Below are positions 1 to 64,000 of a DNA stretch of 64,000 nucleotides, one piece after another. Under the pieces are notes generated by a model. It was not told where the DNA came from. It made no database searches and saw nothing but the letters and a program-made list of their open reading frames with translations. Origin of the DNA: Chryseobacterium sp. LAM-KRS1 (GTDB taxonomy: Bacteria > Bacteroidota > Bacteroidia > Flavobacteriales > Weeksellaceae); assembly GCF_013184525.1 (NCBI RefSeq), contig NZ_JAAOIZ010000003.1, positions 248,001 to 312,000 of the forward strand, in the 5' to 3' direction. Made by a program: the position numbers and the translations under genes. How positions within the stretch are numbered: the first letter of the stretch is position 1; every line of letters starts with the position of its first letter.

Positions 1-1
1 T

Positions 2-199
2 AGCAGGTTTTCAAAAGCCATCCAGCTTATTGAGAAAGAAATTGCCAATCAAAACAAAGTTGAATGGTTTACCATTGTTGATGAGTGTAATTATTACGAT
101 CAAAGCCAGCTGATCCATGATTTCAAGCACTTCATACATCTTTCACCTTCACAGTTCCTGAAGTTTCAACAGGACATCTGCAACCCAAAATCGGATTAG
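2..199 (+). CDS. AraC-family transcriptional regulator, C-terminal end (partial)
   Basis: Only the last 65 codons lie in the window; the start is off the left edge. The frame opens at base 2 and ends at a TAG at 197-199. The visible part matches the second helix-turn-helix of an AraC/XylS DNA-binding domain: the stretch YYDQSQLIHDFKHF followed by LSPSQFLKF is the usual G/NYYDQSHFIRDFKRFxGxSPxxY ending of the family. The effector domain cannot be seen, so the ligand is unknown. It sits just upstream of, and on the same strand as, the NAD(P)H oxidoreductase at 275, which may be a target. This is inferred from position only. Confidence 0.75.
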   Translation, partial: SRFSKAIQLIEKEIANQNKVEWFTIVDECNYYDQSQLIHDFKHFIHLSPSQFLKFQQDICNPKSD

Positions 200-239
200 G
201 CACTTCGTTTTCTTACAATTTTTGTGTACTCAGCTATTC

Positions 240-247
240 TACCTTTG
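240..247 (+). promoter_or_regulatory. Bacteroidota -7 promoter element (TACCTTTG)
   Basis: TAnnTTTG match 27 bases before the ATG at 275. It lies downstream of an alternative upstream start at 224, so transcription from here supports the 275 start for the oxidoreductase. No clear -33 TTG was found at the best spacing. Confidence 0.45.
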
Positions 248-274
248 TCCTGCAACAATAAAAAAGTAGAAAAA

Positions 275-925
275 ATGAGACATCTAATTATTTACGCACA
301 TTATAACGAAAAGAGTTTAAACCACCATCTGTTAGAAACTGTTGTTGAAAGCCTGACTTCCCAAAATCATGAAGTTATTGTAAGAGATCTTTATGCAATT
401 AACTTTGATCCTGTGTTTTCTTTAAAAGATATACAGGAACAGAGAATGGGAATTCTTGCCGATGATATCAAATATGAGCAGGAGTTCATCACATGGGCAG
501 AGCATATTACCTTCATCTATCCTATCTGGTGGACCGGAATGCCGGCTATTATGAAAGGATATATCGACAGGGTTTTCAGCTATGGTTATGCTTACCGTTA
601 TGACCAGGGCATTCAAAAGAGTTTATTGGCAGGAAAACAAGCCATAATTATCAATACTCATGGTAAATCACATGCAGAATATGAACAAATCGGAATGGAT
701 AAAGCACTTTCATTAACCTCCGATAAAGGTATATTTACATACTGCGGTTTTGAGATCAACCAACATTTTTTCTTCGATAAAGCAGACAGGGTATCTCCTG
801 AACAAGTGGAAATATGGAAAGAGCACATTAGAAATACATATTCAGAAATCAATGATCGCTTAACGAATGCTAATGAATCTGAAATATTGAACACTCATCC
901 ATTGCAAACCCGTCAATCTTCTTAA
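275..925 (+). CDS. NAD(P)H oxidoreductase, flavodoxin-2 family (KefF/MdaB/NQO type)
   Basis: 216 residues. It begins RHLIIYAHYNEKSLNHHLL, the FMN/FAD phosphate-binding start of the flavodoxin-fold quinone reductases. The core motif FIYPIWWTGMPAIMKGYIDR (about residues 88-107), followed by GYAY, is the flavin-ring and quinone-binding segment of this family. Such enzymes reduce quinones or other electrophiles by two electrons using NAD(P)H, as cytosolic dimers. The start at 275 is preferred over 224 because homology begins there and a promoter element lies between the two. An AraC regulator ends 75 bases upstream, which fits induction by a toxic small molecule (inference). The tail after about residue 195 is hydrophilic and unconserved. 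Confidence 0.85.
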   Translation: MRHLIIYAHYNEKSLNHHLLETVVESLTSQNHEVIVRDLYAINFDPVFSLKDIQEQRMGILADDIKYEQEFITWAEHITFIYPIWWTGMPAIMKGYIDRVFSYGYAYRYDQGIQKSLLAGKQAIIINTHGKSHAEYEQIGMDKALSLTSDKGIFTYCGFEINQHFFFDKADRVSPEQVEIWKEHIRNTYSEINDRLTNANESEILNTHPLQTRQSS

Positions 926-978
926 AGAAAATAATCAGCCAGTTTCCTGATTGAATTCTTACAATAGAAAAAAGTTTC

Positions 979-986
979 TATCTTTG
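979..986 (+). promoter_or_regulatory. -7 promoter element of the tyrosine leader (TATCTTTG)
   Basis: TAnnTTTG match ending eight bases before the leader-peptide ATG at 995, so the mRNA would start almost at the leader. The nearest TTG for -33 is at 951-953, with a spacing of 25, which is a little long. Confidence 0.5.
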
Positions 987-994
987 CTGTTCAT

Positions 995-1093
995 ATGAAA
1001 TATTTAAACAGCATATTACGTCTTCCTTTCTTTAATGAGTATTACTACCCGATGTACTGTTCGGGAAGACTGTCTATGTGTATAATTCAATAA
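995..1093 (+). CDS. Tyrosine-rich leader peptide of an attenuator (32 codons)
   Basis: A 32-codon frame from ATG 995 to TAA 1091-1093. Five of its codons are tyrosine, including a run of three (codons 16-18, bases 1040-1048) and another at codon 21; the local sequence is PFFNEYYYPMYC. It is followed by a strong intrinsic terminator and then by a tyrosyl-tRNA synthetase-like gene. This is the classical layout of ribosome-mediated attenuation: when charged tRNA-Tyr is scarce the ribosome pauses on the Tyr codons. The peptide itself probably has no other function. The reading frame, codon bias and flanking hairpins are seen directly; the regulatory role is inferred. Confidence 0.7.
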   Translation: MKYLNSILRLPFFNEYYYPMYCSGRLSMCIIQ

Positions 1094-1126
1094 CAAAATA
1101 TTAATTTATTATATAGAGCCCGAACA
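1048..1126 (+). promoter_or_regulatory. Tyr attenuator: pause hairpin and competing antiterminator pairing
   Basis: CCCGA (1048-1052) pairs with TCGGG (1061-1065) to form a pause or protector hairpin directly over the Tyr codons. TGTTCGGG (1058-1065) is also the exact complement of CCCGAACA (1119-1126), the 5' arm of the terminator. The two pairings exclude each other. A ribosome held at 1040-1048 would mask the first arm, free 1058-1065, and let it capture the terminator arm, giving read-through into the tyrS-like gene. Confidence 0.7.
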
Positions 1127-1145
1127 TTATTGTTCGGGCTTTTTT
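1117..1145 (+). terminator. Intrinsic terminator of the Tyr attenuator
   Basis: Perfect 10-bp stem AGCCCGAACA / TGTTCGGGCT (1117-1126 and 1131-1140) with a 4-base loop TTAT and a T-run at 1140-1145. It lies between the leader peptide and the tyrS-like start at 1166. Confidence 0.85.
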
Positions 1146-1165
1146 AATGCAAAATTTTAAAAGAA

Positions 1166-1429
1166 ATGATTCATCTATTACAAGAAAATGTGGAAATTAT
1201 TTTACCACAAAACGGTCTGGAAAACAAATTACAACAGGCTAAAGACGAAAACAGGAAACTAAACATCAAACTGGGATTCGATCCTACTGCTCCGGACCTT
1301 CATCTGGGACACGCTGTTGTTCTAAAAAAACTCAGACAATTTCAGGATCTGGGACACCGGATTATTATTGTTGTCGGAAGTTTTACAGCAAGAATCGGGG
1401 ATCCCAATTGTAAATTAAAAACAGAATAA
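1166..1429 (+). pseudogene. Truncated tyrosyl-tRNA synthetase (N-terminal 87 residues)
   Basis: The 87-residue product matches the N-terminus of the TyrS subgroup with [18 protein letters not shown] (the HIGH motif reads HLGH), followed by [10 protein letters not shown] and FTARIGDP. An intact enzyme has roughly 400 residues. Here the frame ends at 1427-1429, just after the position where a functional protein reads GDPSGRxKTR; this copy reads [10 protein letters not shown]. The rest of the catalytic domain, the KMSKS loop and the anticodon-binding domain are absent from the following sequence in any frame. It cannot charge tRNA by itself. It keeps a full attenuator and promoter upstream, so it may be a recently lost second tyrS whose leader survives. 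A short regulatory protein is a less likely alternative. Confidence 0.75.
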
Positions 1430-1468
1430 AGATCAAAAAACTCTTAATAAATCATCCACATTAGATCT

Positions 1469-2137
1469 TTAAAATAAATTGATATTAATAAAAGCTCCTA
1501 CATTATAATCGTATTTTTTCATTGGCCCATACCAATCTAAATTTACTCCAGTACCAAATGAAAATTCTTTATACCTAAGCCCTAACCTTAGCATGACATA
1601 GCTTCTGTCATGGAGTCCAGAGTTGATGGTAACTGAATGCATACCCTGAAACCTGGTATATAATCGCAATTTATCGGTTATACTTGGTATATATTCTGTC
1701 ATAAGCATCACTTCTGCGTTTGCATTTTTTGATACATCAACGCTGGGAGCCATTATTACAGTGTAATTAGAATCACTCAACGTATAGATAAGTCCTGTTG
1801 ATGTTCTGAGACCATTTACAGATGTATACATAAATCCTCCCGTAATATCAAGTCCTTTTAAAACCGAATATGTAAACTTTCCCTGGGACATGATGCTATC
1901 TGTTCTAGGTTCCCAATTTGTTATTAAGTTTGAAACACTAAAAAATCCGAATCTGGATAAGGAAGAAATTTTTTTTACAACCAGTAATTGATAAAATAGT
2001 CCATTGTAACCAACCAAAGTTTCCATATTTATTGGAGGATTTCCTATTGTCTGTTTTTCCGCATACTGCCCTAAAATAAATGTTTTAGAAAATAGTGTGA
2101 TTAATATTATTAGTAATATTCTGACCTTGAAACTCAT
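1469..2137 (-). CDS. Secreted beta-strand-rich protein, probably outer-membrane beta-barrel
   Basis: 222 residues. An N-terminal signal peptide (hydrophobic stretch LLIILITLF, likely cleaved before QYAEKQ) is followed by alternating hydrophobic/polar strands typical of a small outer-membrane barrel, for example YVMLRLGLRYKEFSFGTGVNL, and an aromatic C-terminal end (FININLF), a common barrel signature. The family is not recognised and no catalytic motif is visible. It is the last of four minus-strand genes that run away from the AraC regulator at 4366, and a role in the same secreted-protein locus is possible. The gap to the next gene upstream is 144 bases, so it may have its own promoter. Confidence 0.55.
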   Translation of the reverse strand: MSFKVRILLIILITLFSKTFILGQYAEKQTIGNPPINMETLVGYNGLFYQLLVVKKISSLSRFGFFSVSNLITNWEPRTDSIMSQGKFTYSVLKGLDITGGFMYTSVNGLRTSTGLIYTLSDSNYTVIMAPSVDVSKNANAEVMLMTEYIPSITDKLRLYTRFQGMHSVTINSGLHDRSYVMLRLGLRYKEFSFGTGVNLDWYGPMKKYDYNVGAFININLF

Positions 2138-2281
2138 TGATGTTTTATTATTTTGTAAAACTTTCTTTGTAATAATAATTTTACTATTGTGATTGTTGTG
2201 TACAAGTATAGCTAAACAGTATTTATTTAATAAAATACAAGCAAAAAGCTATTTAAATGATCTCTTTGCTTGTATTATTTA

Positions 2282-2803
2282 TTATTTAGCTAGCCTACTT
2301 TTTTTTACTACAGCCTCGGCCTGAACTTCAAGTTTAACATCGGGGTGCCATAATTTCACAACCTGAACTGCTGTGGAAGTTGGGGGATTTTGAGTATTTA
2401 CATATTTATCCCGTATTTCTTCAAATTTATTGAGTTCATTAATATCGGTCATATAAACTTTGATTTTAATTACATCATTAAGGGTTCCCCCTTCTTTGGC
2501 CAATGTACTTTTAATATTTTCAAATACAGTCTTAGCTTGTACAGATATATCATCCTTTCCTATGATCTTTCCGGCCCCATCAAGATAACTTGTAGTACCG
2601 GATAAGTCAATTTTCATATAATTATGTGATAAATCATATTTAACATATTCTGCATATCCAGGAGCAGAGGGGCCGTAAGTTAAATTAATGTTCACATCAT
2701 GTTTTCTGGCCATCGTAGAACAGCCCATTGATAAAAGGCTCAGTGATATACTAAAAACAGCGAAAAATATTTTTATTAGTAATGAATTATTGGTAAACTT
2801 CAT
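2282..2803 (-). CDS. RidA/YjgF-family protein with lipoprotein signal
   Basis: 173 residues from the ATG at 2803 (an alternative ATG is at 2827). The N-terminus has a lipobox-like LLSMGC (Cys about residue 28), so the protein should be a lipoprotein; that is unusual, since most RidA proteins are cytosolic. From about residue 90 it follows the RidA fold: QAKTVFENIKSTLAKEGGTL, then VIKIKVYMTDINELNKF, then KLEVQAEAV. Active imine deaminases carry an Arg in the segment PxRxxVxV (Arg105 in E. coli); here the segment reads NPPTSTAVQV, so that Arg is missing and deaminase activity is doubtful. Neighbours are secreted SnoaL-fold proteins, pointing to a shared extracytoplasmic role of unknown substrate. 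Confidence 0.75.
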   Translation of the reverse strand: MKFTNNSLLIKIFFAVFSISLSLLSMGCSTMARKHDVNINLTYGPSAPGYAEYVKYDLSHNYMKIDLSGTTSYLDGAGKIIGKDDISVQAKTVFENIKSTLAKEGGTLNDVIKIKVYMTDINELNKFEEIRDKYVNTQNPPTSTAVQVVKLWHPDVKLEVQAEAVVKKSRLAK

Positions 2804-2969
2804 TGTTATTTTATATTTAATGGTCATTATATCATTAGTACATTTTGTAATTTCTCATTAAAGTATATCACAAAAACATGTTAATCAATTTTCTTTCTTT
2901 TATTTAATTCAGATTCTTATAGTTTAATACCTCTGGGTAAAAAATAATACGAATGAGGCCATTTATAAA

Positions 2970-3614
2970 TCACAGTGCACCGATCTGAGACATAAAGGTA
3001 TAATCATCATAAAACAACCATTCTTCAACCATCCTTCCTCTATCATTCCACCGGCCAATCGTAGCCATCTCAATATTAAACTTCTTTTTTGTAGGCTGTA
3101 TAATCCTACCATTAGCTAATAACATTGGTCTTGTAAACGTTCCTTTCCAAATACCTGTTACCGCAGTATAATATCCTTGTCCAATTCTTACATGATGTAT
3201 AGGATTTTCAGTATCGGGAGCAAATGAAAATATCTTTTTAGATCGTTCAATATGGGCTTTTAAGCCAACAGTTTTTGTTCCATCCGGATAATGTACAATA
3301 ATTCCTTGATCATGACTTCTGCTCATTTCATCCCATTTTTGATGGCTATACACATTGAAATCCAAATCATCAAAATTATCAAGGTTATTTTCTACCATTT
3401 CTCTTTCCTTCCTAAATTCATTTAAATTTTTACCTATATTTTTTTTTGCTGTTTCAGGAGCTGTAGATGAAAAATCATCAGGAATAATTTTATCACCTGT
3501 CTGCTCATATGGAGCTATCCTGTTCAATCTTTTTTTGGGTGTATTATCCTTGCAGGAAATACAAAAAGCGAGGCCCACAGTCAGTAATAGCAGAACGAAA
3601 ATTCTATTTCTCAT
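2970..3614 (-). CDS. SnoaL-like (NTF2-fold) lipoprotein
   Basis: 214 residues. The start has a lipoprotein signal (LTVGLAFCISCKDN, lipidated Cys about residue 21). A charged linker follows, then a domain from about residue 85 that looks like the SnoaL/NTF2 fold: a HIERSKKIFSFAPD segment, IGQGYYTAVTGIWKGTF, and the closing GRMVEEWLFYDDYTFMSQIG, which is a typical SnoaL ester-cyclase ending. The enzymatic substrate cannot be told. It is followed by the RidA-like gene and preceded, 13 bases away, by another NTF2-fold gene, so the pair is probably one transcript. Both are exported, in contrast to polyketide-cyclase members of the fold. Confidence 0.7.
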   Translation of the reverse strand: MRNRIFVLLLLTVGLAFCISCKDNTPKKRLNRIAPYEQTGDKIIPDDFSSTAPETAKKNIGKNLNEFRKEREMVENNLDNFDDLDFNVYSHQKWDEMSRSHDQGIIVHYPDGTKTVGLKAHIERSKKIFSFAPDTENPIHHVRIGQGYYTAVTGIWKGTFTRPMLLANGRIIQPTKKKFNIEMATIGRWNDRGRMVEEWLFYDDYTFMSQIGAL

Positions 3615-3627
3615 TTTCTTGTAAGTA

Positions 3628-4095
3628 TTAATTACCTTTATTGTATAAGGGGTTTATATCCATATAGATAAGTGTATGTGTTATTTTATTACCGTCAAAA
3701 ACAAAAACATCCGTTACAGGAAGTGTAATATTACTGCCATCGTGTCTAGTGTAGGAAACTTCCATTTGAACAACTGTGGAAGTAGAATCTTTCCATATTC
3801 TTAAAATCTTATGTTTTAAGTCTTTTATAGAGTTATAAAAATCTGTCTGAGCTTTAAATATAGCAGATTTCCCTACCTCCTCCGGAAAATTTCCAAATTT
3901 AAAAACAGAGTCCTCAGATAAAAATTCAGCAAACTTATTGGGATCTTTACTATCTATAGCTGATAGTATTTTTTCTATACTAGGCTGTTTTTTTATAACC
4001 GTACTTTTGGAATAAATCATTTCTCGATTTTGTTTTTTCTGTCCAGAAATAATTAAGGACGAAAGACTGATCATAAATACTAATGTATATTTCAT
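3628..4095 (-). CDS. Secreted NTF2/SnoaL-like protein
   Basis: 155 residues. A signal peptide (YTLVFMISLSSLIISG) is followed by a single NTF2-fold domain: IEKILSAIDSKDPNKFAEFL, then EDSVFKFGN, then VQMEVSYTRHDGSNITLPVT and DVFVFDGNKITHTLIYMD. This is the pattern of small limonene-epoxide hydrolase/SnoaL-like proteins. Catalytic identity cannot be assigned. It is the first gene of the minus-strand set and lies 270 bases from the divergent AraC gene, so the shared intergenic region 4096-4365 probably holds both promoters and the regulator's operator, although no clear inverted repeat was found there. Confidence 0.7.
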   Translation of the reverse strand: MKYTLVFMISLSSLIISGQKKQNREMIYSKSTVIKKQPSIEKILSAIDSKDPNKFAEFLSEDSVFKFGNFPEEVGKSAIFKAQTDFYNSIKDLKHKILRIWKDSTSTVVQMEVSYTRHDGSNITLPVTDVFVFDGNKITHTLIYMDINPLYNKGN

Positions 4096-4365
4096 AATGT
4101 AAAAAATGTTGTTATTATTTAGCTACAAATTTATTTTGACATATAAGCATTTATGTGATTAATTTAGAAGTAATAATGACGAATTTTGGATATGGCGTTT
4201 AATAATTACACACCGAGTGCATAGTCAAATACATTATCTTATATTTGGTCAACGAAACAGATCATTTACCTTTCGCACGATTAAAACTGTTTTCTAATTA
4301 AACTTGAAAAGCATAATACATATGCTTTGTGTAGTTTAGAGTATTTATTAAGCTTATTTATTTGT

Positions 4366-5292
4366 ATGGCAATGAGAAATAAGAGTAAAACAATTAAGAG
4401 TAATATTTTTGATTCATTAAAAATATCTAAAGTAAACAACCAAGAGCATATAGAAGATTTCACAATTATCAACTTAAGAGATGCAGGACTTTCTGCTCCC
4501 TATACATCTTATCCTTTCAGGTCCGATGACTTTATATTTATTTTTATAAAAGAAGGCAACGGAAAGATTTACAGAGGAAATTATCTACAGGAAGTACAAC
4601 CACTGTCAGTACATTTTATAAATACATGTCAGCAAATTGAGCTCAGTATGGATAGTTTAGATGACATATATATGATAATTGTAGGAGAATATTTTTTTAA
4701 AAAGTACATCGACAAGGATTTTTATAGAATGTTTACTTTTCTAATCATTGAAAGTGGTATTTCCAAAGAATCTACTCCTGATTTCTTTTCAATGATGGAG
4801 GATACATATATAAAAATTTATAATGAATTTAAGAGAGCAAATAGAAACTATCATGCGATTGGACATCTAGTTGGATTTCTCCTACATAAATTCACAGATG
4901 AGTTCTGGATTGAAAATTCTAATATTCATGAAGAAAAATGTACTTTAGAAATGCTTATTTCTTTTAAAAGACAATTATCCGATAATTTTATTGAACTTAT
5001 TAATGGTAAAACAGAGAAAGTTTTAAAGTTGTCAGATTTTGCGTCAAGTCAGAATATACATCCAAAACACTTCAATACCATTATAAAAAATAAAACCGGT
5101 AAGACAGTTTCAGAATGGATTACTGAAAAATCTATTGATGAAGCTAAAATTCTTTTAAGGGAATCAAACTTATCTATTAAAGAAATTTCAAATCTGTTCG
5201 GCTATTCAGAACCTACTCATTTTTCACACTTTTTTAAGAAAAATACTAAAATGTCCCCAAAGGAATATAGAGAAGGGTCAAAAATGATTTGA
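4366..5292 (+). CDS. AraC-family transcriptional regulator
   Basis: 308 residues from the ATG at 4366; another ATG at 4372 and an upstream ATG at 4327 are possible. The N-terminal part (about 20-160) is a cupin-like sensing domain (PFRSDDFIFIFIKEGNGKIY). The last 100 residues form a double helix-turn-helix AraC domain: LKLSDFASSQNIHPKHFN, then KTGKTVSEWI, then IKEISNLFGYSEPTHFSHFF and KKNTKMSPKEYR. It is transcribed divergently from the exported RidA/SnoaL gene set, the usual arrangement for a local activator. The inducer is unknown. Confidence 0.85.
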   Translation: MAMRNKSKTIKSNIFDSLKISKVNNQEHIEDFTIINLRDAGLSAPYTSYPFRSDDFIFIFIKEGNGKIYRGNYLQEVQPLSVHFINTCQQIELSMDSLDDIYMIIVGEYFFKKYIDKDFYRMFTFLIIESGISKESTPDFFSMMEDTYIKIYNEFKRANRNYHAIGHLVGFLLHKFTDEFWIENSNIHEEKCTLEMLISFKRQLSDNFIELINGKTEKVLKLSDFASSQNIHPKHFNTIIKNKTGKTVSEWITEKSIDEAKILLRESNLSIKEISNLFGYSEPTHFSHFFKKNTKMSPKEYREGSKMI

Positions 5293-5362
5293 AGAATTTT
5301 TTCGAACTTTTTTTAAATCTTAAATTCAATATATTCGTGGTATTGAAAAGGTTGAATATACC

Positions 5363-5800
5363 ATGAACTTTACATTGAAATACAGGAAAGCTGAGGAAAG
5401 CGATATTGAATTCCTGCTCGATCTGAGAACGAAAACGATGACTGAGCATTATGCCACTTCGAATCTTCCAACCACAAAAGAATATGCTCTTCAAAGGATC
5501 CTTTACCAATTTGAAAATGCTCATATCATCATTTTAAATGATAACCCAATGGGATTGTTAAAAATAAACAGAACTGCAGATAATATAGATATTTTACAAC
5601 TTCAGATTCATCCTGACCAACAAGGTCTGGGTATTGGAAAATCTATTTTGGAAAAAATTATCCGTGAATCGGTTTCGGATCAGAAATCAGTTTCCCTTAG
5701 TGTTTTAAAAACTAATCGGGCACAGAAACTTTATTCCAGCTTAGGTTTTAAAATCATCGATGAAGATGATCATTCTTATAATATGAAATTTTTTAATTAA
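5363..5800 (+). CDS. GNAT-family N-acetyltransferase
   Basis: 145 residues. The acetyl-CoA binding signature is clear: LQLQIHPDQQGLGIGKSILE (motif A, Q-x-x-G-x-G, about residues 79-98), then a second part with VLKTNRAQKLYSSLGFKII (motif B). The N-terminus YRKAEESDIEFLLDLRTKTM is typical of single-domain GNATs. The acceptor substrate is not predictable. It stands alone between an AraC gene and the convergent TerD genes, sharing a terminator with the latter. Confidence 0.85.
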   Translation: MNFTLKYRKAEESDIEFLLDLRTKTMTEHYATSNLPTTKEYALQRILYQFENAHIIILNDNPMGLLKINRTADNIDILQLQIHPDQQGLGIGKSILEKIIRESVSDQKSVSLSVLKTNRAQKLYSSLGFKIIDEDDHSYNMKFFN

Positions 5801-5830
5801 AAAAAGTATGCTCTTCAGCATACTTTTTAT
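5801..5830. terminator. Bidirectional terminator between GNAT and terD-like gene
   Basis: AAAAAGTATGC (5801-5811) pairs with GCATACTTTTT around the loop TCTTCA; runs of A and T on both sides let it work in both directions. It overlaps the last codon of the minus-strand TerD gene. Confidence 0.8.
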
Positions 5831-6495
5831 TTATACGTATAAGGCACCAGAACATCTATAAAATTATCCGTACTGTAAGGATCTCCTATTGCCCTGAATT
5901 TCCAGTCTCCATGATGGCGATATGCTTCAGCAAAAACCATCGAGCACATGCCATTCATACTGCTATCTCCGGAAAGACTATATTTTGTAATTTCTTTTCC
6001 TCTTGCATCAACCGCTCTGATAAAAGCATTATCAATCATTCCGAAATGCTGTCTGTTGGTCCTTCCCTGATATATAGACACTACAAAAATTATCTTTTGA
6101 TAACGTTCGTTTAATTGATCCAGCTTCACTATAATCTGTTCATCATCTCCATCGCCTTCCCCTGTTCTATTATCACCCGTCAACCAGATGTGACCTGAAG
6201 GATGACGCATCGAATTAAAGTAAATAACATCACTTTCATAAAGCACAACCTGTTTTCCATTATGCCCATGAAGAGTTCTTCCCATATCAGCAACTTTCCC
6301 ATTTTTATCCAGAAGAAAAGCAACAGCATCGAGGTCATATTCGGGTTCATTGCTGAATAACCTCCCAAAGAAACCTCCCTGCTTGCGAACGTCCCAACCC
6401 AATCCGATAGTGACCTGAGAAAGATCATAAACGCTTTCACCAAGATTGTTTTTCCTCAGATCTATGGTTTGGCCTTTTTGTAAATTAATTGCCAT
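5827..6495 (-). CDS. TerD-family protein (tellurite/stress, calcium-binding type)
   Basis: 222 residues. It opens INLQKGQTIDLRK, the conserved TerD start, then LGWDVRKQGG, then DLDAVAFLLDKNGKV and the acidic loop GDNRTGEGDGDDEQIIVKLD, which carries the Asp-rich calcium-binding positions of the family, and ends in a GDWKFRAIGDPYS-like segment. TerD proteins are cytosolic or membrane-associated and take part in tellurite resistance and general envelope/DNA stress responses. It lies two bases downstream of a second TerD gene, a tandem duplication. No other ter genes (terB, terC, terZ) are in the window. Confidence 0.88.
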   Translation of the reverse strand: MAINLQKGQTIDLRKNNLGESVYDLSQVTIGLGWDVRKQGGFFGRLFSNEPEYDLDAVAFLLDKNGKVADMGRTLHGHNGKQVVLYESDVIYFNSMRHPSGHIWLTGDNRTGEGDGDDEQIIVKLDQLNERYQKIIFVVSIYQGRTNRQHFGMIDNAFIRAVDARGKEITKYSLSGDSSMNGMCSMVFAEAYRHHGDWKFRAIGDPYSTDNFIDVLVPYTYK

Positions 6496-6497
6496 TG

Positions 6498-7073
6498 TTA
6501 TTTAATGATTTGCCCTTTATAATATTTTTCAAGGAAGAAAGAAAGGTCTGCCCTGTAACCAATTCCGGAAGCCTCAAATTTCCAGCTTCCATTCCTCTTG
6601 TATAACCTGCCGAACTCGATTCCCGTTTCTATAGAAAAATCCTCATCCAGTTCATATTTGGCGATTTCCTGGTTGCTATTATTATCAATAATCCTGATAT
6701 ATGAATTTCTTACCTGACCAAAATTTTGTTTTCTTCTTTCAAAATCTTCAATGGTAACCACAAAGAGTATTTCTTCTACTCTTCCATCAACTTTTTCCAA
6801 ATCGATAATAATAGATTCATCATCATCCCCGTCACTGTTCTTTCCACTCGGATCATCACCCGTATGAGTCAATGCGCCATCCGGAGAGCTTAGATTGTTA
6901 TAAAAAACAAAATAATCTTCACTTACAAGTTTTCTTTCTGCATCGATCATAATTGCAGAAGCATCGAGATCAAAATCATATCCTCTTCCATCGTTAGGAT
7001 CCCATCCCAATCCAATCGTTAGTTTTGTTAATCCTATATCTATTCTTTGTCCTTTCTGTAGGTTAATTGCCAT
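6498..7073 (-). CDS. TerD-family protein (tellurite/stress, calcium-binding type)
   Basis: 191 residues, the length of classical TerD/TerE. Start INLQKGQRIDI; LTIGLGWDPNDGRGYDFDLDA; acidic loop TGDDPSGKNSDGDDDESIII; ending GSWKFEASGIGYRADL. All calcium-ligand positions look present. It is the upstream member of a two-gene operon with the larger TerD-like gene, and shares its first ten residues (MAINLQKGQ). The downstream copy is longer in the middle, so the two have probably diverged in function. Confidence 0.9.
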   Translation of the reverse strand: MAINLQKGQRIDIGLTKLTIGLGWDPNDGRGYDFDLDASAIMIDAERKLVSEDYFVFYNNLSSPDGALTHTGDDPSGKNSDGDDDESIIIDLEKVDGRVEEILFVVTIEDFERRKQNFGQVRNSYIRIIDNNSNQEIAKYELDEDFSIETGIEFGRLYKRNGSWKFEASGIGYRADLSFFLEKYYKGQIIK

Positions 7074-7134
7074 AATAAAATCTTAAATATCTAAGATAAA
7101 TTTGATTTCCCGAATATCCAAATATTTTAATAGA

Positions 7135-7160
7135 AAAAGCCCGATCTAATTGACCGGGCT
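7135..7160 (-). terminator. Terminator after the YbhN-like gene
   Basis: On the minus strand AGCCCGG...CGGGCT is followed by TTTTTC. It lies between the flippase-like gene (ends 7184) and the TerD pair. Confidence 0.7.
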
Positions 7161-7183
7161 GTATTGTATATCAGAATGGATAT

Positions 7184-8212
7184 TTAACTTTCAAAATTAT
7201 TGTGACTGACTCTGCTATTTCTTGCTTTCGCCAGCATTGGAATAGAAATCAATCCCATAACCAACATAATTACAATTTGCAGAGGTAAGGAAATAAAAGA
7301 ATAGGTAAGTCCCATTTCACCTCCTAATTCCGCACTTTTTCCCATGGATATAAATAATGCCATAAATCCGAATTTCATAGCCAGGTTGAAGGCTCCGATA
7401 CCTCCACTGGCAGGAATGATCATTCCCAATGTTCCTACTACAATAATAAAGAAACCGTCAGCAATGGTGAAGTTTGAAGTTTCCGGAAGTGCAAAACATA
7501 CAAGATAGGCTGCAAAATAATAGGATATCCAGATTCCCAGCGTATACAAAATAAACTTTCCTTTCTGTTTCAGCCTGAAAATCGAAGTGATCCCCTGGAA
7601 GATTCCATCTATAAAGCCAATAATCTTTCCTAAAAGAGGAATTGTTGCAAGCTTCTTTTTGAGAACAAAAAAAAGTATTGTTCCTACTGCAAGAATTAAA
7701 AGAACGATTAAAATTTTATTTGGGTTGATATCTATTCCTGAGTTTTCGTAAAAAGAAAGAATGGCCTTGTATTTAAAGATTAAGGTTAATCCCAAGAATC
7801 CCAACATACAAATAAGATCCACTACTCTTTCCAAAATAATCGTTCCAAAAGATTTATCTACCGGAACTCCTTCCACTCCATACAATGCCGTAGCCCTTGC
7901 TACTTCTCCACTTCTGGGAATGGTAAGATTCATCAGGTAGCCAAATGAAATAGACCACAATGAATTGGAGTTAGAGATCTGATGCCCCATTGGCTCTAAT
8001 AAAAGATTCCAGCGAACAGCCCGAAACCAGTAAGCTAAAATCCCAAAAACAGAAGCAAATAAAACCCACAGGTAGTTTGCTTTTGCCAATGATTTCTGAA
8101 TCACCTTAAAATCAAGTCCCTTTAAAGCAAGCCATAAAAAAAAGCCTGCAAAAGCAAGCGAAATTACGACTGTAATTATTGACTTTATGGGATTCGTTTG
8201 TTTTTTCTCCAT
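7184..8212 (-). CDS. YbhN/UPF0104-type membrane protein (LPG-synthase TM-like flippase domain)
   Basis: 342 residues with about eight hydrophobic segments. Family signatures are WFRAVRWNLLLEPMG (about 62-76), GYLMNLTIPRSGEVARATAL (about 91-110) and a glycine-rich IIPASGGIGAFNLAMKFG late in the protein. This is the transmembrane domain found in lysylphosphatidylglycerol synthases (MprF), here without the catalytic C-terminal domain, as in YbhN/AglD-type proteins. It probably sits in the inner membrane and moves or helps handle a lipid. It starts three bases after the end of panD, so the two are co-transcribed. Confidence 0.8.
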   Translation of the reverse strand: MEKKQTNPIKSIITVVISLAFAGFFLWLALKGLDFKVIQKSLAKANYLWVLFASVFGILAYWFRAVRWNLLLEPMGHQISNSNSLWSISFGYLMNLTIPRSGEVARATALYGVEGVPVDKSFGTIILERVVDLICMLGFLGLTLIFKYKAILSFYENSGIDINPNKILIVLLILAVGTILFFVLKKKLATIPLLGKIIGFIDGIFQGITSIFRLKQKGKFILYTLGIWISYYFAAYLVCFALPETSNFTIADGFFIIVVGTLGMIIPASGGIGAFNLAMKFGFMALFISMGKSAELGGEMGLTYSFISLPLQIVIMLVMGLISIPMLAKARNSRVSHNNFES

Positions 8213-8215
8213 GAA

Positions 8216-8566
8216 TCAGGTAAGAAGGTTTGTCTTTTCATCCGGGAAAACGATCTTTGGCTGGAAACTTTTTGCCTCCTCCGGCGTCATTTGTGCATAA
8301 GCTATAATAATGATGATATCATCCTTCTGAACTTTTCTTGCAGCAGGCCCGTTTAAGCATACCTCTCCGGATTTTCTCTTACCTTTTATAATGTATGTAT
8401 CGAAACGCTCTCCATTGTTTACGTTTACGATATAAACTCTCTCACCTACCACCAATCCGGCAGCTTCGATAAGATCTTCGTCAATCGTTATACTCCCGAT
8501 ATAATTAAGGTCTGAGGCAGTAACCCGTACCCTGTGAATCTTTGACTTGAAAACTTCTATTAACAT
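8216..8566 (-). CDS. panD: Aspartate 1-decarboxylase
   Basis: 116 residues, full length for PanD. It decarboxylates L-aspartate to beta-alanine for pantothenate and coenzyme A synthesis. It carries the self-cleavage site Gly24-Ser25 in [11 protein letters not shown]; Ser25 becomes the pyruvoyl cofactor. Other hallmarks are [15 protein letters not shown] and [20 protein letters not shown]. It heads a two-gene unit with the YbhN-like gene. A -7 element lies only four bases before its ATG, suggesting a leaderless mRNA. The C-terminal tail is hydrophilic and variable, as in relatives. Confidence 0.96.
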
Positions 8567-8570
8567 GCTG

Positions 8571-8578
8571 CAAATTTA
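8571..8578 (-). promoter_or_regulatory. panD -7 promoter element, four bases from ATG
   Basis: Minus-strand TAAATTTG, then CAGC, then ATG (8566). With the usual distance from this element to the start of transcription, the mRNA would begin at or next to the A of the start codon. Confidence 0.55.
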
Positions 8579-8899
8579 TTAATAAAAATTTATAAATTGA
8601 AGTTTATAACCATTTTAAAAGCATCAGATACACAGGTATTTATTTTTTTTTAAATTAAAATATTTGGATTTTACTTACTAAATCTACAATCATATCACCA
8701 AATACATTAATACTTAATACAAATTCAAGATTTAATAAATACAAAAAATAATATTCCGATTTAGCTAAAGTCAATACACATAAGCATTTGGCATGATTTT
8801 AGTAACGGGTAACGTAGATTTTTGGTGAAAAACCGAATTATGATATTTTGATGTTTTTTCGCCAAAATCAAAAAAATAACACAAAATTTAATAAAAAAA
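8579..8899. other. AT-rich intergenic region between panD and the HU gene
   Basis: No protein or RNA gene is seen here. The stretch is very AT-rich with A/T tracts (for example 8639-8656), of the sort that bends DNA. It contains one notable structure, the imperfect inverted repeat at 8817-8869 listed separately. Confidence 0.5.
8817..8869. repeat. Imperfect inverted repeat upstream of the HU gene
   Basis: GATTTT-TGG-TGAAAAAC (8817-8833) faces GTTTTTTCGCCAAAATC (8853-8869) around a 19-base AT-rich centre. The arms match apart from one unpaired T and one G-T pair. It sits about 30 bases upstream of the HU -33 element, so it may be a regulatory palindrome. It lacks a T-run, so it is not a plain terminator. 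Confidence 0.45.
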
Positions 8900-8929
8900 T
8901 TGCACAATTAGAAAATAGTATTATATTTG
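8900..8929 (+). promoter_or_regulatory. Promoter of the HU gene
   Basis: TTG at 8900-8902 and TATATTTG at 8922-8929, separated by 19 bases, fit the Bacteroidota -33/-7 consensus well. It is 34 bases upstream of the HU start codon. Confidence 0.75.
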
Positions 8930-8963
8930 CTATAATTACGAACCAACTTTAATATTAAAAATT

Positions 8964-9254
8964 ATGAACAAGTCTGAATTAATCGACGCAATCGCAAAAG
9001 ATGCAGGAATTACAAAAGTTGCAGCAAAGTCTGCTCTTGAATCTTTTATTTCTAACGTAACTACTACTTTAAAGAAAAAAGACGGAAAAGTTTCTTTAGT
9101 AGGATTCGGTACTTTCTCAGTAGCTGAGAGAGCTGCTAGACAAGGTATCAACCCTGCAACTAAAAAACCAATCAAAATTGCTGCTAAAAAAGTTGCTAAA
9201 TTCAAAGCTGGAGCTGATCTATCTACAGCAGTTTCTGGAGCTAAGAAAAAATAA
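8964..9254 (+). CDS. HU-family nucleoid-associated DNA-binding protein
   Basis: 96 residues. The classic HU/IHF fold reads MNKSELIDAIAKDAGITK (helix 1), GFGTFSVAERAARQGINPAT (beta arm, with the conserved GFGxF and RxGxNPxT) and KKVAKFKAGADL at the end. It binds and bends DNA non-specifically as a dimer and organises the nucleoid. The Lys/Ala-rich tail extends slightly past the usual 90 residues. It is a single gene with its own strong promoter and its own terminator, with codons typical of a highly expressed gene. Confidence 0.95.
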   Translation: MNKSELIDAIAKDAGITKVAAKSALESFISNVTTTLKKKDGKVSLVGFGTFSVAERAARQGINPATKKPIKIAAKKVAKFKAGADLSTAVSGAKKK

Positions 9255-9274
9255 TCATTCAGATTAGAAAATGC

Positions 9275-9302
9275 AAACCTCATCTTTTGATGAGGTTTTT
9301 TT
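9275..9302 (+). terminator. Terminator of the HU gene
   Basis: AAACCTCATC and GATGAGGTTT form the stem, followed by a T-run, 20 bases after the HU stop codon. Confidence 0.85.
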
Positions 9303-9327
9303 ATGTTTATTCAGTTTGATAAAGGGA

Positions 9328-9969
9328 TTAAGGCGCTAAACGGGAAATTTTCCAGTCGAGACCTTCAAGCTGATAGATAATCCTGTCATGTAATCTATTG
9401 GGTCTACCCTGCCAGAATTCTATCTCATAAGGTTTTGCGATATAGCCACCCCAATTCTCGGGTCTTGGAACTTCATCCGTTTCATATTGCTTCTCCAGCT
9501 CTTTTAATTTCTCTTCCAGAAACTCCCTGTTGGGAATAATCTGGCTTTGAGGCGACACTACTGCACCCAGCTGGCTGCCTTTTGGTCTGGAATGAAAATA
9601 GCCATCACTCAGATTCTCCGCTACCCGTTCCAAATTGGCTTTTATGATGATCTGCCTTTCAAGTGTTGGCCAGAAAAAATGGAGACAGGCCTTATGATTT
9701 TTTTCAATTGCCTTTCCTTTCTTGCTTGAATAATTGGTGTAAAAAATAAACCCTTCATACGTATATGCCTTTAAAAGAACCATTCTCGTCCTTGGGCATC
9801 CATCTTCCTCTACAGTTGATATAGCCATTGCATTTGCTTCGGAAACATCTGGATTCTCTGACGCTGTAAGAAACCAATCCCTGAATTGCTCAATCGGATT
9901 TTGTTTTATCTCACTTTCAATAAGTTGGGATTTCTCATAGATTTTTCTCTTATCGTGAAGGTTTTCCAT
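9328..9969 (-). CDS. pdxH: Pyridoxamine 5'-phosphate oxidase
   Basis: 213 residues, the family's usual length. It oxidises pyridoxine or pyridoxamine 5'-phosphate to pyridoxal 5'-phosphate with FMN and oxygen. Diagnostic segments are PNAMAISTVxxDGxPRTRMVLLK-like (here EANAMAISTVEEDGCPRTR), GFIFYTNYSSKKGKAIEKN, the PRPENWGGY motif, and EFWQGRPNRLHDRI near the end, which binds the substrate phosphate. The C-terminus WKISRLAP is the family's typical W..xRLAP. It is divergent from yqgE with 24 bases between start codons. Confidence 0.96.
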   Translation of the reverse strand: MENLHDKRKIYEKSQLIESEIKQNPIEQFRDWFLTASENPDVSEANAMAISTVEEDGCPRTRMVLLKAYTYEGFIFYTNYSSKKGKAIEKNHKACLHFFWPTLERQIIIKANLERVAENLSDGYFHSRPKGSQLGAVVSPQSQIIPNREFLEEKLKELEKQYETDEVPRPENWGGYIAKPYEIEFWQGRPNRLHDRIIYQLEGLDWKISRLAP

Positions 9970-9982
9970 AAATATTTTTTAT

Positions 9983-9990
9983 TAAATTTG
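9983..9990 (+). promoter_or_regulatory. -7-like element directly before yqgE
   Basis: TAAATTTG ends three bases before the ATG at 9994, within the 24-base gap shared with pdxH. If used, the mRNA would be leaderless. No -33 TTG is visible. Confidence 0.35.
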
Positions 9991-9993
9991 AGT

Positions 9994-10542
9994 ATGCATT
10001 ACTCATACAAAGGTAAAATATTAATTTCCACACCTGATATTTCCGGAGATATTTTTTCCAGATCAGTAGTCCTTATCGTAGAACACAACGAAAGCGGCGC
10101 ATTTGGTTTAATATTAAATAAGAAAAACAATCAGGTGAGTGGCAAGTTCAAGAACTTCTTTGATTTTAAAATCGATGTGTACGATGGTGGACCGGTGGAA
10201 AATGATAAGATATTCTTTATTGTAAAAGGCAAGAAAGTAACGGAACTATATACTGATATTGCTGATGGATTTTATCTGACAGAGGATATTGAAAACATCA
10301 TTAGCTCCGTTTTAAGTGGAGACCTCCTTATAGATGATGTCAAGATCTTTTCCGGATATTCAGGATGGACAGCCAATCAGCTGGATAGTGAGGTTCAAAG
10401 AAAAATGTGGACTGTAGTCGATATCTATAATCTGGACTATACATTACCCAATGACCAGACCTTATGGAAAACTATCATGCAAAATCTGGGTGGTGAATAT
10501 CTACTCTGGGCTAATTCCCCGGAAGATATTTCATTGAATTAA
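9994..10542 (+). CDS. YqgE/AlgH family protein
   Basis: 182 residues from the ATG at 9994; earlier in-frame codons lie inside pdxH and lack homology. The family signature is plain: GKILISTPDISGDIFSRSVV, then VEHNESGAFGLILNK, the GGPVENDKIFFI segment, and FSGYSGWTANQLDSE followed by WTV. The function of YqgE/AlgH proteins is still unclear, although the name comes from a link with alginate regulation in Pseudomonas. It is a single cytosolic domain of normal length. It is followed by an intergenic region with a possible small ORF. Confidence 0.92.
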   Translation: MHYSYKGKILISTPDISGDIFSRSVVLIVEHNESGAFGLILNKKNNQVSGKFKNFFDFKIDVYDGGPVENDKIFFIVKGKKVTELYTDIADGFYLTEDIENIISSVLSGDLLIDDVKIFSGYSGWTANQLDSEVQRKMWTVVDIYNLDYTLPNDQTLWKTIMQNLGGEYLLWANSPEDISLN

Positions 10543-10651
10543 TTCTACTTATATTGGGAATTAGAGAGAAAATATTAACAAATTTTAAGCTTGCTTTAAC
10601 CAATTTTTAAGAAAGAATTTCCGTTATTTGAATAACCAAAAAGTCGTGAAA

Positions 10652-10741
10652 ATGAAAATCTTAAAACAACTCATTTTATTTTTCTTTCCGGAAGTATTTT
10701 TAACTCTTAAGCCTATTAAGGTGAAGCGAGGCAATAAATAA
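10652..10741 (+). CDS. Possible small ORF with Phe run (29 codons)
   Basis: ATG 10652 to TAA 10739-10741, encoding a short hydrophobic then basic peptide containing LFFFPEVFLTLKP and ending KRGNK. It lies in a 327-base stretch without other genes (10543-10869). The three successive Phe codons followed by Pro recall the Tyr-Tyr-Tyr-Pro of the leader at 995, and a long hairpin follows at 10819-10862. There is however no gene downstream on this strand and no clear competing pairing. It could be an orphan leader peptide, a small membrane peptide, or chance. Confidence 0.3.
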   Translation: MKILKQLILFFFPEVFLTLKPIKVKRGNK

Positions 10742-10818
10742 AAATAATATTGTAAATAAGTCTGCCAGATACATCTCAGCAGGTTTAAAAAAATACAATT
10801 TCTGATATATTCAGAATA

Positions 10819-10862
10819 AAACCCGGTAAAGGACTTTGGAACTTTTGTTGTTTACCGGGTTT
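10819..10862 (-). terminator. Long-stem terminator after the class IV aminotransferase gene
   Basis: A perfect 12-bp stem, AAACCCGGTAAA (10819-10830) with TTTACCGGGTTT (10851-10862), and a 20-base loop. Read on the minus strand it follows the stop at 10870 and ends in TTTT. It could also stop plus-strand transcripts from the small ORF at 10652. Confidence 0.65.
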
Positions 10863-10869
10863 GTCAATT

Positions 10870-11679
10870 TTAAAAACTTTCCTTCCATTTTTCCACCAAT
10901 TCGGTGAATCGGGAATTTCCAAAAGTCTTATTTCTTATCTTTCCTACAGAAAATATGCCTTTCTCATCTGAAATCATTAAAATTTCTTCAGCTTTCTGAG
11001 ATTCAAATGCAATAATTTCATGCTCCTGAATATCAGCAAGATTATTCTTATGTAAAAAAGTAACAAAATTTTCCAGTAAAGGAGAAATGTATGCACCTTC
11101 GGAATGTTTTGGAACTTTAATGATATTTCCTTCTAAAAACAGAAGGTTTCCAGAAGTAGATCTCGCAATCCTCTTATTCGGATTAAGCAGAATCACATCA
11201 TCCAGATCGTTTTCCTGAGCATAAATCCCTCCATAGATGTTTTCCGGACAATGAACCCTGATATTACTCAAAAGATTATTATTTACATTAATTTCTTTGA
11301 TAAGATCAAGCTCAAGAAGCCTTTGATGAATGGCCAGAATATCATCCTTTTCATCGACTTCATAAAAATAGGAAATTGATGATTTTGCTAAAGTAAGTTC
11401 ATCTGAATTTCTGAAAACCTGAAAATTAATAATCGCATTTTTACTATTCTTTCCTTCAATCACCTCTTTTTGAAAAAGAGTTTGAAAAAATTCAAGAGTA
11501 TAAGTCAAAGGAATATTCATTCTCATTTTTCTCATTGAGGCCATTAGGAAGAAATAACACTCTTCGTCCATAATGAGCTTAGAGTTCCTAATAAAAAAAG
11601 AAACCTTTACAGCATCTCCCAGGAGAAATGCCCTGTTCTTCACATTCAATTCGTCTGATGTAAAATATTGATTTTCCAA
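10870..11679 (-). CDS. Class IV (branched-chain/ADC-lyase type) aminotransferase homologue, probably lacking the PLP lysine
   Basis: 269 residues with the overall plan of fold-type IV PLP enzymes (PabC, Dat, BCAT): an N-terminal NVKNRAFLLGDAVKVSFFIR (the usual RxFxxGDGxFE position), and the C-terminal DLDDVILLNPNKRIARSTSGNLLFLEGNIIKVP, which lines up with the ADEALLLD..GxVxExSxxNxF segment. In active enzymes a Lys lies about 19 residues before this segment; here that stretch reads LLSNIRVHCPENIYGGIYAQ, with no lysine. A true lyase/transaminase role is therefore doubtful. It is next to a START-like gene on the same strand. Confidence 0.7.
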   Translation of the reverse strand: MENQYFTSDELNVKNRAFLLGDAVKVSFFIRNSKLIMDEECYFFLMASMRKMRMNIPLTYTLEFFQTLFQKEVIEGKNSKNAIINFQVFRNSDELTLAKSSISYFYEVDEKDDILAIHQRLLELDLIKEINVNNNLLSNIRVHCPENIYGGIYAQENDLDDVILLNPNKRIARSTSGNLLFLEGNIIKVPKHSEGAYISPLLENFVTFLHKNNLADIQEHEIIAFESQKAEEILMISDEKGIFSVGKIRNKTFGNSRFTELVEKWKESF

Positions 11680-11752
11680 TGTATGATTTATTTATAAAAA
11701 AATAATGAACGATAAATCGTTCATCAGTTTTATCATTTTGTACAGCCCACTA

Positions 11753-12139
11753 TTAAGCAGCCCCTAGTTTTATTCTTAGATTTTCTATAAGATTCTCCCA
11801 ATACATCGCATTTTCTTCTTCATCTCCTTCTTCACAAAAATCTGTGATATTTAAAGCCAAATCTTCAGTAATATCATCAATCGTGATGGTCATTTCAAAG
11901 AAATTCTTTGTTCCCTCATCTTCTTCCCATCTGAAACGCACGAAACCTTCTGGCTTATATCTAATCAAAGTCGCCTTTTCAGCAGGGCCTCCACCCCAGC
12001 TAAAAAAGAAGTCATCTCCTTTCTCTACTACCTCATCCGCAAACCATTCAGATAATCCTTCTGCCGTCGCCAGATACTCATATAAAATCTCTGAAAGACA
12101 ATGCATTGGAAATTCGTAATGGACTTTAAGTTTCGCCAT
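11753..12139 (-). CDS. START-like/AHSA1-type domain protein
   Basis: 128 residues. The helix-grip fold is suggested by KVHYEFPMHCLSEILYEYLATAEGLSEWFADEVV (start), FFFSWGGGPAEKATLIRYKPEGFVRFRWEED (central sheet), and a long C-terminal helix MYWENLIENLRIKLGA. The conserved W at LSEWFAD and the RFRWE strand are typical of SRPBCC proteins that bind small hydrophobic ligands or chaperones. It is conserved across flavobacteria by memory, with no known function. It is rich in acidic residues. Confidence 0.8.
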   Translation of the reverse strand: MAKLKVHYEFPMHCLSEILYEYLATAEGLSEWFADEVVEKGDDFFFSWGGGPAEKATLIRYKPEGFVRFRWEEDEGTKNFFEMTITIDDITEDLALNITDFCEEGDEEENAMYWENLIENLRIKLGAA

Positions 12140-12298
12140 ATAATCTTTGTTTTATCGTCCCGCAATATATAAATTAATTTTTTTATTACACAAAAATGTA
12201 TTTACTTTTTTATACAATATGCATGATATTTGTCACAGTTGTTCTGACACTATCGTGAAGGATTTTAAAAGCAAAATTTACAGTGCTTGGCATAAAAA

Positions 12299-12323
12299 AA
12301 TCTCTTCTTTGAAAGAAGAGATT
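12299..12323 (-). terminator. Terminator after the class III aminotransferase gene
   Basis: AATCTCTTCTTT and AAAGAAGAGATT form the stem; on the minus strand a run of seven T follows, just after the stop codon at 12329. Confidence 0.85.
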
Positions 12324-12328
12324 GATAT

Positions 12329-13510
12329 CTAATTTTCGTTTAAAACTTCAAGGATAATCTGGCATCCCTCTTTTATTTCCTCAAGAGATATGGTTAACGG
12401 TGGAGAAATTCTTAAATATTCATTCCTGTACAGTTGCCAGAACACTACAAGACCTTTTTCCATACACTTCTGAGCAACTTTTAAAGTATATTCCGGGCTT
12501 CCTAAATTTACAGCGAGCATCAACCCTCTCCCGTTTATATTACTGATCTTGGGATGCACCAGTAATTCTCTGAATAGTTCCTCTTTCCTGTCCACCTCAT
12601 TCATTAGCCCACTTTCCAGTATTTCTTTTAATGTTGCATAGCTGGATGCCGCTATAAGAGGATTCCCTCCGAATGTGGTGATATGTCCCAACTTCGGCGA
12701 ATGTGACAAACTATTCATTATTTCCTTAGAGCTCATAAAAGCCCCAACAGGGACTCCACCTCCCATTCCTTTCCCCATAACAAGGATATCCGGAACAATT
12801 CCATAATGCTCAAATGAAAACAGCTTACCTGTCCTTCCAAACCCCGGTTGTATCTCATCCAGGATAAGGAGAGCCCCCACCTCCTCACATCTTTTTTTTA
12901 ATTTCTTCAGATAATCGTTCTGAGGAACTAAAAATCCTGCCGCACCCTGTATCGTTTCAAGGATTACACAGGCTGTCTTCTCTGTAATCTTATCCAGATC
13001 ATCTTCATTATTGAATTCAATAAATGATACCATCGGTAAAAGAGGACGAAATTCCCTCTTATGATACTCATTTCCCGAAACACTTAATGCTCCATGGGTA
13101 TTTCCATGATAAGAATCTTTAAAGGAAATAATTTCTTCCCTTCCGGTATATCTTTTGGCCAGCTTCAGACTTCCATCTATAGCTTCAGCTCCACTATTGA
13201 CAAGATAAGTTACTTCCAGCGGATCCGGAGTAGCTTCTGCCAACAAACGACATAATGCCACAGGTTTATCCTGCGCATATTCACCATATACCATTACATG
13301 AAGGTACTTTTCCGCCTGTTCTTTGATTGCATTAACGATTTTAGGATGGGAATGTCCCAAAGTATTGGCAGAAACTCCTGCTACAAAATCAAGATATCTC
13401 TTTCCGTCCGTTCCAAAAATATAGCTTCCTTCTGCTTTTTCAACTTCAAAACCTGCTGCAAATTGTGTAGTTTGTGCCTGGTATGAAAAAAAATCTTTTT
13501 GCAATTCCAT
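12329..13510 (-). CDS. Class III aminotransferase (acetylornithine/ornithine/aspartate aminotransferase family)
   Basis: 393 residues from the ATG at 13510 (an upstream ATG at 13543 lacks homology). PLP-dependent fold type I: YLDFVAGVSANTLGHSHPKI near the N-terminus, NSGAEAIDGSLKLAKRYTGR (phosphate and substrate site), ILDEIQPGFGRTGKLFSFEH with the PLP-contacting Asp, and PDILVMGKGMGGGVPVGAFM carrying the Schiff-base Lys. This family moves the terminal amino group of ornithine, acetylornithine or similar diamines. The exact substrate cannot be decided from sequence alone, and no arg genes are adjacent. It is a monocistronic unit with its own terminator. Confidence 0.88.
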   Translation of the reverse strand: MELQKDFFSYQAQTTQFAAGFEVEKAEGSYIFGTDGKRYLDFVAGVSANTLGHSHPKIVNAIKEQAEKYLHVMVYGEYAQDKPVALCRLLAEATPDPLEVTYLVNSGAEAIDGSLKLAKRYTGREEIISFKDSYHGNTHGALSVSGNEYHKREFRPLLPMVSFIEFNNEDDLDKITEKTACVILETIQGAAGFLVPQNDYLKKLKKRCEEVGALLILDEIQPGFGRTGKLFSFEHYGIVPDILVMGKGMGGGVPVGAFMSSKEIMNSLSHSPKLGHITTFGGNPLIAASSYATLKEILESGLMNEVDRKEELFRELLVHPKISNINGRGLMLAVNLGSPEYTLKVAQKCMEKGLVVFWQLYRNEYLRISPPLTISLEEIKEGCQIILEVLNEN

Positions 13511-13571
13511 TTTAAATAAAATTTTAGCAAAGCTAAAAAACATTCATTAAATCCCGAAATTATCATTACAC

Positions 13572-13606
13572 AAAAAAAGCCTGCTTTTTGGCAGGCCTTT
13601 TATTTT
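13572..13606. terminator. Bidirectional terminator after the OstA-like gene
   Basis: AAAGCCTGC and GCAGGCCTTT flank a TTTTTG loop, with T-runs on both sides. It serves the minus-strand OstA-like gene ending at 13617. Confidence 0.85.
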
Positions 13607-13616
13607 TTACAGAAAC

Positions 13617-15362
13617 TCATTTTCTGACTCTCTTAGGTTTTTTAGCTTCTTCCTTAGCTTTTTCCTTTTCAACAGCTTCTTTAGCCGCATCATAAAGTTC
13701 AGTGTCGGCTTCGTATTTTATCTCTTCATATCCAGGAGTATCTACGAGGATATCCTGCCATTTCCTGATTCTGTCTTTTGTATTCCAGTTAAAGTCCTGA
13801 AATTTCCTTCTGGCAGGTTCTATCTTACTCATAGGATATGTATCGGATGTTGCTCCGATATTACAGGATACAATCTGAAGTACTCTGCTTTCAAATATAG
13901 CATCAATAATTCCACATGAGGTAAGGGTAATACCTATTCTTTCATTCTCTTTAGTCTTTTCGTTAAAGTCATCCGCATAACTTATGGCCTGTGCATTTCC
14001 TATAACTTTGGTTTCTTTGACCTCGCTTTTTTCATAATAAACGGTCATGAGCTTTCCTTTTACCTGGTTGAACTCATCTTTCAGGTTCAAAGAATCAACT
14101 TTACTTATAGCAAATGCATTTCCTATTACTTTCAAGGAGTCAAGATCCTCGGTTGCCGTATTAAAATAAGCTTCGATTTTATCTCCTGTCACCTGCTTTT
14201 CTCCACTCCATAAGATTGGTGCAGTATACATATGCATAATACCATCCGTTTCGTTAAATGCAATGGAATCTGCTCTTCCCTGTGCATTAGACTTATAAAA
14301 CCGTCCTTTCCTAAATGCTCTCAAAAAACTTTTTTTCTTTGTAGCATCAGTTTCATCAGGTTTCTGATAAGAGATTATCTTTTCAGCTGCAAAATATATA
14401 GAATCCTTTTCAAGGATCTTTACGGCATATGGATTTTTGGTAATGATCGAAGAATCTTTCTTTTGAAAAATTTCTCCATAACCTCCTTTCACATATCTTT
14501 TTTCTTTAGGATCATCTAATGTCACATTTCCGGTAGCTGTACCAAACCCTGTGAGCTGATTAAAATACATATCATCTCCGGTCAGAATTTTATCGTTATA
14601 ATGTATCCTCGAATTTTTATTAAGGTAGGATTCTTTAGAACCCATTTTATAGGTACCTCTTTCGGTGTATATATAGTTTTTCGGATTGGCCCTGTTGGTT
14701 ATCGTTGTCGGACCAAAGAACTCAGCAACTTTAGTATTCTGGTTCTGTTTAATGTTGGGACCTTCGATAACATAGTCCGGAGTATCAATTTTTACATTGC
14801 CCACAAAATCGATCATCTTCGTATCCAGAAAATAGGTCGCAGATTTTGTATACATTACATTCTGTCCGTCAGAAATCGTTCCTCCTGTATTAAAATAGGC
14901 AAGATTTGAAAGTTTATCGTAATAAAGAATATCGGTTCTGATGGTTTGCTTTGGGTCGGTAAGGACTACGTTCTTACGTGCAACGCCCTTTTGGGTATTC
15001 CCATCGTATTCCATTTCCCCAGCAGTAATTACCGATCCATCTGTGTTCTGGAGCTTTGTATTACCAATCGCTTTCGCAAAGTTTTCTTCGCTATACAGCA
15101 CAACTTCATCTGCCGTAAGGATAGAACCCTGATTTTCGATTTTTACATTTCCCTCAAGATATTGGTTTCCGTCATACTTTGCAGGATCTTTTTTTACAAA
15201 ATCCGCATGGATGATTTTAATTTTATCTTCAGGTCTTATTTGCTTGGGTGTATTATTATTTACAGGAGCTTTTAAATAAGGATCCCTTTGCGCAGGTTTT
15301 TGTTGATCTTGCGCAAATATAAAAGTAGAAACAAAGAGTATCAGAAAAAGAATCAGTCTCAT
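13617..15362 (-). CDS. OstA-like (LptA/LptD jellyroll) secreted protein
   Basis: 581 residues. A signal peptide (LILFLILFVSTFIFAQDQQ) is followed by repeated beta-jellyroll repeats of the LptA/OstA type: IIHADFVKKDPAKYDGNQYL, GSILTADEVVLYSEENFAKA, NTDGSVITAGEMEYDG and the later GDKIEAYFNTATEDLDSLKV. These proteins bind the lipid part of lipopolysaccharide on the way to the outer membrane. The size is larger than E. coli LptA (about 185), as in other Bacteroidota OstA-like proteins. The C-terminus is a highly charged Lys/Glu tail. It starts three bases after the Fur-family gene, so both are one transcript. Confidence 0.85.
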   Translation of the reverse strand: MRLILFLILFVSTFIFAQDQQKPAQRDPYLKAPVNNNTPKQIRPEDKIKIIHADFVKKDPAKYDGNQYLEGNVKIENQGSILTADEVVLYSEENFAKAIGNTKLQNTDGSVITAGEMEYDGNTQKGVARKNVVLTDPKQTIRTDILYYDKLSNLAYFNTGGTISDGQNVMYTKSATYFLDTKMIDFVGNVKIDTPDYVIEGPNIKQNQNTKVAEFFGPTTITNRANPKNYIYTERGTYKMGSKESYLNKNSRIHYNDKILTGDDMYFNQLTGFGTATGNVTLDDPKEKRYVKGGYGEIFQKKDSSIITKNPYAVKILEKDSIYFAAEKIISYQKPDETDATKKKSFLRAFRKGRFYKSNAQGRADSIAFNETDGIMHMYTAPILWSGEKQVTGDKIEAYFNTATEDLDSLKVIGNAFAISKVDSLNLKDEFNQVKGKLMTVYYEKSEVKETKVIGNAQAISYADDFNEKTKENERIGITLTSCGIIDAIFESRVLQIVSCNIGATSDTYPMSKIEPARRKFQDFNWNTKDRIRKWQDILVDTPGYEEIKYEADTELYDAAKEAVEKEKAKEEAKKPKRVRK

Positions 15363-15365
15363 TGA

Positions 15366-15839
15366 TTAGTCATTCTTAATGCCATAAAAATACAGCGAAT
15401 GAGAATCAATTTTTACGCCAAAAGCATCTTCTATAGCTTCTTTGATCCCTTGAATCCTAGGATCACAAAACTCTATAATTTCCTCAATCTCCTTATCAGA
15501 ATCTTTTTTGTAGATCACCAAGTGATCGTGTTGCTTATCAAAATAAGACTTCTCATAAGATGAAGACGTCAGTGTTTTTTCTCCAAATTGGTGTTTACGA
15601 ATTAGCCCTGCATCCAGGAAGATCTCAATTGTATTGTAAATTGTTGCTTTAGAAACATGATATTTCTTCTGCATCATCAACAGATAGAGATCATCCACAT
15701 TGAAATGGTGATCCATATTATAGATCTCTTCCAATATGGTGTATCTCTCAGGTGTGTTTCGGAAACCTTTTTCTAAAAGGTAGTTTCTCAAAACATCTTT
15801 GATAAGAGCTATATTTTTTTCTTTTTGTATAGTATCCAT
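15366..15839 (-). CDS. Fur-family transcriptional regulator
   Basis: 157 residues. The winged-helix DNA-binding part reads LLEKGFRNTPERYTILEEIY, then HHFNVDDLYLLMMQKKYHVSKATIYNTI and LDAGLIRKHQFGE. The dimerisation domain contains KQHDHLVIYKK, where canonical Fur/Zur/PerR read HHHDHLxCxxCG; the CxxC zinc-structural cysteines are replaced (KKDSDK), so this belongs to the cysteine-poor branch. It may sense iron or another metal through the His/Asp/Glu sites left. It is the promoter-proximal gene of a pair with the OstA-like gene. Confidence 0.88.
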   Translation of the reverse strand: MDTIQKEKNIALIKDVLRNYLLEKGFRNTPERYTILEEIYNMDHHFNVDDLYLLMMQKKYHVSKATIYNTIEIFLDAGLIRKHQFGEKTLTSSSYEKSYFDKQHDHLVIYKKDSDKEIEEIIEFCDPRIQGIKEAIEDAFGVKIDSHSLYFYGIKND

Positions 15840-15854
15840 TAAAATAATTATCTA

Positions 15855-15862
15855 CAAATTTA
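15855..15862 (-). promoter_or_regulatory. -7 promoter element of the Fur-family gene
   Basis: TAAATTTG on the minus strand, 15 bases upstream of the ATG at 15839. Confidence 0.55.
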
Positions 15863-15904
15863 TTAATTTTTATTTAAATAGATAGTATGCTTATAAAGTG
15901 GTGC

Positions 15905-17896
15905 TTAGAAGTTATGGCGTAAAAATCCCGCCTGTTCAATTTTTTTATCATATAATGTCTCCTCTGTAATCGGAGCAGATTCTACCACTACATTGTGTGA
16001 AGTGACTCCCCAGGCCTTGAAATCGTCACTTCCGATATACTTCACAAAATTGTAAATATTAAGCGTGATTTTTTGTTTTACCGTCAAAAGTATATCGTTG
16101 ATATATGTATTATCTATAATCACATATTTAAGATCCGGAGGTATATTATGTGCTCTCAAAGAAGGATGACTGCTTCTTGATGGAATAGTTCCATCAGCCA
16201 TAAGGTCTTTCAGAACCATACCGAAATAATCATTGATTCTACGGTCTACTTTAAATCCTAAAAGAAAATTCACTTTAAATACAGTTCCCGGTAATATTTC
16301 ATCTACCGTATATTTAAAAGTATACGGATCTTCCTGATTTACAATACTTAAAACAAAATAATGATCTGCCCGTTTAGGCTGTTTCTTGATGATGGAATAA
16401 ATAATCTTTGACTCTACTTCATCATTTCTTTTTGCTCTGCTTAAGTAAGCAAGATTGGTAGCATATTTAGGAATGGTCTCATCAAGTTTCATATCCTTAA
16501 TAATGGACACATATTTATCGATCTTTACATATTGTATAAAATTAGCCTTGATCAGTCTGCCATTATACCATGCATACATACATACTGCAATAAATCCACC
16601 TAACACCATTGTTAGCCATCCTCCATCAACAAATTTGATGACATTGGCATAGAAAAATCCTGATTCAAGGAAAAGATAAACTGCTCCGAAACCTATGATA
16701 AAGAATTTGCTTACCCGTGTTCTGCTTAACCAGAAAAGTAATAGTATGGTGGTCATTAACATGGTAATGGTAATCGTCAGACCATAAGCCGCTTCCATTC
16801 TTTCAGATTTTTGAAAAAATATAACCACAACAAAACAGAATACCATTAATCCCCAGTTTACTCCCGGGATATACATTTGTCCTTTAATACCCGAAGGATA
16901 TTCAATGTGCTGATTCGGCCAGAATGAAACCGACATGGCTTCCGAGAACATAGTAAATGATCCGGTGATTACGGCTTGACTGGCGATAATTGCAGCGGCT
17001 GTTGCAAGGATAACCCCAGGTAAAACGGCCCATTGCGGCATAATTCCAAAGAATGGATTCACTCCACTGAATACCTGATGATAATTATCCAGCAGCCATG
17101 CTCCTTGTCCCAGATAGTTCAGGATAAGCATTAATTTTACAAACACCCAGCTGATTCTTATATTTTTAGCACCACAATGCCCCAAATCCGAGTACAAAGC
17201 CTCCGCTCCTGTTGTACAAAGGAACACTGCTCCCATGATAACAATAGCACTTGGAGAGTGTGTAATAAGATTGTAGGCATATATCGGGTTGAATGCTCTT
17301 ATAATTTCAATGTGATCAAAAAGGTGGATTGATCCGAAAACCCCTAAGGCCAGGAACCAGGTTACCATAACGGGTCCAAAGAATTTCCCAATAGAAGCCG
17401 TTCCAAACTGTTGTACCACAAAAACTACAAACAGGATGACCAGGGTAATGAGAACTACCGGTGTCTCGGGATTATATATTTTTAAACCTTCAATAGCAGA
17501 CATAACCGTTAGTGAAGGAGTGATTACACTATCTGCAACAAGTGTTGCCGCTCCTATAATGGCAACCACATAGAGCCATTTCTTCTTGAGTTTCTTTACT
17601 AGTGAATAAAGTGCAAGAATTCCCCCTTCTCCTTTATTATCTGCTCTTAGAGCAATAATTACATACTTTATAGTAGTTTGAAGGGTCAATGTCCAGATAA
17701 TACATGATAATGCACCTTCAATATATTCATCGAATGGCATTGCCGCACCATCTTTTCGGGCATTCACAATTGCTTTCATTACGTACAATGGTGACGTCCC
17801 AATATCCCCAAAAACAATTCCGAGGGACACAATAACCCCTACAAATGAAAGTTTCTTTAGGTCAAAATGATGACCACCCTCTGTAACTTCTGACAT
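15905..17896 (-). CDS. kup: KUP-type potassium uptake permease
   Basis: 663 residues, normal for Kup/TrkD. About twelve membrane segments are followed by a C-terminal cytosolic part of about 190 residues. Family motifs: LGIVFGDIGTSPLYVMKAIV near the N-terminus, NKGEGGILALYSLV, ITPSLTVMSAIEGLKIYNP, and GAEALYSDLGHCGAKNIRISW. It imports K+ with protons. It is a single gene with its own promoter and no linked regulator or c-di-AMP riboswitch visible upstream. Confidence 0.96.
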   Translation of the reverse strand: MSEVTEGGHHFDLKKLSFVGVIVSLGIVFGDIGTSPLYVMKAIVNARKDGAAMPFDEYIEGALSCIIWTLTLQTTIKYVIIALRADNKGEGGILALYSLVKKLKKKWLYVVAIIGAATLVADSVITPSLTVMSAIEGLKIYNPETPVVLITLVILFVVFVVQQFGTASIGKFFGPVMVTWFLALGVFGSIHLFDHIEIIRAFNPIYAYNLITHSPSAIVIMGAVFLCTTGAEALYSDLGHCGAKNIRISWVFVKLMLILNYLGQGAWLLDNYHQVFSGVNPFFGIMPQWAVLPGVILATAAAIIASQAVITGSFTMFSEAMSVSFWPNQHIEYPSGIKGQMYIPGVNWGLMVFCFVVVIFFQKSERMEAAYGLTITITMLMTTILLLFWLSRTRVSKFFIIGFGAVYLFLESGFFYANVIKFVDGGWLTMVLGGFIAVCMYAWYNGRLIKANFIQYVKIDKYVSIIKDMKLDETIPKYATNLAYLSRAKRNDEVESKIIYSIIKKQPKRADHYFVLSIVNQEDPYTFKYTVDEILPGTVFKVNFLLGFKVDRRINDYFGMVLKDLMADGTIPSRSSHPSLRAHNIPPDLKYVIIDNTYINDILLTVKQKITLNIYNFVKYIGSDDFKAWGVTSHNVVVESAPITEETLYDKKIEQAGFLRHNF

Positions 17897-17916
17897 ATCA
17901 GCTAATTTTAAAAGCG

Positions 17917-17924
17917 CAAATCTA
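17917..17924 (-). promoter_or_regulatory. -7 promoter element of kup
   Basis: TAGATTTG on the minus strand, 20 bases upstream of the kup ATG (17896). Confidence 0.5.
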
Positions 17925-17972
17925 CACTAAATTTATGACCTCATGAATTATTCTTCATGAATATAATAAATG

Positions 17973-17998
17973 AAAAAACTTCCTTTCGGAAGTTTTTC
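17973..17998 (-). terminator. Terminator of pdhB
   Basis: AAAAACTTCC / GGAAGTTTTT stem with a four-base loop directly after the pdhB stop at 18000. A second inverted repeat (TCATGAA, 17941-17960) lies just beyond. Confidence 0.8.
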
Positions 17999-17999
17999 T

Positions 18000-18983
18000 C
18001 TATGATTTAATATACAACGCATTTTTAATCTCCTCTTTCACTTTTTCAAGTTTAGGGAACCATTCTGCAAATAAAGCTGCTGAATATGGAGCAGGAGCAT
18101 CAGGAGTCGTAATTCTCTTGATTGGTGCATCCAGATAATCGAAAGCTTTTTGCTGAACCATATATGCAATTTCAGAAGAGATAGACGCAAACGGCCATGC
18201 TTCTTCCAAAATAACCAGTCTGTTTGTTTTCTTAACAGAATTTAAAATAGTATCATAATCCAAAGGACGGATTGTTCTAAGGTCGATCACCTCTACAGAA
18301 ATTCCTTCTTTAGCCAAATCTTCAGCAGCCTGAATCGCTACTTTCATGATCTTACCAAAAGAAACAAGAGTTACATCCTTACCTTCTTTCTTGATATCTG
18401 CCTTTCCGATTGGTAGATAGTATTCTTCTTCAGGAATCTCCATTTTATCTCCATACATCTGCTCGGATTCCATGAAAATTACCGGATCATTATCCTGGAT
18501 TGCTGATTTCAATAATCCTTTTGCATCATAAGGATTAGAAGGTACGATCACTTTCAATCCCGGACAGTTTGCATACCAGCTTTCGAAAGCCTGAGAGTGT
18601 GTAGCTCCCAATTGTCCTGCAGAAGCAGTAGGACCACGGAAAACAATAGGACAATTCCACTGTCCTCCACTCATCTGACGGATTTTTGCTGCATTATTGA
18701 TAATCTGGTCAATTCCTACCAAAGAGAAATTGAATGTCATAAATTCTACAATGGGTCTGTTCCCATTCATCGCTGCACCTACGGAGATTCCGGTAAAACC
18801 AAGTTCTGCGATCGGTGTATCGATTATTCTTTTAGGACCAAATTCATCCAGCATTCCTTTTGAAGCCTTATACGCACCGTTGTATTCTGCAACTTCCTCC
18901 CCCATTAAATAAATGGATTCGTCTTTACGCATTTCCTCACTCATTGCCTGTGCAATTACCTCACGAAAAGTATATTCTGCCAT
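18000..18983 (-). CDS. pdhB: Pyruvate dehydrogenase E1 component, beta subunit
   Basis: 327 residues, the length of stand-alone E1-beta. Motifs: TFREVIAQAMSEEM, GEEVAEYNGAYKASKG, DTPIAELGFTGISVGAAM (the conserved Glu that activates thiamine diphosphate is in this block), and RGPTASAGQLGATHSQAFES. With E1-alpha it forms the heterotetramer that decarboxylates pyruvate and passes acetyl groups to the E2 lipoyl domain. The alpha and E2 genes are not in the window. A branched-chain 2-oxoacid E1-beta is the alternative, but the GQWNCPIVFRGP context favours pyruvate. It is preceded by a good -7 element. Confidence 0.92.
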   Translation of the reverse strand: MAEYTFREVIAQAMSEEMRKDESIYLMGEEVAEYNGAYKASKGMLDEFGPKRIIDTPIAELGFTGISVGAAMNGNRPIVEFMTFNFSLVGIDQIINNAAKIRQMSGGQWNCPIVFRGPTASAGQLGATHSQAFESWYANCPGLKVIVPSNPYDAKGLLKSAIQDNDPVIFMESEQMYGDKMEIPEEEYYLPIGKADIKKEGKDVTLVSFGKIMKVAIQAAEDLAKEGISVEVIDLRTIRPLDYDTILNSVKKTNRLVILEEAWPFASISSEIAYMVQQKAFDYLDAPIKRITTPDAPAPYSAALFAEWFPKLEKVKEEIKNALYIKS

Positions 18984-19006
18984 ATTTCTTTGAAAAATTT
19001 AGACTA

Positions 19007-19014
19007 CAAAAATA
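19007..19014 (-). promoter_or_regulatory. -7 promoter element of pdhB
   Basis: TATTTTTG on the minus strand, 23 bases upstream of the ATG at 18983. Confidence 0.55.
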
Positions 19015-19041
19015 GTGTTTTTTTATTACACACATCATAAA

Positions 19042-19073
19042 AACGGCATCTCATTTAAATGAAATGCCGTTAA
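19042..19073 (-). terminator. Terminator of the DUF2147 gene
   Basis: AACGGCAT and ATGCCGTT enclose CATTTAAATG, which can also pair. On the minus strand a TTTTT run follows. Confidence 0.75.
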
Positions 19074-19093
19074 TTAATTTTATTTAAAACAGA

Positions 19094-19513
19094 TTAGTTT
19101 ACTTTTTGCCAAGTCTGCGTTCTTCCTAACAGGGATAAACCTATGTATCCTCTTACATTCAACTGATCTCCGGATCTTGTAATTGTACATTTATAAGTTT
19201 TTCCAGTCTTCGGATCTGTAATAGTTCCTCCGGTAAATTCGTCACCTTCTTTTTTTAATCCCCTGATAATTTCCAGTCCAAGAATAGGTTTTCCTTTTCT
19301 GTCATCTTTACAATTGGTACAGTTAGGATCAGCGGGCTTTATAAGTAATTGCGAGACCTTGCCATAATAAGTCCCATCTGTTTTTTTATAGATTTCTACA
19401 ATAGATTTTGCCTGTTTGGTCTCATCATCTATAGTTTTCCATTTTCCTTCTATCTGTGCAAAAGATAATATACTTGCCAAAGAAAATGCCAGGGTAAATA
19501 ATAATTTTCTCAT
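19094..19513 (-). CDS. DUF2147-type secreted protein
   Basis: 139 residues. A signal peptide (LLFTLAFSLASILSFAQ) precedes the domain, which begins IEGKWKTIDDETKQAKSIVEIY, a classic DUF2147 start. It then shows KTDGTYYGKVSQLL, the double-Cys segment CTNCKDDRKGKPILGLEII, and TYKCTITRSGDQLNVRGYI. Proteins of this family are small periplasmic beta-barrels of unknown function. It is a monocistronic gene with its own terminator. Confidence 0.9.
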   Translation of the reverse strand: MRKLLFTLAFSLASILSFAQIEGKWKTIDDETKQAKSIVEIYKKTDGTYYGKVSQLLIKPADPNCTNCKDDRKGKPILGLEIIRGLKKEGDEFTGGTITDPKTGKTYKCTITRSGDQLNVRGYIGLSLLGRTQTWQKVN

Positions 19514-19657
19514 ATACTTGTTATTTTAATTTTGATATACTGTTCTTGTTATCTATTTAACGCTAAAAATATAAATTAATTTTAAACAAACAAAAACATT
19601 TATTATACTAGGCATATATAACAAGACACATACCAATTTAAAAAATTAAACACCCTC

Positions 19658-21586
19658 TTAGTTCAGTTTACGGTTGATAACCCTGTCCATATAATCCTGA
19701 TACCAGGCTTTGGCAATCTCCTTTCCTTTTTCAGTCTCCGGTGTATTCAAATGATCTGCCAGATTTTTCTCCAATCCCAGATCTGATTTATCATAGATGC
19801 CTACTACATTTTTTCCGTCGAAACGATAGATATAATTCCCAATAATAAATTGTTCCACACCGCCATCAGAATTTGCTATGATAGCAGGGTATTTTTTATC
19901 ACTTACAAGACTTCTTCCCCAGCTTCTTATCCTTTTATTATATCCGATCAGATCTGCCAGTGTTGGATAAATATCAATCTGCTGTGCTTCTTCCGTATTT
20001 ACTCCTTTCAAATGATATTCGGGATTGGGAGAATATAAAATAATCGGAACGGCAAAACGGTTCATACTTTTCTGATATTCCGGATAATAGATTTCATTGG
20101 TATGATCTCCGGTAAACACGAAAATAGTATTATTATACCAGGGTTGTTTTTTAGCCGTTTCAAAATATTTTTTTATTGAATAATCAGTATATTGTATCGG
20201 TTCATGCATTTGATTTTTACCTTTTTTAAATTTCCCCTGGTATTTTTCAGGAATTTTAAAAGGATGGTGAGAAGAAGCGGTAAAAACAGTAGCCATAAAT
20301 GGTTGCGTTTTCCCAACATTTTTAGCAAAGTATTGCAAAAACGGCTCATCCCAGATCGCCCACATTCCGTCAAAATCGGCATCATGATTATATTCGGTCT
20401 TTCCAAAATAATGTTTGAAGCCTAAAATATTTCCAAAGCCAAGGAATCCCATGGATCCATTGGGTGCTCCATGATAAAATGAAGTATCATAACCCAGATC
20501 ATTACAAATAGAAACAATAGATTGTATTTTCTGATTGGAATATGGTGAACTTGTAAAAGCATCCGTAAGACTCGGAATTCCGGCAAGCACACTGCTCATT
20601 CCATGGATAGACTGTCTTCCGTTCGCAAAGGTGTTGGGAAAAATTAAACTTTCACCAGCTAAACTATCAATAAACGGGGTGTAAGAAACATAATCTTTAA
20701 TATTCTTATCCTTATTAAAAGCTCCGGAATATTCCCTGCTGAAGGATTCAACAATAAATATTACGATATTCGGACGGTTGGTTACCTGCCTGTCGTATAT
20801 TTTATAAGGCTGGATATTATCTTCTATAAACTTCTGGTCTACAAAGTGAACTTCTTTAAAATTATTGGTTCCTAATGTTCTGAAGAATGAAAACGTACTG
20901 TTCAAAACCATATTCCCCTGAGATGGAATTTTCACGAAACGATTTGCGTCCACAAGATTAATAGGCCTTGTGCTGTGTCTGAAGTCTCCACGGATCCCTC
21001 CTACTACCAAAACTGTAATTCCACATAGACAAAGGACAGAAAGGATAAAATAAGGAATAAGTCTTACCGGCTTCTGTTCCGTGATCTTTACCCTTTTGTA
21101 AAGAAAAACCCACAGTGCCATAAGAACAAAAAACCATATAAGAACAAAAGGATTCTGAACAATGGAAGCACCAAACACTTTTCCGATATTAGTTTCATGC
21201 TTGGCCACCTGAAATGCAGCCGACGTTAATCTTGTCTGGGCAAATTTATAATAAACAAAATCACCGAAGTTCATGGCATAGGCAATTCCATTTGTAATAA
21301 AGTAAAGCCAAAATAACATTTTTTGATATCCCTTTCTGGTATTGATTATAACAGGGATAAGACTCAGCAAAATAAATAAAGAATTGACATATAAAATTGC
21401 AGTAGTATCAAAGGCAATTCCATGAAAAGATAAACTAAAATAGTCTGAAACCGAATCTACCTTTATGAGCTCTTTATTAAAATACCAGAACAAAAATCTG
21501 GCAATCTGATAAAAAACATATGCCAAAAAAATCCGGTATACCAATACCAGAACTTCCTGTTTTCTAAATTCTTTAAAAAATTTCAT
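19658..21586 (-). CDS. LTA-synthase-like (sulfatase/alkaline phosphatase superfamily) membrane protein
   Basis: 642 residues. Four to five membrane helices fill the first 200 residues, then a large extracytoplasmic sulfatase-fold domain begins at NRPNIVIFIVESFSREYSG (metal-binding Glu). NGRQSIHGMSSVLAGIP holds the likely nucleophile Ser/Thr position, FTASSHHPFKIP the metal His, and FVFTGDHTNEIYYP the final Asp-His pair. Gram-negative members add phosphoethanolamine or phosphoglycerol to glycans or lipid A-type acceptors. The acceptor is unknown here. It is divergent from pssA, a phospholipid-synthesis gene, with 89 bases between the starts, which suits a lipid head-group donor role (inference). 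Confidence 0.88.
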   Translation of the reverse strand: MKFFKEFRKQEVLVLVYRIFLAYVFYQIARFLFWYFNKELIKVDSVSDYFSLSFHGIAFDTTAILYVNSLFILLSLIPVIINTRKGYQKMLFWLYFITNGIAYAMNFGDFVYYKFAQTRLTSAAFQVAKHETNIGKVFGASIVQNPFVLIWFFVLMALWVFLYKRVKITEQKPVRLIPYFILSVLCLCGITVLVVGGIRGDFRHSTRPINLVDANRFVKIPSQGNMVLNSTFSFFRTLGTNNFKEVHFVDQKFIEDNIQPYKIYDRQVTNRPNIVIFIVESFSREYSGAFNKDKNIKDYVSYTPFIDSLAGESLIFPNTFANGRQSIHGMSSVLAGIPSLTDAFTSSPYSNQKIQSIVSICNDLGYDTSFYHGAPNGSMGFLGFGNILGFKHYFGKTEYNHDADFDGMWAIWDEPFLQYFAKNVGKTQPFMATVFTASSHHPFKIPEKYQGKFKKGKNQMHEPIQYTDYSIKKYFETAKKQPWYNNTIFVFTGDHTNEIYYPEYQKSMNRFAVPIILYSPNPEYHLKGVNTEEAQQIDIYPTLADLIGYNKRIRSWGRSLVSDKKYPAIIANSDGGVEQFIIGNYIYRFDGKNVVGIYDKSDLGLEKNLADHLNTPETEKGKEIAKAWYQDYMDRVINRKLN

Positions 21587-21590
21587 TTGG

Positions 21591-21598
21591 CAAATTTA
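21591..21598 (-). promoter_or_regulatory. -7 promoter element four bases before the LTA-synthase-like ATG
   Basis: Minus-strand TAAATTTG, CCAA, ATG (21586). Same geometry as panD, queD and the RamB-like gene. Confidence 0.5.
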
Positions 21599-21662
21599 CA
21601 TCAATTTCAGATTAATGTATTTTTTAGTGGGTAATATTTTAACCTAGAATTCTTAAAAAATG

Positions 21663-21670
21663 TAATTTTG
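21663..21670 (+). promoter_or_regulatory. -7-like element directly before pssA
   Basis: TAATTTTG ends five bases before the pssA ATG (21676). No -33 TTG is visible at the expected distance. Confidence 0.4.
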
Positions 21671-21675
21671 TGACT

Positions 21676-22374
21676 ATGAATTTTATTAAAAACAATCTTG
21701 CGAACGTCCTAACCTTAGGAAATTTATTTTCCGGATGCATAGGGGCAGTGCATCTTATCCTTGGTGATTATAAAATAACCGCTATTTGCCTTATCCTTTC
21801 GCTGGTTTTAGACTTTTTTGATGGCTTTGTTGCCCGTGCTTTAAAAGCTAATTCGAATCTGGGGGTTCAGCTGGATTCACTGGCGGATATGGTAAGCTTT
21901 GGTTTTATTCCGGGATTGACCATGTTTGTTGCTCTCACAGACAATTCTTATTCTCACATTCCATGGTATGTTTATTCAGGATTTTTACTTACTGTATTTT
22001 CATGCCTGAGGTTAGCAATTTTTAATCTGGATGAAGATCAGAAGTATTACTTTAAAGGTTTAAATACACCTTCCAATACTATTTTAATTTTTGGCTTGTA
22101 TTATGCCTTTAAAAAAACTCAGAGCTATGAGTTTATATTTTCCAATCTATATCTGATGATAGCCATTACCATTGTTTTTTCGTTACTTTTGGTAAGTCCT
22201 GTTAAAATGATTGCCATGAAATTCAAATCCATGAAACTGGAAGACAATTATCCAAAGCTTGCTTTATTAGTAGGTTCCATCACCATTCTGATCATATTTG
22301 GAACAGTAGGAATCCCAATGGTTATACTTTATTATATTTTAATTTCACTTATATTTCAAAAACAACTTACATAA
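21676..22374 (+). CDS. pssA: CDP-diacylglycerol-serine O-phosphatidyltransferase
   Basis: 232 residues from the ATG at 21676 (a GTG at 21670 lies inside the promoter element). The CDP-alcohol phosphotransferase motif D-G-x2-A-R-x8-G-x3-D-x3-D is complete: DGFVARALKANSNLG then VQLDSLADMVSFG, with the preceding LVLDFFDG. Six to seven membrane helices are visible. It makes phosphatidylserine, the precursor of phosphatidylethanolamine, the main lipid of this group. It begins a plus-strand run that continues with an exonuclease, though with 75 bases between. Confidence 0.93.
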   Translation: MNFIKNNLANVLTLGNLFSGCIGAVHLILGDYKITAICLILSLVLDFFDGFVARALKANSNLGVQLDSLADMVSFGFIPGLTMFVALTDNSYSHIPWYVYSGFLLTVFSCLRLAIFNLDEDQKYYFKGLNTPSNTILIFGLYYAFKKTQSYEFIFSNLYLMIAITIVFSLLLVSPVKMIAMKFKSMKLEDNYPKLALLVGSITILIIFGTVGIPMVILYYILISLIFQKQLT

Positions 22375-22449
22375 ATTCAGAATTTTGACTAAAATAAATT
22401 GATATATTATTACTTCAAAATTCACTATCTCAACTTATAAATCTTCAAT

Positions 22450-23214
22450 ATGAATTTAAAACTATATAAACCTCTTTGCATTTTCGACCTTGAAACAACG
22501 GGAACAAATATCGGAAAAGACAGGATTGTTGAAATCTGTATTCTAAAAGTAAATCCCGATGCATCCAGGGAAAGTAAAACCTGGCGTATTAATCCTGAAA
22601 TGCCAATTCCTTTGGAATCGAGCCACATTCACGGCATTTATGACGAAGACGTTAAGGACGCTCCTACTTTTAAATCTATTGCTTCGAAGGTAATGGAAAT
22701 GATTTCAGGCTCAGATTTGGGAGGTTTCAACTCCAACAGGTTTGATGTTCCTCTTCTTGCAGAAGAGCTTTTGCGCGCAGGAATTGATTTTGACCTGAGT
22801 AAATTCAAGTTGGTGGATGCTCAAACCATCTTCCATAAGAAAGAACCGAGAAACCTTGGAGCCGCTTATCAGTTTTATTGTGGTAAGACATTGGAGAATG
22901 CACACTCCGCTGAGGCTGACGTTATGGCAACCTTTGAGGTATTAGATGCCCAGGTAGGAAAATATGATGACGTGCCGAATGAAATTGCTGCTTTGAGTGA
23001 ATTTACATTTCATAATAAGAATGCGGATTTAGCAGGGTTTATCGGATTCAATGAGAAGATGGAGGAAACTTTCAGCTTCGGTAAATATAAAGGACAATGT
23101 GTAAAAGTAGTTTTCCAGAAAGACCTGGGATATTATGGTTGGTTACAGAACGCCGATTTTCCTTTGTATACAAAGAAGGTCTTTACAAAAATTCAACTAT
23201 CAAGTAAATTCTAA
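22450..23214 (+). CDS. 3'-5' exonuclease, DnaQ-like (DEDDh) with ExoX-type C-terminal domain
   Basis: 254 residues. The three exonuclease motifs are present: CIFDLETTGTNIGKDRIVEI (ExoI, D and E), GFNSNRFDVPLLAEELLRAG (ExoII), and NAHSAEADVMATFEVLDAQV (ExoIII, H and D). The C-terminal 60 residues GFNEKMEETFSFGKYKG followed by YGWLQNADFPLYTKKVF match the small domain that follows exonucleases in ExoX-like proteins. It degrades or proof-reads DNA 3' ends with two metal ions. It overlaps nothing and is followed after two bases by the DUF2007 gene, so both are co-transcribed. Confidence 0.9.
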   Translation: MNLKLYKPLCIFDLETTGTNIGKDRIVEICILKVNPDASRESKTWRINPEMPIPLESSHIHGIYDEDVKDAPTFKSIASKVMEMISGSDLGGFNSNRFDVPLLAEELLRAGIDFDLSKFKLVDAQTIFHKKEPRNLGAAYQFYCGKTLENAHSAEADVMATFEVLDAQVGKYDDVPNEIAALSEFTFHNKNADLAGFIGFNEKMEETFSFGKYKGQCVKVVFQKDLGYYGWLQNADFPLYTKKVFTKIQLSSKF

Positions 23215-23216
23215 GG

Positions 23217-23615
23217 ATGTCAAAACTTGTTCGTTTTAAATTTTACGAAACGGCTCTTGAAGCCAATAGGGATAAACAGATATTGGCAGAAAAAGGCCTC
23301 AACAGCTTCATAGCTAATGAGCAGCTCATTCAGTCGGACTGGCTATTGTCTCAGGCAGTGGGAGGAATTCAGCTTCAGGTTTTTGAAGACGACCTTGATA
23401 AAGCAACAGAAATTTTGAAAGATTACAAAGAAAACGAGACTATGGCTCTAGAAGTGGAGCATACCATCGAAAATCCCGAATTCGATTTTGTATGTCCAAA
23501 ATGTGGCTCCAATCATATTTACAGAGATGATAGTGCTACAAGTTTTTTCGGAGTTTCTATCTTAACAAGTCATAAGTTCATCTGCTATTACTGTGAGAAT
23601 GAATTTACCCATTAA
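23217..23615 (+). CDS. DUF2007-type signal-transducer-like protein with zinc ribbon
   Basis: 132 residues. The first 75 residues follow DUF2007: VRFKFYETALEANRDKQILA, then GIQLQVFEDDLDKATEIL, a small ferredoxin-like domain. The C-terminal part has two CxxC pairs, CPKCGSNHIYRDD and CYYCENEF, forming a zinc ribbon. Function is unknown. The ATG is two bases after the exonuclease stop. Confidence 0.85.
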   Translation: MSKLVRFKFYETALEANRDKQILAEKGLNSFIANEQLIQSDWLLSQAVGGIQLQVFEDDLDKATEILKDYKENETMALEVEHTIENPEFDFVCPKCGSNHIYRDDSATSFFGVSILTSHKFICYYCENEFTH

Positions 23616-23684
23616 CAATTAAATAATTTTTGCAAGGTATCATCGTCAATGATTTCATACCATGCAATAAAAAAATATAAGCAT

Positions 23685-24290
23685 ATGAAAATTATCTGCA
23701 TAGGAAGAAATTATAGTGAGCATGCGAAAGAATTAGGAAATGAAATTCCTGAAAAACCTGTAATCTTTATCAAACCTGATACTGCTGTCCTGAAGGGTAA
23801 TGATTTTTACCTACCCGAATTTTCTAAAGATATTCACTATGAACTTGAGGTGGTATTGAAAATCTCAAAAGGAGGAAAATACATCCAAAAAGATTCCGCT
23901 CATAAACATTATGAAGAAATAGGTTTGGGAATAGATTTTACAGCAAGGGACCTGCAGACAGAGTTAAAATCAAAAGGCCTGCCTTGGGAATTAGCTAAGG
24001 GGTTTGATGGTTCGGCTGTAGTAGGAAACTTCTTTAATAAAGAAAATTATAATCTGGAAAGTTTAGGCTTTTCATTACTGCAAAATAAAGAAAAGGTACA
24101 GGACGGAAACACAAAGGATATGATATTCAGTTTTGATGATATCATCGCATTCGTTTCCCAGTATTTCACATTAAGAGTGGGAGACCTTATCTTTACGGGA
24201 ACTCCAAAAGGAGTTGGGAAAGTTGAAGAAAATGATATTCTGGAAGCATTCCTTGAGGATGAAAAAATTCTGGATATCCGAATATTATAA
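23685..24290 (+). CDS. Fumarylacetoacetate hydrolase (FAH) family protein
   Basis: 201 residues from the ATG at 23685 (the upstream ATG at 23649 has no homology). The start KIICIGRNYSEHAKELGNEI is the typical FAH opening. Metal ligands sit in IHYELEVVLKISKGGKY (Glu) and GIDFTARDLQ (Asp), and the C-terminal TGTPKGVGKVEENDILEAFL is the family's ending. Such enzymes hydrolyse acylpyruvates, or act as oxaloacetate decarboxylase/tautomerase; the short single-domain form resembles acylpyruvase (FAHD1 type). It is not in an aromatic-degradation cluster here, so the broad metabolic-repair role is more likely. Confidence 0.9.
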   Translation: MKIICIGRNYSEHAKELGNEIPEKPVIFIKPDTAVLKGNDFYLPEFSKDIHYELEVVLKISKGGKYIQKDSAHKHYEEIGLGIDFTARDLQTELKSKGLPWELAKGFDGSAVVGNFFNKENYNLESLGFSLLQNKEKVQDGNTKDMIFSFDDIIAFVSQYFTLRVGDLIFTGTPKGVGKVEENDILEAFLEDEKILDIRIL

Positions 24291-24349
24291 GTATTTAACA
24301 GCGTATTTCATATTTTTTTCACTATCTTTAGTTAACAAAATTAAAGGTT

Positions 24350-24787
24350 ATGATAAACATTATATTGCCCGTGGATTTTGGGGATAAAACAGAACAACTC
24401 GTAGATGGTGCGATCAAATTTGCCAAAGAGATAAATGGCAAGATTCATCTGATCCATGTAGCACCTACAGACATTGGATTTGCTATTGGTGATATGGGAT
24501 TTCAGTATTTTCCTGAAGTTGAAGAAAATGAGATCAGAGAAGAACTGGTACAGCTGAATAGGCTTGAACAGAGAATTATTTCTCACGATGTAGAATGCGA
24601 GCATCTTTTAAAACAAGGTATTGCCAAAGATATTATCCTGGAATACGCTAAATCAAAAAATGCCAGCTATATCGTAATGGGCTCTCACGGAAGAAGTGGA
24701 ATTTATGATGTTTTTGTAGGCAGCCTGACTAAAGGTTTAACGAAAAGCTCTACAATTCCGGTTTTGGTACTTCCTATTCACGAATAA
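24350..24787 (+). CDS. Universal stress protein (UspA family)
   Basis: 145 residues, a single Usp domain. It starts INIILPVDFGDKTEQLVDGA and ends with the ATP-binding loop MGSHGRSGIYDVFVGSLTKG (G-x2-G-x9-G-S), so it is of the nucleotide-binding type. The role is stress survival, in the cytosol. It stands alone with a strong bidirectional terminator. Confidence 0.93.
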   Translation: MINIILPVDFGDKTEQLVDGAIKFAKEINGKIHLIHVAPTDIGFAIGDMGFQYFPEVEENEIREELVQLNRLEQRIISHDVECEHLLKQGIAKDIILEYAKSKNASYIVMGSHGRSGIYDVFVGSLTKGLTKSSTIPVLVLPIHE

Positions 24788-24811
24788 AAAAAGTAAATTT
24801 TAACCGTTATA

Positions 24812-24848
24812 AAAAAGCCGATCAAATAAATTATTTGATCGGCTTTTT
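24812..24848. terminator. Bidirectional terminator between the usp gene and the small membrane gene
   Basis: Perfect stem GCCGATCAAATAA / TTATTTGATCGGC flanked by A and T tracts; it serves both converging genes. Confidence 0.9.
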
Positions 24849-24865
24849 ACTATATAACCAATTAA

Positions 24866-25099
24866 TTAACCTTCTTTTTTGTAGATACTTGGATCATAAT
24901 AAGGGTGTTTTCCCTCTGTTGGAGAATAGTAGTCTTTATCTTTATCACCTCCCAGTGTAACCACCAGAACGTAACACCAATAGGTGAACAACACACAGCA
25001 AACAATAAATAGGATCCAGTTTAAAACATTTCCAAAGGAATCAAAAAAACCGAAAGACCATTTGAAAACTTTGCTTAAGAATAGAAAGAAAGACGTCAT
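24866..25099 (-). CDS. Small membrane protein (DUF6341-like)
   Basis: 77 residues. One or two membrane helices (VLNWILFIVCCVLFTYWCYV, about residues 25-44) after an amphipathic N-terminus, then a polar tail GGDKDKDYYSPTEGKHPYYD. It resembles, by memory, the uncharacterised flavobacterial family DUF6341, which commonly lies beside a DUF6427-type membrane gene as here. No function is known. It is divergent from the next gene with overlapping promoter elements. Confidence 0.7.
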   Translation of the reverse strand: MTSFFLFLSKVFKWSFGFFDSFGNVLNWILFIVCCVLFTYWCYVLVVTLGGDKDKDYYSPTEGKHPYYDPSIYKKEG

Positions 25100-25117
25100 T
25101 ATTTTCCTTTTTTAAAT

Positions 25118-25135
25118 TAACTTTGTACAAATTTA
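25118..25135. promoter_or_regulatory. Overlapping face-to-face -7 elements for the divergent membrane genes
   Basis: Plus-strand TAACTTTG (25118-25125) points to the gene at 25142; minus-strand TAAATTTG (25128-25135) points to the gene ending at 24866. Their predicted start points cross, so the two transcripts would overlap by a few bases. Confidence 0.5.
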
Positions 25136-25141
25136 TAAAAA

Positions 25142-26047
25142 ATGTTTAAATTACTTTCAAAAGAAAGCAATATTTTTTCAATTCCTGTTTATATTGGTTT
25201 TCTTCTTTTAATAGTAATAATATTTAACATCCTGAATTTCAATACTTATGAAGCAATTGTTGCCGGAATAACATTTCTGGGAATTGCTTTGGGATATTTC
25301 TGTTTTCACAGTATTGCACTTAATCATCAGACTCATCTCCCCTTATTTTTATATTCATTTTTCATTTTCGGGCTCTATCCGGGAAATCTTGATATCGGAA
25401 TTGCCGTATCATTACTTACCAATTCCTTTCTTTTGCTTCTTCTGACGAGCGCTAATGAAGATACCCGGAAAAAATCATATGTCCTGGTAGGTGCCATCGT
25501 TGCATTGAATTTTATTTTTTTACCTACAACATGGCCAATGGCCGTTTTTGTAGTTATACACGTTATTGCAACCTCTGAAAAAATAAGTTTAAATATATTC
25601 AGATTTTTACTTGGAATTATCCTGATCGTGTTCAGTTATTTTTCTGTCATGTTCTTTATGGACTTTACCACCTGGAACCTTGATTATTTCCCATTTGGAA
25701 AGATGAAACTGATTACAGATTACAGAGGAATTATCCCTTTAATCCCGGTTGCATTAATGCTGATCTATGCGGTATATGATCACTTTAAAAATTACAACAA
25801 AAAAAGCCCGATAAGCAGATATAAATATACCTTCCTATTGGTTTTCTCTTTAGCTCAGCTGGTTACTATTATCCTGTATATGAATAAGAGCTATGAATAT
25901 TTACTGCTCCTCGCATTTCCTTCCAGTATCATACTGAGCCGGATGATGCGTTTTTTGCCCAAATACTGGATGCAGGAAGTCAGCCTTTGGCTGATTATTT
26001 TGAGTTTGGTTACCTTTAAAATAGGTACGTATTTTAATTTATTTTAA
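25142..26047 (+). CDS. Polytopic membrane protein (DUF6427-like)
   Basis: 301 residues with roughly nine hydrophobic helices covering nearly the whole chain, for example IPVYIGFLLLIVIIFNILNF and LPLFLYSFFIFGLY. No transporter signature is seen. By memory it matches DUF6427 of flavobacteria, conserved next to a DUF6341-like gene. Seven bases separate its stop from the next start (DUF3109), so these two are co-transcribed. Function unknown. Confidence 0.75.
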   Translation: MFKLLSKESNIFSIPVYIGFLLLIVIIFNILNFNTYEAIVAGITFLGIALGYFCFHSIALNHQTHLPLFLYSFFIFGLYPGNLDIGIAVSLLTNSFLLLLLTSANEDTRKKSYVLVGAIVALNFIFLPTTWPMAVFVVIHVIATSEKISLNIFRFLLGIILIVFSYFSVMFFMDFTTWNLDYFPFGKMKLITDYRGIIPLIPVALMLIYAVYDHFKNYNKKSPISRYKYTFLLVFSLAQLVTIILYMNKSYEYLLLLAFPSSIILSRMMRFLPKYWMQEVSLWLIILSLVTFKIGTYFNLF

Positions 26048-26054
26048 AAAGATT

Positions 26055-26639
26055 ATGATTCAGATAGACGATAAATTAATCTCCGAGGAAATATTTTCCG
26101 AGGAGTTTGTTTGCAACCTTACCAAATGTAAGGGAGCATGTTGTGTGGAGGGAGATGTTGGAGCTCCTTTAGATAAAAACGAGCTTGAAATTTTAGATAA
26201 TATCTTTGATAAAATCAAACCTTATCTGACGAAAGAAGGTGTAAAAGCTCTTGAAGAACAGGGAACATGGACAACCGATCCCTCTGACGGAATGTATGTA
26301 ACGCCCATGGTAGAAGACCGCGAGTGTGCCTATGTAACATTCGATGAAAAAGGTATTACAAAATGCGGAATTGAAAAAGCGTATGAAGACGGTGCTATTG
26401 ACTGGCAAAAGCCGATTTCGTGTCATCTGTATCCAATACGAATTACGGAATACTCTTCTTTTACTGCTTTAAATTACCATGAATGGTCTGTGTGCAGCGA
26501 TGCATGTACATTGGGAAGAGAATTGCAGGTTCCTGTTTATAAATTCCTGAAAACACCCCTTATCAGGAAATACGGTGATGAATTCTATACCGTTCTAAGT
26601 GAAGCTGCTGAAGAATGGAAAAAAGAATATGGAAATTAA
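26055..26639 (+). CDS. DUF3109 (YkgJ-like cysteine cluster) protein
   Basis: 194 residues. It carries cysteine motifs typical of the YkgJ/DUF3109 group: EFVCNLTKCKGACCVEGDVG near the N-terminus, ECAYVTFDEKGITKCGIEKA, ISCHLYPIRI and WSVCSDACTLG. These cysteines probably bind zinc or an iron-sulfur cluster. It is widely conserved in Bacteroidota with no experimentally known role that can be assigned here. It is the second gene of a pair with the DUF6427-like gene. Confidence 0.92.
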   Translation: MIQIDDKLISEEIFSEEFVCNLTKCKGACCVEGDVGAPLDKNELEILDNIFDKIKPYLTKEGVKALEEQGTWTTDPSDGMYVTPMVEDRECAYVTFDEKGITKCGIEKAYEDGAIDWQKPISCHLYPIRITEYSSFTALNYHEWSVCSDACTLGRELQVPVYKFLKTPLIRKYGDEFYTVLSEAAEEWKKEYGN

Positions 26640-26646
26640 AAAAATA

Positions 26647-26674
26647 AAAACCGCAGATTTTGCGGTTTTTATTT
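26647..26674 (+). terminator. Terminator after the DUF3109 gene
   Basis: AAAACCGCA / TGCGGTTTT stem with T-run; A and T tracts on both sides could also stop the converging gene at 26701. Confidence 0.85.
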
Positions 26675-26700
26675 TTTTATAAGCTGTAGGTTTTACCTTA

Positions 26701-27387
26701 TTATAATTTAAAATCAGCGTCAGTAACACCGGAATTCAGAACAATTTTAGTGGTTTTGATAACTACCTTCTGTCCATTTCCTTCAGCATCTACTTCTCCA
26801 GGGAACTTCAATCCGTCTACAGTCATGTAATCTTTTACAATCGCTGTACCTTCTTTTGATTCGGACTTGTATAACAATCCTGTAGTTGCATCAAAGAAGT
26901 ATTTTCCTTTATCTGAAGTTAGCACATTATAATCTTTGCCATCTATCTTCTCTACATTTACGGATTGGAAAGAAGCAGGATCATATCCCAATGCATCAAC
27001 TGTTTTGCTCTTTTTAAGGTCAGCAATTTTATCTGCAGGAATATCCATTTTTTGTCCCATCTGGTCAAAAGTTCCTTTTTCGCCATCGAAAACCTGAGTC
27101 ATTTGTTGCCCCATTACGCTTTGTACGGACTTGAATTTATTTCCCATTTTTTTAGTCGTCATAGCAATTTCCATCCCTTGTACAGTAACGGTATTTTCTA
27201 TAACGGTTGTTTTTATAGCTTCTAATTTATCTCTTCCCCCCAAAGCTTTAAGATAATTATCTATTACTTCTTTAGGTGTCAGTTTCGATTTTACTGCTTC
27301 TGTTTTAGCAGCGGTTGTTTTTTGCTGTGCTGCTACTGAAGTGGAAAAAAGCACTGCACAGAAAAACGGAATGATTATCTTTTTCAT
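26701..27387 (-). CDS. Secreted LolA-like/outer-membrane lipoprotein-sorting-type protein
   Basis: 228 residues. A signal peptide (IIIPFFCAVLFSTSVAAQQ) precedes LTPKEVIDNYLKALGGRDKL, a motif typical of Bacteroidota proteins in the LolA/LolB-like superfamily. It then has beta-rich segments (MGNKFKSVQSVMGQQMTQVF, DGKDYNVLTSDKGKYFFDAT). The fold is an open barrel that could carry lipid. It probably acts in the periplasm, with unknown cargo. It is convergent with the DUF3109 gene. Confidence 0.75.
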   Translation of the reverse strand: MKKIIIPFFCAVLFSTSVAAQQKTTAAKTEAVKSKLTPKEVIDNYLKALGGRDKLEAIKTTVIENTVTVQGMEIAMTTKKMGNKFKSVQSVMGQQMTQVFDGEKGTFDQMGQKMDIPADKIADLKKSKTVDALGYDPASFQSVNVEKIDGKDYNVLTSDKGKYFFDATTGLLYKSESKEGTAIVKDYMTVDGLKFPGEVDAEGNGQKVVIKTTKIVLNSGVTDADFKL

Positions 27388-27452
27388 ATAATTTATTTAT
27401 TACGTAAATATAGGAATATTGCCCGATATAAAATCTATGTTTTTTACAACAA

Positions 27453-27476
27453 AAAACCACCAAAATTGGTGGTTTT
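27453..27476 (-). terminator. Terminator of tig
   Basis: AAAACCACC / GGTGGTTTT stem; on the minus strand a run of six T follows, 20 bases after the tig stop. Confidence 0.85.
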
Positions 27477-27498
27477 AAAATATTTATTTAAAAATAAA

Positions 27499-28833
27499 TT
27501 ATTTTTTAAGTTCTTCTAAAAACTCGTCATGCGAAATTGCAGTTTCTTTTTTGCTTGCCTTTTCAAGAATTACATCTTTCAATTTAGTCATAGCTACTTC
27601 AGAAGAAATCTGTCTTACCTGCTCCTGGTCTTTCAACATTTCAACAGCATACTTTTGAATTTCTTCATCTCCTAAATGGTGAATTCCGTAGATCGCCAAT
27701 TGGTTTCTTACTAATTGTTCAGCTTGTGCAAGAACATCAGCATAATCCAATTTAATATCGTTATCATTCATCAATTTACCTTCGATGATCTGATAGCTTA
27801 ATTGTTTTTTCTCAGATTCAAGGATTTCTTTTGCCTGCTCTTCAGTTTGGATATTCTGGTTAGAGAATAGTAACCATTTTACAAGGAAATTTTCAGGAAG
27901 TTTTACTTCTTCTTTTTCTGTAATTTGTTCCAATACTTTATTCACAAAATGAACATCAGCATTTTGCTGGAAATACTCATCTAATTCAGCCTTAACTTTA
28001 TTTTTAAGCTCTTCTTCAGACTTGATGTTTCCTTCTCCGTATACTTTATCAAAAAGATCCTGATTAAGTTCTGCTAAGTTCAGGCTATAGAAATCTTTTA
28101 CTTTAACTTCAACTTCAGCGTGGTGTAAATGCTCAACTTCTTCTTTAGTAAACCCTAATTCTTTAGCTAATTCTTCATCACCTGCCAATGTTTCTTTAGA
28201 AACTTTTACAGAACCGTCCATTTTTAAAGCTTTAACTAATTTGAAAGCTTCTTTGTTTTCAGCTGTAATAGTAACATTTTTCGGATGGTGGTGGTGTTCT
28301 CCTTCAGCATCTTCTTCTACAACCTGAGAAACCTCTAAAGCAACATAAGAATCCTTAGTGATCTTATCTTGAGGAACCTGCTCAGCGAAACGCTTCTGCA
28401 TGTTTTCAATGCTTTTTGTGATTTCTTTATCAGAAGCTTCTACTTTATAGTGAGGCGCTTCATATTTAGCTAAATCTATAGTGAATTCAGGCTCGTATCC
28501 TACTTCAAAAGCAACTTCAAGTTGATCTGCATTATGATTGAAATCATTTACAGGTTGAGGTACAGGCTGGCCAACTAATCTTAACTTGTTTTCGTTTACA
28601 TAGTTATTTAAAGCATCAGAAACTTGTTTGTTGATCTCTTCGAATGCAATACCTGCTTCATATTGTTTTCTAACCATACTTAAAGGCACTTTTCCTTTTC
28701 TGAAACCAGGAACTTGCGCATTTTTAGCATAATTAATCAACTGCTTCTCTACTTTGTCTTTGTAGTCAGATTTTTCCAATGTTACAGTAAGTAATGCACT
28801 TACGTCATCATGGTTTTGTGCGGTAACCTTCAT
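27499..28833 (-). CDS. tig: Trigger factor (ribosome-associated chaperone)
   Basis: 444 residues, the usual length. The N-terminal ribosome-binding signature is GFRKGKVPLSMVRKQYE (about residues 43-59, G-F-R-x-G-x-x-P). The middle FKBP-like part and the long helical C-terminal domain (substrate cradle) follow. It binds the ribosome exit tunnel and shields new proteins. An odd detail is the acidic/His insertion EEDAEGEHHHHPKN near residue 155-170, which could bind metal. It is monocistronic with a -7 element and its own terminator. Confidence 0.95.
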   Translation of the reverse strand: MKVTAQNHDDVSALLTVTLEKSDYKDKVEKQLINYAKNAQVPGFRKGKVPLSMVRKQYEAGIAFEEINKQVSDALNNYVNENKLRLVGQPVPQPVNDFNHNADQLEVAFEVGYEPEFTIDLAKYEAPHYKVEASDKEITKSIENMQKRFAEQVPQDKITKDSYVALEVSQVVEEDAEGEHHHHPKNVTITAENKEAFKLVKALKMDGSVKVSKETLAGDEELAKELGFTKEEVEHLHHAEVEVKVKDFYSLNLAELNQDLFDKVYGEGNIKSEEELKNKVKAELDEYFQQNADVHFVNKVLEQITEKEEVKLPENFLVKWLLFSNQNIQTEEQAKEILESEKKQLSYQIIEGKLMNDNDIKLDYADVLAQAEQLVRNQLAIYGIHHLGDEEIQKYAVEMLKDQEQVRQISSEVAMTKLKDVILEKASKKETAISHDEFLEELKK

Positions 28834-28855
28834 TATTGATTAAAATTTTAGGTTG

Positions 28856-28863
28856 CAAAAATA
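28856..28863 (-). promoter_or_regulatory. -7 promoter element of tig
   Basis: TATTTTTG on the minus strand, 22 bases upstream of the tig ATG. Confidence 0.55.
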
Positions 28864-28927
28864 TGAAATTTTTATCAAAATAAACTATTAAAGATAAATT
28901 CTTCGGCATCAAATATTTATAAATAAA

Positions 28928-28953
28928 AAACCACTGAATTTTTCAGTGGTTTT
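28928..28953 (-). terminator. Terminator after the TonB-locus lipoprotein
   Basis: AAACCACTG / CAGTGGTTT stem with a T-run on the minus strand, 20 bases after the stop at 28972. Confidence 0.85.
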
Positions 28954-28971
28954 ATCTATTTGCTGTTTTTT

Positions 28972-29562
28972 TTAATTTGTAATCGTATAAGTAGCCTGAG
29001 CATCGGTTTCTCCTCCTGTTTGAGCTCCATACACTATTCCGTTTCCACTTACTGAAGAAGCTTCGGAAACGGTGGCTGGTTCGTGATACAGAGTAAGAAT
29101 AAGCTGGCTTTGTGCTGATGCATTTTTTACGGCCTTGGTTACTACCCATTTTGTTTTAAGTCCTACATGTTTTCCATCACCTCTTGTAGAACTTGCATCA
29201 TCGGTTCTGGTTAGTGTAAGATCGGAATTAGGGAAATTGTACACTAGAAAGTGTTCATCTTTTGCATCTTTAATTTCCTGGGTTGCATCTTCATTACCAT
29301 TCTTGAACTGCACTTCTACTTCATATGTCTTCCCGTTCTCTAATTTTATCGACTGTGCCCCTCCGGCACCTACACTATAATTGTAAGGTACAGTTACCTG
29401 TGTGGCAACATCTTTTACCAATAAAATAATATTAGTAAGATCTTCCTGAGGCAGATCATCTTCTTCTGCTGAGTTATCTCTTTGACAAGATACGATAGAA
29501 ACTGCGATGAATAAAATACCTATTAGTTTGATAATATTTTTAGTGTTAAATAATTTGTTCAT
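28972..29562 (-). CDS. Lipoprotein linked to a TonB-dependent receptor
   Basis: 196 residues. A lipoprotein signal (LIGILFIAVSIVSCQRDN, Cys about residue 26) is followed by an acidic linker and a beta-sandwich-like domain: NIILLVKDVATQVTVPYNYSV, ENGKTYEVEVQFKNGNED and LKTKWVVTKAVKNASAQSQL. It resembles small surface lipoproteins that accompany TonB receptors and may hold the receptor's ligand. The receptor gene ends 47 bases upstream on the same strand, so the two are co-transcribed. The ligand is not known. Confidence 0.7.
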   Translation of the reverse strand: MNKLFNTKNIIKLIGILFIAVSIVSCQRDNSAEEDDLPQEDLTNIILLVKDVATQVTVPYNYSVGAGGAQSIKLENGKTYEVEVQFKNGNEDATQEIKDAKDEHFLVYNFPNSDLTLTRTDDASSTRGDGKHVGLKTKWVVTKAVKNASAQSQLILTLYHEPATVSEASSVSGNGIVYGAQTGGETDAQATYTITN

Positions 29563-29609
29563 TTTTTTTAATTTAATTTTTTAAAATCTTGATTTGTAAT
29601 GGTAAAATA

Positions 29610-31994
29610 TTAGAAACGATATCTAACATTAAGTATAAAATTTCTTCCTGCTTCATCTGCAAAAAATCTCATACGATTAAGATAATCTCTGTATGAAACG
29701 TTGAATAGATTATTAACGATAAGTCCTGCAGAAAGGTTTTTACTGATATTAATACCAGTCTGAATATTCCAAAGTGAATATCCGCTTGGAGGAGTGCTGA
29801 AATCTACTATCTTTTCTACTTCTACGCCGTTTTCAAAAATAGTAATGGGAGCATTGTGAATAGGAAATCTATTTTGCTTTAAAAAGGTTTGATTTTCAAG
29901 GCTGAAATAGAATTGATTCCATTTTTCCATTTTAAACTGTAAGGCATTCGAAAAATTAGGTGGCATCATCAGGATTAGTGGTTCGTTATTTGAATCGTCC
30001 TGCCCATTAACATAACTTCCTCTTCCTATATAGGTAAGGTTTTCTGTAAGTTTCCAGTTGACATCCACATCTATACCATACATTTTGGCATCAATCTGTT
30101 GATAAGACCATACAGGAAAAACACCTCTTATCGTATTCTGAACCCCGGTAGGAATTTCATTAATGTAATTTTTAGTTATGAAAAAATAAGGGTTTACTGA
30201 TATGTTTAATCCCTTCAGTACATTAAATTTAGCATCAGCAACTAAATTAAATTGATGTCCCTGTTCATTTTTCAAGCCCATATCTCCAATTTCTATTACC
30301 GCTGCAGAATGGTGCAACCCATCGGAAAATAATTCAGCAATATTAGGTGTTCTTCCTACTTTAGCATAATTAAATTTCAGATTAAAATTTGAGCTAGGAT
30401 GATATTCCAGTCCGGCATTAAAAGAAATATTTTCATAATTAAGTTTCGGACGTGTTAAGACTCTGTTTTTATCTGTTTTCACATAAAACTGAGGATAAGT
30501 CGCTTTATATAATTTATCCCAATCACTTTTGTCATACCATTTTGTTACATCATATCGGTTAAAGTCATATCTTACACCTCCCTCTGCATTCAATTCATCT
30601 GAAATTTTGTATTTAAAAACAGAGTAAACGCCCGCAGAATATTTGTCATAATTAGGGATCAGACGTCTTGCTTTTGTGGCCGGATCTGAATAATTGTTCT
30701 GAAAACTTGCGTCAATTCCAGTTTCCAACGACCATTTTTCTCTTTCTAATAAATCGTTCACATTAAACTGATGAGTCATCAATGCCAGATCCAAAGAGGG
30801 AATATCTTTTAAATCTCCCCTTCTTATATCATATTCTTGCCTATGGTTGTATTGAAAGCTATAACTTGCAGATACCTTACCAATATTTTCAAATCTTTTA
30901 AAAGCAGAAACTTTGGCAATATGATGTTCTATAACCTGTCTTGGATTATCAATATCATAACTAAAATTCCCCGTATATACAGGAATATTAAGCGTCATCG
31001 CATTATAAAAATCATTATTATTTCCAACATGCGAACCTCTGTAAATCCCAATATTCTGATTAGTAAGATAATAATCAAAAGAAATTCCCTGTTCATAGGT
31101 ATTCTTCTGAACTGTAAAATTAAATGATGAAAAATCCATCCCGGTATTCATTAAGTTATAATCAGGAGTATGCTGATCACCTAATTTTTTAATGGATCCT
31201 CCGGATTTTACCGCCCATCCGTTTTTCCAGATCTTGGCAACATTTACATCTAACCCAAGACCTTTCCCGTTTGAAATACCTGAAAGATTCACAGAACCTT
31301 TTAGCGTGTCTTTTTTAGGGAAAATTTCAGGTTCCATAACTATAACTCCTCCGATTGCATCGCTCCCATATTTCAGAGCAGACGCCCCCTTGATAACGTC
31401 TATATGCTGGAAATTATTAATATCCACATTAGGAGCATGCTCTACTCCCCATTCTTGTTCCGCTAGCTTTACTCCATTATTCATAATAGCTATACGGCTT
31501 CCATATAATCCGTGAATAATGGGTTTCGAAATATTATTTCCGGTCTTCAAAGCATTAACACCTGAAATCTTGGATAGTAAATTCCCCAAGTTATCAGTGG
31601 AATTTTTTTCTATTTCAGATTTATCAATGGTCTTAATAATCAAAGATCCGTTTGATTTATGGTTTCCATGAATAGTCACCGTCTCAATATCCTGAATGTG
31701 ATGTTCCAGGACGATGGTTAAATGAAGATCCTGATCCACTCCTATATTTTCAGTATAATCATGGCAATCAGGATGCTTTGCAATGAGATTATAAGATCCC
31801 GAAGGAATTTTGCTGAATAAAAACTTACCCTTTTTATCCGTTTTAGCCGTAAAGTCTCCTATTTTCACGACTGCATTTTCAAGCATGCTTTTATCATGAA
31901 AATCCTGAACGGTGCCTTCAACAGTATAAGTTTTTTGTGCGTTTGTTAATACCAATCCGCAAAAGATCAGTAATAAGCTATATATCAATTTCAT
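29610..31994 (-). CDS. TonB-dependent outer-membrane receptor
   Basis: 794 residues. It has a signal peptide, an N-terminal carboxypeptidase-like repeat (VEGTVQDFHDKSMLENAVVK, about 25-95), a plug (SDNLGNLLSKISGVNALKTGN-like region, with NNGVKLAEQEWGVEHAPN and VIKGASALKYGSDAIGGVI) and a 22-strand barrel that ends in the aromatic NVRYRF. The linker HPDCHDY and VLEHHIQDIETVTIHGNH carry several His, which hints at a metal ligand, as does the small Cys/His protein encoded upstream. It takes up its ligand with energy from TonB/ExbBD, which are encoded elsewhere. A sugar/SusC role is less likely because no SusD is next to it. Confidence 0.92.
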   Translation of the reverse strand: MKLIYSLLLIFCGLVLTNAQKTYTVEGTVQDFHDKSMLENAVVKIGDFTAKTDKKGKFLFSKIPSGSYNLIAKHPDCHDYTENIGVDQDLHLTIVLEHHIQDIETVTIHGNHKSNGSLIIKTIDKSEIEKNSTDNLGNLLSKISGVNALKTGNNISKPIIHGLYGSRIAIMNNGVKLAEQEWGVEHAPNVDINNFQHIDVIKGASALKYGSDAIGGVIVMEPEIFPKKDTLKGSVNLSGISNGKGLGLDVNVAKIWKNGWAVKSGGSIKKLGDQHTPDYNLMNTGMDFSSFNFTVQKNTYEQGISFDYYLTNQNIGIYRGSHVGNNNDFYNAMTLNIPVYTGNFSYDIDNPRQVIEHHIAKVSAFKRFENIGKVSASYSFQYNHRQEYDIRRGDLKDIPSLDLALMTHQFNVNDLLEREKWSLETGIDASFQNNYSDPATKARRLIPNYDKYSAGVYSVFKYKISDELNAEGGVRYDFNRYDVTKWYDKSDWDKLYKATYPQFYVKTDKNRVLTRPKLNYENISFNAGLEYHPSSNFNLKFNYAKVGRTPNIAELFSDGLHHSAAVIEIGDMGLKNEQGHQFNLVADAKFNVLKGLNISVNPYFFITKNYINEIPTGVQNTIRGVFPVWSYQQIDAKMYGIDVDVNWKLTENLTYIGRGSYVNGQDDSNNEPLILMMPPNFSNALQFKMEKWNQFYFSLENQTFLKQNRFPIHNAPITIFENGVEVEKIVDFSTPPSGYSLWNIQTGINISKNLSAGLIVNNLFNVSYRDYLNRMRFFADEAGRNFILNVRYRF

Positions 31995-32061
31995 TGTAAA
32001 TAGATAGATTGCGTACTTAAAAAGTACATTTTTTCGTAAAAGTTTGTTGCTTTATTTTTTA

Positions 32062-32078
32062 TACAATTCTAAATTGTA
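32062..32078. repeat. Short inverted repeat upstream of the TonB receptor
   Basis: TACAATT-CTA-AATTGTA, a perfect 7-bp repeat in the 231-base gap before the receptor. It is close to the promoter area and could be an operator. Confidence 0.4.
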
Positions 32079-32085
32079 CAAAGTA

Positions 32086-32122
32086 AAATGTATTGATGTA
32101 ATGATAATTCTCCAATACATTT
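32086..32122. repeat. Inverted repeat AAATGTATTG / CAATACATTT
   Basis: Ten-base perfect arms (32086-32095 and 32113-32122) around 17 bases, in the same gap. No T-run on either strand, so a regulator site is more likely than a terminator. Confidence 0.45.
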
Positions 32123-32225
32123 AGTCTTATTTCTATTGTACCTCATAATACCTACCTGATGTTTTTCTTGTCAGGCATACATTGAAGTCTCAGATATAAG
32201 ACAAATCCGATAAAGATCTATGAAT

Positions 32226-32582
32226 TTATGAAATTGCGGGTGGTCCTCGAAGCTGAAAAGTAAATTTGGTTTGAGACCAGATGATCTCCTGAATGGTAAT
32301 AACCTGCTTTACCTCTTGTGTATACCCATCGAAAGAAAAATTAAATTCTTCGGGTACCAAAGTATGACCAGTAGCCAGGAAATGACAAGCTAAACAATCG
32401 CCTACCTTCTCTTTCGCTACATTTTTTGTAACGGTATTTTCAGATTTTTTGAGGTTAAAATTTCTAAAGTTATCCACTACATCATGGTGGTGAAAGCTTT
32501 GAGAAAACAGCGCAAGAAAATAGATCCCAAACAAAAGTCTGGAGATAAAATTCTTTAATTGTCTGGTTTCCTTAAAAATCAT
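32226..32582 (-). CDS. Small His/Cys-containing membrane-anchored or secreted protein at the TonB locus
   Basis: 118 residues from the ATG at 32582 (an upstream ATG at 32636 gives a poor N-terminus). It has one hydrophobic helix, FISRLLFGIYFLALFSQSFHHHDVV (read as segment about residues 10-34), followed by a His cluster. Further on it has the motif GDCLACHFLATGHT, with CxxCH-like spacing, and a C-terminus ending FQLRGPPAIS. The pattern is seen in small proteins beside metal-uptake or efflux genes in Bacteroidota (by memory). CxxCH could bind haem or, more likely, metal. It is upstream of the TonB receptor on the same strand. Confidence 0.6.
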   Translation of the reverse strand: MIFKETRQLKNFISRLLFGIYFLALFSQSFHHHDVVDNFRNFNLKKSENTVTKNVAKEKVGDCLACHFLATGHTLVPEEFNFSFDGYTQEVKQVITIQEIIWSQTKFTFQLRGPPAIS

Positions 32583-32663
32583 GCACCAAAAATAACAATA
32601 ATAATTGTAATTATTCAATAAAAATAATAACCTCAATTAAAACATCTGATCATATTTCGAGGT

Positions 32664-34604
32664 TTACTCAAGCTGAGATGCTAAATGTTCCCACTCCTGT
32701 AAAGCCAGCTCCAGGTCTGCTTTTACTTTATTATATTTTTCCAGGCTCTCTTCTGAAGGATTTTCTTTTGCAAAAGAGGCTTCCATTTCTTCAGATTGAG
32801 TTTCCAATTCGGAAATCCTTTCTTCTACTTTCTTTATTTTGTTCTGGATATTTTTTTGCTCCTTACTTACAAATCCTGATTTGGGCTGAGATACTGTTTC
32901 AGTTTTTTCCGGTGTTTCAACTTTTGGCTTAGCCTCTTCTTTTACATCATCATTATGAAGCTTTGCCTTTTCCGCAGAAATTTCCCTGATGGATTCTTTT
33001 TGTCTGTACTCCAGATATTCGTTGATATCTCCCAGAAATTCTTTCATTTTCCCATCCCGGAATTCAAAGATCTTATCACAAAGACCCTGCAGGAACTCCC
33101 TGTCGTGAGAGATTACGATCAATGTTCCTTCAAACTTTTGCAATGCCAGTTTGATGATCTCCTTAGACTGGATGTCAAGGTGGTTGGTCGGTTCGTCCAT
33201 AATCAAGGTATTGAACGGACGCAATAACAATTTACATAATGCCAGACGGTTTCTTTCTCCACCCGACAATACTTTGGTTTTCTTGGTAACAGCTTCCCCC
33301 TGAAATAAGAATGATCCCAGCAAATCTCTTACTCTAGGTCTGGTTTCTTCCGTAGCAGCATCTTCCGCTTCTTCCAGAACCGTTTTATCCGGTGTTAATA
33401 CTTCTTCCTGGTTTTGGGCGAAGTATCCGATATTTACATTATGTCCTAAATTCCAGGTTCCTGTGTAGTCTTTGATTTCTCCTGCAAGAATTTTTGCCAA
33501 AGTTGTTTTACCCTGTCCATTTTGCCCTAAAAGAGCAATCCTGTCTCCACGTTGGACCATAAAGTCTACGTTATCGAATATTTGCTTATTTCCATAAGCT
33601 TTTCCAAGATTTATAGCTTCAAAATTAACTTTCCCGGGAACAACCGATTGTACAAAACGAATATTGAATTTGGAAACATCTTCATTTTCCACCTCGATAC
33701 GTTCTACTTTCTCAAGCTTTTTAATCAACGACTGGGCAAATGCGGCTTTGGAAGCACTTGCACGGAATTTATTGATCAGGTCCTCGGTGTGTTTTATTTC
33801 GGCATCCTGATTCTTTTTAGCCTGAATCAGCTTTTCTTTTCTGTCTTTTCTGAGTTCAAGATACTTGGTATAATTTGCCTTATAATCATCAACCTTTCTG
33901 TTATTAATATCAAAAGTTCTGTTACAAACAGAAGTCATAAACTGTTTATCGTGACTCACCAGTACAATCGCTCCAGGATAATCTTTAAGAAAGTTTTCAA
34001 GCCAGATGATGGATTCCATATCAAGGTGGTTGGTAGGCTCATCGAGAAGCATTACATCATTCTTTTGAAGAAGCAGTTTTGCCAGCTCTATTCTCATTCT
34101 CCATCCTCCGGAAAACTCATCCGTAATTTTCTTAAAATCATCTGCTTTAAAGCCTAACCCGAATAATACTTTTTCCATATCGCCTTCCAGATTGTAAGCA
34201 TCATGGTGCATTAAGAGGTCGTTTAACTCAGTCATTCTGTTGATCAAATCCGTATAAGAATCACTTTCATAATCTGTTCTTACCGTCATCTGATGATTCA
34301 CCTCCTCAAGTTCATTTTTCCAGGCATTGATCTGTTCAAAAGCCTGCATGGTTTCATCCCAAACAGTTCTTCCTTTCACAAAATCCAGATCCTGCTTTAA
34401 GAAACCAATGGTGATATTTCCATCAGGGACTACATTTCCTTCGTAGAATGTAATTTCTCCGGAAAGCATTTTCAATAAAGTGGATTTCCCAGCTCCATTT
34501 TTACCTACTAAACCAACTTTATCATCCTTTTTAATTGTGAAATTCACATTTTGAAACAAATAGTTTCCCGAATGATGTAACCCTAGACCTTGAACCGAAA
34601 GCAT
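32664..34604 (-). CDS. ABC-F family ATPase (Uup/YdiF-like)
   Basis: 646 residues with two ABC domains and no membrane part. Walker A: GLVGKNGAGKSTLLKML and ALLGQNGQGKTTLAKIL. Signatures: FSGGWRMRIELAKLLL and LSGGERNRLALCKLLL. Walker B: DVMLLDEPTNHLDMES and TLIMDEPTNHLDIQS. The linker between them (about 240-320) is the Lys-rich P-site tRNA-interaction motif. A C-terminal coiled coil, KKVEERISELETQSEEMEA, marks the Uup/YdiF type. ABC-F proteins act on the ribosome to relieve stalls. It is monocistronic. Confidence 0.92.
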   Translation of the reverse strand: MLSVQGLGLHHSGNYLFQNVNFTIKKDDKVGLVGKNGAGKSTLLKMLSGEITFYEGNVVPDGNITIGFLKQDLDFVKGRTVWDETMQAFEQINAWKNELEEVNHQMTVRTDYESDSYTDLINRMTELNDLLMHHDAYNLEGDMEKVLFGLGFKADDFKKITDEFSGGWRMRIELAKLLLQKNDVMLLDEPTNHLDMESIIWLENFLKDYPGAIVLVSHDKQFMTSVCNRTFDINNRKVDDYKANYTKYLELRKDRKEKLIQAKKNQDAEIKHTEDLINKFRASASKAAFAQSLIKKLEKVERIEVENEDVSKFNIRFVQSVVPGKVNFEAINLGKAYGNKQIFDNVDFMVQRGDRIALLGQNGQGKTTLAKILAGEIKDYTGTWNLGHNVNIGYFAQNQEEVLTPDKTVLEEAEDAATEETRPRVRDLLGSFLFQGEAVTKKTKVLSGGERNRLALCKLLLRPFNTLIMDEPTNHLDIQSKEIIKLALQKFEGTLIVISHDREFLQGLCDKIFEFRDGKMKEFLGDINEYLEYRQKESIREISAEKAKLHNDDVKEEAKPKVETPEKTETVSQPKSGFVSKEQKNIQNKIKKVEERISELETQSEEMEASFAKENPSEESLEKYNKVKADLELALQEWEHLASQLE

Positions 34605-34648
34605 TTAATGATATAATTTAAGAATTAATACTGAATATTTTTCGGGTG

Positions 34649-34656
34649 CAAAAATA
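34649..34656 (-). promoter_or_regulatory. -7 promoter element of the ABC-F gene
   Basis: TATTTTTG on the minus strand, 44 bases upstream of the ATG at 34604. Confidence 0.45.
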
Positions 34657-34685
34657 CGGAAAAAGAAATGAATAGACCAGAAATA

Positions 34686-34711
34686 AAAAAAGCCTCCTGC
34701 ATGCGGCGCTT
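34686..34711 (-). terminator. Terminator of the DUF2235-like gene
   Basis: Imperfect stem AAAGCGCCGCATGC / AGGAGGCTTT with a run of seven T on the minus strand, 53 bases beyond the stop at 34764. Confidence 0.6.
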
Positions 34712-34763
34712 TATTACATAAGTTTCAAGTAAAAAAGGGCGAACATCTGATTTATCCGTTTAC

Positions 34764-36068
34764 TTAATAAATAATAGACCGTATCCAATCATCATTGTTT
34801 GGAATATTACTTTCATAAGCAAAATCTGTAATGGCCATATCTTCCGGAAAAAACATTTCGGTCCGGAGAGCAGAATGAAAGTTATTATCTAAGGATTTAC
34901 ACGGAACATTCAGTCCACTGTTTATGATCTCCTTATACATTAAAGCTTGTGATTTTTGAAGTTGCCCTTTTTTATATAAACCGAAATTGGCTGAAATATG
35001 AATATAGCATGCAAGCTTTTCATAATCATATAAAGGTTTCTGGCCTGATTTAAGATTAACTGCGTATTTTTCCAGCTCATTATAAAGGGTTTCCAAATAA
35101 AAATGTTCCGGATCTAATGTAAAATCACTTTTACTAAAGTCAGTGATAAAAACCGGAGCCACGGAATTTGTCTGCATGAGCATTAAACTCCCGTACACTT
35201 TTGAAAGATCATTATATACCATTTCTTTTTCAACATATGCCTGGGACAGGATATCCCCCTCATCGATCCGGTGATTCCTTAAAGGTATATCCCATATTTT
35301 ATTTTCTTCTGTCTCTTTTACATGAGAAACATAATCATTAACATCTGAAACCTCAAAATAATTTCCTGAAATATATACCGATTGTGAGCTATTAAGATAC
35401 CCACCACCAACATCCGCATGAACGCCCGGAACAAAAATTTCTTTCCAGACGCATTTTTCAGTCATAAATTCGGAATCATTCATAGTACGGGAGTTCTCAA
35501 AAAAACCGGTCAGCGGAAAAAAATACCGGCACTCGTTCATCGCACATAAGTGAAGGGCATTTTCCACTCCTTGCGATAACTTTACGTGGTATTGGTTAAA
35601 TGGAGCTGATTCTACAGTATCGAACACTCCAAGGAACTTTATTTTTATATGCCCTGAAATTGAAGGCCCCAGCTTTAACAGTTCATAGCAAAAATTCCTC
35701 GCCAGCATACCTCCTCTTCCAAATCCATAAACATAAAACTGATATTCTTTGGTTGTGTCTCTTATTTTATCTTCAATAAAAGCATATGCTTTCCGAAGTT
35801 TATCATCCGAAGAATAGCCGGAATATCCTGTAGGATTTTTACAGGTAGCCTTTGCAAAATCACTGTCTTCGGAGCCTGTTATTGTTCCTATTCCTTCTAC
35901 ATATAATTTTTCATTCCCGTCGAATACTTTAAAAAGTTTATATATATTGGTTGGCAAAGCGTGATAACTTATGTGATCCGTCAATGTTTTTTTATCTGAA
36001 GTTGCATTGAGCCCGTTGCTTCCTGCCCCATCAAAAAAAATTCCGACGGATATTATAGTATTCTCCAT
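34764..36068 (-). CDS. DUF2235/Tle1-like alpha/beta-hydrolase domain protein with nucleophile Ser replaced by Gly
   Basis: 434 residues from the ATG at 36068 (an upstream ATG at 36086 adds six residues). It starts IISVGIFFDGAGSN, the FFDGTxN motif of DUF2235. The nucleophile elbow G-x-S-x-G reads YGFGRGG (residues 114-120), so the expected Ser is Gly117. Asp in FLGVFDTVES and His in FVPGVHADVGGGY are in place, as is the C-terminal helical region. DUF2235 members include type VI secretion phospholipases, but no T6SS gene lies nearby. Activity is doubtful without the Ser. It follows a two-component operon after a terminator, so it is a separate transcript. Confidence 0.8.
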   Translation of the reverse strand: MENTIISVGIFFDGAGSNGLNATSDKKTLTDHISYHALPTNIYKLFKVFDGNEKLYVEGIGTITGSEDSDFAKATCKNPTGYSGYSSDDKLRKAYAFIEDKIRDTTKEYQFYVYGFGRGGMLARNFCYELLKLGPSISGHIKIKFLGVFDTVESAPFNQYHVKLSQGVENALHLCAMNECRYFFPLTGFFENSRTMNDSEFMTEKCVWKEIFVPGVHADVGGGYLNSSQSVYISGNYFEVSDVNDYVSHVKETEENKIWDIPLRNHRIDEGDILSQAYVEKEMVYNDLSKVYGSLMLMQTNSVAPVFITDFSKSDFTLDPEHFYLETLYNELEKYAVNLKSGQKPLYDYEKLACYIHISANFGLYKKGQLQKSQALMYKEIINSGLNVPCKSLDNNFHSALRTEMFFPEDMAITDFAYESNIPNNDDWIRSIIY

Positions 36069-36199
36069 AATAACAATTTTAAACATTTACCCTCTGCACA
36101 TTTAACAGTAAGCCTTAAAAATTTTAGCTTTCAGCAGGATAAACATTTCAAATTAACCGTGAAAAAAAATGGAATAGTAGAGTAAAAGCTACCAAATAA

Positions 36200-36222
36200 A
36201 AAATTCCGTATTTCTACGGAAT
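36200..36222 (-). terminator. Terminator of the response-regulator operon
   Basis: GATTCCGTA / ACGGAATT stem followed on the minus strand by TTTTTT, overlapping the last base of the regulator's stop codon. Confidence 0.8.
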
Positions 36223-36899
36223 CATATTTTTTCTATTGAATAAATATGATTGATGATGGCATAGATCACAATACCAACTGTATTTTTAGCTCCGATCTTT
36301 TCAAGGACTCTTTGGCGGTGGCTTTCCACTGTTCGCGGGCTTATAAAAAGTTTTTCCGCAATTTCATTATTGGTAAACTCCTGGCAGATGAGTTTTACAA
36401 CATCTTTTTCACGCTCGGAAAGTTCATCTTCCATTTCAAATAAGGATTTCTTTTTACTGGAAGAATTCATATATGAAAAAAGCATTTGATGATCTTCTGC
36501 CGTAAAATAAACTCCGTTTTTATGTACCATGGTAATGGCCTCAATAAATGTTTTTTTATTGGAATTCTTCGGAAGGAAAGCAGACACGCCCAGTTTTACC
36601 ATATACCCCAAAATGGAACTTTTATAATGAGAGGAAAGAATAATAATCTTAAGATCTGGATATTTCTCTTTAAGAATTCCCACCAACTCAAAGCCGTTCA
36701 TAGGTTGCATCTGCACATCCACGAGGGCAATATCCGGAAAACTATTCTCCGCAAGACTTTCTAAACTATTTATAAAATCGGGACCGTTATCTGAAGTAAG
36801 GGTCACGGAAATATTCTGCTCGTTTGATAACAGTAACTTTATTCCCTCGAGAATTAACTGTTCATCATCTATCAGTGCTATTTTAATCTTGGAATTCAT
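36222..36899 (-). CDS. NarL/FixJ-type response regulator
   Basis: 225 residues. The receiver domain spans about 1-125: KIALIDDEQLILEGIKLLL, acceptor Asp in DIALVDVQMQPMNGFEL, IILSSHYK and the final Lys in SAFLPKNSNKK. The LuxR-type helix-turn-helix is at 155-220: LSEREKDVVKLICQEFTNNE, then IAEKLFISPRTVESHRQRV. It is phosphorylated by a cognate kinase and then binds DNA. Its start overlaps the kinase gene by 17 bases, so the two are translationally linked. Its targets are unknown; the operon itself is the obvious first candidate. Confidence 0.95.
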   Translation of the reverse strand: MNSKIKIALIDDEQLILEGIKLLLSNEQNISVTLTSDNGPDFINSLESLAENSFPDIALVDVQMQPMNGFELVGILKEKYPDLKIIILSSHYKSSILGYMVKLGVSAFLPKNSNKKTFIEAITMVHKNGVYFTAEDHQMLFSYMNSSSKKKSLFEMEDELSEREKDVVKLICQEFTNNEIAEKLFISPRTVESHRQRVLEKIGAKNTVGIVIYAIINHIYSIEKI

Positions 36900-37638
36900 T
36901 GTTGCATGGAATTTTAATAATTAGACGACTTCTTTTACCCGGTACATTCTTCCACTTATGGATGGCATTAATGGATTTGATCCTGGATTCAATATTTTTG
37001 ATGCCCATCCCTTTTTTTACCAGGTTATAATCAAACCCATGTCCGTTATCTGAAACCACGAGTGCTGTAATTTTCGAATAATCTTTAAGATAAATCCAAA
37101 TCTTCGTGGCTTCTGAATGCTTGATAACATTGGTCGTAAACTCCTGTATAATCCGGTAAAGCTGAACCTCAATAAATATATCTTTCTTTTTATAATGAGA
37201 TGCCACATGTAATGAAATATTGACCCTGTTGGACAGATTTGCAATCAGTTCTTCGATGTATAAGACAAGTCCTACCGATTCCAGATTCACCGGATAGAGG
37301 GAATGAGATATTGTCCTTGCTGAATCGATAAGGGCAGACATTTGCCCGTTGATGTTCTTTTTGATCAGTTCATCGCCTTTTGTATCGAGATTATTCAGCC
37401 ACAAAGAGAGAATATTGAGTCTGTTTCCCATATCATCATGAATCATCACGGCAATCCTTTTCCGTTCTTCCTCCTGGGCCTTAATATTTTCCAGTACAAG
37501 CTTTTTCTGATGAAGGACTTCAGCTTCATGCTGTACATTCTTTTCTTTGATGATCCGGTCGACAAAAGTTTTGTATGCCAACAAAATAAATACTACGATA
37601 ATTGCTATGGTAACAATTATAAGTATTAAAAAATCAAT
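36883..37638 (-). CDS. Membrane-anchored sensor histidine kinase (NarX/DesK type), start codon uncertain
   Basis: At least 233 residues from a TTG at 37584. The same frame continues upstream as a hydrophobic stretch (FLILIIVTIAIIVVFILLAY) that must be the membrane helix, up to the end of the previous gene, but contains no ATG, GTG or TTG. The coordinates given assume an ATT at 37638; an ATA at 37650 is the other choice. The dimerisation box ERKRIAVMIHDDMGNRLNIL has the phospho-accepting His (HDDMG as in HisKA_3), and the ATPase part has NVIKHSEATKI (N-box) and VSDNGHGF with GMGIKNIESR (G-boxes). Little or no extracytoplasmic sensor is present, so the adjacent membrane protein may be the sensing partner. 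Confidence 0.85.
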   Translation of the reverse strand: MDFLILIIVTIAIIVVFILLAYKTFVDRIIKEKNVQHEAEVLHQKKLVLENIKAQEEERKRIAVMIHDDMGNRLNILSLWLNNLDTKGDELIKKNINGQMSALIDSARTISHSLYPVNLESVGLVLYIEELIANLSNRVNISLHVASHYKKKDIFIEVQLYRIIQEFTTNVIKHSEATKIWIYLKDYSKITALVVSDNGHGFDYNLVKKGMGIKNIESRIKSINAIHKWKNVPGKRSRLIIKIPCNNEFQD

Positions 37639-37646
37639 ATGTAAGG

Positions 37647-38270
37647 TTATTTCTTTAATTTGATAAAAGTATATATAAATGAACCATACAAAATGCTTGA
37701 CAATATATTATTGGTTCCTAAAATTGTATAATAATCATCTTCTGACAAGGTGGCTATCTGATGTTGAATGATAAAAATAAAGACTGAAACAGAGTAATAG
37801 AAAAAAATACAGGCATCCACCAGTATAAACCTGTTGATGGCTTTATTATTTTTAATTTGTTGCAGTAAAATAGATCCTGCAAAGCAAATAATGATGATGT
37901 TGGAAGTTACTTTTACAACATCATCATTAAAGCAAACCTTAAACGTTTTATTCATCAGTAAAAAACCGAGAGAAAGAACCGCTACCGGAATCCATCCGTA
38001 TTTAGATATTCCCAGCTTTCTAATGAATAAACTTGTCAAAAGGAAAAATTCGCCAGCTATATAAATAGGGTACAAAAATGAAGTATCCTTGTAATGCAAA
38101 ATAACCGTTAAAAAATTAGTGGCCGCTTCAATGAAAAAAAGAAATCCGATATAAAAAACATATTGTTTTTCTTCTTTTTTAAGAACGGAATACTTTGCTA
38201 TCCCAAAAATAAGGGAAACAAGAAGTAAAAAATTAGTGATACCCCACGTAGTAATAAAATAGCCGTGCAT
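37647..38270 (-). CDS. Polytopic membrane protein in the two-component operon
   Basis: 207 residues with about seven hydrophobic helices (for example ITNFLLLVSLIFGIAKYSVL, YVFYIGFLFFIEAATNFLTV and FILVDACIFFYYSVSVFIFI). No motif of a known transporter or receptor is seen; charged residues within the helices are few. It ends with FIKLKK at 37647, within a few bases of the kinase start, and begins nine bases after the preceding gene. Because the kinase lacks a sensing domain, this protein might sense the signal (inference). Similar unknown membrane proteins beside NarL-type systems occur in flavobacteria. Confidence 0.65.
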   Translation of the reverse strand: MHGYFITTWGITNFLLLVSLIFGIAKYSVLKKEEKQYVFYIGFLFFIEAATNFLTVILHYKDTSFLYPIYIAGEFFLLTSLFIRKLGISKYGWIPVAVLSLGFLLMNKTFKVCFNDDVVKVTSNIIIICFAGSILLQQIKNNKAINRFILVDACIFFYYSVSVFIFIIQHQIATLSEDDYYTILGTNNILSSILYGSFIYTFIKLKK

Positions 38271-38278
38271 TTATTGTT

Positions 38279-39007
38279 CTATAATTGACAAATTGGAGGA
38301 CATGGCCTGGACCAGTCGTAGGTATTGGAAATAACTTCTACACTTCCTGTATTTTGCAGATCTTTATAAAATGAAATAAAGATGAGTGTTACCAATGGTC
38401 TCTGATAAATTTCAGAAAATTTAATTCCGAAAGAGCATATGATGTAGCTCAATCCTTCTTTGGATGGACACAAATCTTCAACAGGTACATAGAATCTCTT
38501 AAAAATCCTTGCTCCTTTGAATTCATCACATTCCCTGTAAAACCAGGTAGATCCTTCATCTCTCCAGAGCTCAATAGCAGCAACAGCTTTATCCTGCTCC
38601 ATTATCGGCATATTAGCTACCGGTAAATACATATCCGCTGTTTTATCTACCTGCTGAAGTTCCTTGGAAAGAACGGCGTTTTTTACTAATGTATATTCTT
38701 TGGTTTCTACTAAAGTAAGATTCGATGTAAGTTCTGCAAGAATACTGTATGGATATTCATTAACAGCAATTTTTTGTCCGTTGATATCAAGAGGGCAAAG
38801 GATCAGTACAAGCTGATTTTTGTATACCCCTATTTCAGAACAAAAATCATCACATTTATTGTTCTTTTTTAACCAATCAATCTGATCAAAGGAAAGGGTA
38901 AAAACATAATTGGGGGGAATAAGTTTTTTTATCGTTGAGTAATCTTTAGAACTGGTATCCCATGCGGCGATTGCAGCGGCATACTCTTCTCTGTTGAAAA
39001 TTATCAT
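38279..39007 (-). CDS. Unknown soluble protein, first gene of the two-component operon
   Basis: 242 residues. No signal peptide or membrane segment and no family recognised. The sequence has a regular alpha/beta look: YAAAIAAWDTSSKDYSTIKK, PPNYVFTLSFDQIDWL, QLVLILCPLDINGQKIAV, a central AVAAIELWRDEGSTWFYREC and a Pro/Cys end RPCPPICQL. It contains seven cysteines, mostly spread singly. It lies 8 bases upstream of the membrane-protein gene and so opens the four-gene operon. Its role in signalling is a guess. Confidence 0.65.
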   Translation of the reverse strand: MIIFNREEYAAAIAAWDTSSKDYSTIKKLIPPNYVFTLSFDQIDWLKKNNKCDDFCSEIGVYKNQLVLILCPLDINGQKIAVNEYPYSILAELTSNLTLVETKEYTLVKNAVLSKELQQVDKTADMYLPVANMPIMEQDKAVAAIELWRDEGSTWFYRECDEFKGARIFKRFYVPVEDLCPSKEGLSYIICSFGIKFSEIYQRPLVTLIFISFYKDLQNTGSVEVISNTYDWSRPCPPICQL

Positions 39008-39164
39008 ATTTACATGGTTTTAGTGGCATAAAATTATGTAAACTAAACTACCTATGCAAATATCCCATCTATAATTGAAGATTTATTAATATTTTTAAAT
39101 ATATAAGAATAGCCTATTCAAAGGCTTTTCCAAAGGAAGTGCTATTGTTTCTTTTCAAGCAGAC

Positions 39165-39785
39165 TTAATAGTTCCTCACTGTAATATGGTAACAGCTTTG
39201 TTGCCTTTCTTTGATGTAATAAATCCTCCCGGCATTCGCATAAAATTTCAACACCTTTTCAAGGGCAATTTCCATTTTAGGATTATACTTCAGGACATCA
39301 TTAAACCGTATATAGGAGATATCAAAAGAGTTACCGTAGTTGTGGGAGCTGATTCCGAGGGAAGCATTGGAGTTTACTCGTCTTAGCCTGCATTGATCCT
39401 CAAGCGTTCTTGTCATGGATGAAACCGTAAAAGTATGTCCTTTTGTTTCTTTACTGAACCTGGCTCCCATTTTCTCGAGTGTTGTTTTTGCCTTGGAAAC
39501 CATATAAGGCCTACTATAATCCAGTTTTTGAACCCGATAACCTTTTCCTGACTTTTTTATTTTATGAAATTTTCCACTGTTGATGTATTTCTGAACCGTT
39601 TTACTATTTGTTAATAACTTTACACCAAAGCTCCTTGAAGCGTCTAGATGTGGCTTATAAAGCGGAGTCGGCTCTACCTTTAAAACCTCTGCAAGATCGT
39701 AACAGATCCCTATTTTTTTTGAAGATTGCCCATAATGAAAACATCCTATAAAACATCCAAAAATCAAACAAAGAATTTTTTTCAT
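39165..39785 (-). CDS. DUF5715/M15-like D-Ala-D-Ala carboxypeptidase-type protein
   Basis: 206 residues. A signal peptide (ILCLIFGCFIGCFHYGQ) precedes the mature domain. The C-terminal half holds the M15-type zinc-peptidase layout: a TRTLEDQCRLRRVNSNAS segment, SSHNYGNSFDISYI with His and Asp ligands (SxHxxGxSxD), and CYHITVRNY with the second His. The family cleaves peptidoglycan stem peptides. The catalytic Glu/Asp near MEIALEKVLKFYANAG could not be fixed by eye. It probably acts in the periplasm on cell-wall turnover. It is monocistronic. Confidence 0.8.
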   Translation of the reverse strand: MKKILCLIFGCFIGCFHYGQSSKKIGICYDLAEVLKVEPTPLYKPHLDASRSFGVKLLTNSKTVQKYINSGKFHKIKKSGKGYRVQKLDYSRPYMVSKAKTTLEKMGARFSKETKGHTFTVSSMTRTLEDQCRLRRVNSNASLGISSHNYGNSFDISYIRFNDVLKYNPKMEIALEKVLKFYANAGRIYYIKERQQSCYHITVRNY

Positions 39786-39946
39786 TCGCCGTTTTTTTTA
39801 ATTAAAAAAATGAAAAATAAACATTTATGCAATGTAGTTCAACCATAAGAGATGTATATTTAAAATATATACTTCAATAAATCCCATATTACATTATCAT
39901 ATTCACACTCGTTAATCAATTTAATTTAATTCTTTTTAAAAATTAA

Positions 39947-39978
39947 TTTGAAAATCTGAAATTTAAACTATAAATTTG
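39947..39978 (+). promoter_or_regulatory. Promoter of aqpZ
   Basis: TTTG at 39947-39950, 20 bases, then TAAATTTG at 39971-39978; close to the Bacteroidota consensus, 23 bases before the aqpZ ATG. Confidence 0.7.
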
Positions 39979-40001
39979 GTTTCAATATAAAAATAAACAT
40001 T

Positions 40002-40721
40002 ATGATAAAAAAACTTTTTGCTGAATTTTTCGGCACATTTTGGCTTGTTTTTGGCGGTTGCGGTAGCGCAGTCTTTGCCGCCGGAGTTCCCGATATCGGT
40101 ATAGGTCTTTTAGGTGTTGCTTTAGCATTTGGTCTTACAGTGCTTACTATGGCATACGCTGTAGGTCATATATCAGGTGGACATTTTAATCCTGCAGTTA
40201 CTTTCGGCCTTTTAGCCGGAGGAAGATTTCCTTTCAAGGATCTGATTTCATATGTTGTCGCACAATGTCTCGGAGCAATTGCAGCAGCAGGATGTCTTTA
40301 CATTATACTGAATGGAGCCGGAGCTTTCAGCGCCGAAGGGCCCGGAGCCTTTGCAACGAATTTCTATGATATGCCAGGTTATAACAACAGAAGCTATTCA
40401 ATGGGGGCAGCTTTCTTAGCAGAATTTCTGTTAACAGCTTTCTTCCTTATCGTTATTATGGGCGCAACGGATAAATGGGCTAATGGGAAGTTTGCAGGAA
40501 TCGCTATTGGTCTTGCTTTAACCCTGATCCATCTGATTTCCATCCCAATTACAAATACTTCTGTAAATCCTGCAAGATCTTTGTCTCAGGCATTATTCGT
40601 AGGAGGAGCTGCCATGTCCCAATTATGGTTGTTCTGGGTCGCACCTATCCTTGGTGGAGTTGCCGGTGGGATAATTTATAAGTTTTTACTTCAGCGGTCA
40701 GACAATGAGGTCGCCGCTTAA
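40002..40721 (+). CDS. aqpZ: Aquaporin Z (water channel)
   Basis: 239 residues with six helices and both NPA boxes: [20 protein letters not shown] and [17 protein letters not shown]. The selectivity filter positions fit a water-specific channel (His in helix 5 within LIHLISIP and Arg after the second NPA). The start [20 protein letters not shown] is almost the same as in other AqpZ proteins. It moves water through the inner membrane. It is a single gene with its own promoter and terminator. Confidence 0.96.
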
Positions 40722-40729
40722 TCATAAAA

Positions 40730-40757
40730 AAATCCTGTCAGATCTGACAGGATTTTT
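40730..40757. terminator. Bidirectional terminator between aqpZ and the next gene
   Basis: Palindrome AATCCTGTCA-GATC-TGACAGGATT with A tract and T-run, 10 bases after the aqpZ stop. Confidence 0.9.
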
Positions 40758-41317
40758 TATTTTCTTTTTTTAATATCGAACGGGTTTTTAAAAATCAGTT
40801 CTTCATGTTTTCCTTTAACTTCCATTTTTTTCTGAAGTAAATTCAAAGCCATTTTCCGGATAAAAAGGTCTTTATCATTAAGCTTCCAGTAAGAATCCAT
40901 ATGTACCTGTACCGGTTTTTTAATGTGATAAAATTCCGTTTCCCATGTATCCTCATTATGATAAAACTCAATAAGCCCACAATGTTCCGGAATCTGTTCA
41001 TGATCGACCATCCCCATAGGAAGGAGAAAGCTGAATGCGTTACAAACATAATCACCACATGAGATTTTGTCGTGTTTTAAAAATTTTTCTCCTGTAGATG
41101 CATTCTGATAAGATTTTTTGAAATCATTCTTAAAATCACTTTTAGAGAGTTTAATCTCTATTTCATGGCTTAGCCCCACAGCATCAATAATCAAAATATC
41201 AGCTTCCCAATCTGAATGAAAATGATTGGTTAAAACAAGTTCTTTCTCAAAGTCACAATGAGAATGAATGAATGCATGAACAAGTTCTTCAATTTTTAGC
41301 ATATTTCTTTTGGGCAT
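40757..41317 (-). CDS. PD-(D/E)XK nuclease-like protein (MmcB-like)
   Basis: 186 residues from the ATG at 41317; a second ATG at 41302 is possible. The core WEADILIIDAVGLSHEIEIKLSKSDFKND has the spacing of the PD-(D/E)XK site: an Asp in EADIL, then E-I-E-I-K. Before it comes VLTNHFHSD. This pattern resembles the MmcB/DUF1052 family of DNA-repair-linked putative endonucleases. The C-terminus is rich in Lys and ends KNPFDIKKRK. A cytosolic DNA-binding role fits but is unproven. It has no obvious partners. It shares a terminator region with aqpZ. Confidence 0.55.
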   Translation of the reverse strand: MPKRNMLKIEELVHAFIHSHCDFEKELVLTNHFHSDWEADILIIDAVGLSHEIEIKLSKSDFKNDFKKSYQNASTGEKFLKHDKISCGDYVCNAFSFLLPMGMVDHEQIPEHCGLIEFYHNEDTWETEFYHIKKPVQVHMDSYWKLNDKDLFIRKMALNLLQKKMEVKGKHEELIFKNPFDIKKRK

Positions 41318-41397
41318 AAGGTTGGGAACGAGAGATTTCAGTGGGTAAGCTCTGGAAACTTTGAGATGAAATCTAAGGCTTGCACATTACGCATACC

Positions 41398-42387
41398 TCA
41401 GCTCACCAATAAACTGCATCCCCTGATATCTGAATGATCTATCCTTCCGAGGATCTGAAATTTATTTTTCGGAAGCATCTTACCCAAATCCTGAGTCGCA
41501 ATAAAGGAGCAGGAATGAAAATTCGCCAAATCGATAATATTTACAGCACCTGTTCTTCCTTCTTTTTCATAGGTTAAAGGGTCTTCAGCATTTCTCACCA
41601 ACACCCTCATCCATTTCGGACATTCATACTCGTTATTTCCTAAAGAGTACGCTTGTGATAAAAGTTCTGTCATAGAATACTCGGAATATATGGCATTGGT
41701 GTTAAAACCTTTTTGTAAAATCACCAACAGTTCATCTTTTGTCATTTCTTCTTTACGTCCCTTCATTCCTCCTGTCTCAATTATTATAAGATTTTTAGAA
41801 AAACCAATCGGCTCATCACCTCTTTGGGAGGCACAAAAATCCAGAAAATCTAAAAGCGCAAAAGAAACCCCGAAAAGAATTACTTTTTTACCCTTCAGAA
41901 TTTTTAAAAGTTCAAATAAATCAGCATGATTGTATAAAAAATATCCGTTTTCAGACTGGGCAGAAACATTCATTAAGTAATCCACCATATAAATCAGAGA
42001 AGAATTTTTCTTTTCCAGGTAGCTCGGAAGAAGGCCAAGAAATATAAAATCTTCAGGTTTTCCGATAAACTGTTCAAAACTCTTATAAATACTTTCCCTA
42101 TACAGATTTTCATTAGCAATGAAATGTTTTGACAAATTCATCTGCGTGGTTCCGGAGCTTTGAAAATACAGATCAGCGACTACTCTTTTGTCGAGGATCT
42201 GATGATTTTTAAACATCTCAATGGGCAAAAATGGAATTTTTGTCACTGTGTCAACAGTGTCAGGATCAATTTTCAGGTAATCTACAAATTTCCTGTATAC
42301 ATCAACATTTTCATATTGATAGCGAAATGTTTTTAATGAAGCATTTAAAAAATCCTGTTCAGTTCGTATGTTGAATATATTTTCCAA
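41398..42387 (-). CDS. LuxE-like acyl-protein synthetase/acyl-AMP-forming protein
   Basis: 329 residues. It resembles LuxE and other short adenylating acyl-protein synthetases: DLYFQSSGTTQMNLSKHFIA holds the SSGTT phosphate loop, followed by an IFLGLLPSYLE segment, IIIETGGMKGRKEEMTKDEL (GGxKG(R)) and the AMP-site YSEYSMTELLSQAYS. Length is near that of LuxE (about 370). The usual luminescence partners luxC and luxD are not next to it. It could activate a fatty acid for a carrier or for reduction, perhaps in surface glycolipid or flexirubin-type metabolism (inference). Confidence 0.75.
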   Translation of the reverse strand: MENIFNIRTEQDFLNASLKTFRYQYENVDVYRKFVDYLKIDPDTVDTVTKIPFLPIEMFKNHQILDKRVVADLYFQSSGTTQMNLSKHFIANENLYRESIYKSFEQFIGKPEDFIFLGLLPSYLEKKNSSLIYMVDYLMNVSAQSENGYFLYNHADLFELLKILKGKKVILFGVSFALLDFLDFCASQRGDEPIGFSKNLIIIETGGMKGRKEEMTKDELLVILQKGFNTNAIYSEYSMTELLSQAYSLGNNEYECPKWMRVLVRNAEDPLTYEKEGRTGAVNIIDLANFHSCSFIATQDLGKMLPKNKFQILGRIDHSDIRGCSLLVS

Positions 42388-42550
42388 TTTTCTAAATTTT
42401 TAACATTCTTTTGATCTCATTTTTAACCGGTTATCCTTACAACATTCTTTTTTAATATTTTTTTAATATAAATTGAAATTTTTGGTCAAATTCTTGCAAT
42501 ACTATTTTCGGAATATGGATTAAAAACAGAGTGAATTTATTCATTCGAAG

Positions 42551-42579
42551 ATTACCTCTTTTAGAGGTAATTTTTTTTT
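42551..42579 (+). terminator. Terminator-like hairpin with T-run on the plus strand
   Basis: ATTACCTC / GAGGTAAT stem and nine T (42571-42579) on the plus strand, overlapping the last codons of lpxH. No plus-strand gene precedes it within 170 bases. It could end an unseen small RNA or simply serve lpxH in the other direction, where the tail is poor. Confidence 0.4.
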
Positions 42580-43352
42580 GCCTTATCATCAAAAGTTTTT
42601 AATTCAAAATCTTTTTCAAAAACCCCGTAGGTAAAGTAAGAAATCCAATCTCCGAGATTGATGTATTTAGCTTTATGTTCGAGATCTAAAACCATGGGAA
42701 GGTGACGATGTCCATAAATGAAATAATCAATTTTCTCAGTTTTCAATTTTTCTTTTGAATAGATGATCAGAAACTCTTTATCCTCTCCTAAAAACGCTTT
42801 ATCCTCTTCACCGGAAATCATTTTATTTTTCTGGGAAAGATATAATGCAATCTTCATGGCAATATCAGGATGAAGCCATTTAAAAGCCCATTGTGCAATA
42901 GGATTGGTGAATAACTTTTTCATTCTTTTATATCCTTTATCCCCCGGACCCAAACCATCTCCATGGGCAAGAAGGAACTGCTTGCCACCCATTTCAAAAT
43001 ATTGCCTCTTATAGAATACAGTACATCCGATTTCCTCTTCCAGATAATCTTTCATCCATAAATCATGATTTCCCACAAAGAAGTAAACATGAATCCCACG
43101 ATCCTTCAGTTCAGCAATTTTTCCTAATACACGAACGTATCCTTTGGGAATAACATATTTCCATTCATGCCAGAAGTCAAAAAGGTCACCCATTAAAAAT
43201 AAAACCTGAGCATCTTCCTTTATCTCATCCATCCAGCGTATAAACTTCTCCTCACGAACCTTGCTTTGTTTAGGATCAGGAGCGCCAAAATGCTGGTCGG
43301 ATGCAAAATATACTTTTTTTCTAGGTTGTAAATTGATGGTTGTCTTTAGCAC
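42561..43352 (-). CDS. lpxH: UDP-2,3-diacylglucosamine diphosphatase (LpxH family)
   Basis: 263 residues. A metallophosphatase with all motifs: YFASDQHFGAP (D-x-H), LFLMGDLFDFW (GDxxD), YFFVGNHDLWM (GNHD), LAHGDGLGPGD (GH/HGD) and YFIYGHRHLPM (GHxH). It hydrolyses UDP-2,3-diacylglucosamine to lipid X in lipid A synthesis, at the inner face of the cytoplasmic membrane. The gene begins 25 bases from queD's end. It matches the Bacteroidota LpxH type, slightly longer than E. coli's. Confidence 0.92.
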   Translation of the reverse strand: MLKTTINLQPRKKVYFASDQHFGAPDPKQSKVREEKFIRWMDEIKEDAQVLFLMGDLFDFWHEWKYVIPKGYVRVLGKIAELKDRGIHVYFFVGNHDLWMKDYLEEEIGCTVFYKRQYFEMGGKQFLLAHGDGLGPGDKGYKRMKKLFTNPIAQWAFKWLHPDIAMKIALYLSQKNKMISGEEDKAFLGEDKEFLIIYSKEKLKTEKIDYFIYGHRHLPMVLDLEHKAKYINLGDWISYFTYGVFEKDFELKTFDDKAKKNYL

Positions 43353-43377
43353 CGGTTGAGTTTTTTATTGAATACAA

Positions 43378-43824
43378 TTATACATTATCTTCTGCAAACC
43401 ATTCCCCGTAAGAGTTTTCAGTTTCATGAAGTTTAAGATAAGCTAAAGAAACCTCAGCAGGAAGCTTAGATTTTATTTTAGCAGCGATAGCATACAGCAT
43501 ATTTTCGCATGTAGGCTGGAAATTACAATAGATTACTTTATGCCCTCTTTCTTCAAGATCTTCACCCAGTTCCTTATGCGGCGATAATCCGTTGATCAAT
43601 ACTGCATGATCCCAAACATCTACAATTTCAGATTTTACGATACTTTTAATATCACCAAAATCCACTACCATCCCATTTTTAGGGTTTTCCAAATCATTAA
43701 TAGGCTTTCCTTTCACTGTTACAAACAGCTTATAGGAATGTCCATGCATATTTTTACACTTTCCATCGTAATTATACAGCACATGTGCTGTTTCGAATGT
43801 AAAAATTTTTGTAATACGTATCAT
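43378..43824 (-). CDS. queD: 6-carboxytetrahydropterin synthase (QueD/PTPS family)
   Basis: 148 residues from the ATG at 43824; the upstream ATG at 43878 lies before the promoter. It opens IRITKIFTFETAHVLYN (zinc His), then CKNMHGHSYKLFVTVKG (two more zinc His and the Cys that acts as base), and ends KLHETENSYGEWF with the pterin-binding Glu. It converts 7,8-dihydroneopterin triphosphate to 6-carboxytetrahydropterin for queuosine synthesis; a PTPS role is a less likely alternative. It lies between lpxH and a thioesterase gene on the same strand. Its -7 element is four bases from ATG. Confidence 0.9.
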   Translation of the reverse strand: MIRITKIFTFETAHVLYNYDGKCKNMHGHSYKLFVTVKGKPINDLENPKNGMVVDFGDIKSIVKSEIVDVWDHAVLINGLSPHKELGEDLEERGHKVIYCNFQPTCENMLYAIAAKIKSKLPAEVSLAYLKLHETENSYGEWFAEDNV

Positions 43825-43828
43825 GATG

Positions 43829-43836
43829 CAAAGATA
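43829..43836 (-). promoter_or_regulatory. -7 promoter element four bases before queD ATG
   Basis: Minus-strand TATCTTTG, CATC, ATG (43824). It excludes the longer start at 43878. Confidence 0.5.
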
Positions 43837-43896
43837 AGGAATTTGGGCTGAGTATGGGCCACATGCCAAGGAGTACAATCAAATGAACGGTGATAT

Positions 43897-44280
43897 TTAA
43901 ATCTTCTCAAGCCAATCACTTTTCAGCCTTTGAATCCTTTGTGTTTTAGAATCAATAAGAACCCAAAGTGTTAATGAATCTACCACAAGCTCTCCATTAC
44001 AATAAAATTCAACTTTCCTGGGTTGCCTGATTCCTTCAGGATTTTTAGGATATGTTTTTACTATAATAATATCATTCAGATATACTTGCTTTTTGTATTG
44101 GATATGATGATCAAGCAGCATCCAGATATCTTCAGGGTATTCAGTTAAATGCTTTACAGAATCCCAATGTTCGGTTGCAATTTCCTCTACCCAACTCACA
44201 TATTGTACATTATTGACATGCTTATTCTGATCTATATTTTCTTCTGTTACCTTGATCTGCTTTTCATACACTAGACTCAT
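43897..44280 (-). CDS. Acyl-CoA thioesterase, YbgC/4HBT hot-dog family
   Basis: 127 residues, one hot-dog domain. It has the helix motif ENIDQNKHVNNVQYVSWVEE, with the Asp-x-Asn-x-His-x-Asn pattern of 4-hydroxybenzoyl-CoA thioesterase relatives, followed by VYLNDIIIVKTYPKN and VDSLTLWVLIDSKTQRIQRL. It hydrolyses a CoA thioester in the cytosol. The substrate is unknown. A -7 element lies 18 bases upstream, so it has its own promoter. Confidence 0.88.
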   Translation of the reverse strand: MSLVYEKQIKVTEENIDQNKHVNNVQYVSWVEEIATEHWDSVKHLTEYPEDIWMLLDHHIQYKKQVYLNDIIIVKTYPKNPEGIRQPRKVEFYCNGELVVDSLTLWVLIDSKTQRIQRLKSDWLEKI

Positions 44281-44298
44281 CTCTCTTCAAAATTTATC

Positions 44299-44306
44299 CA
44301 AAAATA
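44299..44306 (-). promoter_or_regulatory. -7 promoter element of the thioesterase gene
   Basis: TATTTTTG on the minus strand, 18 bases upstream of the ATG at 44280. Confidence 0.5.
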
Positions 44307-44329
44307 AGGCATAAAAAATAAAATCTGCC

Positions 44330-44355
44330 AAAACAGGAAATACCTTTCCTGTTTT
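44330..44355. terminator. Inverted repeat AAAACAGGAAA / TTTCCTGTTTT
   Basis: Perfect 11-bp stem with a 4-base loop, between OmpH and the thioesterase gene; T-rich flank on the plus strand, A-rich on the other. It is the second of two hairpins beyond the OmpH stop. Confidence 0.6.
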
Positions 44356-44380
44356 ATTATTTTAATTTGATCAAAAAAAA

Positions 44381-44404
44381 CAGAATCGAATAAATCCGAT
44401 TCTG
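44381..44404 (-). terminator. Terminator of the OmpH gene
   Basis: CAGAATCG / CGATTCTG stem followed by a run of eight T on the minus strand, about 25 bases after the stop at 44430. Confidence 0.85.
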
Positions 44405-44429
44405 CTTTTATATTATAACTTAAAAGTTT

Positions 44430-45005
44430 TTACTTAGTTTTTGCAGCCGGTTTAGTGGCTGTTGCAGTAGCTCCCAGTTTGGTTTTTACAGCCGGTGTAA
44501 TATCCTCGCTTCCGTCTGTATATACCAGATTGTTGGCTCCCTGCGCTGATGAAGTATCAAATACATAGCTCAGATTTCTTTCTTTTGCTACAGCAGAAAT
44601 CGCATTTTGGATTTTTTGCTGTACCGGAGTAAATAACTCGGTCTGTTTAGCAGAAACCTCCTTCGCCGCCTGACCTCTGGCATCTTCTATCTTTTTACCT
44701 AATGTCTGTAATTCTGTTTGTGCAGCCATCAGCTCTTTGGTAACAGCCTCTTTATTGGCTTCACTCAATGTCTTCTCTTTATCTTGAGCTGCCTTAAGTC
44801 TGGTTTGATATTCTGTGATCAACTTCTCAATTTCAGCCTGCTTGGTTTTAGTCAGGTTATCAATAGTAGAGGTTACCGTTTTCACCTCAGACATACTTGC
44901 AAAAATATCATCAGAGTTTACATGGCCAATCTTCTGTTGAGCGTGAGCAGCGTTAGCCGTTAGCGTAAGTCCTGCTGCAATAAAAAGCACTTTAATTAAC
45001 TTCAT
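44430..45005 (-). CDS. OmpH/Skp-family periplasmic chaperone
   Basis: 191 residues from the ATG at 45005 (the upstream ATG at 45032 lies before the signal peptide). The signal peptide LIKVLFIAAGLTLTANAAHA is followed by QKIGHVNSDDIFASMSEVK, the standard start of OmpH. A long coiled coil (KQAEIEKLITEYQTRLKAAQ, then KELMAAQTELQTLGKKIED) makes the tentacle of the Skp trimer, and the end LSYVFDTSSAQGANNLVYTDG is typical of the Bacteroidota type. It holds unfolded outer-membrane proteins in the periplasm. It is monocistronic with a double terminator. Confidence 0.92.
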   Translation of the reverse strand: MKLIKVLFIAAGLTLTANAAHAQQKIGHVNSDDIFASMSEVKTVTSTIDNLTKTKQAEIEKLITEYQTRLKAAQDKEKTLSEANKEAVTKELMAAQTELQTLGKKIEDARGQAAKEVSAKQTELFTPVQQKIQNAISAVAKERNLSYVFDTSSAQGANNLVYTDGSEDITPAVKTKLGATATATKPAAKTK

Positions 45006-45137
45006 TTTCTTATTAAATTGTTTGAAAAACACTATTTTTAGTTTTCAAATATAATACAAATTTTCATTAGTTTTTTAAACCTTTATTCCCGTACAAAAGC
45101 CTGCAAACCTGAGAATATTTAATTTCTTCATCGCAAA

Positions 45138-45165
45138 AAATCCTTCCCAACATGGAGAAGGATTT
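45138..45165 (-). terminator. Terminator of aceA
   Basis: Minus strand: AAATCCTTC / GAAGGATTT stem with a T-run, 36 bases after the aceA stop. Confidence 0.75.
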
Positions 45166-45200
45166 CAAACAATATGTATAATGTGGAAAAAACTTACTTT

Positions 45201-46481
45201 TTAATGAAACTGTGCTATTTCAGTAGAGTCTTTCATGGCGACAGTTGCTGAAGAACCACTTGTTACCACATTCTGAATCTCATCAAAATATCCGGTTCCT
45301 ACAAAAGACTGGTGTTTCACGGCCCTGAACCCTTTTTGCTGTAAAGCAAACTCACGTTCCTGTAACTCGGAATATCCAGCCATTCCTTTTTCTTTATACG
45401 CTAACGCCAGCTCAAACATTGCTGTATTGAGTGCATGGAAACCAGCCAACGTGATAAACTGGAATTTATATCCCATTTTGGCAAGCTCCTCACGGAAAGT
45501 AGTCATTTCCTCAACACTTAATTTGGCAGCCCAATTGAATGAAGGTGAACAGTTATACGCTAACATTTTTCCAGGAAACCTGGCATGGATTCCCTCAGCA
45601 AATCTTCTTGCCTGTTCCAGATCAGGATTAGACGTTTCCATCCAGATCAGATCAGCATAGGGCGCATACGATAAACCACGGTCGATTCCTTGTTCCACTC
45701 CGTTTTTCACTACATAAAATCCTTCTGAAGTCCTCTCTCCGGTCACAAATTTCTTATCTCTGTCATCAATATCTGAAGTCAGCAGGTCTGCGGCGTCAGC
45801 ATCTGTTCTTGCAATAATGACACTCGGAACCCCTGCTACATCGGCAGCTAAACGGGCAGCTACTAATTTATTGATGGCTTCCTGAGTAGGTACCAATACC
45901 TTACCTCCCAAATGTCCGCATTTCTTTGCAGAAGACAACTGGTCTTCAAAATGAACCGCTGCTGCTCCGGCCTCGATCATCTGTTTCATCAGTTCAAACG
46001 CATTCAGATTACCTCCAAATCCAGCCTCTGCATCAGCAATAATAGGAACAAGGTATTCTTTATCGCCACCTCCGTTTACAGACTGGATCTGATCCGCTCT
46101 TAACAGAGCATTATTGATTTTCTTAACTACAGAAGGAACGGAGTTCGCTGGATACAAAGATTGATCAGGATACATTTCTCCTGATAAATTCGCATCAGCA
46201 GCCACCTGCCAGCCCGAAAGGTAAATAGCCTCCAACCCGGCATCTACTTCCTGTACTGCCTGATTTCCTGTTAATGCGCCCAATCCGGCTACAAAATCCT
46301 GAGTCGTAAGCTTCTCCCAGAATTTTTTAGACATTTCAGTGGCGATCGTGTACTCGATCGTATAAGATCCTCTGAGCTTTAAAACCTCTTCAGCTGTATA
46401 AGGTCTTTGTACTCCCTTCCAACGTGGATTGTTCAGCCAATCCTGCTCTAAAGCCTGAATTTTTTCTTGTTTCGTTTTCAT
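45201..46481 (-). CDS. aceA: Isocitrate lyase
   Basis: 426 residues, typical of bacterial AceA. The active-site loop [20 protein letters not shown] is intact (Cys nucleophile), with substrate motifs TVEYTIA-like at the N-terminus, [11 protein letters not shown] and YNCSPSFNW. It splits isocitrate into succinate and glyoxylate and allows growth on acetate or fatty acids. It lies 199 bases downstream of aceB on the same strand; the gap holds no gene and no clear promoter, so it is probably part of one transcript. Confidence 0.96.
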
Positions 46482-46680
46482 AATATTTTGATTTGTATTT
46501 AGTTATAAATTATTTTTATAAAATTCGGAATACGAGTTCTATAGGTTTATCATTGGAATTCCATCAGCTTGACCAAAAAGAACATATTGCTCATAGATTC
46601 AATTATTTCAAAAACCAACTCGAAGTGACTATATTATCGGATTGTTACCACCAACTTTTCATTCTCAAACGCGTTGATAC

Positions 46681-48255
46681 CTAAATAAAAGGATACGCTT
46701 TCAAAGTGAGGAATTCTTCAAATTTTTCTGAGAAGATCAATTCGTTAAAAAGCTCTTTAGCCAGATTAAATTTCCCGTTTTTAAAGCGCTCTTCACCTAC
46801 ATATTTTTCAATGGTATCCATCTCTTCCCTTTCCCACTGGAGAACCATTTCTCTGGTCAGAATCCGGTCATCAATTAAAACAGCCTCATTCTTCAGCCAT
46901 TGCCAGATCTGTGTCCGTGAAATTTCTGCGGTAGCTGCATCCTCCATAAGATTATAAATAGCCGCTGCACCTATACCCATCAACCAACTTTCGAGATAAA
47001 GAATTCCTACATTAATATTTTTACGAACACCTCTTTCACTAATCTCTCCCTTAGGAATTTCCAGCAGATCACTTTCCTTGATTTGATAATCCACTTTCTT
47101 GTCAATTTGGTTTTTTGAAGGCATATATTCGTCAAAAATATCTTTAGCCAAAGAAACCAAAGCAGGATGGGCTACCCAGGTGCCATCATGCCCATTTTTT
47201 ACTTCACGCTCCTTATCTGCTTTTACTTTTTCAAAGGCAATATGATTCGCCTGATCATCATTTTTTATAGGAATCTGAGCAGCCATTCCTCCGATGGCAT
47301 GCACATTTCGTTTGTGGCAAATTTCAATCACCCTTTTGGAATAGGCAGTCATAAACGGAGAGGTCATAGTTACCTGATCACGATCCGGTATTATAAATTC
47401 AGGAAGGTTTCTGAATTTTTTAATAAATGAGAAAATATAATCCCATCGTCCGCAGTTCAATCCTGCGCTGTGTTTTTTTAGTTCATATAAAATTTCATCG
47501 ATCTGAAAAGATGCGGTGATCGTCTCTATTAAAACCGTAGCCTTAATCGTACCTCTTGGAATCTGAAGATAATTCTGGGCAAAATCAAAAACTTCATTCC
47601 ACCATCTGGCTTCTTTATAGTGTTCCAGTTTGGGAAGATAAAAGTAAGGACCACTCCCCTTTTCAAGAAGTTTTTGTGCATTCCTAAAAAAATAAATCCC
47701 AAAATCAACCAATGAACCGGAAGCCTCTTCACCGTTGATCTCGATATGCTTTTCATGAAGATGTAATCCTCTTGGACGAACTAGTAATACGGCTGTCTTT
47801 TCCTGCAATTGATATGCTTTCCCTTCTCGGGTTGTAAAATCTATACTTCTGTTAATGGCATCTGAAAGATTAATCTGCCCTTCCATGCAGTTTTTCCATG
47901 TAGGAGCATTGCTGTCCTCGAAATCTGCCATAAATGTGGATGCTCCAGAATTAAGAGCATTAATGATCATTTTACGATCTACCGGACCCGTAATTTCAAC
48001 TCTCCGGTCAAGTAAATCTTCAGGCAATGGCGAACATACCCAATCTCCATTTCTTATTTCTTCTGTCTGAGGTAAAAACCTGGGAAGATTTCTGCGATCA
48101 AAATCAAGCTGAGTTTCTTTTCTTTCTTCTAAAAGATCAAGCCTTTTAGCATTAAAGTTCTGGTGAAGTTCAATCAGAAACTCTATCAATTCGGGATTGA
48201 AAATCTCTTCAAACTGGCTTTGAGCCTTTATTCTTAATTGGGTGGTTGTTTCCAT
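46681..48255 (-). CDS. aceB: Malate synthase A
   Basis: 524 residues, the MSA length. Signature: STFMADFEDSNAPTWKNCME near residue 110, VLLVRPRGLHLHEKHIEING, CGRWDYIFSFIKKFRN, GIGAAAIYNLMEDAATAEIS and a catalytic Asp in that last part. It condenses glyoxylate with acetyl-CoA to malate, completing the glyoxylate shunt with aceA. It is divergent from the RamB-like regulator with 126 bases between the start codons. A -7 element and an inverted repeat lie in this gap. Confidence 0.96.
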   Translation of the reverse strand: METTTQLRIKAQSQFEEIFNPELIEFLIELHQNFNAKRLDLLEERKETQLDFDRRNLPRFLPQTEEIRNGDWVCSPLPEDLLDRRVEITGPVDRKMIINALNSGASTFMADFEDSNAPTWKNCMEGQINLSDAINRSIDFTTREGKAYQLQEKTAVLLVRPRGLHLHEKHIEINGEEASGSLVDFGIYFFRNAQKLLEKGSGPYFYLPKLEHYKEARWWNEVFDFAQNYLQIPRGTIKATVLIETITASFQIDEILYELKKHSAGLNCGRWDYIFSFIKKFRNLPEFIIPDRDQVTMTSPFMTAYSKRVIEICHKRNVHAIGGMAAQIPIKNDDQANHIAFEKVKADKEREVKNGHDGTWVAHPALVSLAKDIFDEYMPSKNQIDKKVDYQIKESDLLEIPKGEISERGVRKNINVGILYLESWLMGIGAAAIYNLMEDAATAEISRTQIWQWLKNEAVLIDDRILTREMVLQWEREEMDTIEKYVGEERFKNGKFNLAKELFNELIFSEKFEEFLTLKAYPFI

Positions 48256-48283
48256 AACTCATTGATTTTGTGATTTGATATTA

Positions 48284-48291
48284 CAAACATA
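48284..48291 (-). promoter_or_regulatory. -7 promoter element of aceB
   Basis: Minus-strand TATGTTTG, 28 bases upstream of the aceB ATG. The operator at 48311-48324 covers the expected -33 position. Confidence 0.55.
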
Positions 48292-48310
48292 AATAAAAAT
48301 TTTCACAATC

Positions 48311-48324
48311 AGCGAACGTTCGCT
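48311..48324. promoter_or_regulatory. Operator 1 (perfect palindrome, GCGAA-CGT-TCGC)
   Basis: AGCGAACGTTCGCT, a 14-bp perfect palindrome. It shares GCGAA-N3-TCGC with operator 2 and lies just upstream of the aceB -7 element, over its -33 region. GC-rich bases stand out in very AT-rich surroundings. Confidence 0.75.
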
Positions 48325-48345
48325 AATTATTTTTAAAAATTATTA

Positions 48346-48359
48346 TGCGAATAATCGCA
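48346..48359. promoter_or_regulatory. Operator 2 (GCGAA-TAA-TCGC)
   Basis: TGCGAATAATCGCA, inverted 5-bp arms with a 4-bp centre, the same GCGAA-N3-TCGC pattern as operator 1. It is 10 bases upstream of the regulator's -7 element, over its -33 region, so it probably mediates autoregulation. Confidence 0.75.
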
Positions 48360-48369
48360 ATCAAATATC

Positions 48370-48377
48370 TATATTTG
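48370..48377 (+). promoter_or_regulatory. -7 promoter element four bases before the RamB-like ATG
   Basis: TATATTTG, AGTA, ATG (48382); predicted leaderless mRNA. Confidence 0.55.
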
Positions 48378-48381
48378 AGTA

Positions 48382-49866
48382 ATGAATGCAGAAAGTGATT
48401 TTATTAAAACGGTTTTCGGGCTTAAACTGAAGCAGCTGAGACAAAAGAAAAATTGGTCTCTGCAGGACCTTGCCGTAAAAACAGGGTTATCAAAATCTTA
48501 CCTCAACGAAATTGAGAACGGAAAAAAATACCCCAAGCACGATAAGATTATCCAGCTTTCCGAATCTCTGAACTGTACATTCGATGATCTGGTTTCTACG
48601 AAACTGGACAAAAGCCTGGCTCCGTTTAATGAAATTTTACAATCGGATTTTTTTAAAGAAGTTCCCCTGGACCTTTTCGGAATAAATAAAAATAACCTCA
48701 TCAGCATCATCAGTGATGCCCCCAAAAAGGTCACCGCCTTTATCAATGCACTGATTGAAATATCTCAAAACTACAATCTGGGAAAAGAGCGTTTTTATTT
48801 TGCAGTATTGCGATCCTTCCAGGAACTTTATGATAATTATTTTCCTGATATCGAAGAAAAAGTATTATCCTTTGCTCAGGAGCATTGTTTAGAGTTCAGT
48901 AAAAATCTGGATCCGGATATTTTACAAAATATCCTCAATGAAAAATTCAATTACACGATTCAATCCAAAGATTTCGAACCTTTTGGAACATCCGTGCATC
49001 TCCGTTCATTATTTATTCCTGAAAAAAAACTTTTACTGCTCAACAGCAAATTAGAAAAAGACCAGAAGACATTTATTCTCGCTAAAGAAATTGGTTTTAA
49101 TGTTCTTGAATTAAAAAACCGCCCCAACACCTACTCATGGCTGGATTTTGGAAGCTTCGAGGAAATCCTGAACAATTTCTATGCGTCCTATTTCGCCGGC
49201 GCACTATTGATTTCGAAAGAGCAGATTATAGAAAATACTTCTGACTTCTTTTTACAAAATAGCTGGAAACCCAAAAGCTTCACCCATCTCATTGAAAGCT
49301 TTACGAATTCTCCGGAAACATTTTATTACAGGCTGACTAATGTCCTGTCTTCAGAATTAGGAATAAAAGATTTGTTTTATTTATGCCTGGTTAAAAAGAA
49401 AGATTCCGAAAGAATTCAGATTTTAAAAGAACTGCATCTGAATCACCAGCAGGCTCCTCATGCTAATGCTACGAATGAACATTATTGCAGAAGATGGATT
49501 GCTGTAAAAAATCTTCAGGATTTAACGGAAAATGAAACATTAACGGACGCTCAGATCTCCCATTATAAAGATCAGGGGATAAGTTATCTCGTTATTTCCA
49601 CTTCCCAGAAAAACCCTTTTTCAGACGGCAGTAACCGAAGCTACTGTCTGGGAATATTATTAAATCCTCAAACAATAAAGAAAATAAACTTTATCAAATC
49701 TCCAAGTTTACCGACGATCAACGTGGGGGTAACCTGTGAATCCTGCAGTATTGCAGATTGTGAAGTAAGACAAGCTCCACCGGTTCGTCTTGAAAAGGAA
49801 TATTTTAATCAGAGTATGAAAAATTCCATTGAAAAAATCCGAAAGGAAGTGGAATCTCAGGGTTAA
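48382..49866 (+). CDS. RamB/ScfR-like XRE-family regulator of the glyoxylate shunt
   Basis: 494 residues, the length of RamB and other short-chain-fatty-acyl regulators. N-terminal helix-turn-helix: LKQLRQKKNWSLQDLAVKTG, then LSKSYLNEIENGKKYPKHDK. The middle ImmA/IrrE-like part has FILAKEIGFNVLEL where a metallopeptidase would show HExxH, so it is not a working protease. The C-terminal domain ends with the Cys-rich CESCSIADCEVRQAPPV, a hallmark of the DUF2083 group (CxxCxxxDCxxRxAPP). In Corynebacterium RamB controls aceA and aceB; here the gene is divergent from aceB with two matching inverted repeats between, which supports the same role. It probably senses an acyl-CoA (inference). Confidence 0.88.
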   Translation: MNAESDFIKTVFGLKLKQLRQKKNWSLQDLAVKTGLSKSYLNEIENGKKYPKHDKIIQLSESLNCTFDDLVSTKLDKSLAPFNEILQSDFFKEVPLDLFGINKNNLISIISDAPKKVTAFINALIEISQNYNLGKERFYFAVLRSFQELYDNYFPDIEEKVLSFAQEHCLEFSKNLDPDILQNILNEKFNYTIQSKDFEPFGTSVHLRSLFIPEKKLLLLNSKLEKDQKTFILAKEIGFNVLELKNRPNTYSWLDFGSFEEILNNFYASYFAGALLISKEQIIENTSDFFLQNSWKPKSFTHLIESFTNSPETFYYRLTNVLSSELGIKDLFYLCLVKKKDSERIQILKELHLNHQQAPHANATNEHYCRRWIAVKNLQDLTENETLTDAQISHYKDQGISYLVISTSQKNPFSDGSNRSYCLGILLNPQTIKKINFIKSPSLPTINVGVTCESCSIADCEVRQAPPVRLEKEYFNQSMKNSIEKIRKEVESQG

Positions 49867-49935
49867 AAAGCATTACATTACTTCTTACCTCTTTCATTTT
49901 TCAGCTAATAAACTTATATTAGTAAAAACACAAAA

Positions 49936-50586
49936 ATGATTCTTGACCTTCTTTTCCCCAATCGTTGCATCCACTGCAACCGGATCATCGATGCTGATCT
50001 TCTGGTATGCTCCTCCTGTTTTGAACATATTCATTTTACCCATTTCAATTATTTTGAAGATAACCTGTTTAAAGAAAAATGCAAATTATTGTTTCCGGTT
50101 GAAAACGCATATGCGCTTATGTATTTTGAGGAGGAAAACTTAAGCCGTAAGATCATCCACGAATTAAAATATAAAAACCGGGAAAAAACCGGGAAAGTGA
50201 TTGCAAACTGGACAATCGGTAGACTGGATTTTAAAAATAACAAACCTGATTTACTGGTAAGCGTTCCACTTCATCCTAAAAAAGAAAGAGAAAGAGGATA
50301 TAACCAATTGCATCTGTTTACAGAAATACTATCCAATAAATATCATATCCCATTTGACCATCACCTGATCAAAAGAAATTACTACTCACAAGCTCAGGCC
50401 CTAAAAGATAAAAAACATCGCCTAAAAAATGACAACACTTTTTCAATATCCCGAAAGGTATCTGATAAACATATTTTATTAATTGATGACGTTTTTACCA
50501 CCGGCAATACGATCGCAACTATAGCATGGGAAATCTTAAATAGCGGCAATAACAAAGTGAGCATTCTGGTAATGGCAATAGATTAA
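49936..50586 (+). CDS. comF: ComF-family phosphoribosyltransferase-like protein
   Basis: 216 residues. The zinc motif CIHCNRIIDADLLVCSSCF is at the N-terminus. The PRTase part reads LVSVPLHPKKERERGYNQLH and the PRPP loop HILLIDDVFTTGNTIATIAW. ComF proteins take part in DNA uptake and purine or pyrimidine salvage-type reactions, but the biochemical role is unclear in this group. It is the full length for the family. It lies 70 bases downstream of the RamB-like gene and may be its own unit. Confidence 0.9.
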   Translation: MILDLLFPNRCIHCNRIIDADLLVCSSCFEHIHFTHFNYFEDNLFKEKCKLLFPVENAYALMYFEEENLSRKIIHELKYKNREKTGKVIANWTIGRLDFKNNKPDLLVSVPLHPKKERERGYNQLHLFTEILSNKYHIPFDHHLIKRNYYSQAQALKDKKHRLKNDNTFSISRKVSDKHILLIDDVFTTGNTIATIAWEILNSGNNKVSILVMAID

Positions 50587-50622
50587 CCTCTAACTTCTAA
50601 CCTCTAAACCTTACTTCCAGCT
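50585..50622. repeat. Degenerate short repeat (CTAAC/CTTCTAAC type)
   Basis: Between comF and the hydrolase gene: AACCTCTAACTTCTAACC followed by TCTAAACC. This 7-9 base repeat, with the unit CTAACTT or CTAACCT, is of the kind scattered in flavobacterial intergenic DNA. No function is known. Confidence 0.4.
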
Positions 50623-50662
50623 TTCAATTCTTTTTCATAATTTTCCGGATAAACTAATAGAT

Positions 50663-51352
50663 ATGAAAAACCTGCTTTTACTGCACGGTGCTTTAGGGCA
50701 CAGTGATATTTTCAAACCTTATCTAAAGGACTTATCAAAACAATTCAATATACACACCCCTCTTTTTTCAGGGCATGGAAACACTGAAATTCCGCAAGAT
50801 GGTATCAGCATAGAAAAATACACTCAGGAACTGGCTGAATACTGTAAGCAACAAAAACTCAATGATGTTTATATTTTCGGACACAGCATGGGTGGCTATG
50901 TTGGTCTCTGCTATGCTCTGCAGGTACCGGAAAATGTAAATTCCGTATTGACATTAGGCACAAAATTCGACTGGACAGAGGAGCAGGCTTTAAAGGAAAG
51001 TACAATGCTTGACCCTGAGACCATTCTTTTAAAAATTCCGAAATATGCGGAACAACTGGAATTACAACACGGCTCCCAATGGAAAGAGCTGCTTCCCGCA
51101 ATTGCCGGCATGATGGTTTCTTTAGGTAAAAAACCACCGCTAAATTCAGATAGTTTATCAAAGATTACAACTCCAGTCCAGATCATGGCCGGAGACCATG
51201 ATAATATGGTAACATTGGAAGAGACCGTTGAAACCTATCGCCGTATTCCTAACGCAAGATTAATGATACTTCCGGATACCAGACATCCAATGGAAAAAGT
51301 ACGTCCGGTATTATTGATGGATATAATGAAGGATTTCTGGAATCTGTATTAA
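50663..51352 (+). CDS. Alpha/beta-hydrolase
   Basis: 229 residues. Oxyanion start LLLHGALGHSDIF, nucleophile elbow VYIFGHSMGGYVGL (Ser in GHSMG), Asp in MAGDHDNMVTLEET and His in LPDTRHPMEKVRP complete the triad. The substrate is unknown; esterase or thioesterase action is possible. Its stop is immediately next to the upp stop (converging genes, no gap). Confidence 0.88.
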   Translation: MKNLLLLHGALGHSDIFKPYLKDLSKQFNIHTPLFSGHGNTEIPQDGISIEKYTQELAEYCKQQKLNDVYIFGHSMGGYVGLCYALQVPENVNSVLTLGTKFDWTEEQALKESTMLDPETILLKIPKYAEQLELQHGSQWKELLPAIAGMMVSLGKKPPLNSDSLSKITTPVQIMAGDHDNMVTLEETVETYRRIPNARLMILPDTRHPMEKVRPVLLMDIMKDFWNLY

Positions 51353-52003
51353 TTACCGCTGTAATTTTTCACCATAGCTAAGGTCACCGGCATCTCCCAA
51401 TCCGGGAGTAATGTAGCCTTTGGAAGTCAGTTGATCATCAATAGCACCTACCCAAATTTTTGCTTCAGGATAAGCTTTTTCAATTGTTTCTACTCCCTGT
51501 TTAGATGCGATGGCCGCTACAATGTGCAATTGAGTAGGTGTTCCGTGTGTGAGTAAGTCTTTGATTGCTTCAATTAATGACGCTCCTGTAGCCAGCATAG
51601 GATCTCCCACGATTAAAGGTCTTCCTTCAATACTTGGACAAGTAAGATAATCCTGCTTGATCGAAAAATAATCGTTGGCATCATGTTTTCTATAGGCTGC
51701 TACAAAACCGCAATCAGCTTTATCCAAATAATTTAATATCCCCTGAAATAGAGGAACTCCTGCCCTAAGAATAGTAGTAATCACTGGTTGTACTGCAATT
51801 TCCCTAACCTTTATCGTATCCAGAGGAGTCTGGATTTCAACTTCTCTTTGCTCAAGTTCTTTACTGATTTCAAAAGCGGCAATTTCTCCGATACGTTCCA
51901 TATTTCTACGGAATCTTAATCGGTCATGTTGAACATCTACATTACGCAGTTCGTTAATCCACTCATTAACAAGAGAAAAGTTTTCAGATAAAATAGTAAC
52001 CAT
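51353..52003 (-). CDS. upp: Uracil phosphoribosyltransferase
   Basis: 216 residues. The type I PRTase motifs are RDVQHDRLRFRRNMERIGE-like (here NVDVQHDRLRFRRNMERI), VITTILRAGVPLFQGIL, and the PRPP loop VGDPMLATGASLIEAI. The end VTSKGYITPGLGDAGDLSYG (read here as LTSKGYITPGLGDAGD) is the uracil-binding end of Upp. It salvages uracil to UMP. It has a -7 element upstream. Converges with the hydrolase gene. Confidence 0.95.
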   Translation of the reverse strand: MVTILSENFSLVNEWINELRNVDVQHDRLRFRRNMERIGEIAAFEISKELEQREVEIQTPLDTIKVREIAVQPVITTILRAGVPLFQGILNYLDKADCGFVAAYRKHDANDYFSIKQDYLTCPSIEGRPLIVGDPMLATGASLIEAIKDLLTHGTPTQLHIVAAIASKQGVETIEKAYPEAKIWVGAIDDQLTSKGYITPGLGDAGDLSYGEKLQR

Positions 52004-52046
52004 GAAATTTTAAATTTTAATTAGAGTTGGCGGGCTTTAATTCCTG

Positions 52047-52054
52047 CAAAATTA
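52047..52054 (-). promoter_or_regulatory. -7 promoter element of upp
   Basis: TAATTTTG on the minus strand, 43 bases upstream of the upp ATG. Confidence 0.5.
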
Positions 52055-52147
52055 CAATTAAAAAACGAAATCCGAGATTGAACGTAAACAGAAATAAAGT
52101 ATATTTATGAAAGTTTCCCAACCCATCTGTACATAAAAAAATCTTGA

Positions 52148-55100
52148 ATGATGAAAAGTTTAATCTTAGGAAAAATAGCTCCTGAATTTCTGAAGGAAGA
52201 GACTCTTCCCGGGTTATTAGCTCCTATTTTTGAAAAATACAAAAATAAAACAGCATTTATATTTAATGGTAAAAAACTCTCTTATGAAGAACTCAATAAC
52301 TGGAGTAATGCAATTGCTTTACAGCTTCACAATGAAGGTATAAAACCGGGCGATAGTGTCGGGGTTTGGTATCCCCGAAGTATGGAGCTTCCAGTTGCTA
52401 TTTTAGGAATATTAAAAGCCGGAGCCTCTTATGTTCCACTGGACCGGGAGATGCCTGAAGACAGAATAAGAAAAGTTTTTACAGACATTCATGTAAAAGC
52501 TTATTTCTCTGATGCAGATGTCGGAATCCATTGTCGGCCTTTAGCCATTGCCCCACAACCCGACAGCACTATCCCTCCAATCAGCGATCCGATTAGCCCC
52601 GACCAATGGGCATACGTGTTATTTACTTCCGGAAGTACCGGAAATCCTAAAGGAATTCCAATTTCCCACAGGAATATCTGTCATCTTATAAGATCTGAAG
52701 AAGATTTCATAGGAATAAAAGATACCGATATTGTATATCAGGGTTTTTCCGTTTCCTTTGATATGTGGTGTGAAGAGGTATGGATCAGTCTTTTTTCCGG
52801 TGCAACGATATGGATTGCAGATGCCCTTACTGTAAAAGCTATTGATGAATTAAGTGATGTATTAATCAGGAATAAAATCACTGTTCTTCATGCAGTACCC
52901 AGTATCTTAGCCATCATCGAGGAGGTTCCTTCAGTGAGGATCATCAATACAGGGGGTGAAGCATGCACAAAACAAGTACAGGAAAAATGGGCAAAGCCTT
53001 ACAGAACCTTCATCAACAGCTATGGTCCCACGGAAACTACAGTATCTTCCAACATGGCTAAGCTGAAGGATGATGACGAGCTTACGATTGGCCATCCTCT
53101 ACCCAATTATCATATTGCTGTGGTTGATGAAAATCTGAATATCGTACCACGAGGAGAAAGGGGTGAAATGATCATTTCTGGTCCCGGAGTCAGTAATGGA
53201 TATTTCAACCTCCCGGAACTAACAGATCAAAAATTCCTGAAAAATCCATTTCCTGAACTTCCCGGCGATACCATTTACAAAACTGGAGATGCTGTTATTA
53301 TACGGGAAAACGGTTTTATAGATTTTCAGGGAAGAATAGATGACCAGATCAAACTCCGTGGCTACAGGATTGAATTGGGAGAAATAGAAGCCAGGTTGAA
53401 TCAGCTTCCCGGCATTTCTTCAGCAGCTGTTGCCGTGAAAGAAGACGCTAACGGACAGGGGCAACTCGTTGGTTATACTGTAATGAGTGACGATCATGAA
53501 TTCGATGAAAATACAATACGTAAAGAGTTAGCAAAGTTTCTGGCACCTTATATGGTTCCCGTCTCGATCATCAAAATGAGGGAAATGCCCAGGATGCCGA
53601 GTGGAAAAATTGACCGAAAAAAACTGCCGGTTCCTGAAAGCTTTATCAGTCATGAGAAAAGTGAAGACATTGAAGTAAATCCTGAAGCTCCTATCGAAGA
53701 AAAACTGTTGCAGACCCTTCATTGGATGTTTCCGGGAAAAGAGATCCAATTACATCAGGACTTTTTTACGGATCTGGGAGGGCACTCCTTACTTGCTGCA
53801 ACATTAGTTTCTCACCTCCGGCAAAAAGCAGGGATTCCTTACGCTTCTTTAAAAGATATTTATGAAAACAGGCCGCTTTCTGCATATTCAGATTGCCTTA
53901 AAAATAAACACACTGAAAAGGCATCCGATCAGGAACCGTTTACAAGAGTTTCGTCATTTCAATATTATGCCTGCAATCTTGCCCAGACTATTTCTTTACT
54001 GGTTGTTTTTGCATTATTTAGTGTACAGATATTTTTCCCCTATCTTAGTTATTATTATTTCCAGCTTAATGGGTACGGAACCGGATTAGCCCTGTTAAGT
54101 GCTATTCTTTTGTATACACTCATACCACCGGTTTATTCTGTTATTATTCTTTTAACAAAGTGGCTTGTTATCGGAAAAATAAAAGAAGGTGATTATCCGT
54201 TATGGGGCTGGTATTACTTCAGATGGTGGCTATGGAAAACCGTAAAAAGACTGATGCCTTCAGAATTTATTGTTGAAACCCCATTGTATCCGAAATATCT
54301 GAAATTATTAGGTGTACAAGTTCATCCGAGCGCACAGCTTAGCCTTTTACCTATTGCAGCTGAAGACCTTGTTACCATTGATCAAAACGTAACCACGAGC
54401 TCAGGATGTAGTATTGATAATGCATCTGTAGAAAATGGAGTGCTTAAAATAAGAAAAGTACATATTAAAGCACATTCTTATCTTGGTTCTTCAGCTATCG
54501 TATGTGGTAATACTGTCATTGAGGAATTCGGAGAACTTCAGGATCTAAGCTGCTTAAATGAAGGAAATACGATCGGGTACGGTGAAGTCTGGGATGGTAG
54601 CCCGGCTGAAAAACTAAGAACAAAAAGTAAGGAAGAGACGCAGATTCCACAGCTGGTTTCTGCCGCAAAAAGAAACAAATATGCTATCATATATGCATGT
54701 TCTCTGTTTTTCTTCCCACTTTTAATCGTTTTACCGCTTGCTCCAACATTGTACACCTTGTATTATCTGGACGACCGTTCAGCGGATTATAGTTTCTATT
54801 ACCTATGGCAGGCTCCTATTCTATCTACAATCTACATATTAATTTTTATCGGGGTTGTCAGTATTATCACAAGGTGTCTGCAATACCGTATGAAGCCGGG
54901 AATATATCCTGTTTACAGTTTTATCTATTATCGGAAATGGGTAAAGGATCAGATATTTAATCTTGCATTAACCGTCGTACATCCTCTTTTTGCTTCAATT
55001 TATATCAGTAAATTTTACAGGATGATGGGAGCCAAAGTGGGCAGAAATTCAGAGATCTCTACAGCAAGCGATGTTTCCCACAATCTTCTGGAAATTGGAG

Positions 55101-56068
55101 AGGGATCTTTTATTGCTGACGCGGTCATCCTGGGGGAACATGATGTAAGAAATGAAAAACTGATCCTGGCAAAAACCAAGATCGGCAACAATAGTTTTGT
55201 AGGAAACAGCGGATTGATCCCACAGGGATATGAATTAGGAGATAATATGCTTATCGGCGTGCTAAGCAAAGCTCCGAATGAAGAACAACTTAAAAACTCT
55301 TCTGAAAAAGACTGGTTTGGATCTCCGCCAATCGGACTTCCCTCAAGACAAAAATCGGAGAGCTTTGACAATAGCCTTACCTACAACCCTCCCTTCAGTC
55401 TTAAGTTTGCACGTGCTATTGTGGAGGGAATCCGGATTATTCTGCCTCAAACCGTTATTATTATCTGCAGTGTATTATTTATTGCCTACACCAGCAATTA
55501 TCTTGAAGGAAGAATCCATCATTTGATCTTATTTTCTCCATTTTATTATCTGGGAATTGTAGCCCTACCTTCCTTTTTCTTTATGGTACTCCTTAAATGG
55601 GTTCTCGTTGGAAAGTATAAAAAAACAGAAATGCCCATGTACAGCCTAAAAGTCTGGTTGAGTGAAGGAATAACTACAGTATATGAGGCACTCCCTGTAA
55701 TCTTCTTTCTTGATTTCCTGCGGGGAACGATGTGGCTTCCTTTCTTTATGAGATTTTTGGGTGTGAAAATCGGTAAAAGGGTGTGGCTCAATACAACAGA
55801 TATTACAGAGTATGATATGGTAACGATAGATGACGAAGCAATGTTGAATGAAGACTGCGGGCCGCAGACGCATCTTTTTGAAGATCGTATTATGAAAATA
55901 GGAAGTGTAAAAATCGGTAAGCAGACAACCATTAATTCGAGAACCATTATTCTTTACGATACCGAAATAGGTAATAACGTAAATGTTGATGCCCTTTCAC
56001 TGATTATGAAGGGCGAGGTACTTTCTGATCATACATCCTGGCACGGAAGCCCGATACGAGGAAAATAA
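52148..56068 (+). CDS. Pls/PosA-like non-ribosomal peptide synthetase with membrane left-handed-helix terminal domain
   Basis: 1306 residues. Order: adenylation domain (about 20-490; LFTSGSTGNPKGI, INSYGPTETT, YKTGD-like KTGDAV, GRIDDQIKLRGYRIELGEIE, and SGKIDRKKL), carrier domain (about 510-590; Ser in DLGGHSLLAATL), then about 700 residues with pairs of membrane helices and three hexapeptide-repeat parts. No condensation or thioesterase domain is seen. This is the plan of epsilon-poly-lysine synthetase and its relatives, which join one basic amino acid into an isopeptide polymer. A hand-read specificity code is about D-M-E-H-N-G-S-V-S-K; the acidic third position would suit a basic side chain, but this is uncertain. 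An ATG three bases further on is possible. A GNAT gene follows. Confidence 0.85.
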   Translation: MMKSLILGKIAPEFLKEETLPGLLAPIFEKYKNKTAFIFNGKKLSYEELNNWSNAIALQLHNEGIKPGDSVGVWYPRSMELPVAILGILKAGASYVPLDREMPEDRIRKVFTDIHVKAYFSDADVGIHCRPLAIAPQPDSTIPPISDPISPDQWAYVLFTSGSTGNPKGIPISHRNICHLIRSEEDFIGIKDTDIVYQGFSVSFDMWCEEVWISLFSGATIWIADALTVKAIDELSDVLIRNKITVLHAVPSILAIIEEVPSVRIINTGGEACTKQVQEKWAKPYRTFINSYGPTETTVSSNMAKLKDDDELTIGHPLPNYHIAVVDENLNIVPRGERGEMIISGPGVSNGYFNLPELTDQKFLKNPFPELPGDTIYKTGDAVIIRENGFIDFQGRIDDQIKLRGYRIELGEIEARLNQLPGISSAAVAVKEDANGQGQLVGYTVMSDDHEFDENTIRKELAKFLAPYMVPVSIIKMREMPRMPSGKIDRKKLPVPESFISHEKSEDIEVNPEAPIEEKLLQTLHWMFPGKEIQLHQDFFTDLGGHSLLAATLVSHLRQKAGIPYASLKDIYENRPLSAYSDCLKNKHTEKASDQEPFTRVSSFQYYACNLAQTISLLVVFALFSVQIFFPYLSYYYFQLNGYGTGLALLSAILLYTLIPPVYSVIILLTKWLVIGKIKEGDYPLWGWYYFRWWLWKTVKRLMPSEFIVETPLYPKYLKLLGVQVHPSAQLSLLPIAAEDLVTIDQNVTTSSGCSIDNASVENGVLKIRKVHIKAHSYLGSSAIVCGNTVIEEFGELQDLSCLNEGNTIGYGEVWDGSPAEKLRTKSKEETQIPQLVSAAKRNKYAIIYACSLFFFPLLIVLPLAPTLYTLYYLDDRSADYSFYYLWQAPILSTIYILIFIGVVSIITRCLQYRMKPGIYPVYSFIYYRKWVKDQIFNLALTVVHPLFASIYISKFYRMMGAKVGRNSEISTASDVSHNLLEIGEGSFIADAVILGEHDVRNEKLILAKTKIGNNSFVGNSGLIPQGYELGDNMLIGVLSKAPNEEQLKNSSEKDWFGSPPIGLPSRQKSESFDNSLTYNPPFSLKFARAIVEGIRIILPQTVIIICSVLFIAYTSNYLEGRIHHLILFSPFYYLGIVALPSFFFMVLLKWVLVGKYKKTEMPMYSLKVWLSEGITTVYEALPVIFFLDFLRGTMWLPFFMRFLGVKIGKRVWLNTTDITEYDMVTIDDEAMLNEDCGPQTHLFEDRIMKIGSVKIGKQTTINSRTIILYDTEIGNNVNVDALSLIMKGEVLSDHTSWHGSPIRGK

Positions 56069-56079
56069 AAAATTATATT

Positions 56080-56562
56080 ATGAACTTTACAATCCGAAAA
56101 ATAAAAATATCAGACCATCTCCCCATTGTGGATGAGTTGGTAGGAGAGCTTCATGTTTCTGAAAAGGAAATGAATGAGAAAACAGCCGACTGGAGCAAGA
56201 TCAGAAAACATTATTTGCGCTTTATGACCGACTGTGAGGAAGAGAATAACGGAACATTTCTTATTGCTAACGCAGAGGGAAAAGCTATTGGTTTTTTATT
56301 CGGGTATATTGATGAAAAAGATGACAGCAACTTTGAACTGGGAGATGCAGATGACCTGTATGTTTCTGAAGGATATGTAAAGCAGGAATATAGAAAACAC
56401 GGAGTTTACACTGCCCTAAACAAAGCATTTGAAGAAACCTATAGAGATTTTAATATCCGGAAAATTTACAGGTTTACTTTATGCAATAACCATATTATGC
56501 AAAGCTGGCTTGATAAACAAGGCTATAAACCTGTCCGGTTAATGTATGAAAAGTGGCTGTAA
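56080..56562 (+). CDS. GNAT-family N-acetyltransferase linked to the Pls-like synthetase
   Basis: 160 residues. The start TIRKIKISDHLPIVDELVGE and the motif DDLYVSEGYVKQEYRKHGVY (motif A with Q/R-x-x-G) are of the GNAT type; motif B is YRFTLCNNHIMQSWLDKQGY. It begins 11 bases after the synthetase, so they are co-transcribed. It could acetylate the amine of the polymer or its monomer, for self-protection or tailoring (inference). Confidence 0.85.
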   Translation: MNFTIRKIKISDHLPIVDELVGELHVSEKEMNEKTADWSKIRKHYLRFMTDCEEENNGTFLIANAEGKAIGFLFGYIDEKDDSNFELGDADDLYVSEGYVKQEYRKHGVYTALNKAFEETYRDFNIRKIYRFTLCNNHIMQSWLDKQGYKPVRLMYEKWL

Positions 56563-56590
56563 AGGATAAGATATATTTGATGAAAGAAAA

Positions 56591-56626
56591 AAAGTTCTGA
56601 TAAGATATTTCTTACCAGAACTTTTT
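56591..56626. terminator. Terminator after the Pls-GNAT unit
   Basis: AAAGTTCTG / CAGAACTTT with an inner TAAG / CTTA pairing, and A/T runs. About 30 bases after the GNAT stop. Confidence 0.85.
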
Positions 56627-56678
56627 AAATATCGATTATTACTTTGTGACACTTTTTTAATAAGCGCAGCCGAAGTCA

Positions 56679-57989
56679 TTATTTTTGTCTGAAATATACC
56701 TCGATAGGAACTCCGGTAAATCCGAATTCTTTTCTCAATTGATTTTCAGTAAATCTCTTATACGGTTCTTTTATATATTGTGGAAGATTACAGAAGAATA
56801 CAAACTGCGGTGACGGCGTAGGAAGCTGCACACAATATTTGATTTTAATGAATTTTCCTTTATTTGCAGGAGGTGGAGTTTGTTCGAAAATAGGAAGCAT
56901 CACTTCATTTAATTTCGAAGTTTTAATCTTCTTCTTACGGTCTTCATATACCTGCATCGCCACTTCTACCGCCTTCAGTATTCTCTGTTTCGTTAATGCA
57001 GATACAAACAGAATTGGAATATCCTGGAACTGCCCGATCTTATCTTTAATTGCTTTTTCAAAATCACGGATCGTATTGGTTTGCTTATCTTCGATCAGAT
57101 CCCATTTGTTAACCAGGATCACAATTCCTTTTCTGTTCTTCTGTGCTAAACCAAAGATATTCATATCCTGAGATTCCCATCCCTGAGTAGCATCTACCAT
57201 AATGATCACTACATCAGAATATTCAATAGAACGAATTGATCTCATTACAGAATAAAACTCAAGATCTTCGGAAACTTTAGCCTTACGACGCATCCCCGCA
57301 GTATCTACCAATACAAACTCGTGCCCGAATTTATTATATAGTGTTTGTATACTGTCTCTGGTTGTTCCCGCAATATCTGTTACAATATTTCTCTCTACAT
57401 CCAGTAAAGCATTCGTTAAAGTGGATTTTCCTACATTCGGACGACCAGCGATCGTAATTTTAGGTAATCCTTCAAAAGGATCCTGATAATCCGTGGTTGG
57501 GAAATCTTTAACGATATCATCTAACAGATCTCCTGTTCCTGATCCTGTAGCAGAAGAAAGAGTATAATATTTTTCGATTCCTAACTGATAAAATTCTGTA
57601 GCTGCCAATTCTTCTTTTGCAGAATCTACTTTATTTACAACGATATAAACCGGCTTATTGGATCTTCTTAATAATTCATGAATTTCATAATCCGTATCTG
57701 TAAGGCCTTCCTCTACATTAAGCATAAAAATAATAGAAGTAGCTTCATCTACTGCCAGCTGTACCTGTTTACGGATTTCTTCTTCAAAAATATCCTCTGT
57801 CCCCACATCATATCCTCCGGTATCAATTACTGTAAATTCTACTCCGTTCCAGTCGGATTTTCCGTAATGACGGTCTCTTGTAACACCTGCAGTAGAGTCT
57901 ACTATAGCTTCTCTTCTCTCCAGGAAACGATTAAATAATGTGGATTTTCCTACGTTGGGACGCCCAACGATAGCGACAATGTTTGACAT
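56679..57989 (-). CDS. der: Ribosome-assembly GTPase Der (EngA)
   Basis: 436 residues. Two GTPase domains: [15 protein letters not shown] with DTGGYD and [21 protein letters not shown] with DTAGMRR and NKWDL. A C-terminal KH-like domain ([20 protein letters not shown] and [13 protein letters not shown]) follows. It acts in 50S subunit maturation. It is monocistronic. Confidence 0.97.
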
Positions 57990-58069
57990 AAAAAATGTTT
58001 AATAATCCTTCGATTCTCTCAGGACAAGTTATTAATGAGTTACTCCAACCTTTGGAGCTCAATTTTTTG

Positions 58070-58077
58070 CAAAGATA
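58070..58077 (-). promoter_or_regulatory. -7 promoter element upstream of der
   Basis: TATCTTTG on the minus strand, 80 bases upstream of the der ATG. A longer leader would result. Confidence 0.4.
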
Positions 58078-58104
58078 AGGCTTTATTATTTAGCAATTAA
58101 AAAA

Positions 58105-58203
58105 ATGAAAATTCCAGAGCTTCTGCTTCCATGTATATATCTCTGCATCGTAATATTAAACACTATCTTCATGCTGTTCAATATCAATTCGCATAAGAAA
58201 TAG
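58105..58203 (+). CDS. Possible small membrane peptide (32 codons)
   Basis: ATG 58105 to TAG 58201-58203. The peptide contains PELLLPCIYLCIVILNTIFM, a likely membrane helix, and a polar end NSHKK. It lies between der and katG in a 289-base gap, with an A-rich stretch before the start but no perfect promoter. No family is recognised; it could be a type I toxin-like or other small membrane peptide, or chance. Confidence 0.3.
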   Translation: MKIPELLLPCIYLCIVILNTIFMLFNINSHKK

Positions 58204-58227
58204 GCCCCACATGTTCTTCAAAGCAAA

Positions 58228-58252
58228 AAACCATCCCGGGTAGAGATGGTTT
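58228..58252 (-). terminator. Terminator of katG
   Basis: AAACCATC / GATGGTTT stem, T-run on the minus strand, 26 bases after the katG stop. Confidence 0.8.
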
Positions 58253-58278
58253 TAATTGATATCAGATATGTAAAAAAC

Positions 58279-60561
<2,283 letters not shown>

Positions 60562-60607
60562 TTAAATTTTAATATTGATTAATACCGTTTATCTGATCTG
60601 AACAAGA

Positions 60608-60615
60608 CAAACTTA
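60608..60615 (-). promoter_or_regulatory. -7 promoter element of katG
   Basis: Minus-strand TAAGTTTG, 52 bases upstream of the katG ATG. Confidence 0.5.
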
Positions 60616-60660
60616 CAACAACCCTTTCAATAAATACGATCTATTGATAAAATTTTTACG

Positions 60661-60675
60661 ATAGTTAAAAACTAT
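60661..60675. promoter_or_regulatory. OxyR-like half-operator ATAG-N7-CTAT
   Basis: ATAGTTAAAAACTAT fits one half of the OxyR consensus (ATAG-N7-CTAT-N7-ATAG-N7-CTAT). The second half is not present at the right spacing. It is about 46 bases upstream of the -7 element of katG. An oxyR gene is not in the window. Confidence 0.4.
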
Positions 60676-60841
60676 AATAAAACTTCTACAGCCTTTGCCT
60701 TATTTATTGCAATAAGTTAGCTATATTTAATTGAAAATGAAGCAAAATAGAGACAAAGACTTCCTATTTAGAATGATTCTATCTTTTATAATAGAGAAAA
60801 AAAGATTACATTTAAACACATAAACACTAAAATTCATTAGT

Positions 60842-61303
60842 ATGAAAAAAATATTGATCGTTCTATTGGTGGCTTTTATCATAATCCAGTTTTTTCCCAT
60901 TGACAAGACCAATCCACCGGTGAATCCGGGTATGGATTTTTTAAAAATAAAAAAAACGCAACCTGAAGTTGCCAAACTCATCCGTACATCATGCTACGAC
61001 TGCCATTCCAACGAAACGAAGTATCCATGGTACTCTAGCATTGCTCCTTCATCGTGGTTTCTTAAAAATCATATTGATGAAGGAAGAAAACATTTAAATT
61101 TCTCTACCTTTGCAATGTATGAACCTGAAAGACAGGCACACAAATTGCAGGAATGTATTGAAATGATCGAGAAAGAGGAAATGCCTCTGGAATCCTATAT
61201 TGTTGGCCATCAGGGTGCAAAATTAACCCCGGAACAGAGAAAGCAGCTTATACAATATTTTAAACAAGTAAAAGCAGAAACTGAACGGTCGATGGTATTT
61301 TAA
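60842..61303 (+). CDS. Haem-binding-domain protein (membrane-anchored, CxxCH)
   Basis: 153 residues. An N-terminal helix (IVLLVAFIIIQFFPI) anchors the protein to the membrane or serves as a signal. The domain has CYDCHSNETKYPWYSSIAPS (haem motif CxxCH and a conserved W/Y set), followed by HIDEGRKHLNFSTF and a KLTPEQRKQLIQYFK helix. The Bacteroidota haem-binding domain is found as a single unit or in cytochrome-c peroxidase-like proteins. It begins the unit with the DCC protein 11 bases downstream. It is divergent from katG, so a link with peroxide or redox stress is possible (inference). Confidence 0.88.
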   Translation: MKKILIVLLVAFIIIQFFPIDKTNPPVNPGMDFLKIKKTQPEVAKLIRTSCYDCHSNETKYPWYSSIAPSSWFLKNHIDEGRKHLNFSTFAMYEPERQAHKLQECIEMIEKEEMPLESYIVGHQGAKLTPEQRKQLIQYFKQVKAETERSMVF

Positions 61304-61313
61304 AAAAAGTGTT

Positions 61314-61727
61314 ATGCAGGAAAATTGGCAGGATAAATATATTGTCTTCTTTGACGGAGATTGTGGAGTTTGTAATTTCTGGGTACAGTGGATCCTGGAA
61401 CGTGACAAAAAAAACAAATTCCTTTTTGCTTCTTTACAATCGGATTTCGGCCAGAAGTTCTTATCCGAAAGAGGGTTGGAGACTACTGTTTTCAATACGA
61501 TGTATCTTTGGAAACCTAATCAGTACTATCTGGTAAAATCTAGAGCTGTTCTTCAGATTGCTCAACTCCTGGGTGGTGTATATCAACTTATTGCTGTTGG
61601 AAAAATCATACCGACTTTCTTAAGTGACCAGGTATATGATTTGATTTCAAGAAACAGAATGAAACTTGCTGCTCAAAAGTGCTACCTGCCTGATCAAAAT
61701 CAGAAAAGAAAGTTTATAGAAGTTTAA
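61314..61727 (+). CDS. DCC-family thiol-disulfide oxidoreductase-like protein
   Basis: 137 residues. It starts VFFDGDCGVCNFWVQWILER, the DxxCxxC (DCC) motif, and continues FLFASLQSDFGQKFL and LVKSRAVLQIAQLLGG, the usual DUF393 ending. A thioredoxin-like fold is expected. The function is unknown. It lies ten bases after the haem-binding gene, as one unit. Confidence 0.9.
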   Translation: MQENWQDKYIVFFDGDCGVCNFWVQWILERDKKNKFLFASLQSDFGQKFLSERGLETTVFNTMYLWKPNQYYLVKSRAVLQIAQLLGGVYQLIAVGKIIPTFLSDQVYDLISRNRMKLAAQKCYLPDQNQKRKFIEV

Positions 61728-61912
61728 AAGCACTGTAATTTTTGAATTACAAATGGCAAGCATCATGATATAATTTCACAATACCTGCCATTAAGTAGTA
61801 TTACATATCTGATTTTCGTATCGAAATTCTAAAATTCTTACTTCCCTAAGTCATTCACCATGATAAAATCCTTGTGGAATTCATTAAATAAATTGACGAT
61901 TCTGTCCTACAA

Positions 61913-63346
61913 TTATTGATTTAATGACCAAACAGAATAACTATTAGGAGGACATTGAATTTTCACTCTCTTATCAGCCTGTGTTGTAGGATACCAGGTT
62001 GATGCTCCTGTAAAATCCTTGATCTGCTGATTGCTCCAATTGGTGTCTATCCATCTTTCCTGCCAGCTTGATGAAGTGTTAATATAAACCACCAGTCCAG
62101 GATTACCATTATATCCGTTACGTCTCGCAATATACTCATCATTATCTGTGTAGAGAATAGAGGTTGTTCCTGTTGCTTTATTGTTATGAATCCAGATGAG
62201 ATTATTTAATCTTTCTTTATTAAGCCACTCCTCGTAATCCCTGTAAAATATGGTAGGATACCCTTCATGCGTCAGGATATAAGCATATGCAGGCATCTTA
62301 TTATAAATAATATCAGTATCATGGTTGGCGACAAAAGTAACGGCTTTATATGGATTTCTTTTCCACATCATATCATCATTCAAAACATTGAGATTTCCGT
62401 TATCAAATGCTTCATCCATTTTATAATAGGCCGCAAAATCAAATACAGAACTGTTTGCATTATTTGCCCATGATTCCAGTGTATTAACATTGGAATCCCA
62501 TAATTCCCCTACCGAAAAGCCACCTACCTTTGCATTCCAGTTATTAACCACCCACGCACCAAAACCTTTTACATAATCAAATCTCCACCCGTCGAACTTC
62601 ATTACATTCTTATAGTATTTACCAACGGAATCGTCTCTTCCCCAAAGCCAGTCCTGCACATGGGGATTAGCATGGCATAAATCCGGAAAACCACCGAAAG
62701 AGCCTTCGTCGTTATTTCCATAGGCATTTTTATAAAAATCATTGTAGTTTCTGGTAAATTTTCCTGAAGCTATTCCTGAAAAATTCGTCCATGTATTGGT
62801 TCCTGTATAAGGATTCGCTTCCGACTGCCCTCCACTGTTATGGTTGATCACAATATCCGCATAAACCTGCATATTTTCTGAGTGTGCTTTGGTGATCAAT
62901 GCTTCCAGCTCAGCTCTTGAACCAAAACGAGTTTCTACACTTCCGTTTTGATTAAAGTTTCCAAAATCATAATAGTCGGTAGGATCATATCCCATTGAAT
63001 AAGCTCCGTTCTGCGCTTTGGATGCGGGAGGCAACCAAACTGCCCCGATTCCTGCATTGGACCAACCGGTAAGTTTATCTTTTACTGTATTCCACCAGTT
63101 TCCGCCATCCGGAACATCCCAGTAGAAGCCCTGCATCAGAACACTTCCCCCCGGACCTGCAACAAATTTACCATTTACTGACTCTTTTCCAGTACTGAAC
63201 GGCCTTCCATCATGACGAGTGACCTGTACTATTTTGGAATGAACTTCTTGTTCCCTCGAAGTGTTCCCGACTCCTTCATCATTGGTTTCACAGGAATTCA
63301 TGATTCCTAAAGCCATTAATGAAAATAAGAAAGATGTTTTTTTCAT
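61913..63346 (-). CDS. Alpha-amylase (GH13), lipoprotein
   Basis: 477 residues. The lipoprotein signal LFSLMALGIMNSCETND (Cys about residue 19) puts it on the outer membrane or cell surface. GH13 blocks: VYADIVINHNSGGQ (region I), GWRFDYVKGFG (II, catalytic Asp), GFSVGELWDSN (III, Glu) and VTFVANHDTD (IV, Asp). The end (from about residue 390) is the domain C beta-sandwich. It hydrolyses alpha-1,4-glucans such as starch and glycogen. No SusCD partner is in the window. The upstream region is AT-rich without clear CRP-like sites. Confidence 0.95.
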   Translation of the reverse strand: MKKTSFLFSLMALGIMNSCETNDEGVGNTSREQEVHSKIVQVTRHDGRPFSTGKESVNGKFVAGPGGSVLMQGFYWDVPDGGNWWNTVKDKLTGWSNAGIGAVWLPPASKAQNGAYSMGYDPTDYYDFGNFNQNGSVETRFGSRAELEALITKAHSENMQVYADIVINHNSGGQSEANPYTGTNTWTNFSGIASGKFTRNYNDFYKNAYGNNDEGSFGGFPDLCHANPHVQDWLWGRDDSVGKYYKNVMKFDGWRFDYVKGFGAWVVNNWNAKVGGFSVGELWDSNVNTLESWANNANSSVFDFAAYYKMDEAFDNGNLNVLNDDMMWKRNPYKAVTFVANHDTDIIYNKMPAYAYILTHEGYPTIFYRDYEEWLNKERLNNLIWIHNNKATGTTSILYTDNDEYIARRNGYNGNPGLVVYINTSSSWQERWIDTNWSNQQIKDFTGASTWYPTTQADKRVKIQCPPNSYSVWSLNQ

Positions 63347-63521
63347 AGTCCGTTTTTTAATTATTAATATAATAACTAAATTACACTTTTATTAAAATAA
63401 ATTCCACTTAACGTGAATAAATTTACTTAGACTCAAAAATATGCTCTAAAATGGTATCATAAATTTTCATTAAAAAATCATAAACTTTTAAGATTATCGG
63501 CACAATTTTTCTTTTAATCCA

Positions 63522-63529
63522 TATATTTG
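63522..63529 (+). promoter_or_regulatory. -7 promoter element of the DUF4290 gene
   Basis: TATATTTG ends six bases before the ATG at 63536; predicted very short leader. Confidence 0.5.
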
Positions 63530-63535
63530 CATATT

Positions 63536-64000
63536 ATGGAATATAACACCCAAAAAACGCAACTTAATATGCCGGAATACGGCAGAATTATACAACAGTT
63601 GGTTGAGCGTTGCAAAGAACTCCCTTCTAAAGAGGAGAGAAATGAAATGGCAATGGCAATCATCGATTTTATGGGACAAAGAAACCCACAACTTCGCGAC
63701 GAAGAAAATTATAAACATAAACTTTGGGATCATCTTTACATTTTAGCCAATCATGATCTTGATGTAGATTCTCCTTATCCTTTTCCGACGAAAGAACAGC
63801 TTGAAGAAAAGCCAAAGAGAATGGAATACCCGAAACTTCAGGGTGATTTCAAATTTTACGGAAAAAGTATTCTTCAATTAATTGAAAAGGCTATAGAGCT
63901 TGAGGCCGGAGACGAAAAAGAAGCTCTTATTGAAGTGATTGCCAACAACATGAAGAAATCCTACAATGTTTATAATAAAGAGCATGTTACTGATGATGTG
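63536..64000 (+). CDS. DUF4290 protein, N-terminal part (runs off the window)
   Basis: 155 codons visible, no stop before the window end. It starts MEYNTQKTQLNMPEYGRIIQ and follows the DUF4290 pattern: QLVERCKELPSKEERNEMAM, FMGQRNPQLRDEENYKHKLW, DHLYILANHDLDVDSPYPFP. Helical and charged; conserved in Bacteroidota; function unknown. The remaining C-terminus lies beyond base 64000. Confidence 0.9.
   Translation, partial: MEYNTQKTQLNMPEYGRIIQQLVERCKELPSKEERNEMAMAIIDFMGQRNPQLRDEENYKHKLWDHLYILANHDLDVDSPYPFPTKEQLEEKPKRMEYPKLQGDFKFYGKSILQLIEKAIELEAGDEKEALIEVIANNMKKSYNVYNKEHVTDDV

Follow-up and report, generated by a model that had tools for sequence, protein, structure and literature searches.

Leader-peptide attenuators control trp, his, thr, leu, pheA and pheST in Proteobacteria, and in TnaC, SpeFL and ErmCL it is an arrest peptide that regulates the downstream gene in cis. 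The tyrZ gene of Bacillus subtilis and a tyrS-like gene of Enterococcus durans are under T-box control. An auxiliary tryptophanyl-tRNA synthetase (TrpRS) gene in Actinobacteria is reportedly subject to ribosome-mediated transcription attenuation. Sections of PMC1262725 present classical attenuators for trp, trpS and leuS in Actinobacteria, cite T-boxes for tyrosine and place most synthetase genes of Firmicutes under T-box control. Second synthetases, among them the B. subtilis TyrZ with its high selectivity for L-Tyr and an indolmycin-resistant TrpRS, are treated in a part of PMC9437257, and the tyrS-like gene of the E. durans tyramine cluster is reported to be induced when tyrosine is absent (PMC3315439). 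In the open-licence literature we found no description of a tyrosine attenuator, in Bacteroidota or elsewhere, nor of the conserved leader peptide MK-LNSILRLPFFS-YY reported here, which does not establish absence from print; the sections of PMC3766115, PMC4833913 and PMC4787780 examined make no mention of a tyrosine attenuator.

Judged from comparative sequence analysis, flavobacteria and their relatives appear to switch on a spare tyrosyl-tRNA synthetase (TyrRS) through a leader in which two Tyr codons serve as the sensor. The window, a stretch of 64,000 nucleotides, corresponds to contig C3:248001-312000 of a 4.6-Mb Chryseobacterium genome. The first-pass annotation had described a 32-codon leader ORF with five Tyr codons, and this ORF is confirmed at 995-1093; its translation is MKYLNSILRLPFFNEYYYPMYCSGRLSMCIIQ (32 codons), with Tyr at codons 3, 16, 17, 18 and 21. 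The region 979-1165 folds better than 200 of 200 shuffled versions (z -4.7). Five Tyr among 31 leader codons have a probability of about 0.007 if a Tyr frequency of 4% is assumed; the conservation in relatives described below is stronger evidence against chance than this P value. The features are listed in Table 1.

Table 1 Coordinates of the features of the leader and of its downstream gene in the window.
Feature	Position	Strand	Basis
-7 promoter box TAnnTTTG, Bacteroidota-type, TATCTTTG	979-986	+	ends 8 nt 5' of the leader start codon
Leader peptide ORF, 32 codons	995-1093	+	ORF list; frame-specific purifying selection on codons 2-17 in relatives
Conserved nascent-peptide segment, codons 2-17, K-x-L-N-S-I-L-R-L-P-F-F-S/N-x-Y-Y	998-1045	+	pN/pS
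Segment 1, strand of candidate protector hairpin, pairs with 1064-1070	1020-1026	+	covariation, moderate support
Sensor, tandem Tyr codons 16-17 (TAT TAC)	1040-1045	+	Tyr16 at 146/146 and Tyr17 at 145/146 loci
Segment 2, antiterminator strand 1058-1065, overlapping 1064-1070 (pairs with 1020-1026)	1058-1070	+	covariation
Inner stem, 5' strand, partner about 1110-1117, compatible with both states	1073-1080	+	predicted in both stalled-transcript folds
Segment 3, terminator 5' arm; 1119-1126 also partner of 1058-1065	1117-1126	+	covariation
Segment 4, terminator 3' arm 1131-1140 and T-run 1140-1145	1131-1145	+	pairing and covariation
Remnant (87 codons) of tyrZ, an accessory tyrosyl-tRNA synthetase gene; collinearity with the intact gene ends at about 1404	1166-1429	+	TIGR00234
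3.9-kb segment replacing 942 bp of tyrZ relative to G104	1405-5296		blastn vs L240

The gene behind the leader had been read as a truncated tyrS. It is a truncated TyrRS gene, not the housekeeping tyrS, however, but an accessory second one, for which we use our own label tyrZ (NCBIfam gives tyrS only). Residues 5-84 of the remnant match tyrS TIGR00234 of NCBIfam with 92.8 bits, below the whole-protein cut-off of 113.8. The housekeeping TyrRS of the same genome is complete (431 aa, L001), and no Tyr leader was found upstream of its gene. An intact tyrZ orthologue of 399 aa is present in G104, a genome of the same species (L005), with which positions 1-1404 and 5297-15378 of the window are collinear (blastn vs L240). 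Since tyrZ of G104 is intact and the flanks are collinear, the truncation belongs to this strain and the attenuator to the genus. The window strain thus carries an intact leader and a truncated tyrZ; the gene is broken in this strain, and the attenuator therefore now precedes a gene fragment. The proteins encoded in the replacing segment are two of SnoaL-like type, one RidA-like (L-PSP), one of 222 aa without a match and an AraC-type regulator. The solved structures nearest to TyrZ are 6bqy, 6byq and 1h3e.

When 320 genomes of the family were searched at the DNA level, 145 gave a match, about 110 with E <1e-10 and nearly all in the same genus. We examined 150 loci (L004-L057, L114-L209), of which 141 encode tyrZ, and the leader stands before the gene at 141/141 (one of them cut). 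The leader was called by a simple rule at 134 of these loci, by eye at five and at one further locus cut by a contig end (GTG starts or divergent peptide), and at one locus with a differing gene motif. The remaining nine loci are L056 and eight weak DNA matches without tyrZ; L056, from a Phycisphaerales bin and 62% identical, is a homologue without such a leader in its visible upstream bases. Within the genus, tyrZ is found in 118/173 genomes and leader plus tyrZ in 117/173, including the window's own genome with its truncated copy and one genome whose tyrZ lies on contig-end pieces; in the 118th (G170) tyrZ is cut by a contig end. In the other 55/173 genomes, the 27-29% identical TyrS is the only one present. 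Four genomes combine three PF00579 matches with the lack of a leader, namely G043, G089 and G103, which are without tyrZ, and G170, whose tyrZ runs off the contig end; in 52 further genomes, including G027, the 27-29% identical protein is the sole TyrS.

Outside the genus the distribution of tyrZ is patchy, and among 395 genomes of the phylum only two gave more than 400 bits, both from this genus. Named carriers are Gelidibacter, Tenacibaculum, Fluviicola, Taibaiella, Sphingobacterium, Rufibacter and Edaphocola, which fall into the orders Flavobacteriales, Sphingobacteriales, Chitinophagales and Cytophagales (placement checked for four of the seven genera). No such leader was found before 27 homologues of 44-49% identity; in three of these a small ORF contains Tyr codons that are spaced, and in none are they tandem. 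Among 57 more distant homologues (L056, L058-L113), inspected over 330 bases upstream (181 in L056), 48 have no closed small ORF with tandem Tyr codons; the other nine have one, and the ILRLPFF motif was seen by eye in none of them. A relic was recognised in L262 (G027:C1:540341-540495, minus strand; MKTLNNILLLTFSPYYYRV...), where the leader has decayed, its terminator is broken and its motif is lost, in a genome without tyrZ; by its sequence this is a fossil of gene loss. The idea of a widespread module before other genes found no support when 395 genomes of the order were searched with model R1 under strict filters, a search from whose matches the known carriers in other genera are absent: strong matches occurred only in the genus, and the 14 weak ones examined were ordinary terminators or chance, except for the relic L262. 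As to spread by plasmids, the 13 plasmid records that match TyrZ at E <= 1e-40 are all below 60% identity. Comparison of the ORFs of three named loci revealed no shared gene neighbourhood. At one locus (L053 4336-6090, Sphingobacterium sp. GVS05A) tyrZ adjoins a gene for a biopterin-dependent aromatic amino acid hydroxylase, possibly a tyrosine-making enzyme.

From these comparisons the unit is real, and it is conserved in Chryseobacterium, with a patchy occurrence across four Bacteroidota orders. The sequence is AT-rich and terminators are common in these genomes, which is what an ordinary small ORF before an ordinary terminator would require; conservation across four orders, covariation and frame-specific selection refute such a coincidence, to which we assign a negligible probability.

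Retention of the Tyr codons in relatives had been named beforehand as decisive for the attenuator reading, and both codons of the sensor are kept (Table 1). These codon counts refer to 146 leaders, from which L052 (cut) and L054 (divergent) are excluded and in which some genomes are duplicated across two collections; 132 sequences are unique. The three Tyr codons in a row that had been emphasised are present in the window, but as a conserved feature the row does not hold: codons 16-17 are conserved, and the third Tyr occurs in 28/100 tree rows and changes at least 11 times on the tyrZ tree. At the base level, codon 16 (1040-1042) is TAT in 146/146 loci, and codon 17 is TAC in 74, TAT in 71 and GAT in one; among 50 leader pairs, synonymous changes number 0 at codon 16 vs 11 at codon 17 (Fisher p 0.0005), a base-level constraint on codon 16. 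L190 (G049) is the sole leader of the 146 with Asp at codon 17, and tyrZ downstream of it is intact. The distance from Tyr17 to the core of segment 2 is narrowly fixed, being 13 nt in 124 loci, 12 nt in 12, 15 nt in nine and 16 nt in one, and it is 12-13 nt also in the divergent Rufibacter leader (L054). A ribosome with Tyr17 in its A site has its front edge about 10 nt beyond the codon. With a footprint of this size, a ribosome stalled at the Tyr codons would leave segment 2 just free.

The terminator that had been noted behind the leader, a perfect 10-bp stem (AGCCCGAACA 1117-1126 / TGTTCGGGCT 1131-1140) with the loop 1127-1130 and T at 1140-1145, was found as described (-17.3 kcal/mol when folded alone), and it is conserved and covaries in relatives. 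Equally, the proposed complementarity of the leader segment to the 5' arm is exact (TGTTCGGG 1058-1065, CCCGAACA 1119-1126), and the recommended search for compensatory changes showed that this pairing covaries. Pairing and covariation were assessed in an alignment (A1) of 33 leaders chosen from about 140, with 500 shuffles as control. The terminator stem is paired in 95.6% of the cells and has a covariation of 0.295 vs 0.159 in shuffles (0/500). For the antiterminator 1058-1065/1119-1126, 89.8% of the cells are paired vs 85.4 in shuffles, and its covariation of 0.234 vs 0.149 was reached in 0/500 shuffles and exceeds that of every slid version; on two measures it is not clear of the shuffles (double-change pairs 185/500, pair types 33/500). 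The covarying forms are GUUCGG:CCGAAC, GCUCGG:CCGAGC and GCCCGG:CCGGGC. The tyrZ tree is a quick tree, without mixture model, of 100/145 proteins (<93% position-by-position identity, >=350 aa; the truncated copy of the window excluded), and pair and folding counts were made on 99 of its 100 rows, one being dropped as the pattern missed its terminator arm. On this tree the two variable pairs of the antiterminator change at least 4 and at least 7 times, respectively. The pairs are kept in 99/99 scored rows (UA 85, CG 13, UG 1; UG 70, UA 27, CG 2) under a pattern that, at the two variable pairs, restricted segment 2 to C/T and segment 3 to A/G and could thus detect only C-A mismatches. On the tree, segment 2 switches its reading frame at least 5 times yet stays paired, so that it is conserved as RNA and not as peptide.

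The partner first suggested for segment 2 within the leader fared less well. CCCGA at 1048-1052 can pair with TCGGG at 1061-1065, but this hairpin is not conserved: pairing in relatives (72.7%) equals that of the shuffles (72.7%) and covariation is absent, for which reason it was rejected as the protector. With moderate support, the helix 1020-1026/1064-1070 (1:2 helix) is the better candidate for the protector hairpin; it is paired in 81.1% of the cells vs 78.6 in shuffles, with a covariation of 0.188 vs 0.143 (1/500; 33 leaders), and a version slid by +3 scores equally or slightly better on two of five measures.

Folding predictions were made for the 99 tree rows. When the transcript is released from 10 nt beyond Tyr17 onwards and stops at segment 3, 99/99 rows form the antiterminator; in the ribosome-free transcript before synthesis of segment 4, 48/99 do so. 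The 1:2 pairing in the ribosome-free transcript is predicted with a median probability of 0.24, and with at least 0.5 in 38/99 rows. Once segment 4 is present the terminator dominates in 99/99 stalled and 97/99 free transcripts; in the stalled ones it is favoured at equilibrium by a median of 8.4 kcal/mol (range 1.4-12.7), and for the window the values are -17.6 kcal/mol for the extended antiterminator vs -24.7 kcal/mol for the best terminator-containing fold. As the terminator wins at equilibrium even in the stalled transcript, antitermination would have to be kinetic, and since the antiterminator forms in 48/99 rows without a ribosome and the 1:2 competitor is weak, the off state would arise mainly from ribosome movement. 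In these folding models a kinetic decision and a weak protector are evidence against a textbook copy of trp.

A Tyr-codon leader ORF before a TyrRS gene, an intrinsic terminator, a covarying and mutually exclusive antiterminator and a fitting spacing, which are among the features by which an attenuator is recognised, were found. Accordant with the first-pass annotation, whose reading as ribosome-mediated attenuation is supported with the switching itself being putative, we consider it highly probable that the leader is a ribosome-mediated transcription attenuator that controls the accessory tyrZ, with a nascent chain that probably tunes the stall. The mRNA would start a few bases upstream of the leader AUG. 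With Tyr-tRNA in short supply, the ribosome would stall at the tandem Tyr codons 16-17 with its front edge just short of segment 2; segment 2 (1058-1065) could then pair with segment 3 (1119-1126), the terminator would not form and tyrZ would be transcribed. When Tyr-tRNA is plentiful, the ribosome would cover segment 2, or segment 2 would fold onto 1020-1026, the terminator (1117-1140) would form and transcription would presumably end near 1145.

The identity of the downstream gene, a tyrosyl-tRNA synthetase, also suits a T-box or another RNA that binds tRNA or a metabolite directly, T-boxes being the rule for the synthetase genes of Firmicutes (PMC1262725, in part). We regard this as very improbable and rejected a T-box or other known Rfam family: none of 30 Rfam-type matches up to E = 10 in 900-1500 is to a T-box covariance model, five relatives gave no Rfam match at gathering score, and the conserved region is a translated ORF. 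The best matches in 900-1500 are sub-threshold and include the His, Thr and Leu operon leaders.

An exact TAnnTTTG box, which we take to be the consensus of the Bacteroidota -7 promoter box, stands 4-9 nt upstream of the start codon in 68/132 unique leaders (shuffle mean 0.79), and an exact or relaxed box is present in 117/132. If this consensus applies, the 5' end of the leader mRNA lies probably at the AUG or a few bases before it. Directly 5' of the -7 box, about 20/132 leaders have a palindrome such as CAGGAAATTCCTG, placed 12-17 nt before the leader start in L128, L154, L155, L160, L167, L178, L179 and others; it was not seen in the window. Possibly this palindrome is an operator for a second layer of control.

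What had been overlooked is the conservation of the leader peptide itself. Fifty leader pairs were taken along the joins of the tyrZ tree by a simple rule, and in these, 148 synonymous changes stand against 57 amino-acid changes over codons 2-17, i.e. a pN/pS of 0.085 in frame, compared with 1.10 and 2.36 for the same region in frames +1 and +2. On the same grounds we rejected an overlapping ORF that had been spotted by eye in another frame, starting at 1035; the conserved frame is that of 995. The ratio is 0.088 for codons 2-8 and 12-15, which lie outside the 1:2 helix, 0.052 for codons 7-13 (ILRLPFF) and 0.011 for the two Tyr codons; tyrZ itself gives 0.132 (37 equal-length pairs). It rises to 0.82 for codons 18-21 and to 1.14 for codons 18-28 in same-frame pairs. 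In codons 2-15 the 193 differences are distributed as 35, 24 and 134 of 700 over the three codon positions, and in codons 18-21 of same-frame pairs as 33, 34 and 34 of 184. Given the low in-frame ratio over codons 2-17 and its relaxation thereafter, the leader is translated and its amino acids are selected up to Tyr17, not beyond.

The end of selection after the second Tyr suggests that the nascent peptide helps the stall. Constraint up to Tyr17 would be expected if the peptide is of importance during the halt of the ribosome at this point, and is not expected from codons and RNA alone, nor from a released peptide product; classical attenuator leaders are not known to have such peptide conservation. 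The conserved nascent chain ...ILRLPFFSxYY would then probably strengthen or tune the stall. An arrest peptide is recognised by a sequence conserved up to its stall site, and here conservation does extend to codons 16/17, the putative stall site. We entertain, with about even confidence, a composite sensor in which the arrest-like peptide MKxLNSILRLPFFSxYY in the exit tunnel would lengthen the wait for Tyr-tRNA at two codons; on a near-leaderless Bacteroidota mRNA, two codons and a peptide would do together what classical attenuators do with runs of codons. This proposal draws on the end of selection at Tyr17 and on the Rufibacter leader L054, which lacks the conserved peptide motif and has several more Tyr codons upstream (Tyr at 9, 11, 14, 17 and 18), as if extra Tyr codons replaced the peptide, in this one case.

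The Rufibacter leader can also be claimed for purely classical attenuation by Tyr codons and RNA helices, with the peptide conserved for another reason, such as initiation on a near-leaderless mRNA or pacing of early elongation: it does without the motif, codons, helices and spacing suffice, and the start codon follows the promoter box by 4-9 nt in most leaders. We consider this somewhat doubtful, since amino acids and not bases are selected, as is evident from the six Leu spellings that are all used at each of codons 4 and 10 and from the share of third positions among the differences, and since selection extends to Tyr17 and ends there, which initiation effects do not predict. Conservation that ends at a fixed residue would also be in agreement with an arrest peptide of the TnaC/SpeFL type that senses a ligand, so that a small molecule, perhaps tyrosine, an analogue or a TyrRS inhibitor, would stall the ribosome regardless of Tyr-tRNA; an accessory synthetase that is patchy outside the genus, as resistance genes often are, would suit this as well. 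However, the final conserved residues are encoded by tandem Tyr codons before a TyrRS gene, for which charging is the better fit, and Rufibacter keeps the Tyr codons without the peptide, and ligand sensing thus appears improbable to us.

The literature examined says little about how aminoacyl-tRNA synthetases are controlled in Bacteroidota, and the tyrZ leader is a well-supported amino-acid attenuator candidate in this phylum, tied to an accessory TyrRS; elsewhere, genes of this type stand in for, or shield, an enzyme that has been poisoned. The leader may serve as a natural reporter of Tyr-tRNA supply and of the coupling between transcription and translation in Bacteroidota; a composite sensor, if true, would imply such coupling. 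The nascent peptide is the more surprising part of the tyrosine attenuator, and should it contribute to the stall, a single leader would unite codon-based attenuation with an arrest peptide.

The closest working analogue, as far as the analogy carries, is the attenuator of the auxiliary TrpRS gene, in which an accessory synthetase beside a housekeeping one is likewise placed under ribosome-mediated attenuation, for Trp and in Actinobacteria instead of for Tyr and in Bacteroidota. With the leader attenuators of Proteobacteria and Actinobacteria, tyrZ shares an ORF with regulatory codons, a terminator, a mutually exclusive antiterminator and possibly a 1:2 hairpin. It differs from them in the amino acid and the phylum, in a start codon that presumably lies almost at the end of the mRNA, in amino-acid selection on the whole N-terminal peptide and in the weakness of the 1:2 helix. 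B. subtilis TyrZ and the tyrS-like gene of E. durans are, like tyrZ, second TyrRS or TyrRS-like genes, and the latter has a tyrosine-dependent expression as predicted for tyrZ, whereas both are T-box genes. TnaC, SpeFL and ErmCL, like the tyrZ leader, are conserved up to a fixed residue, which in them marks the stall site; in the tyrZ leader, where stalling is putative, the fixed residues are instead those of tandem codons for the very amino acid of the regulated enzyme.
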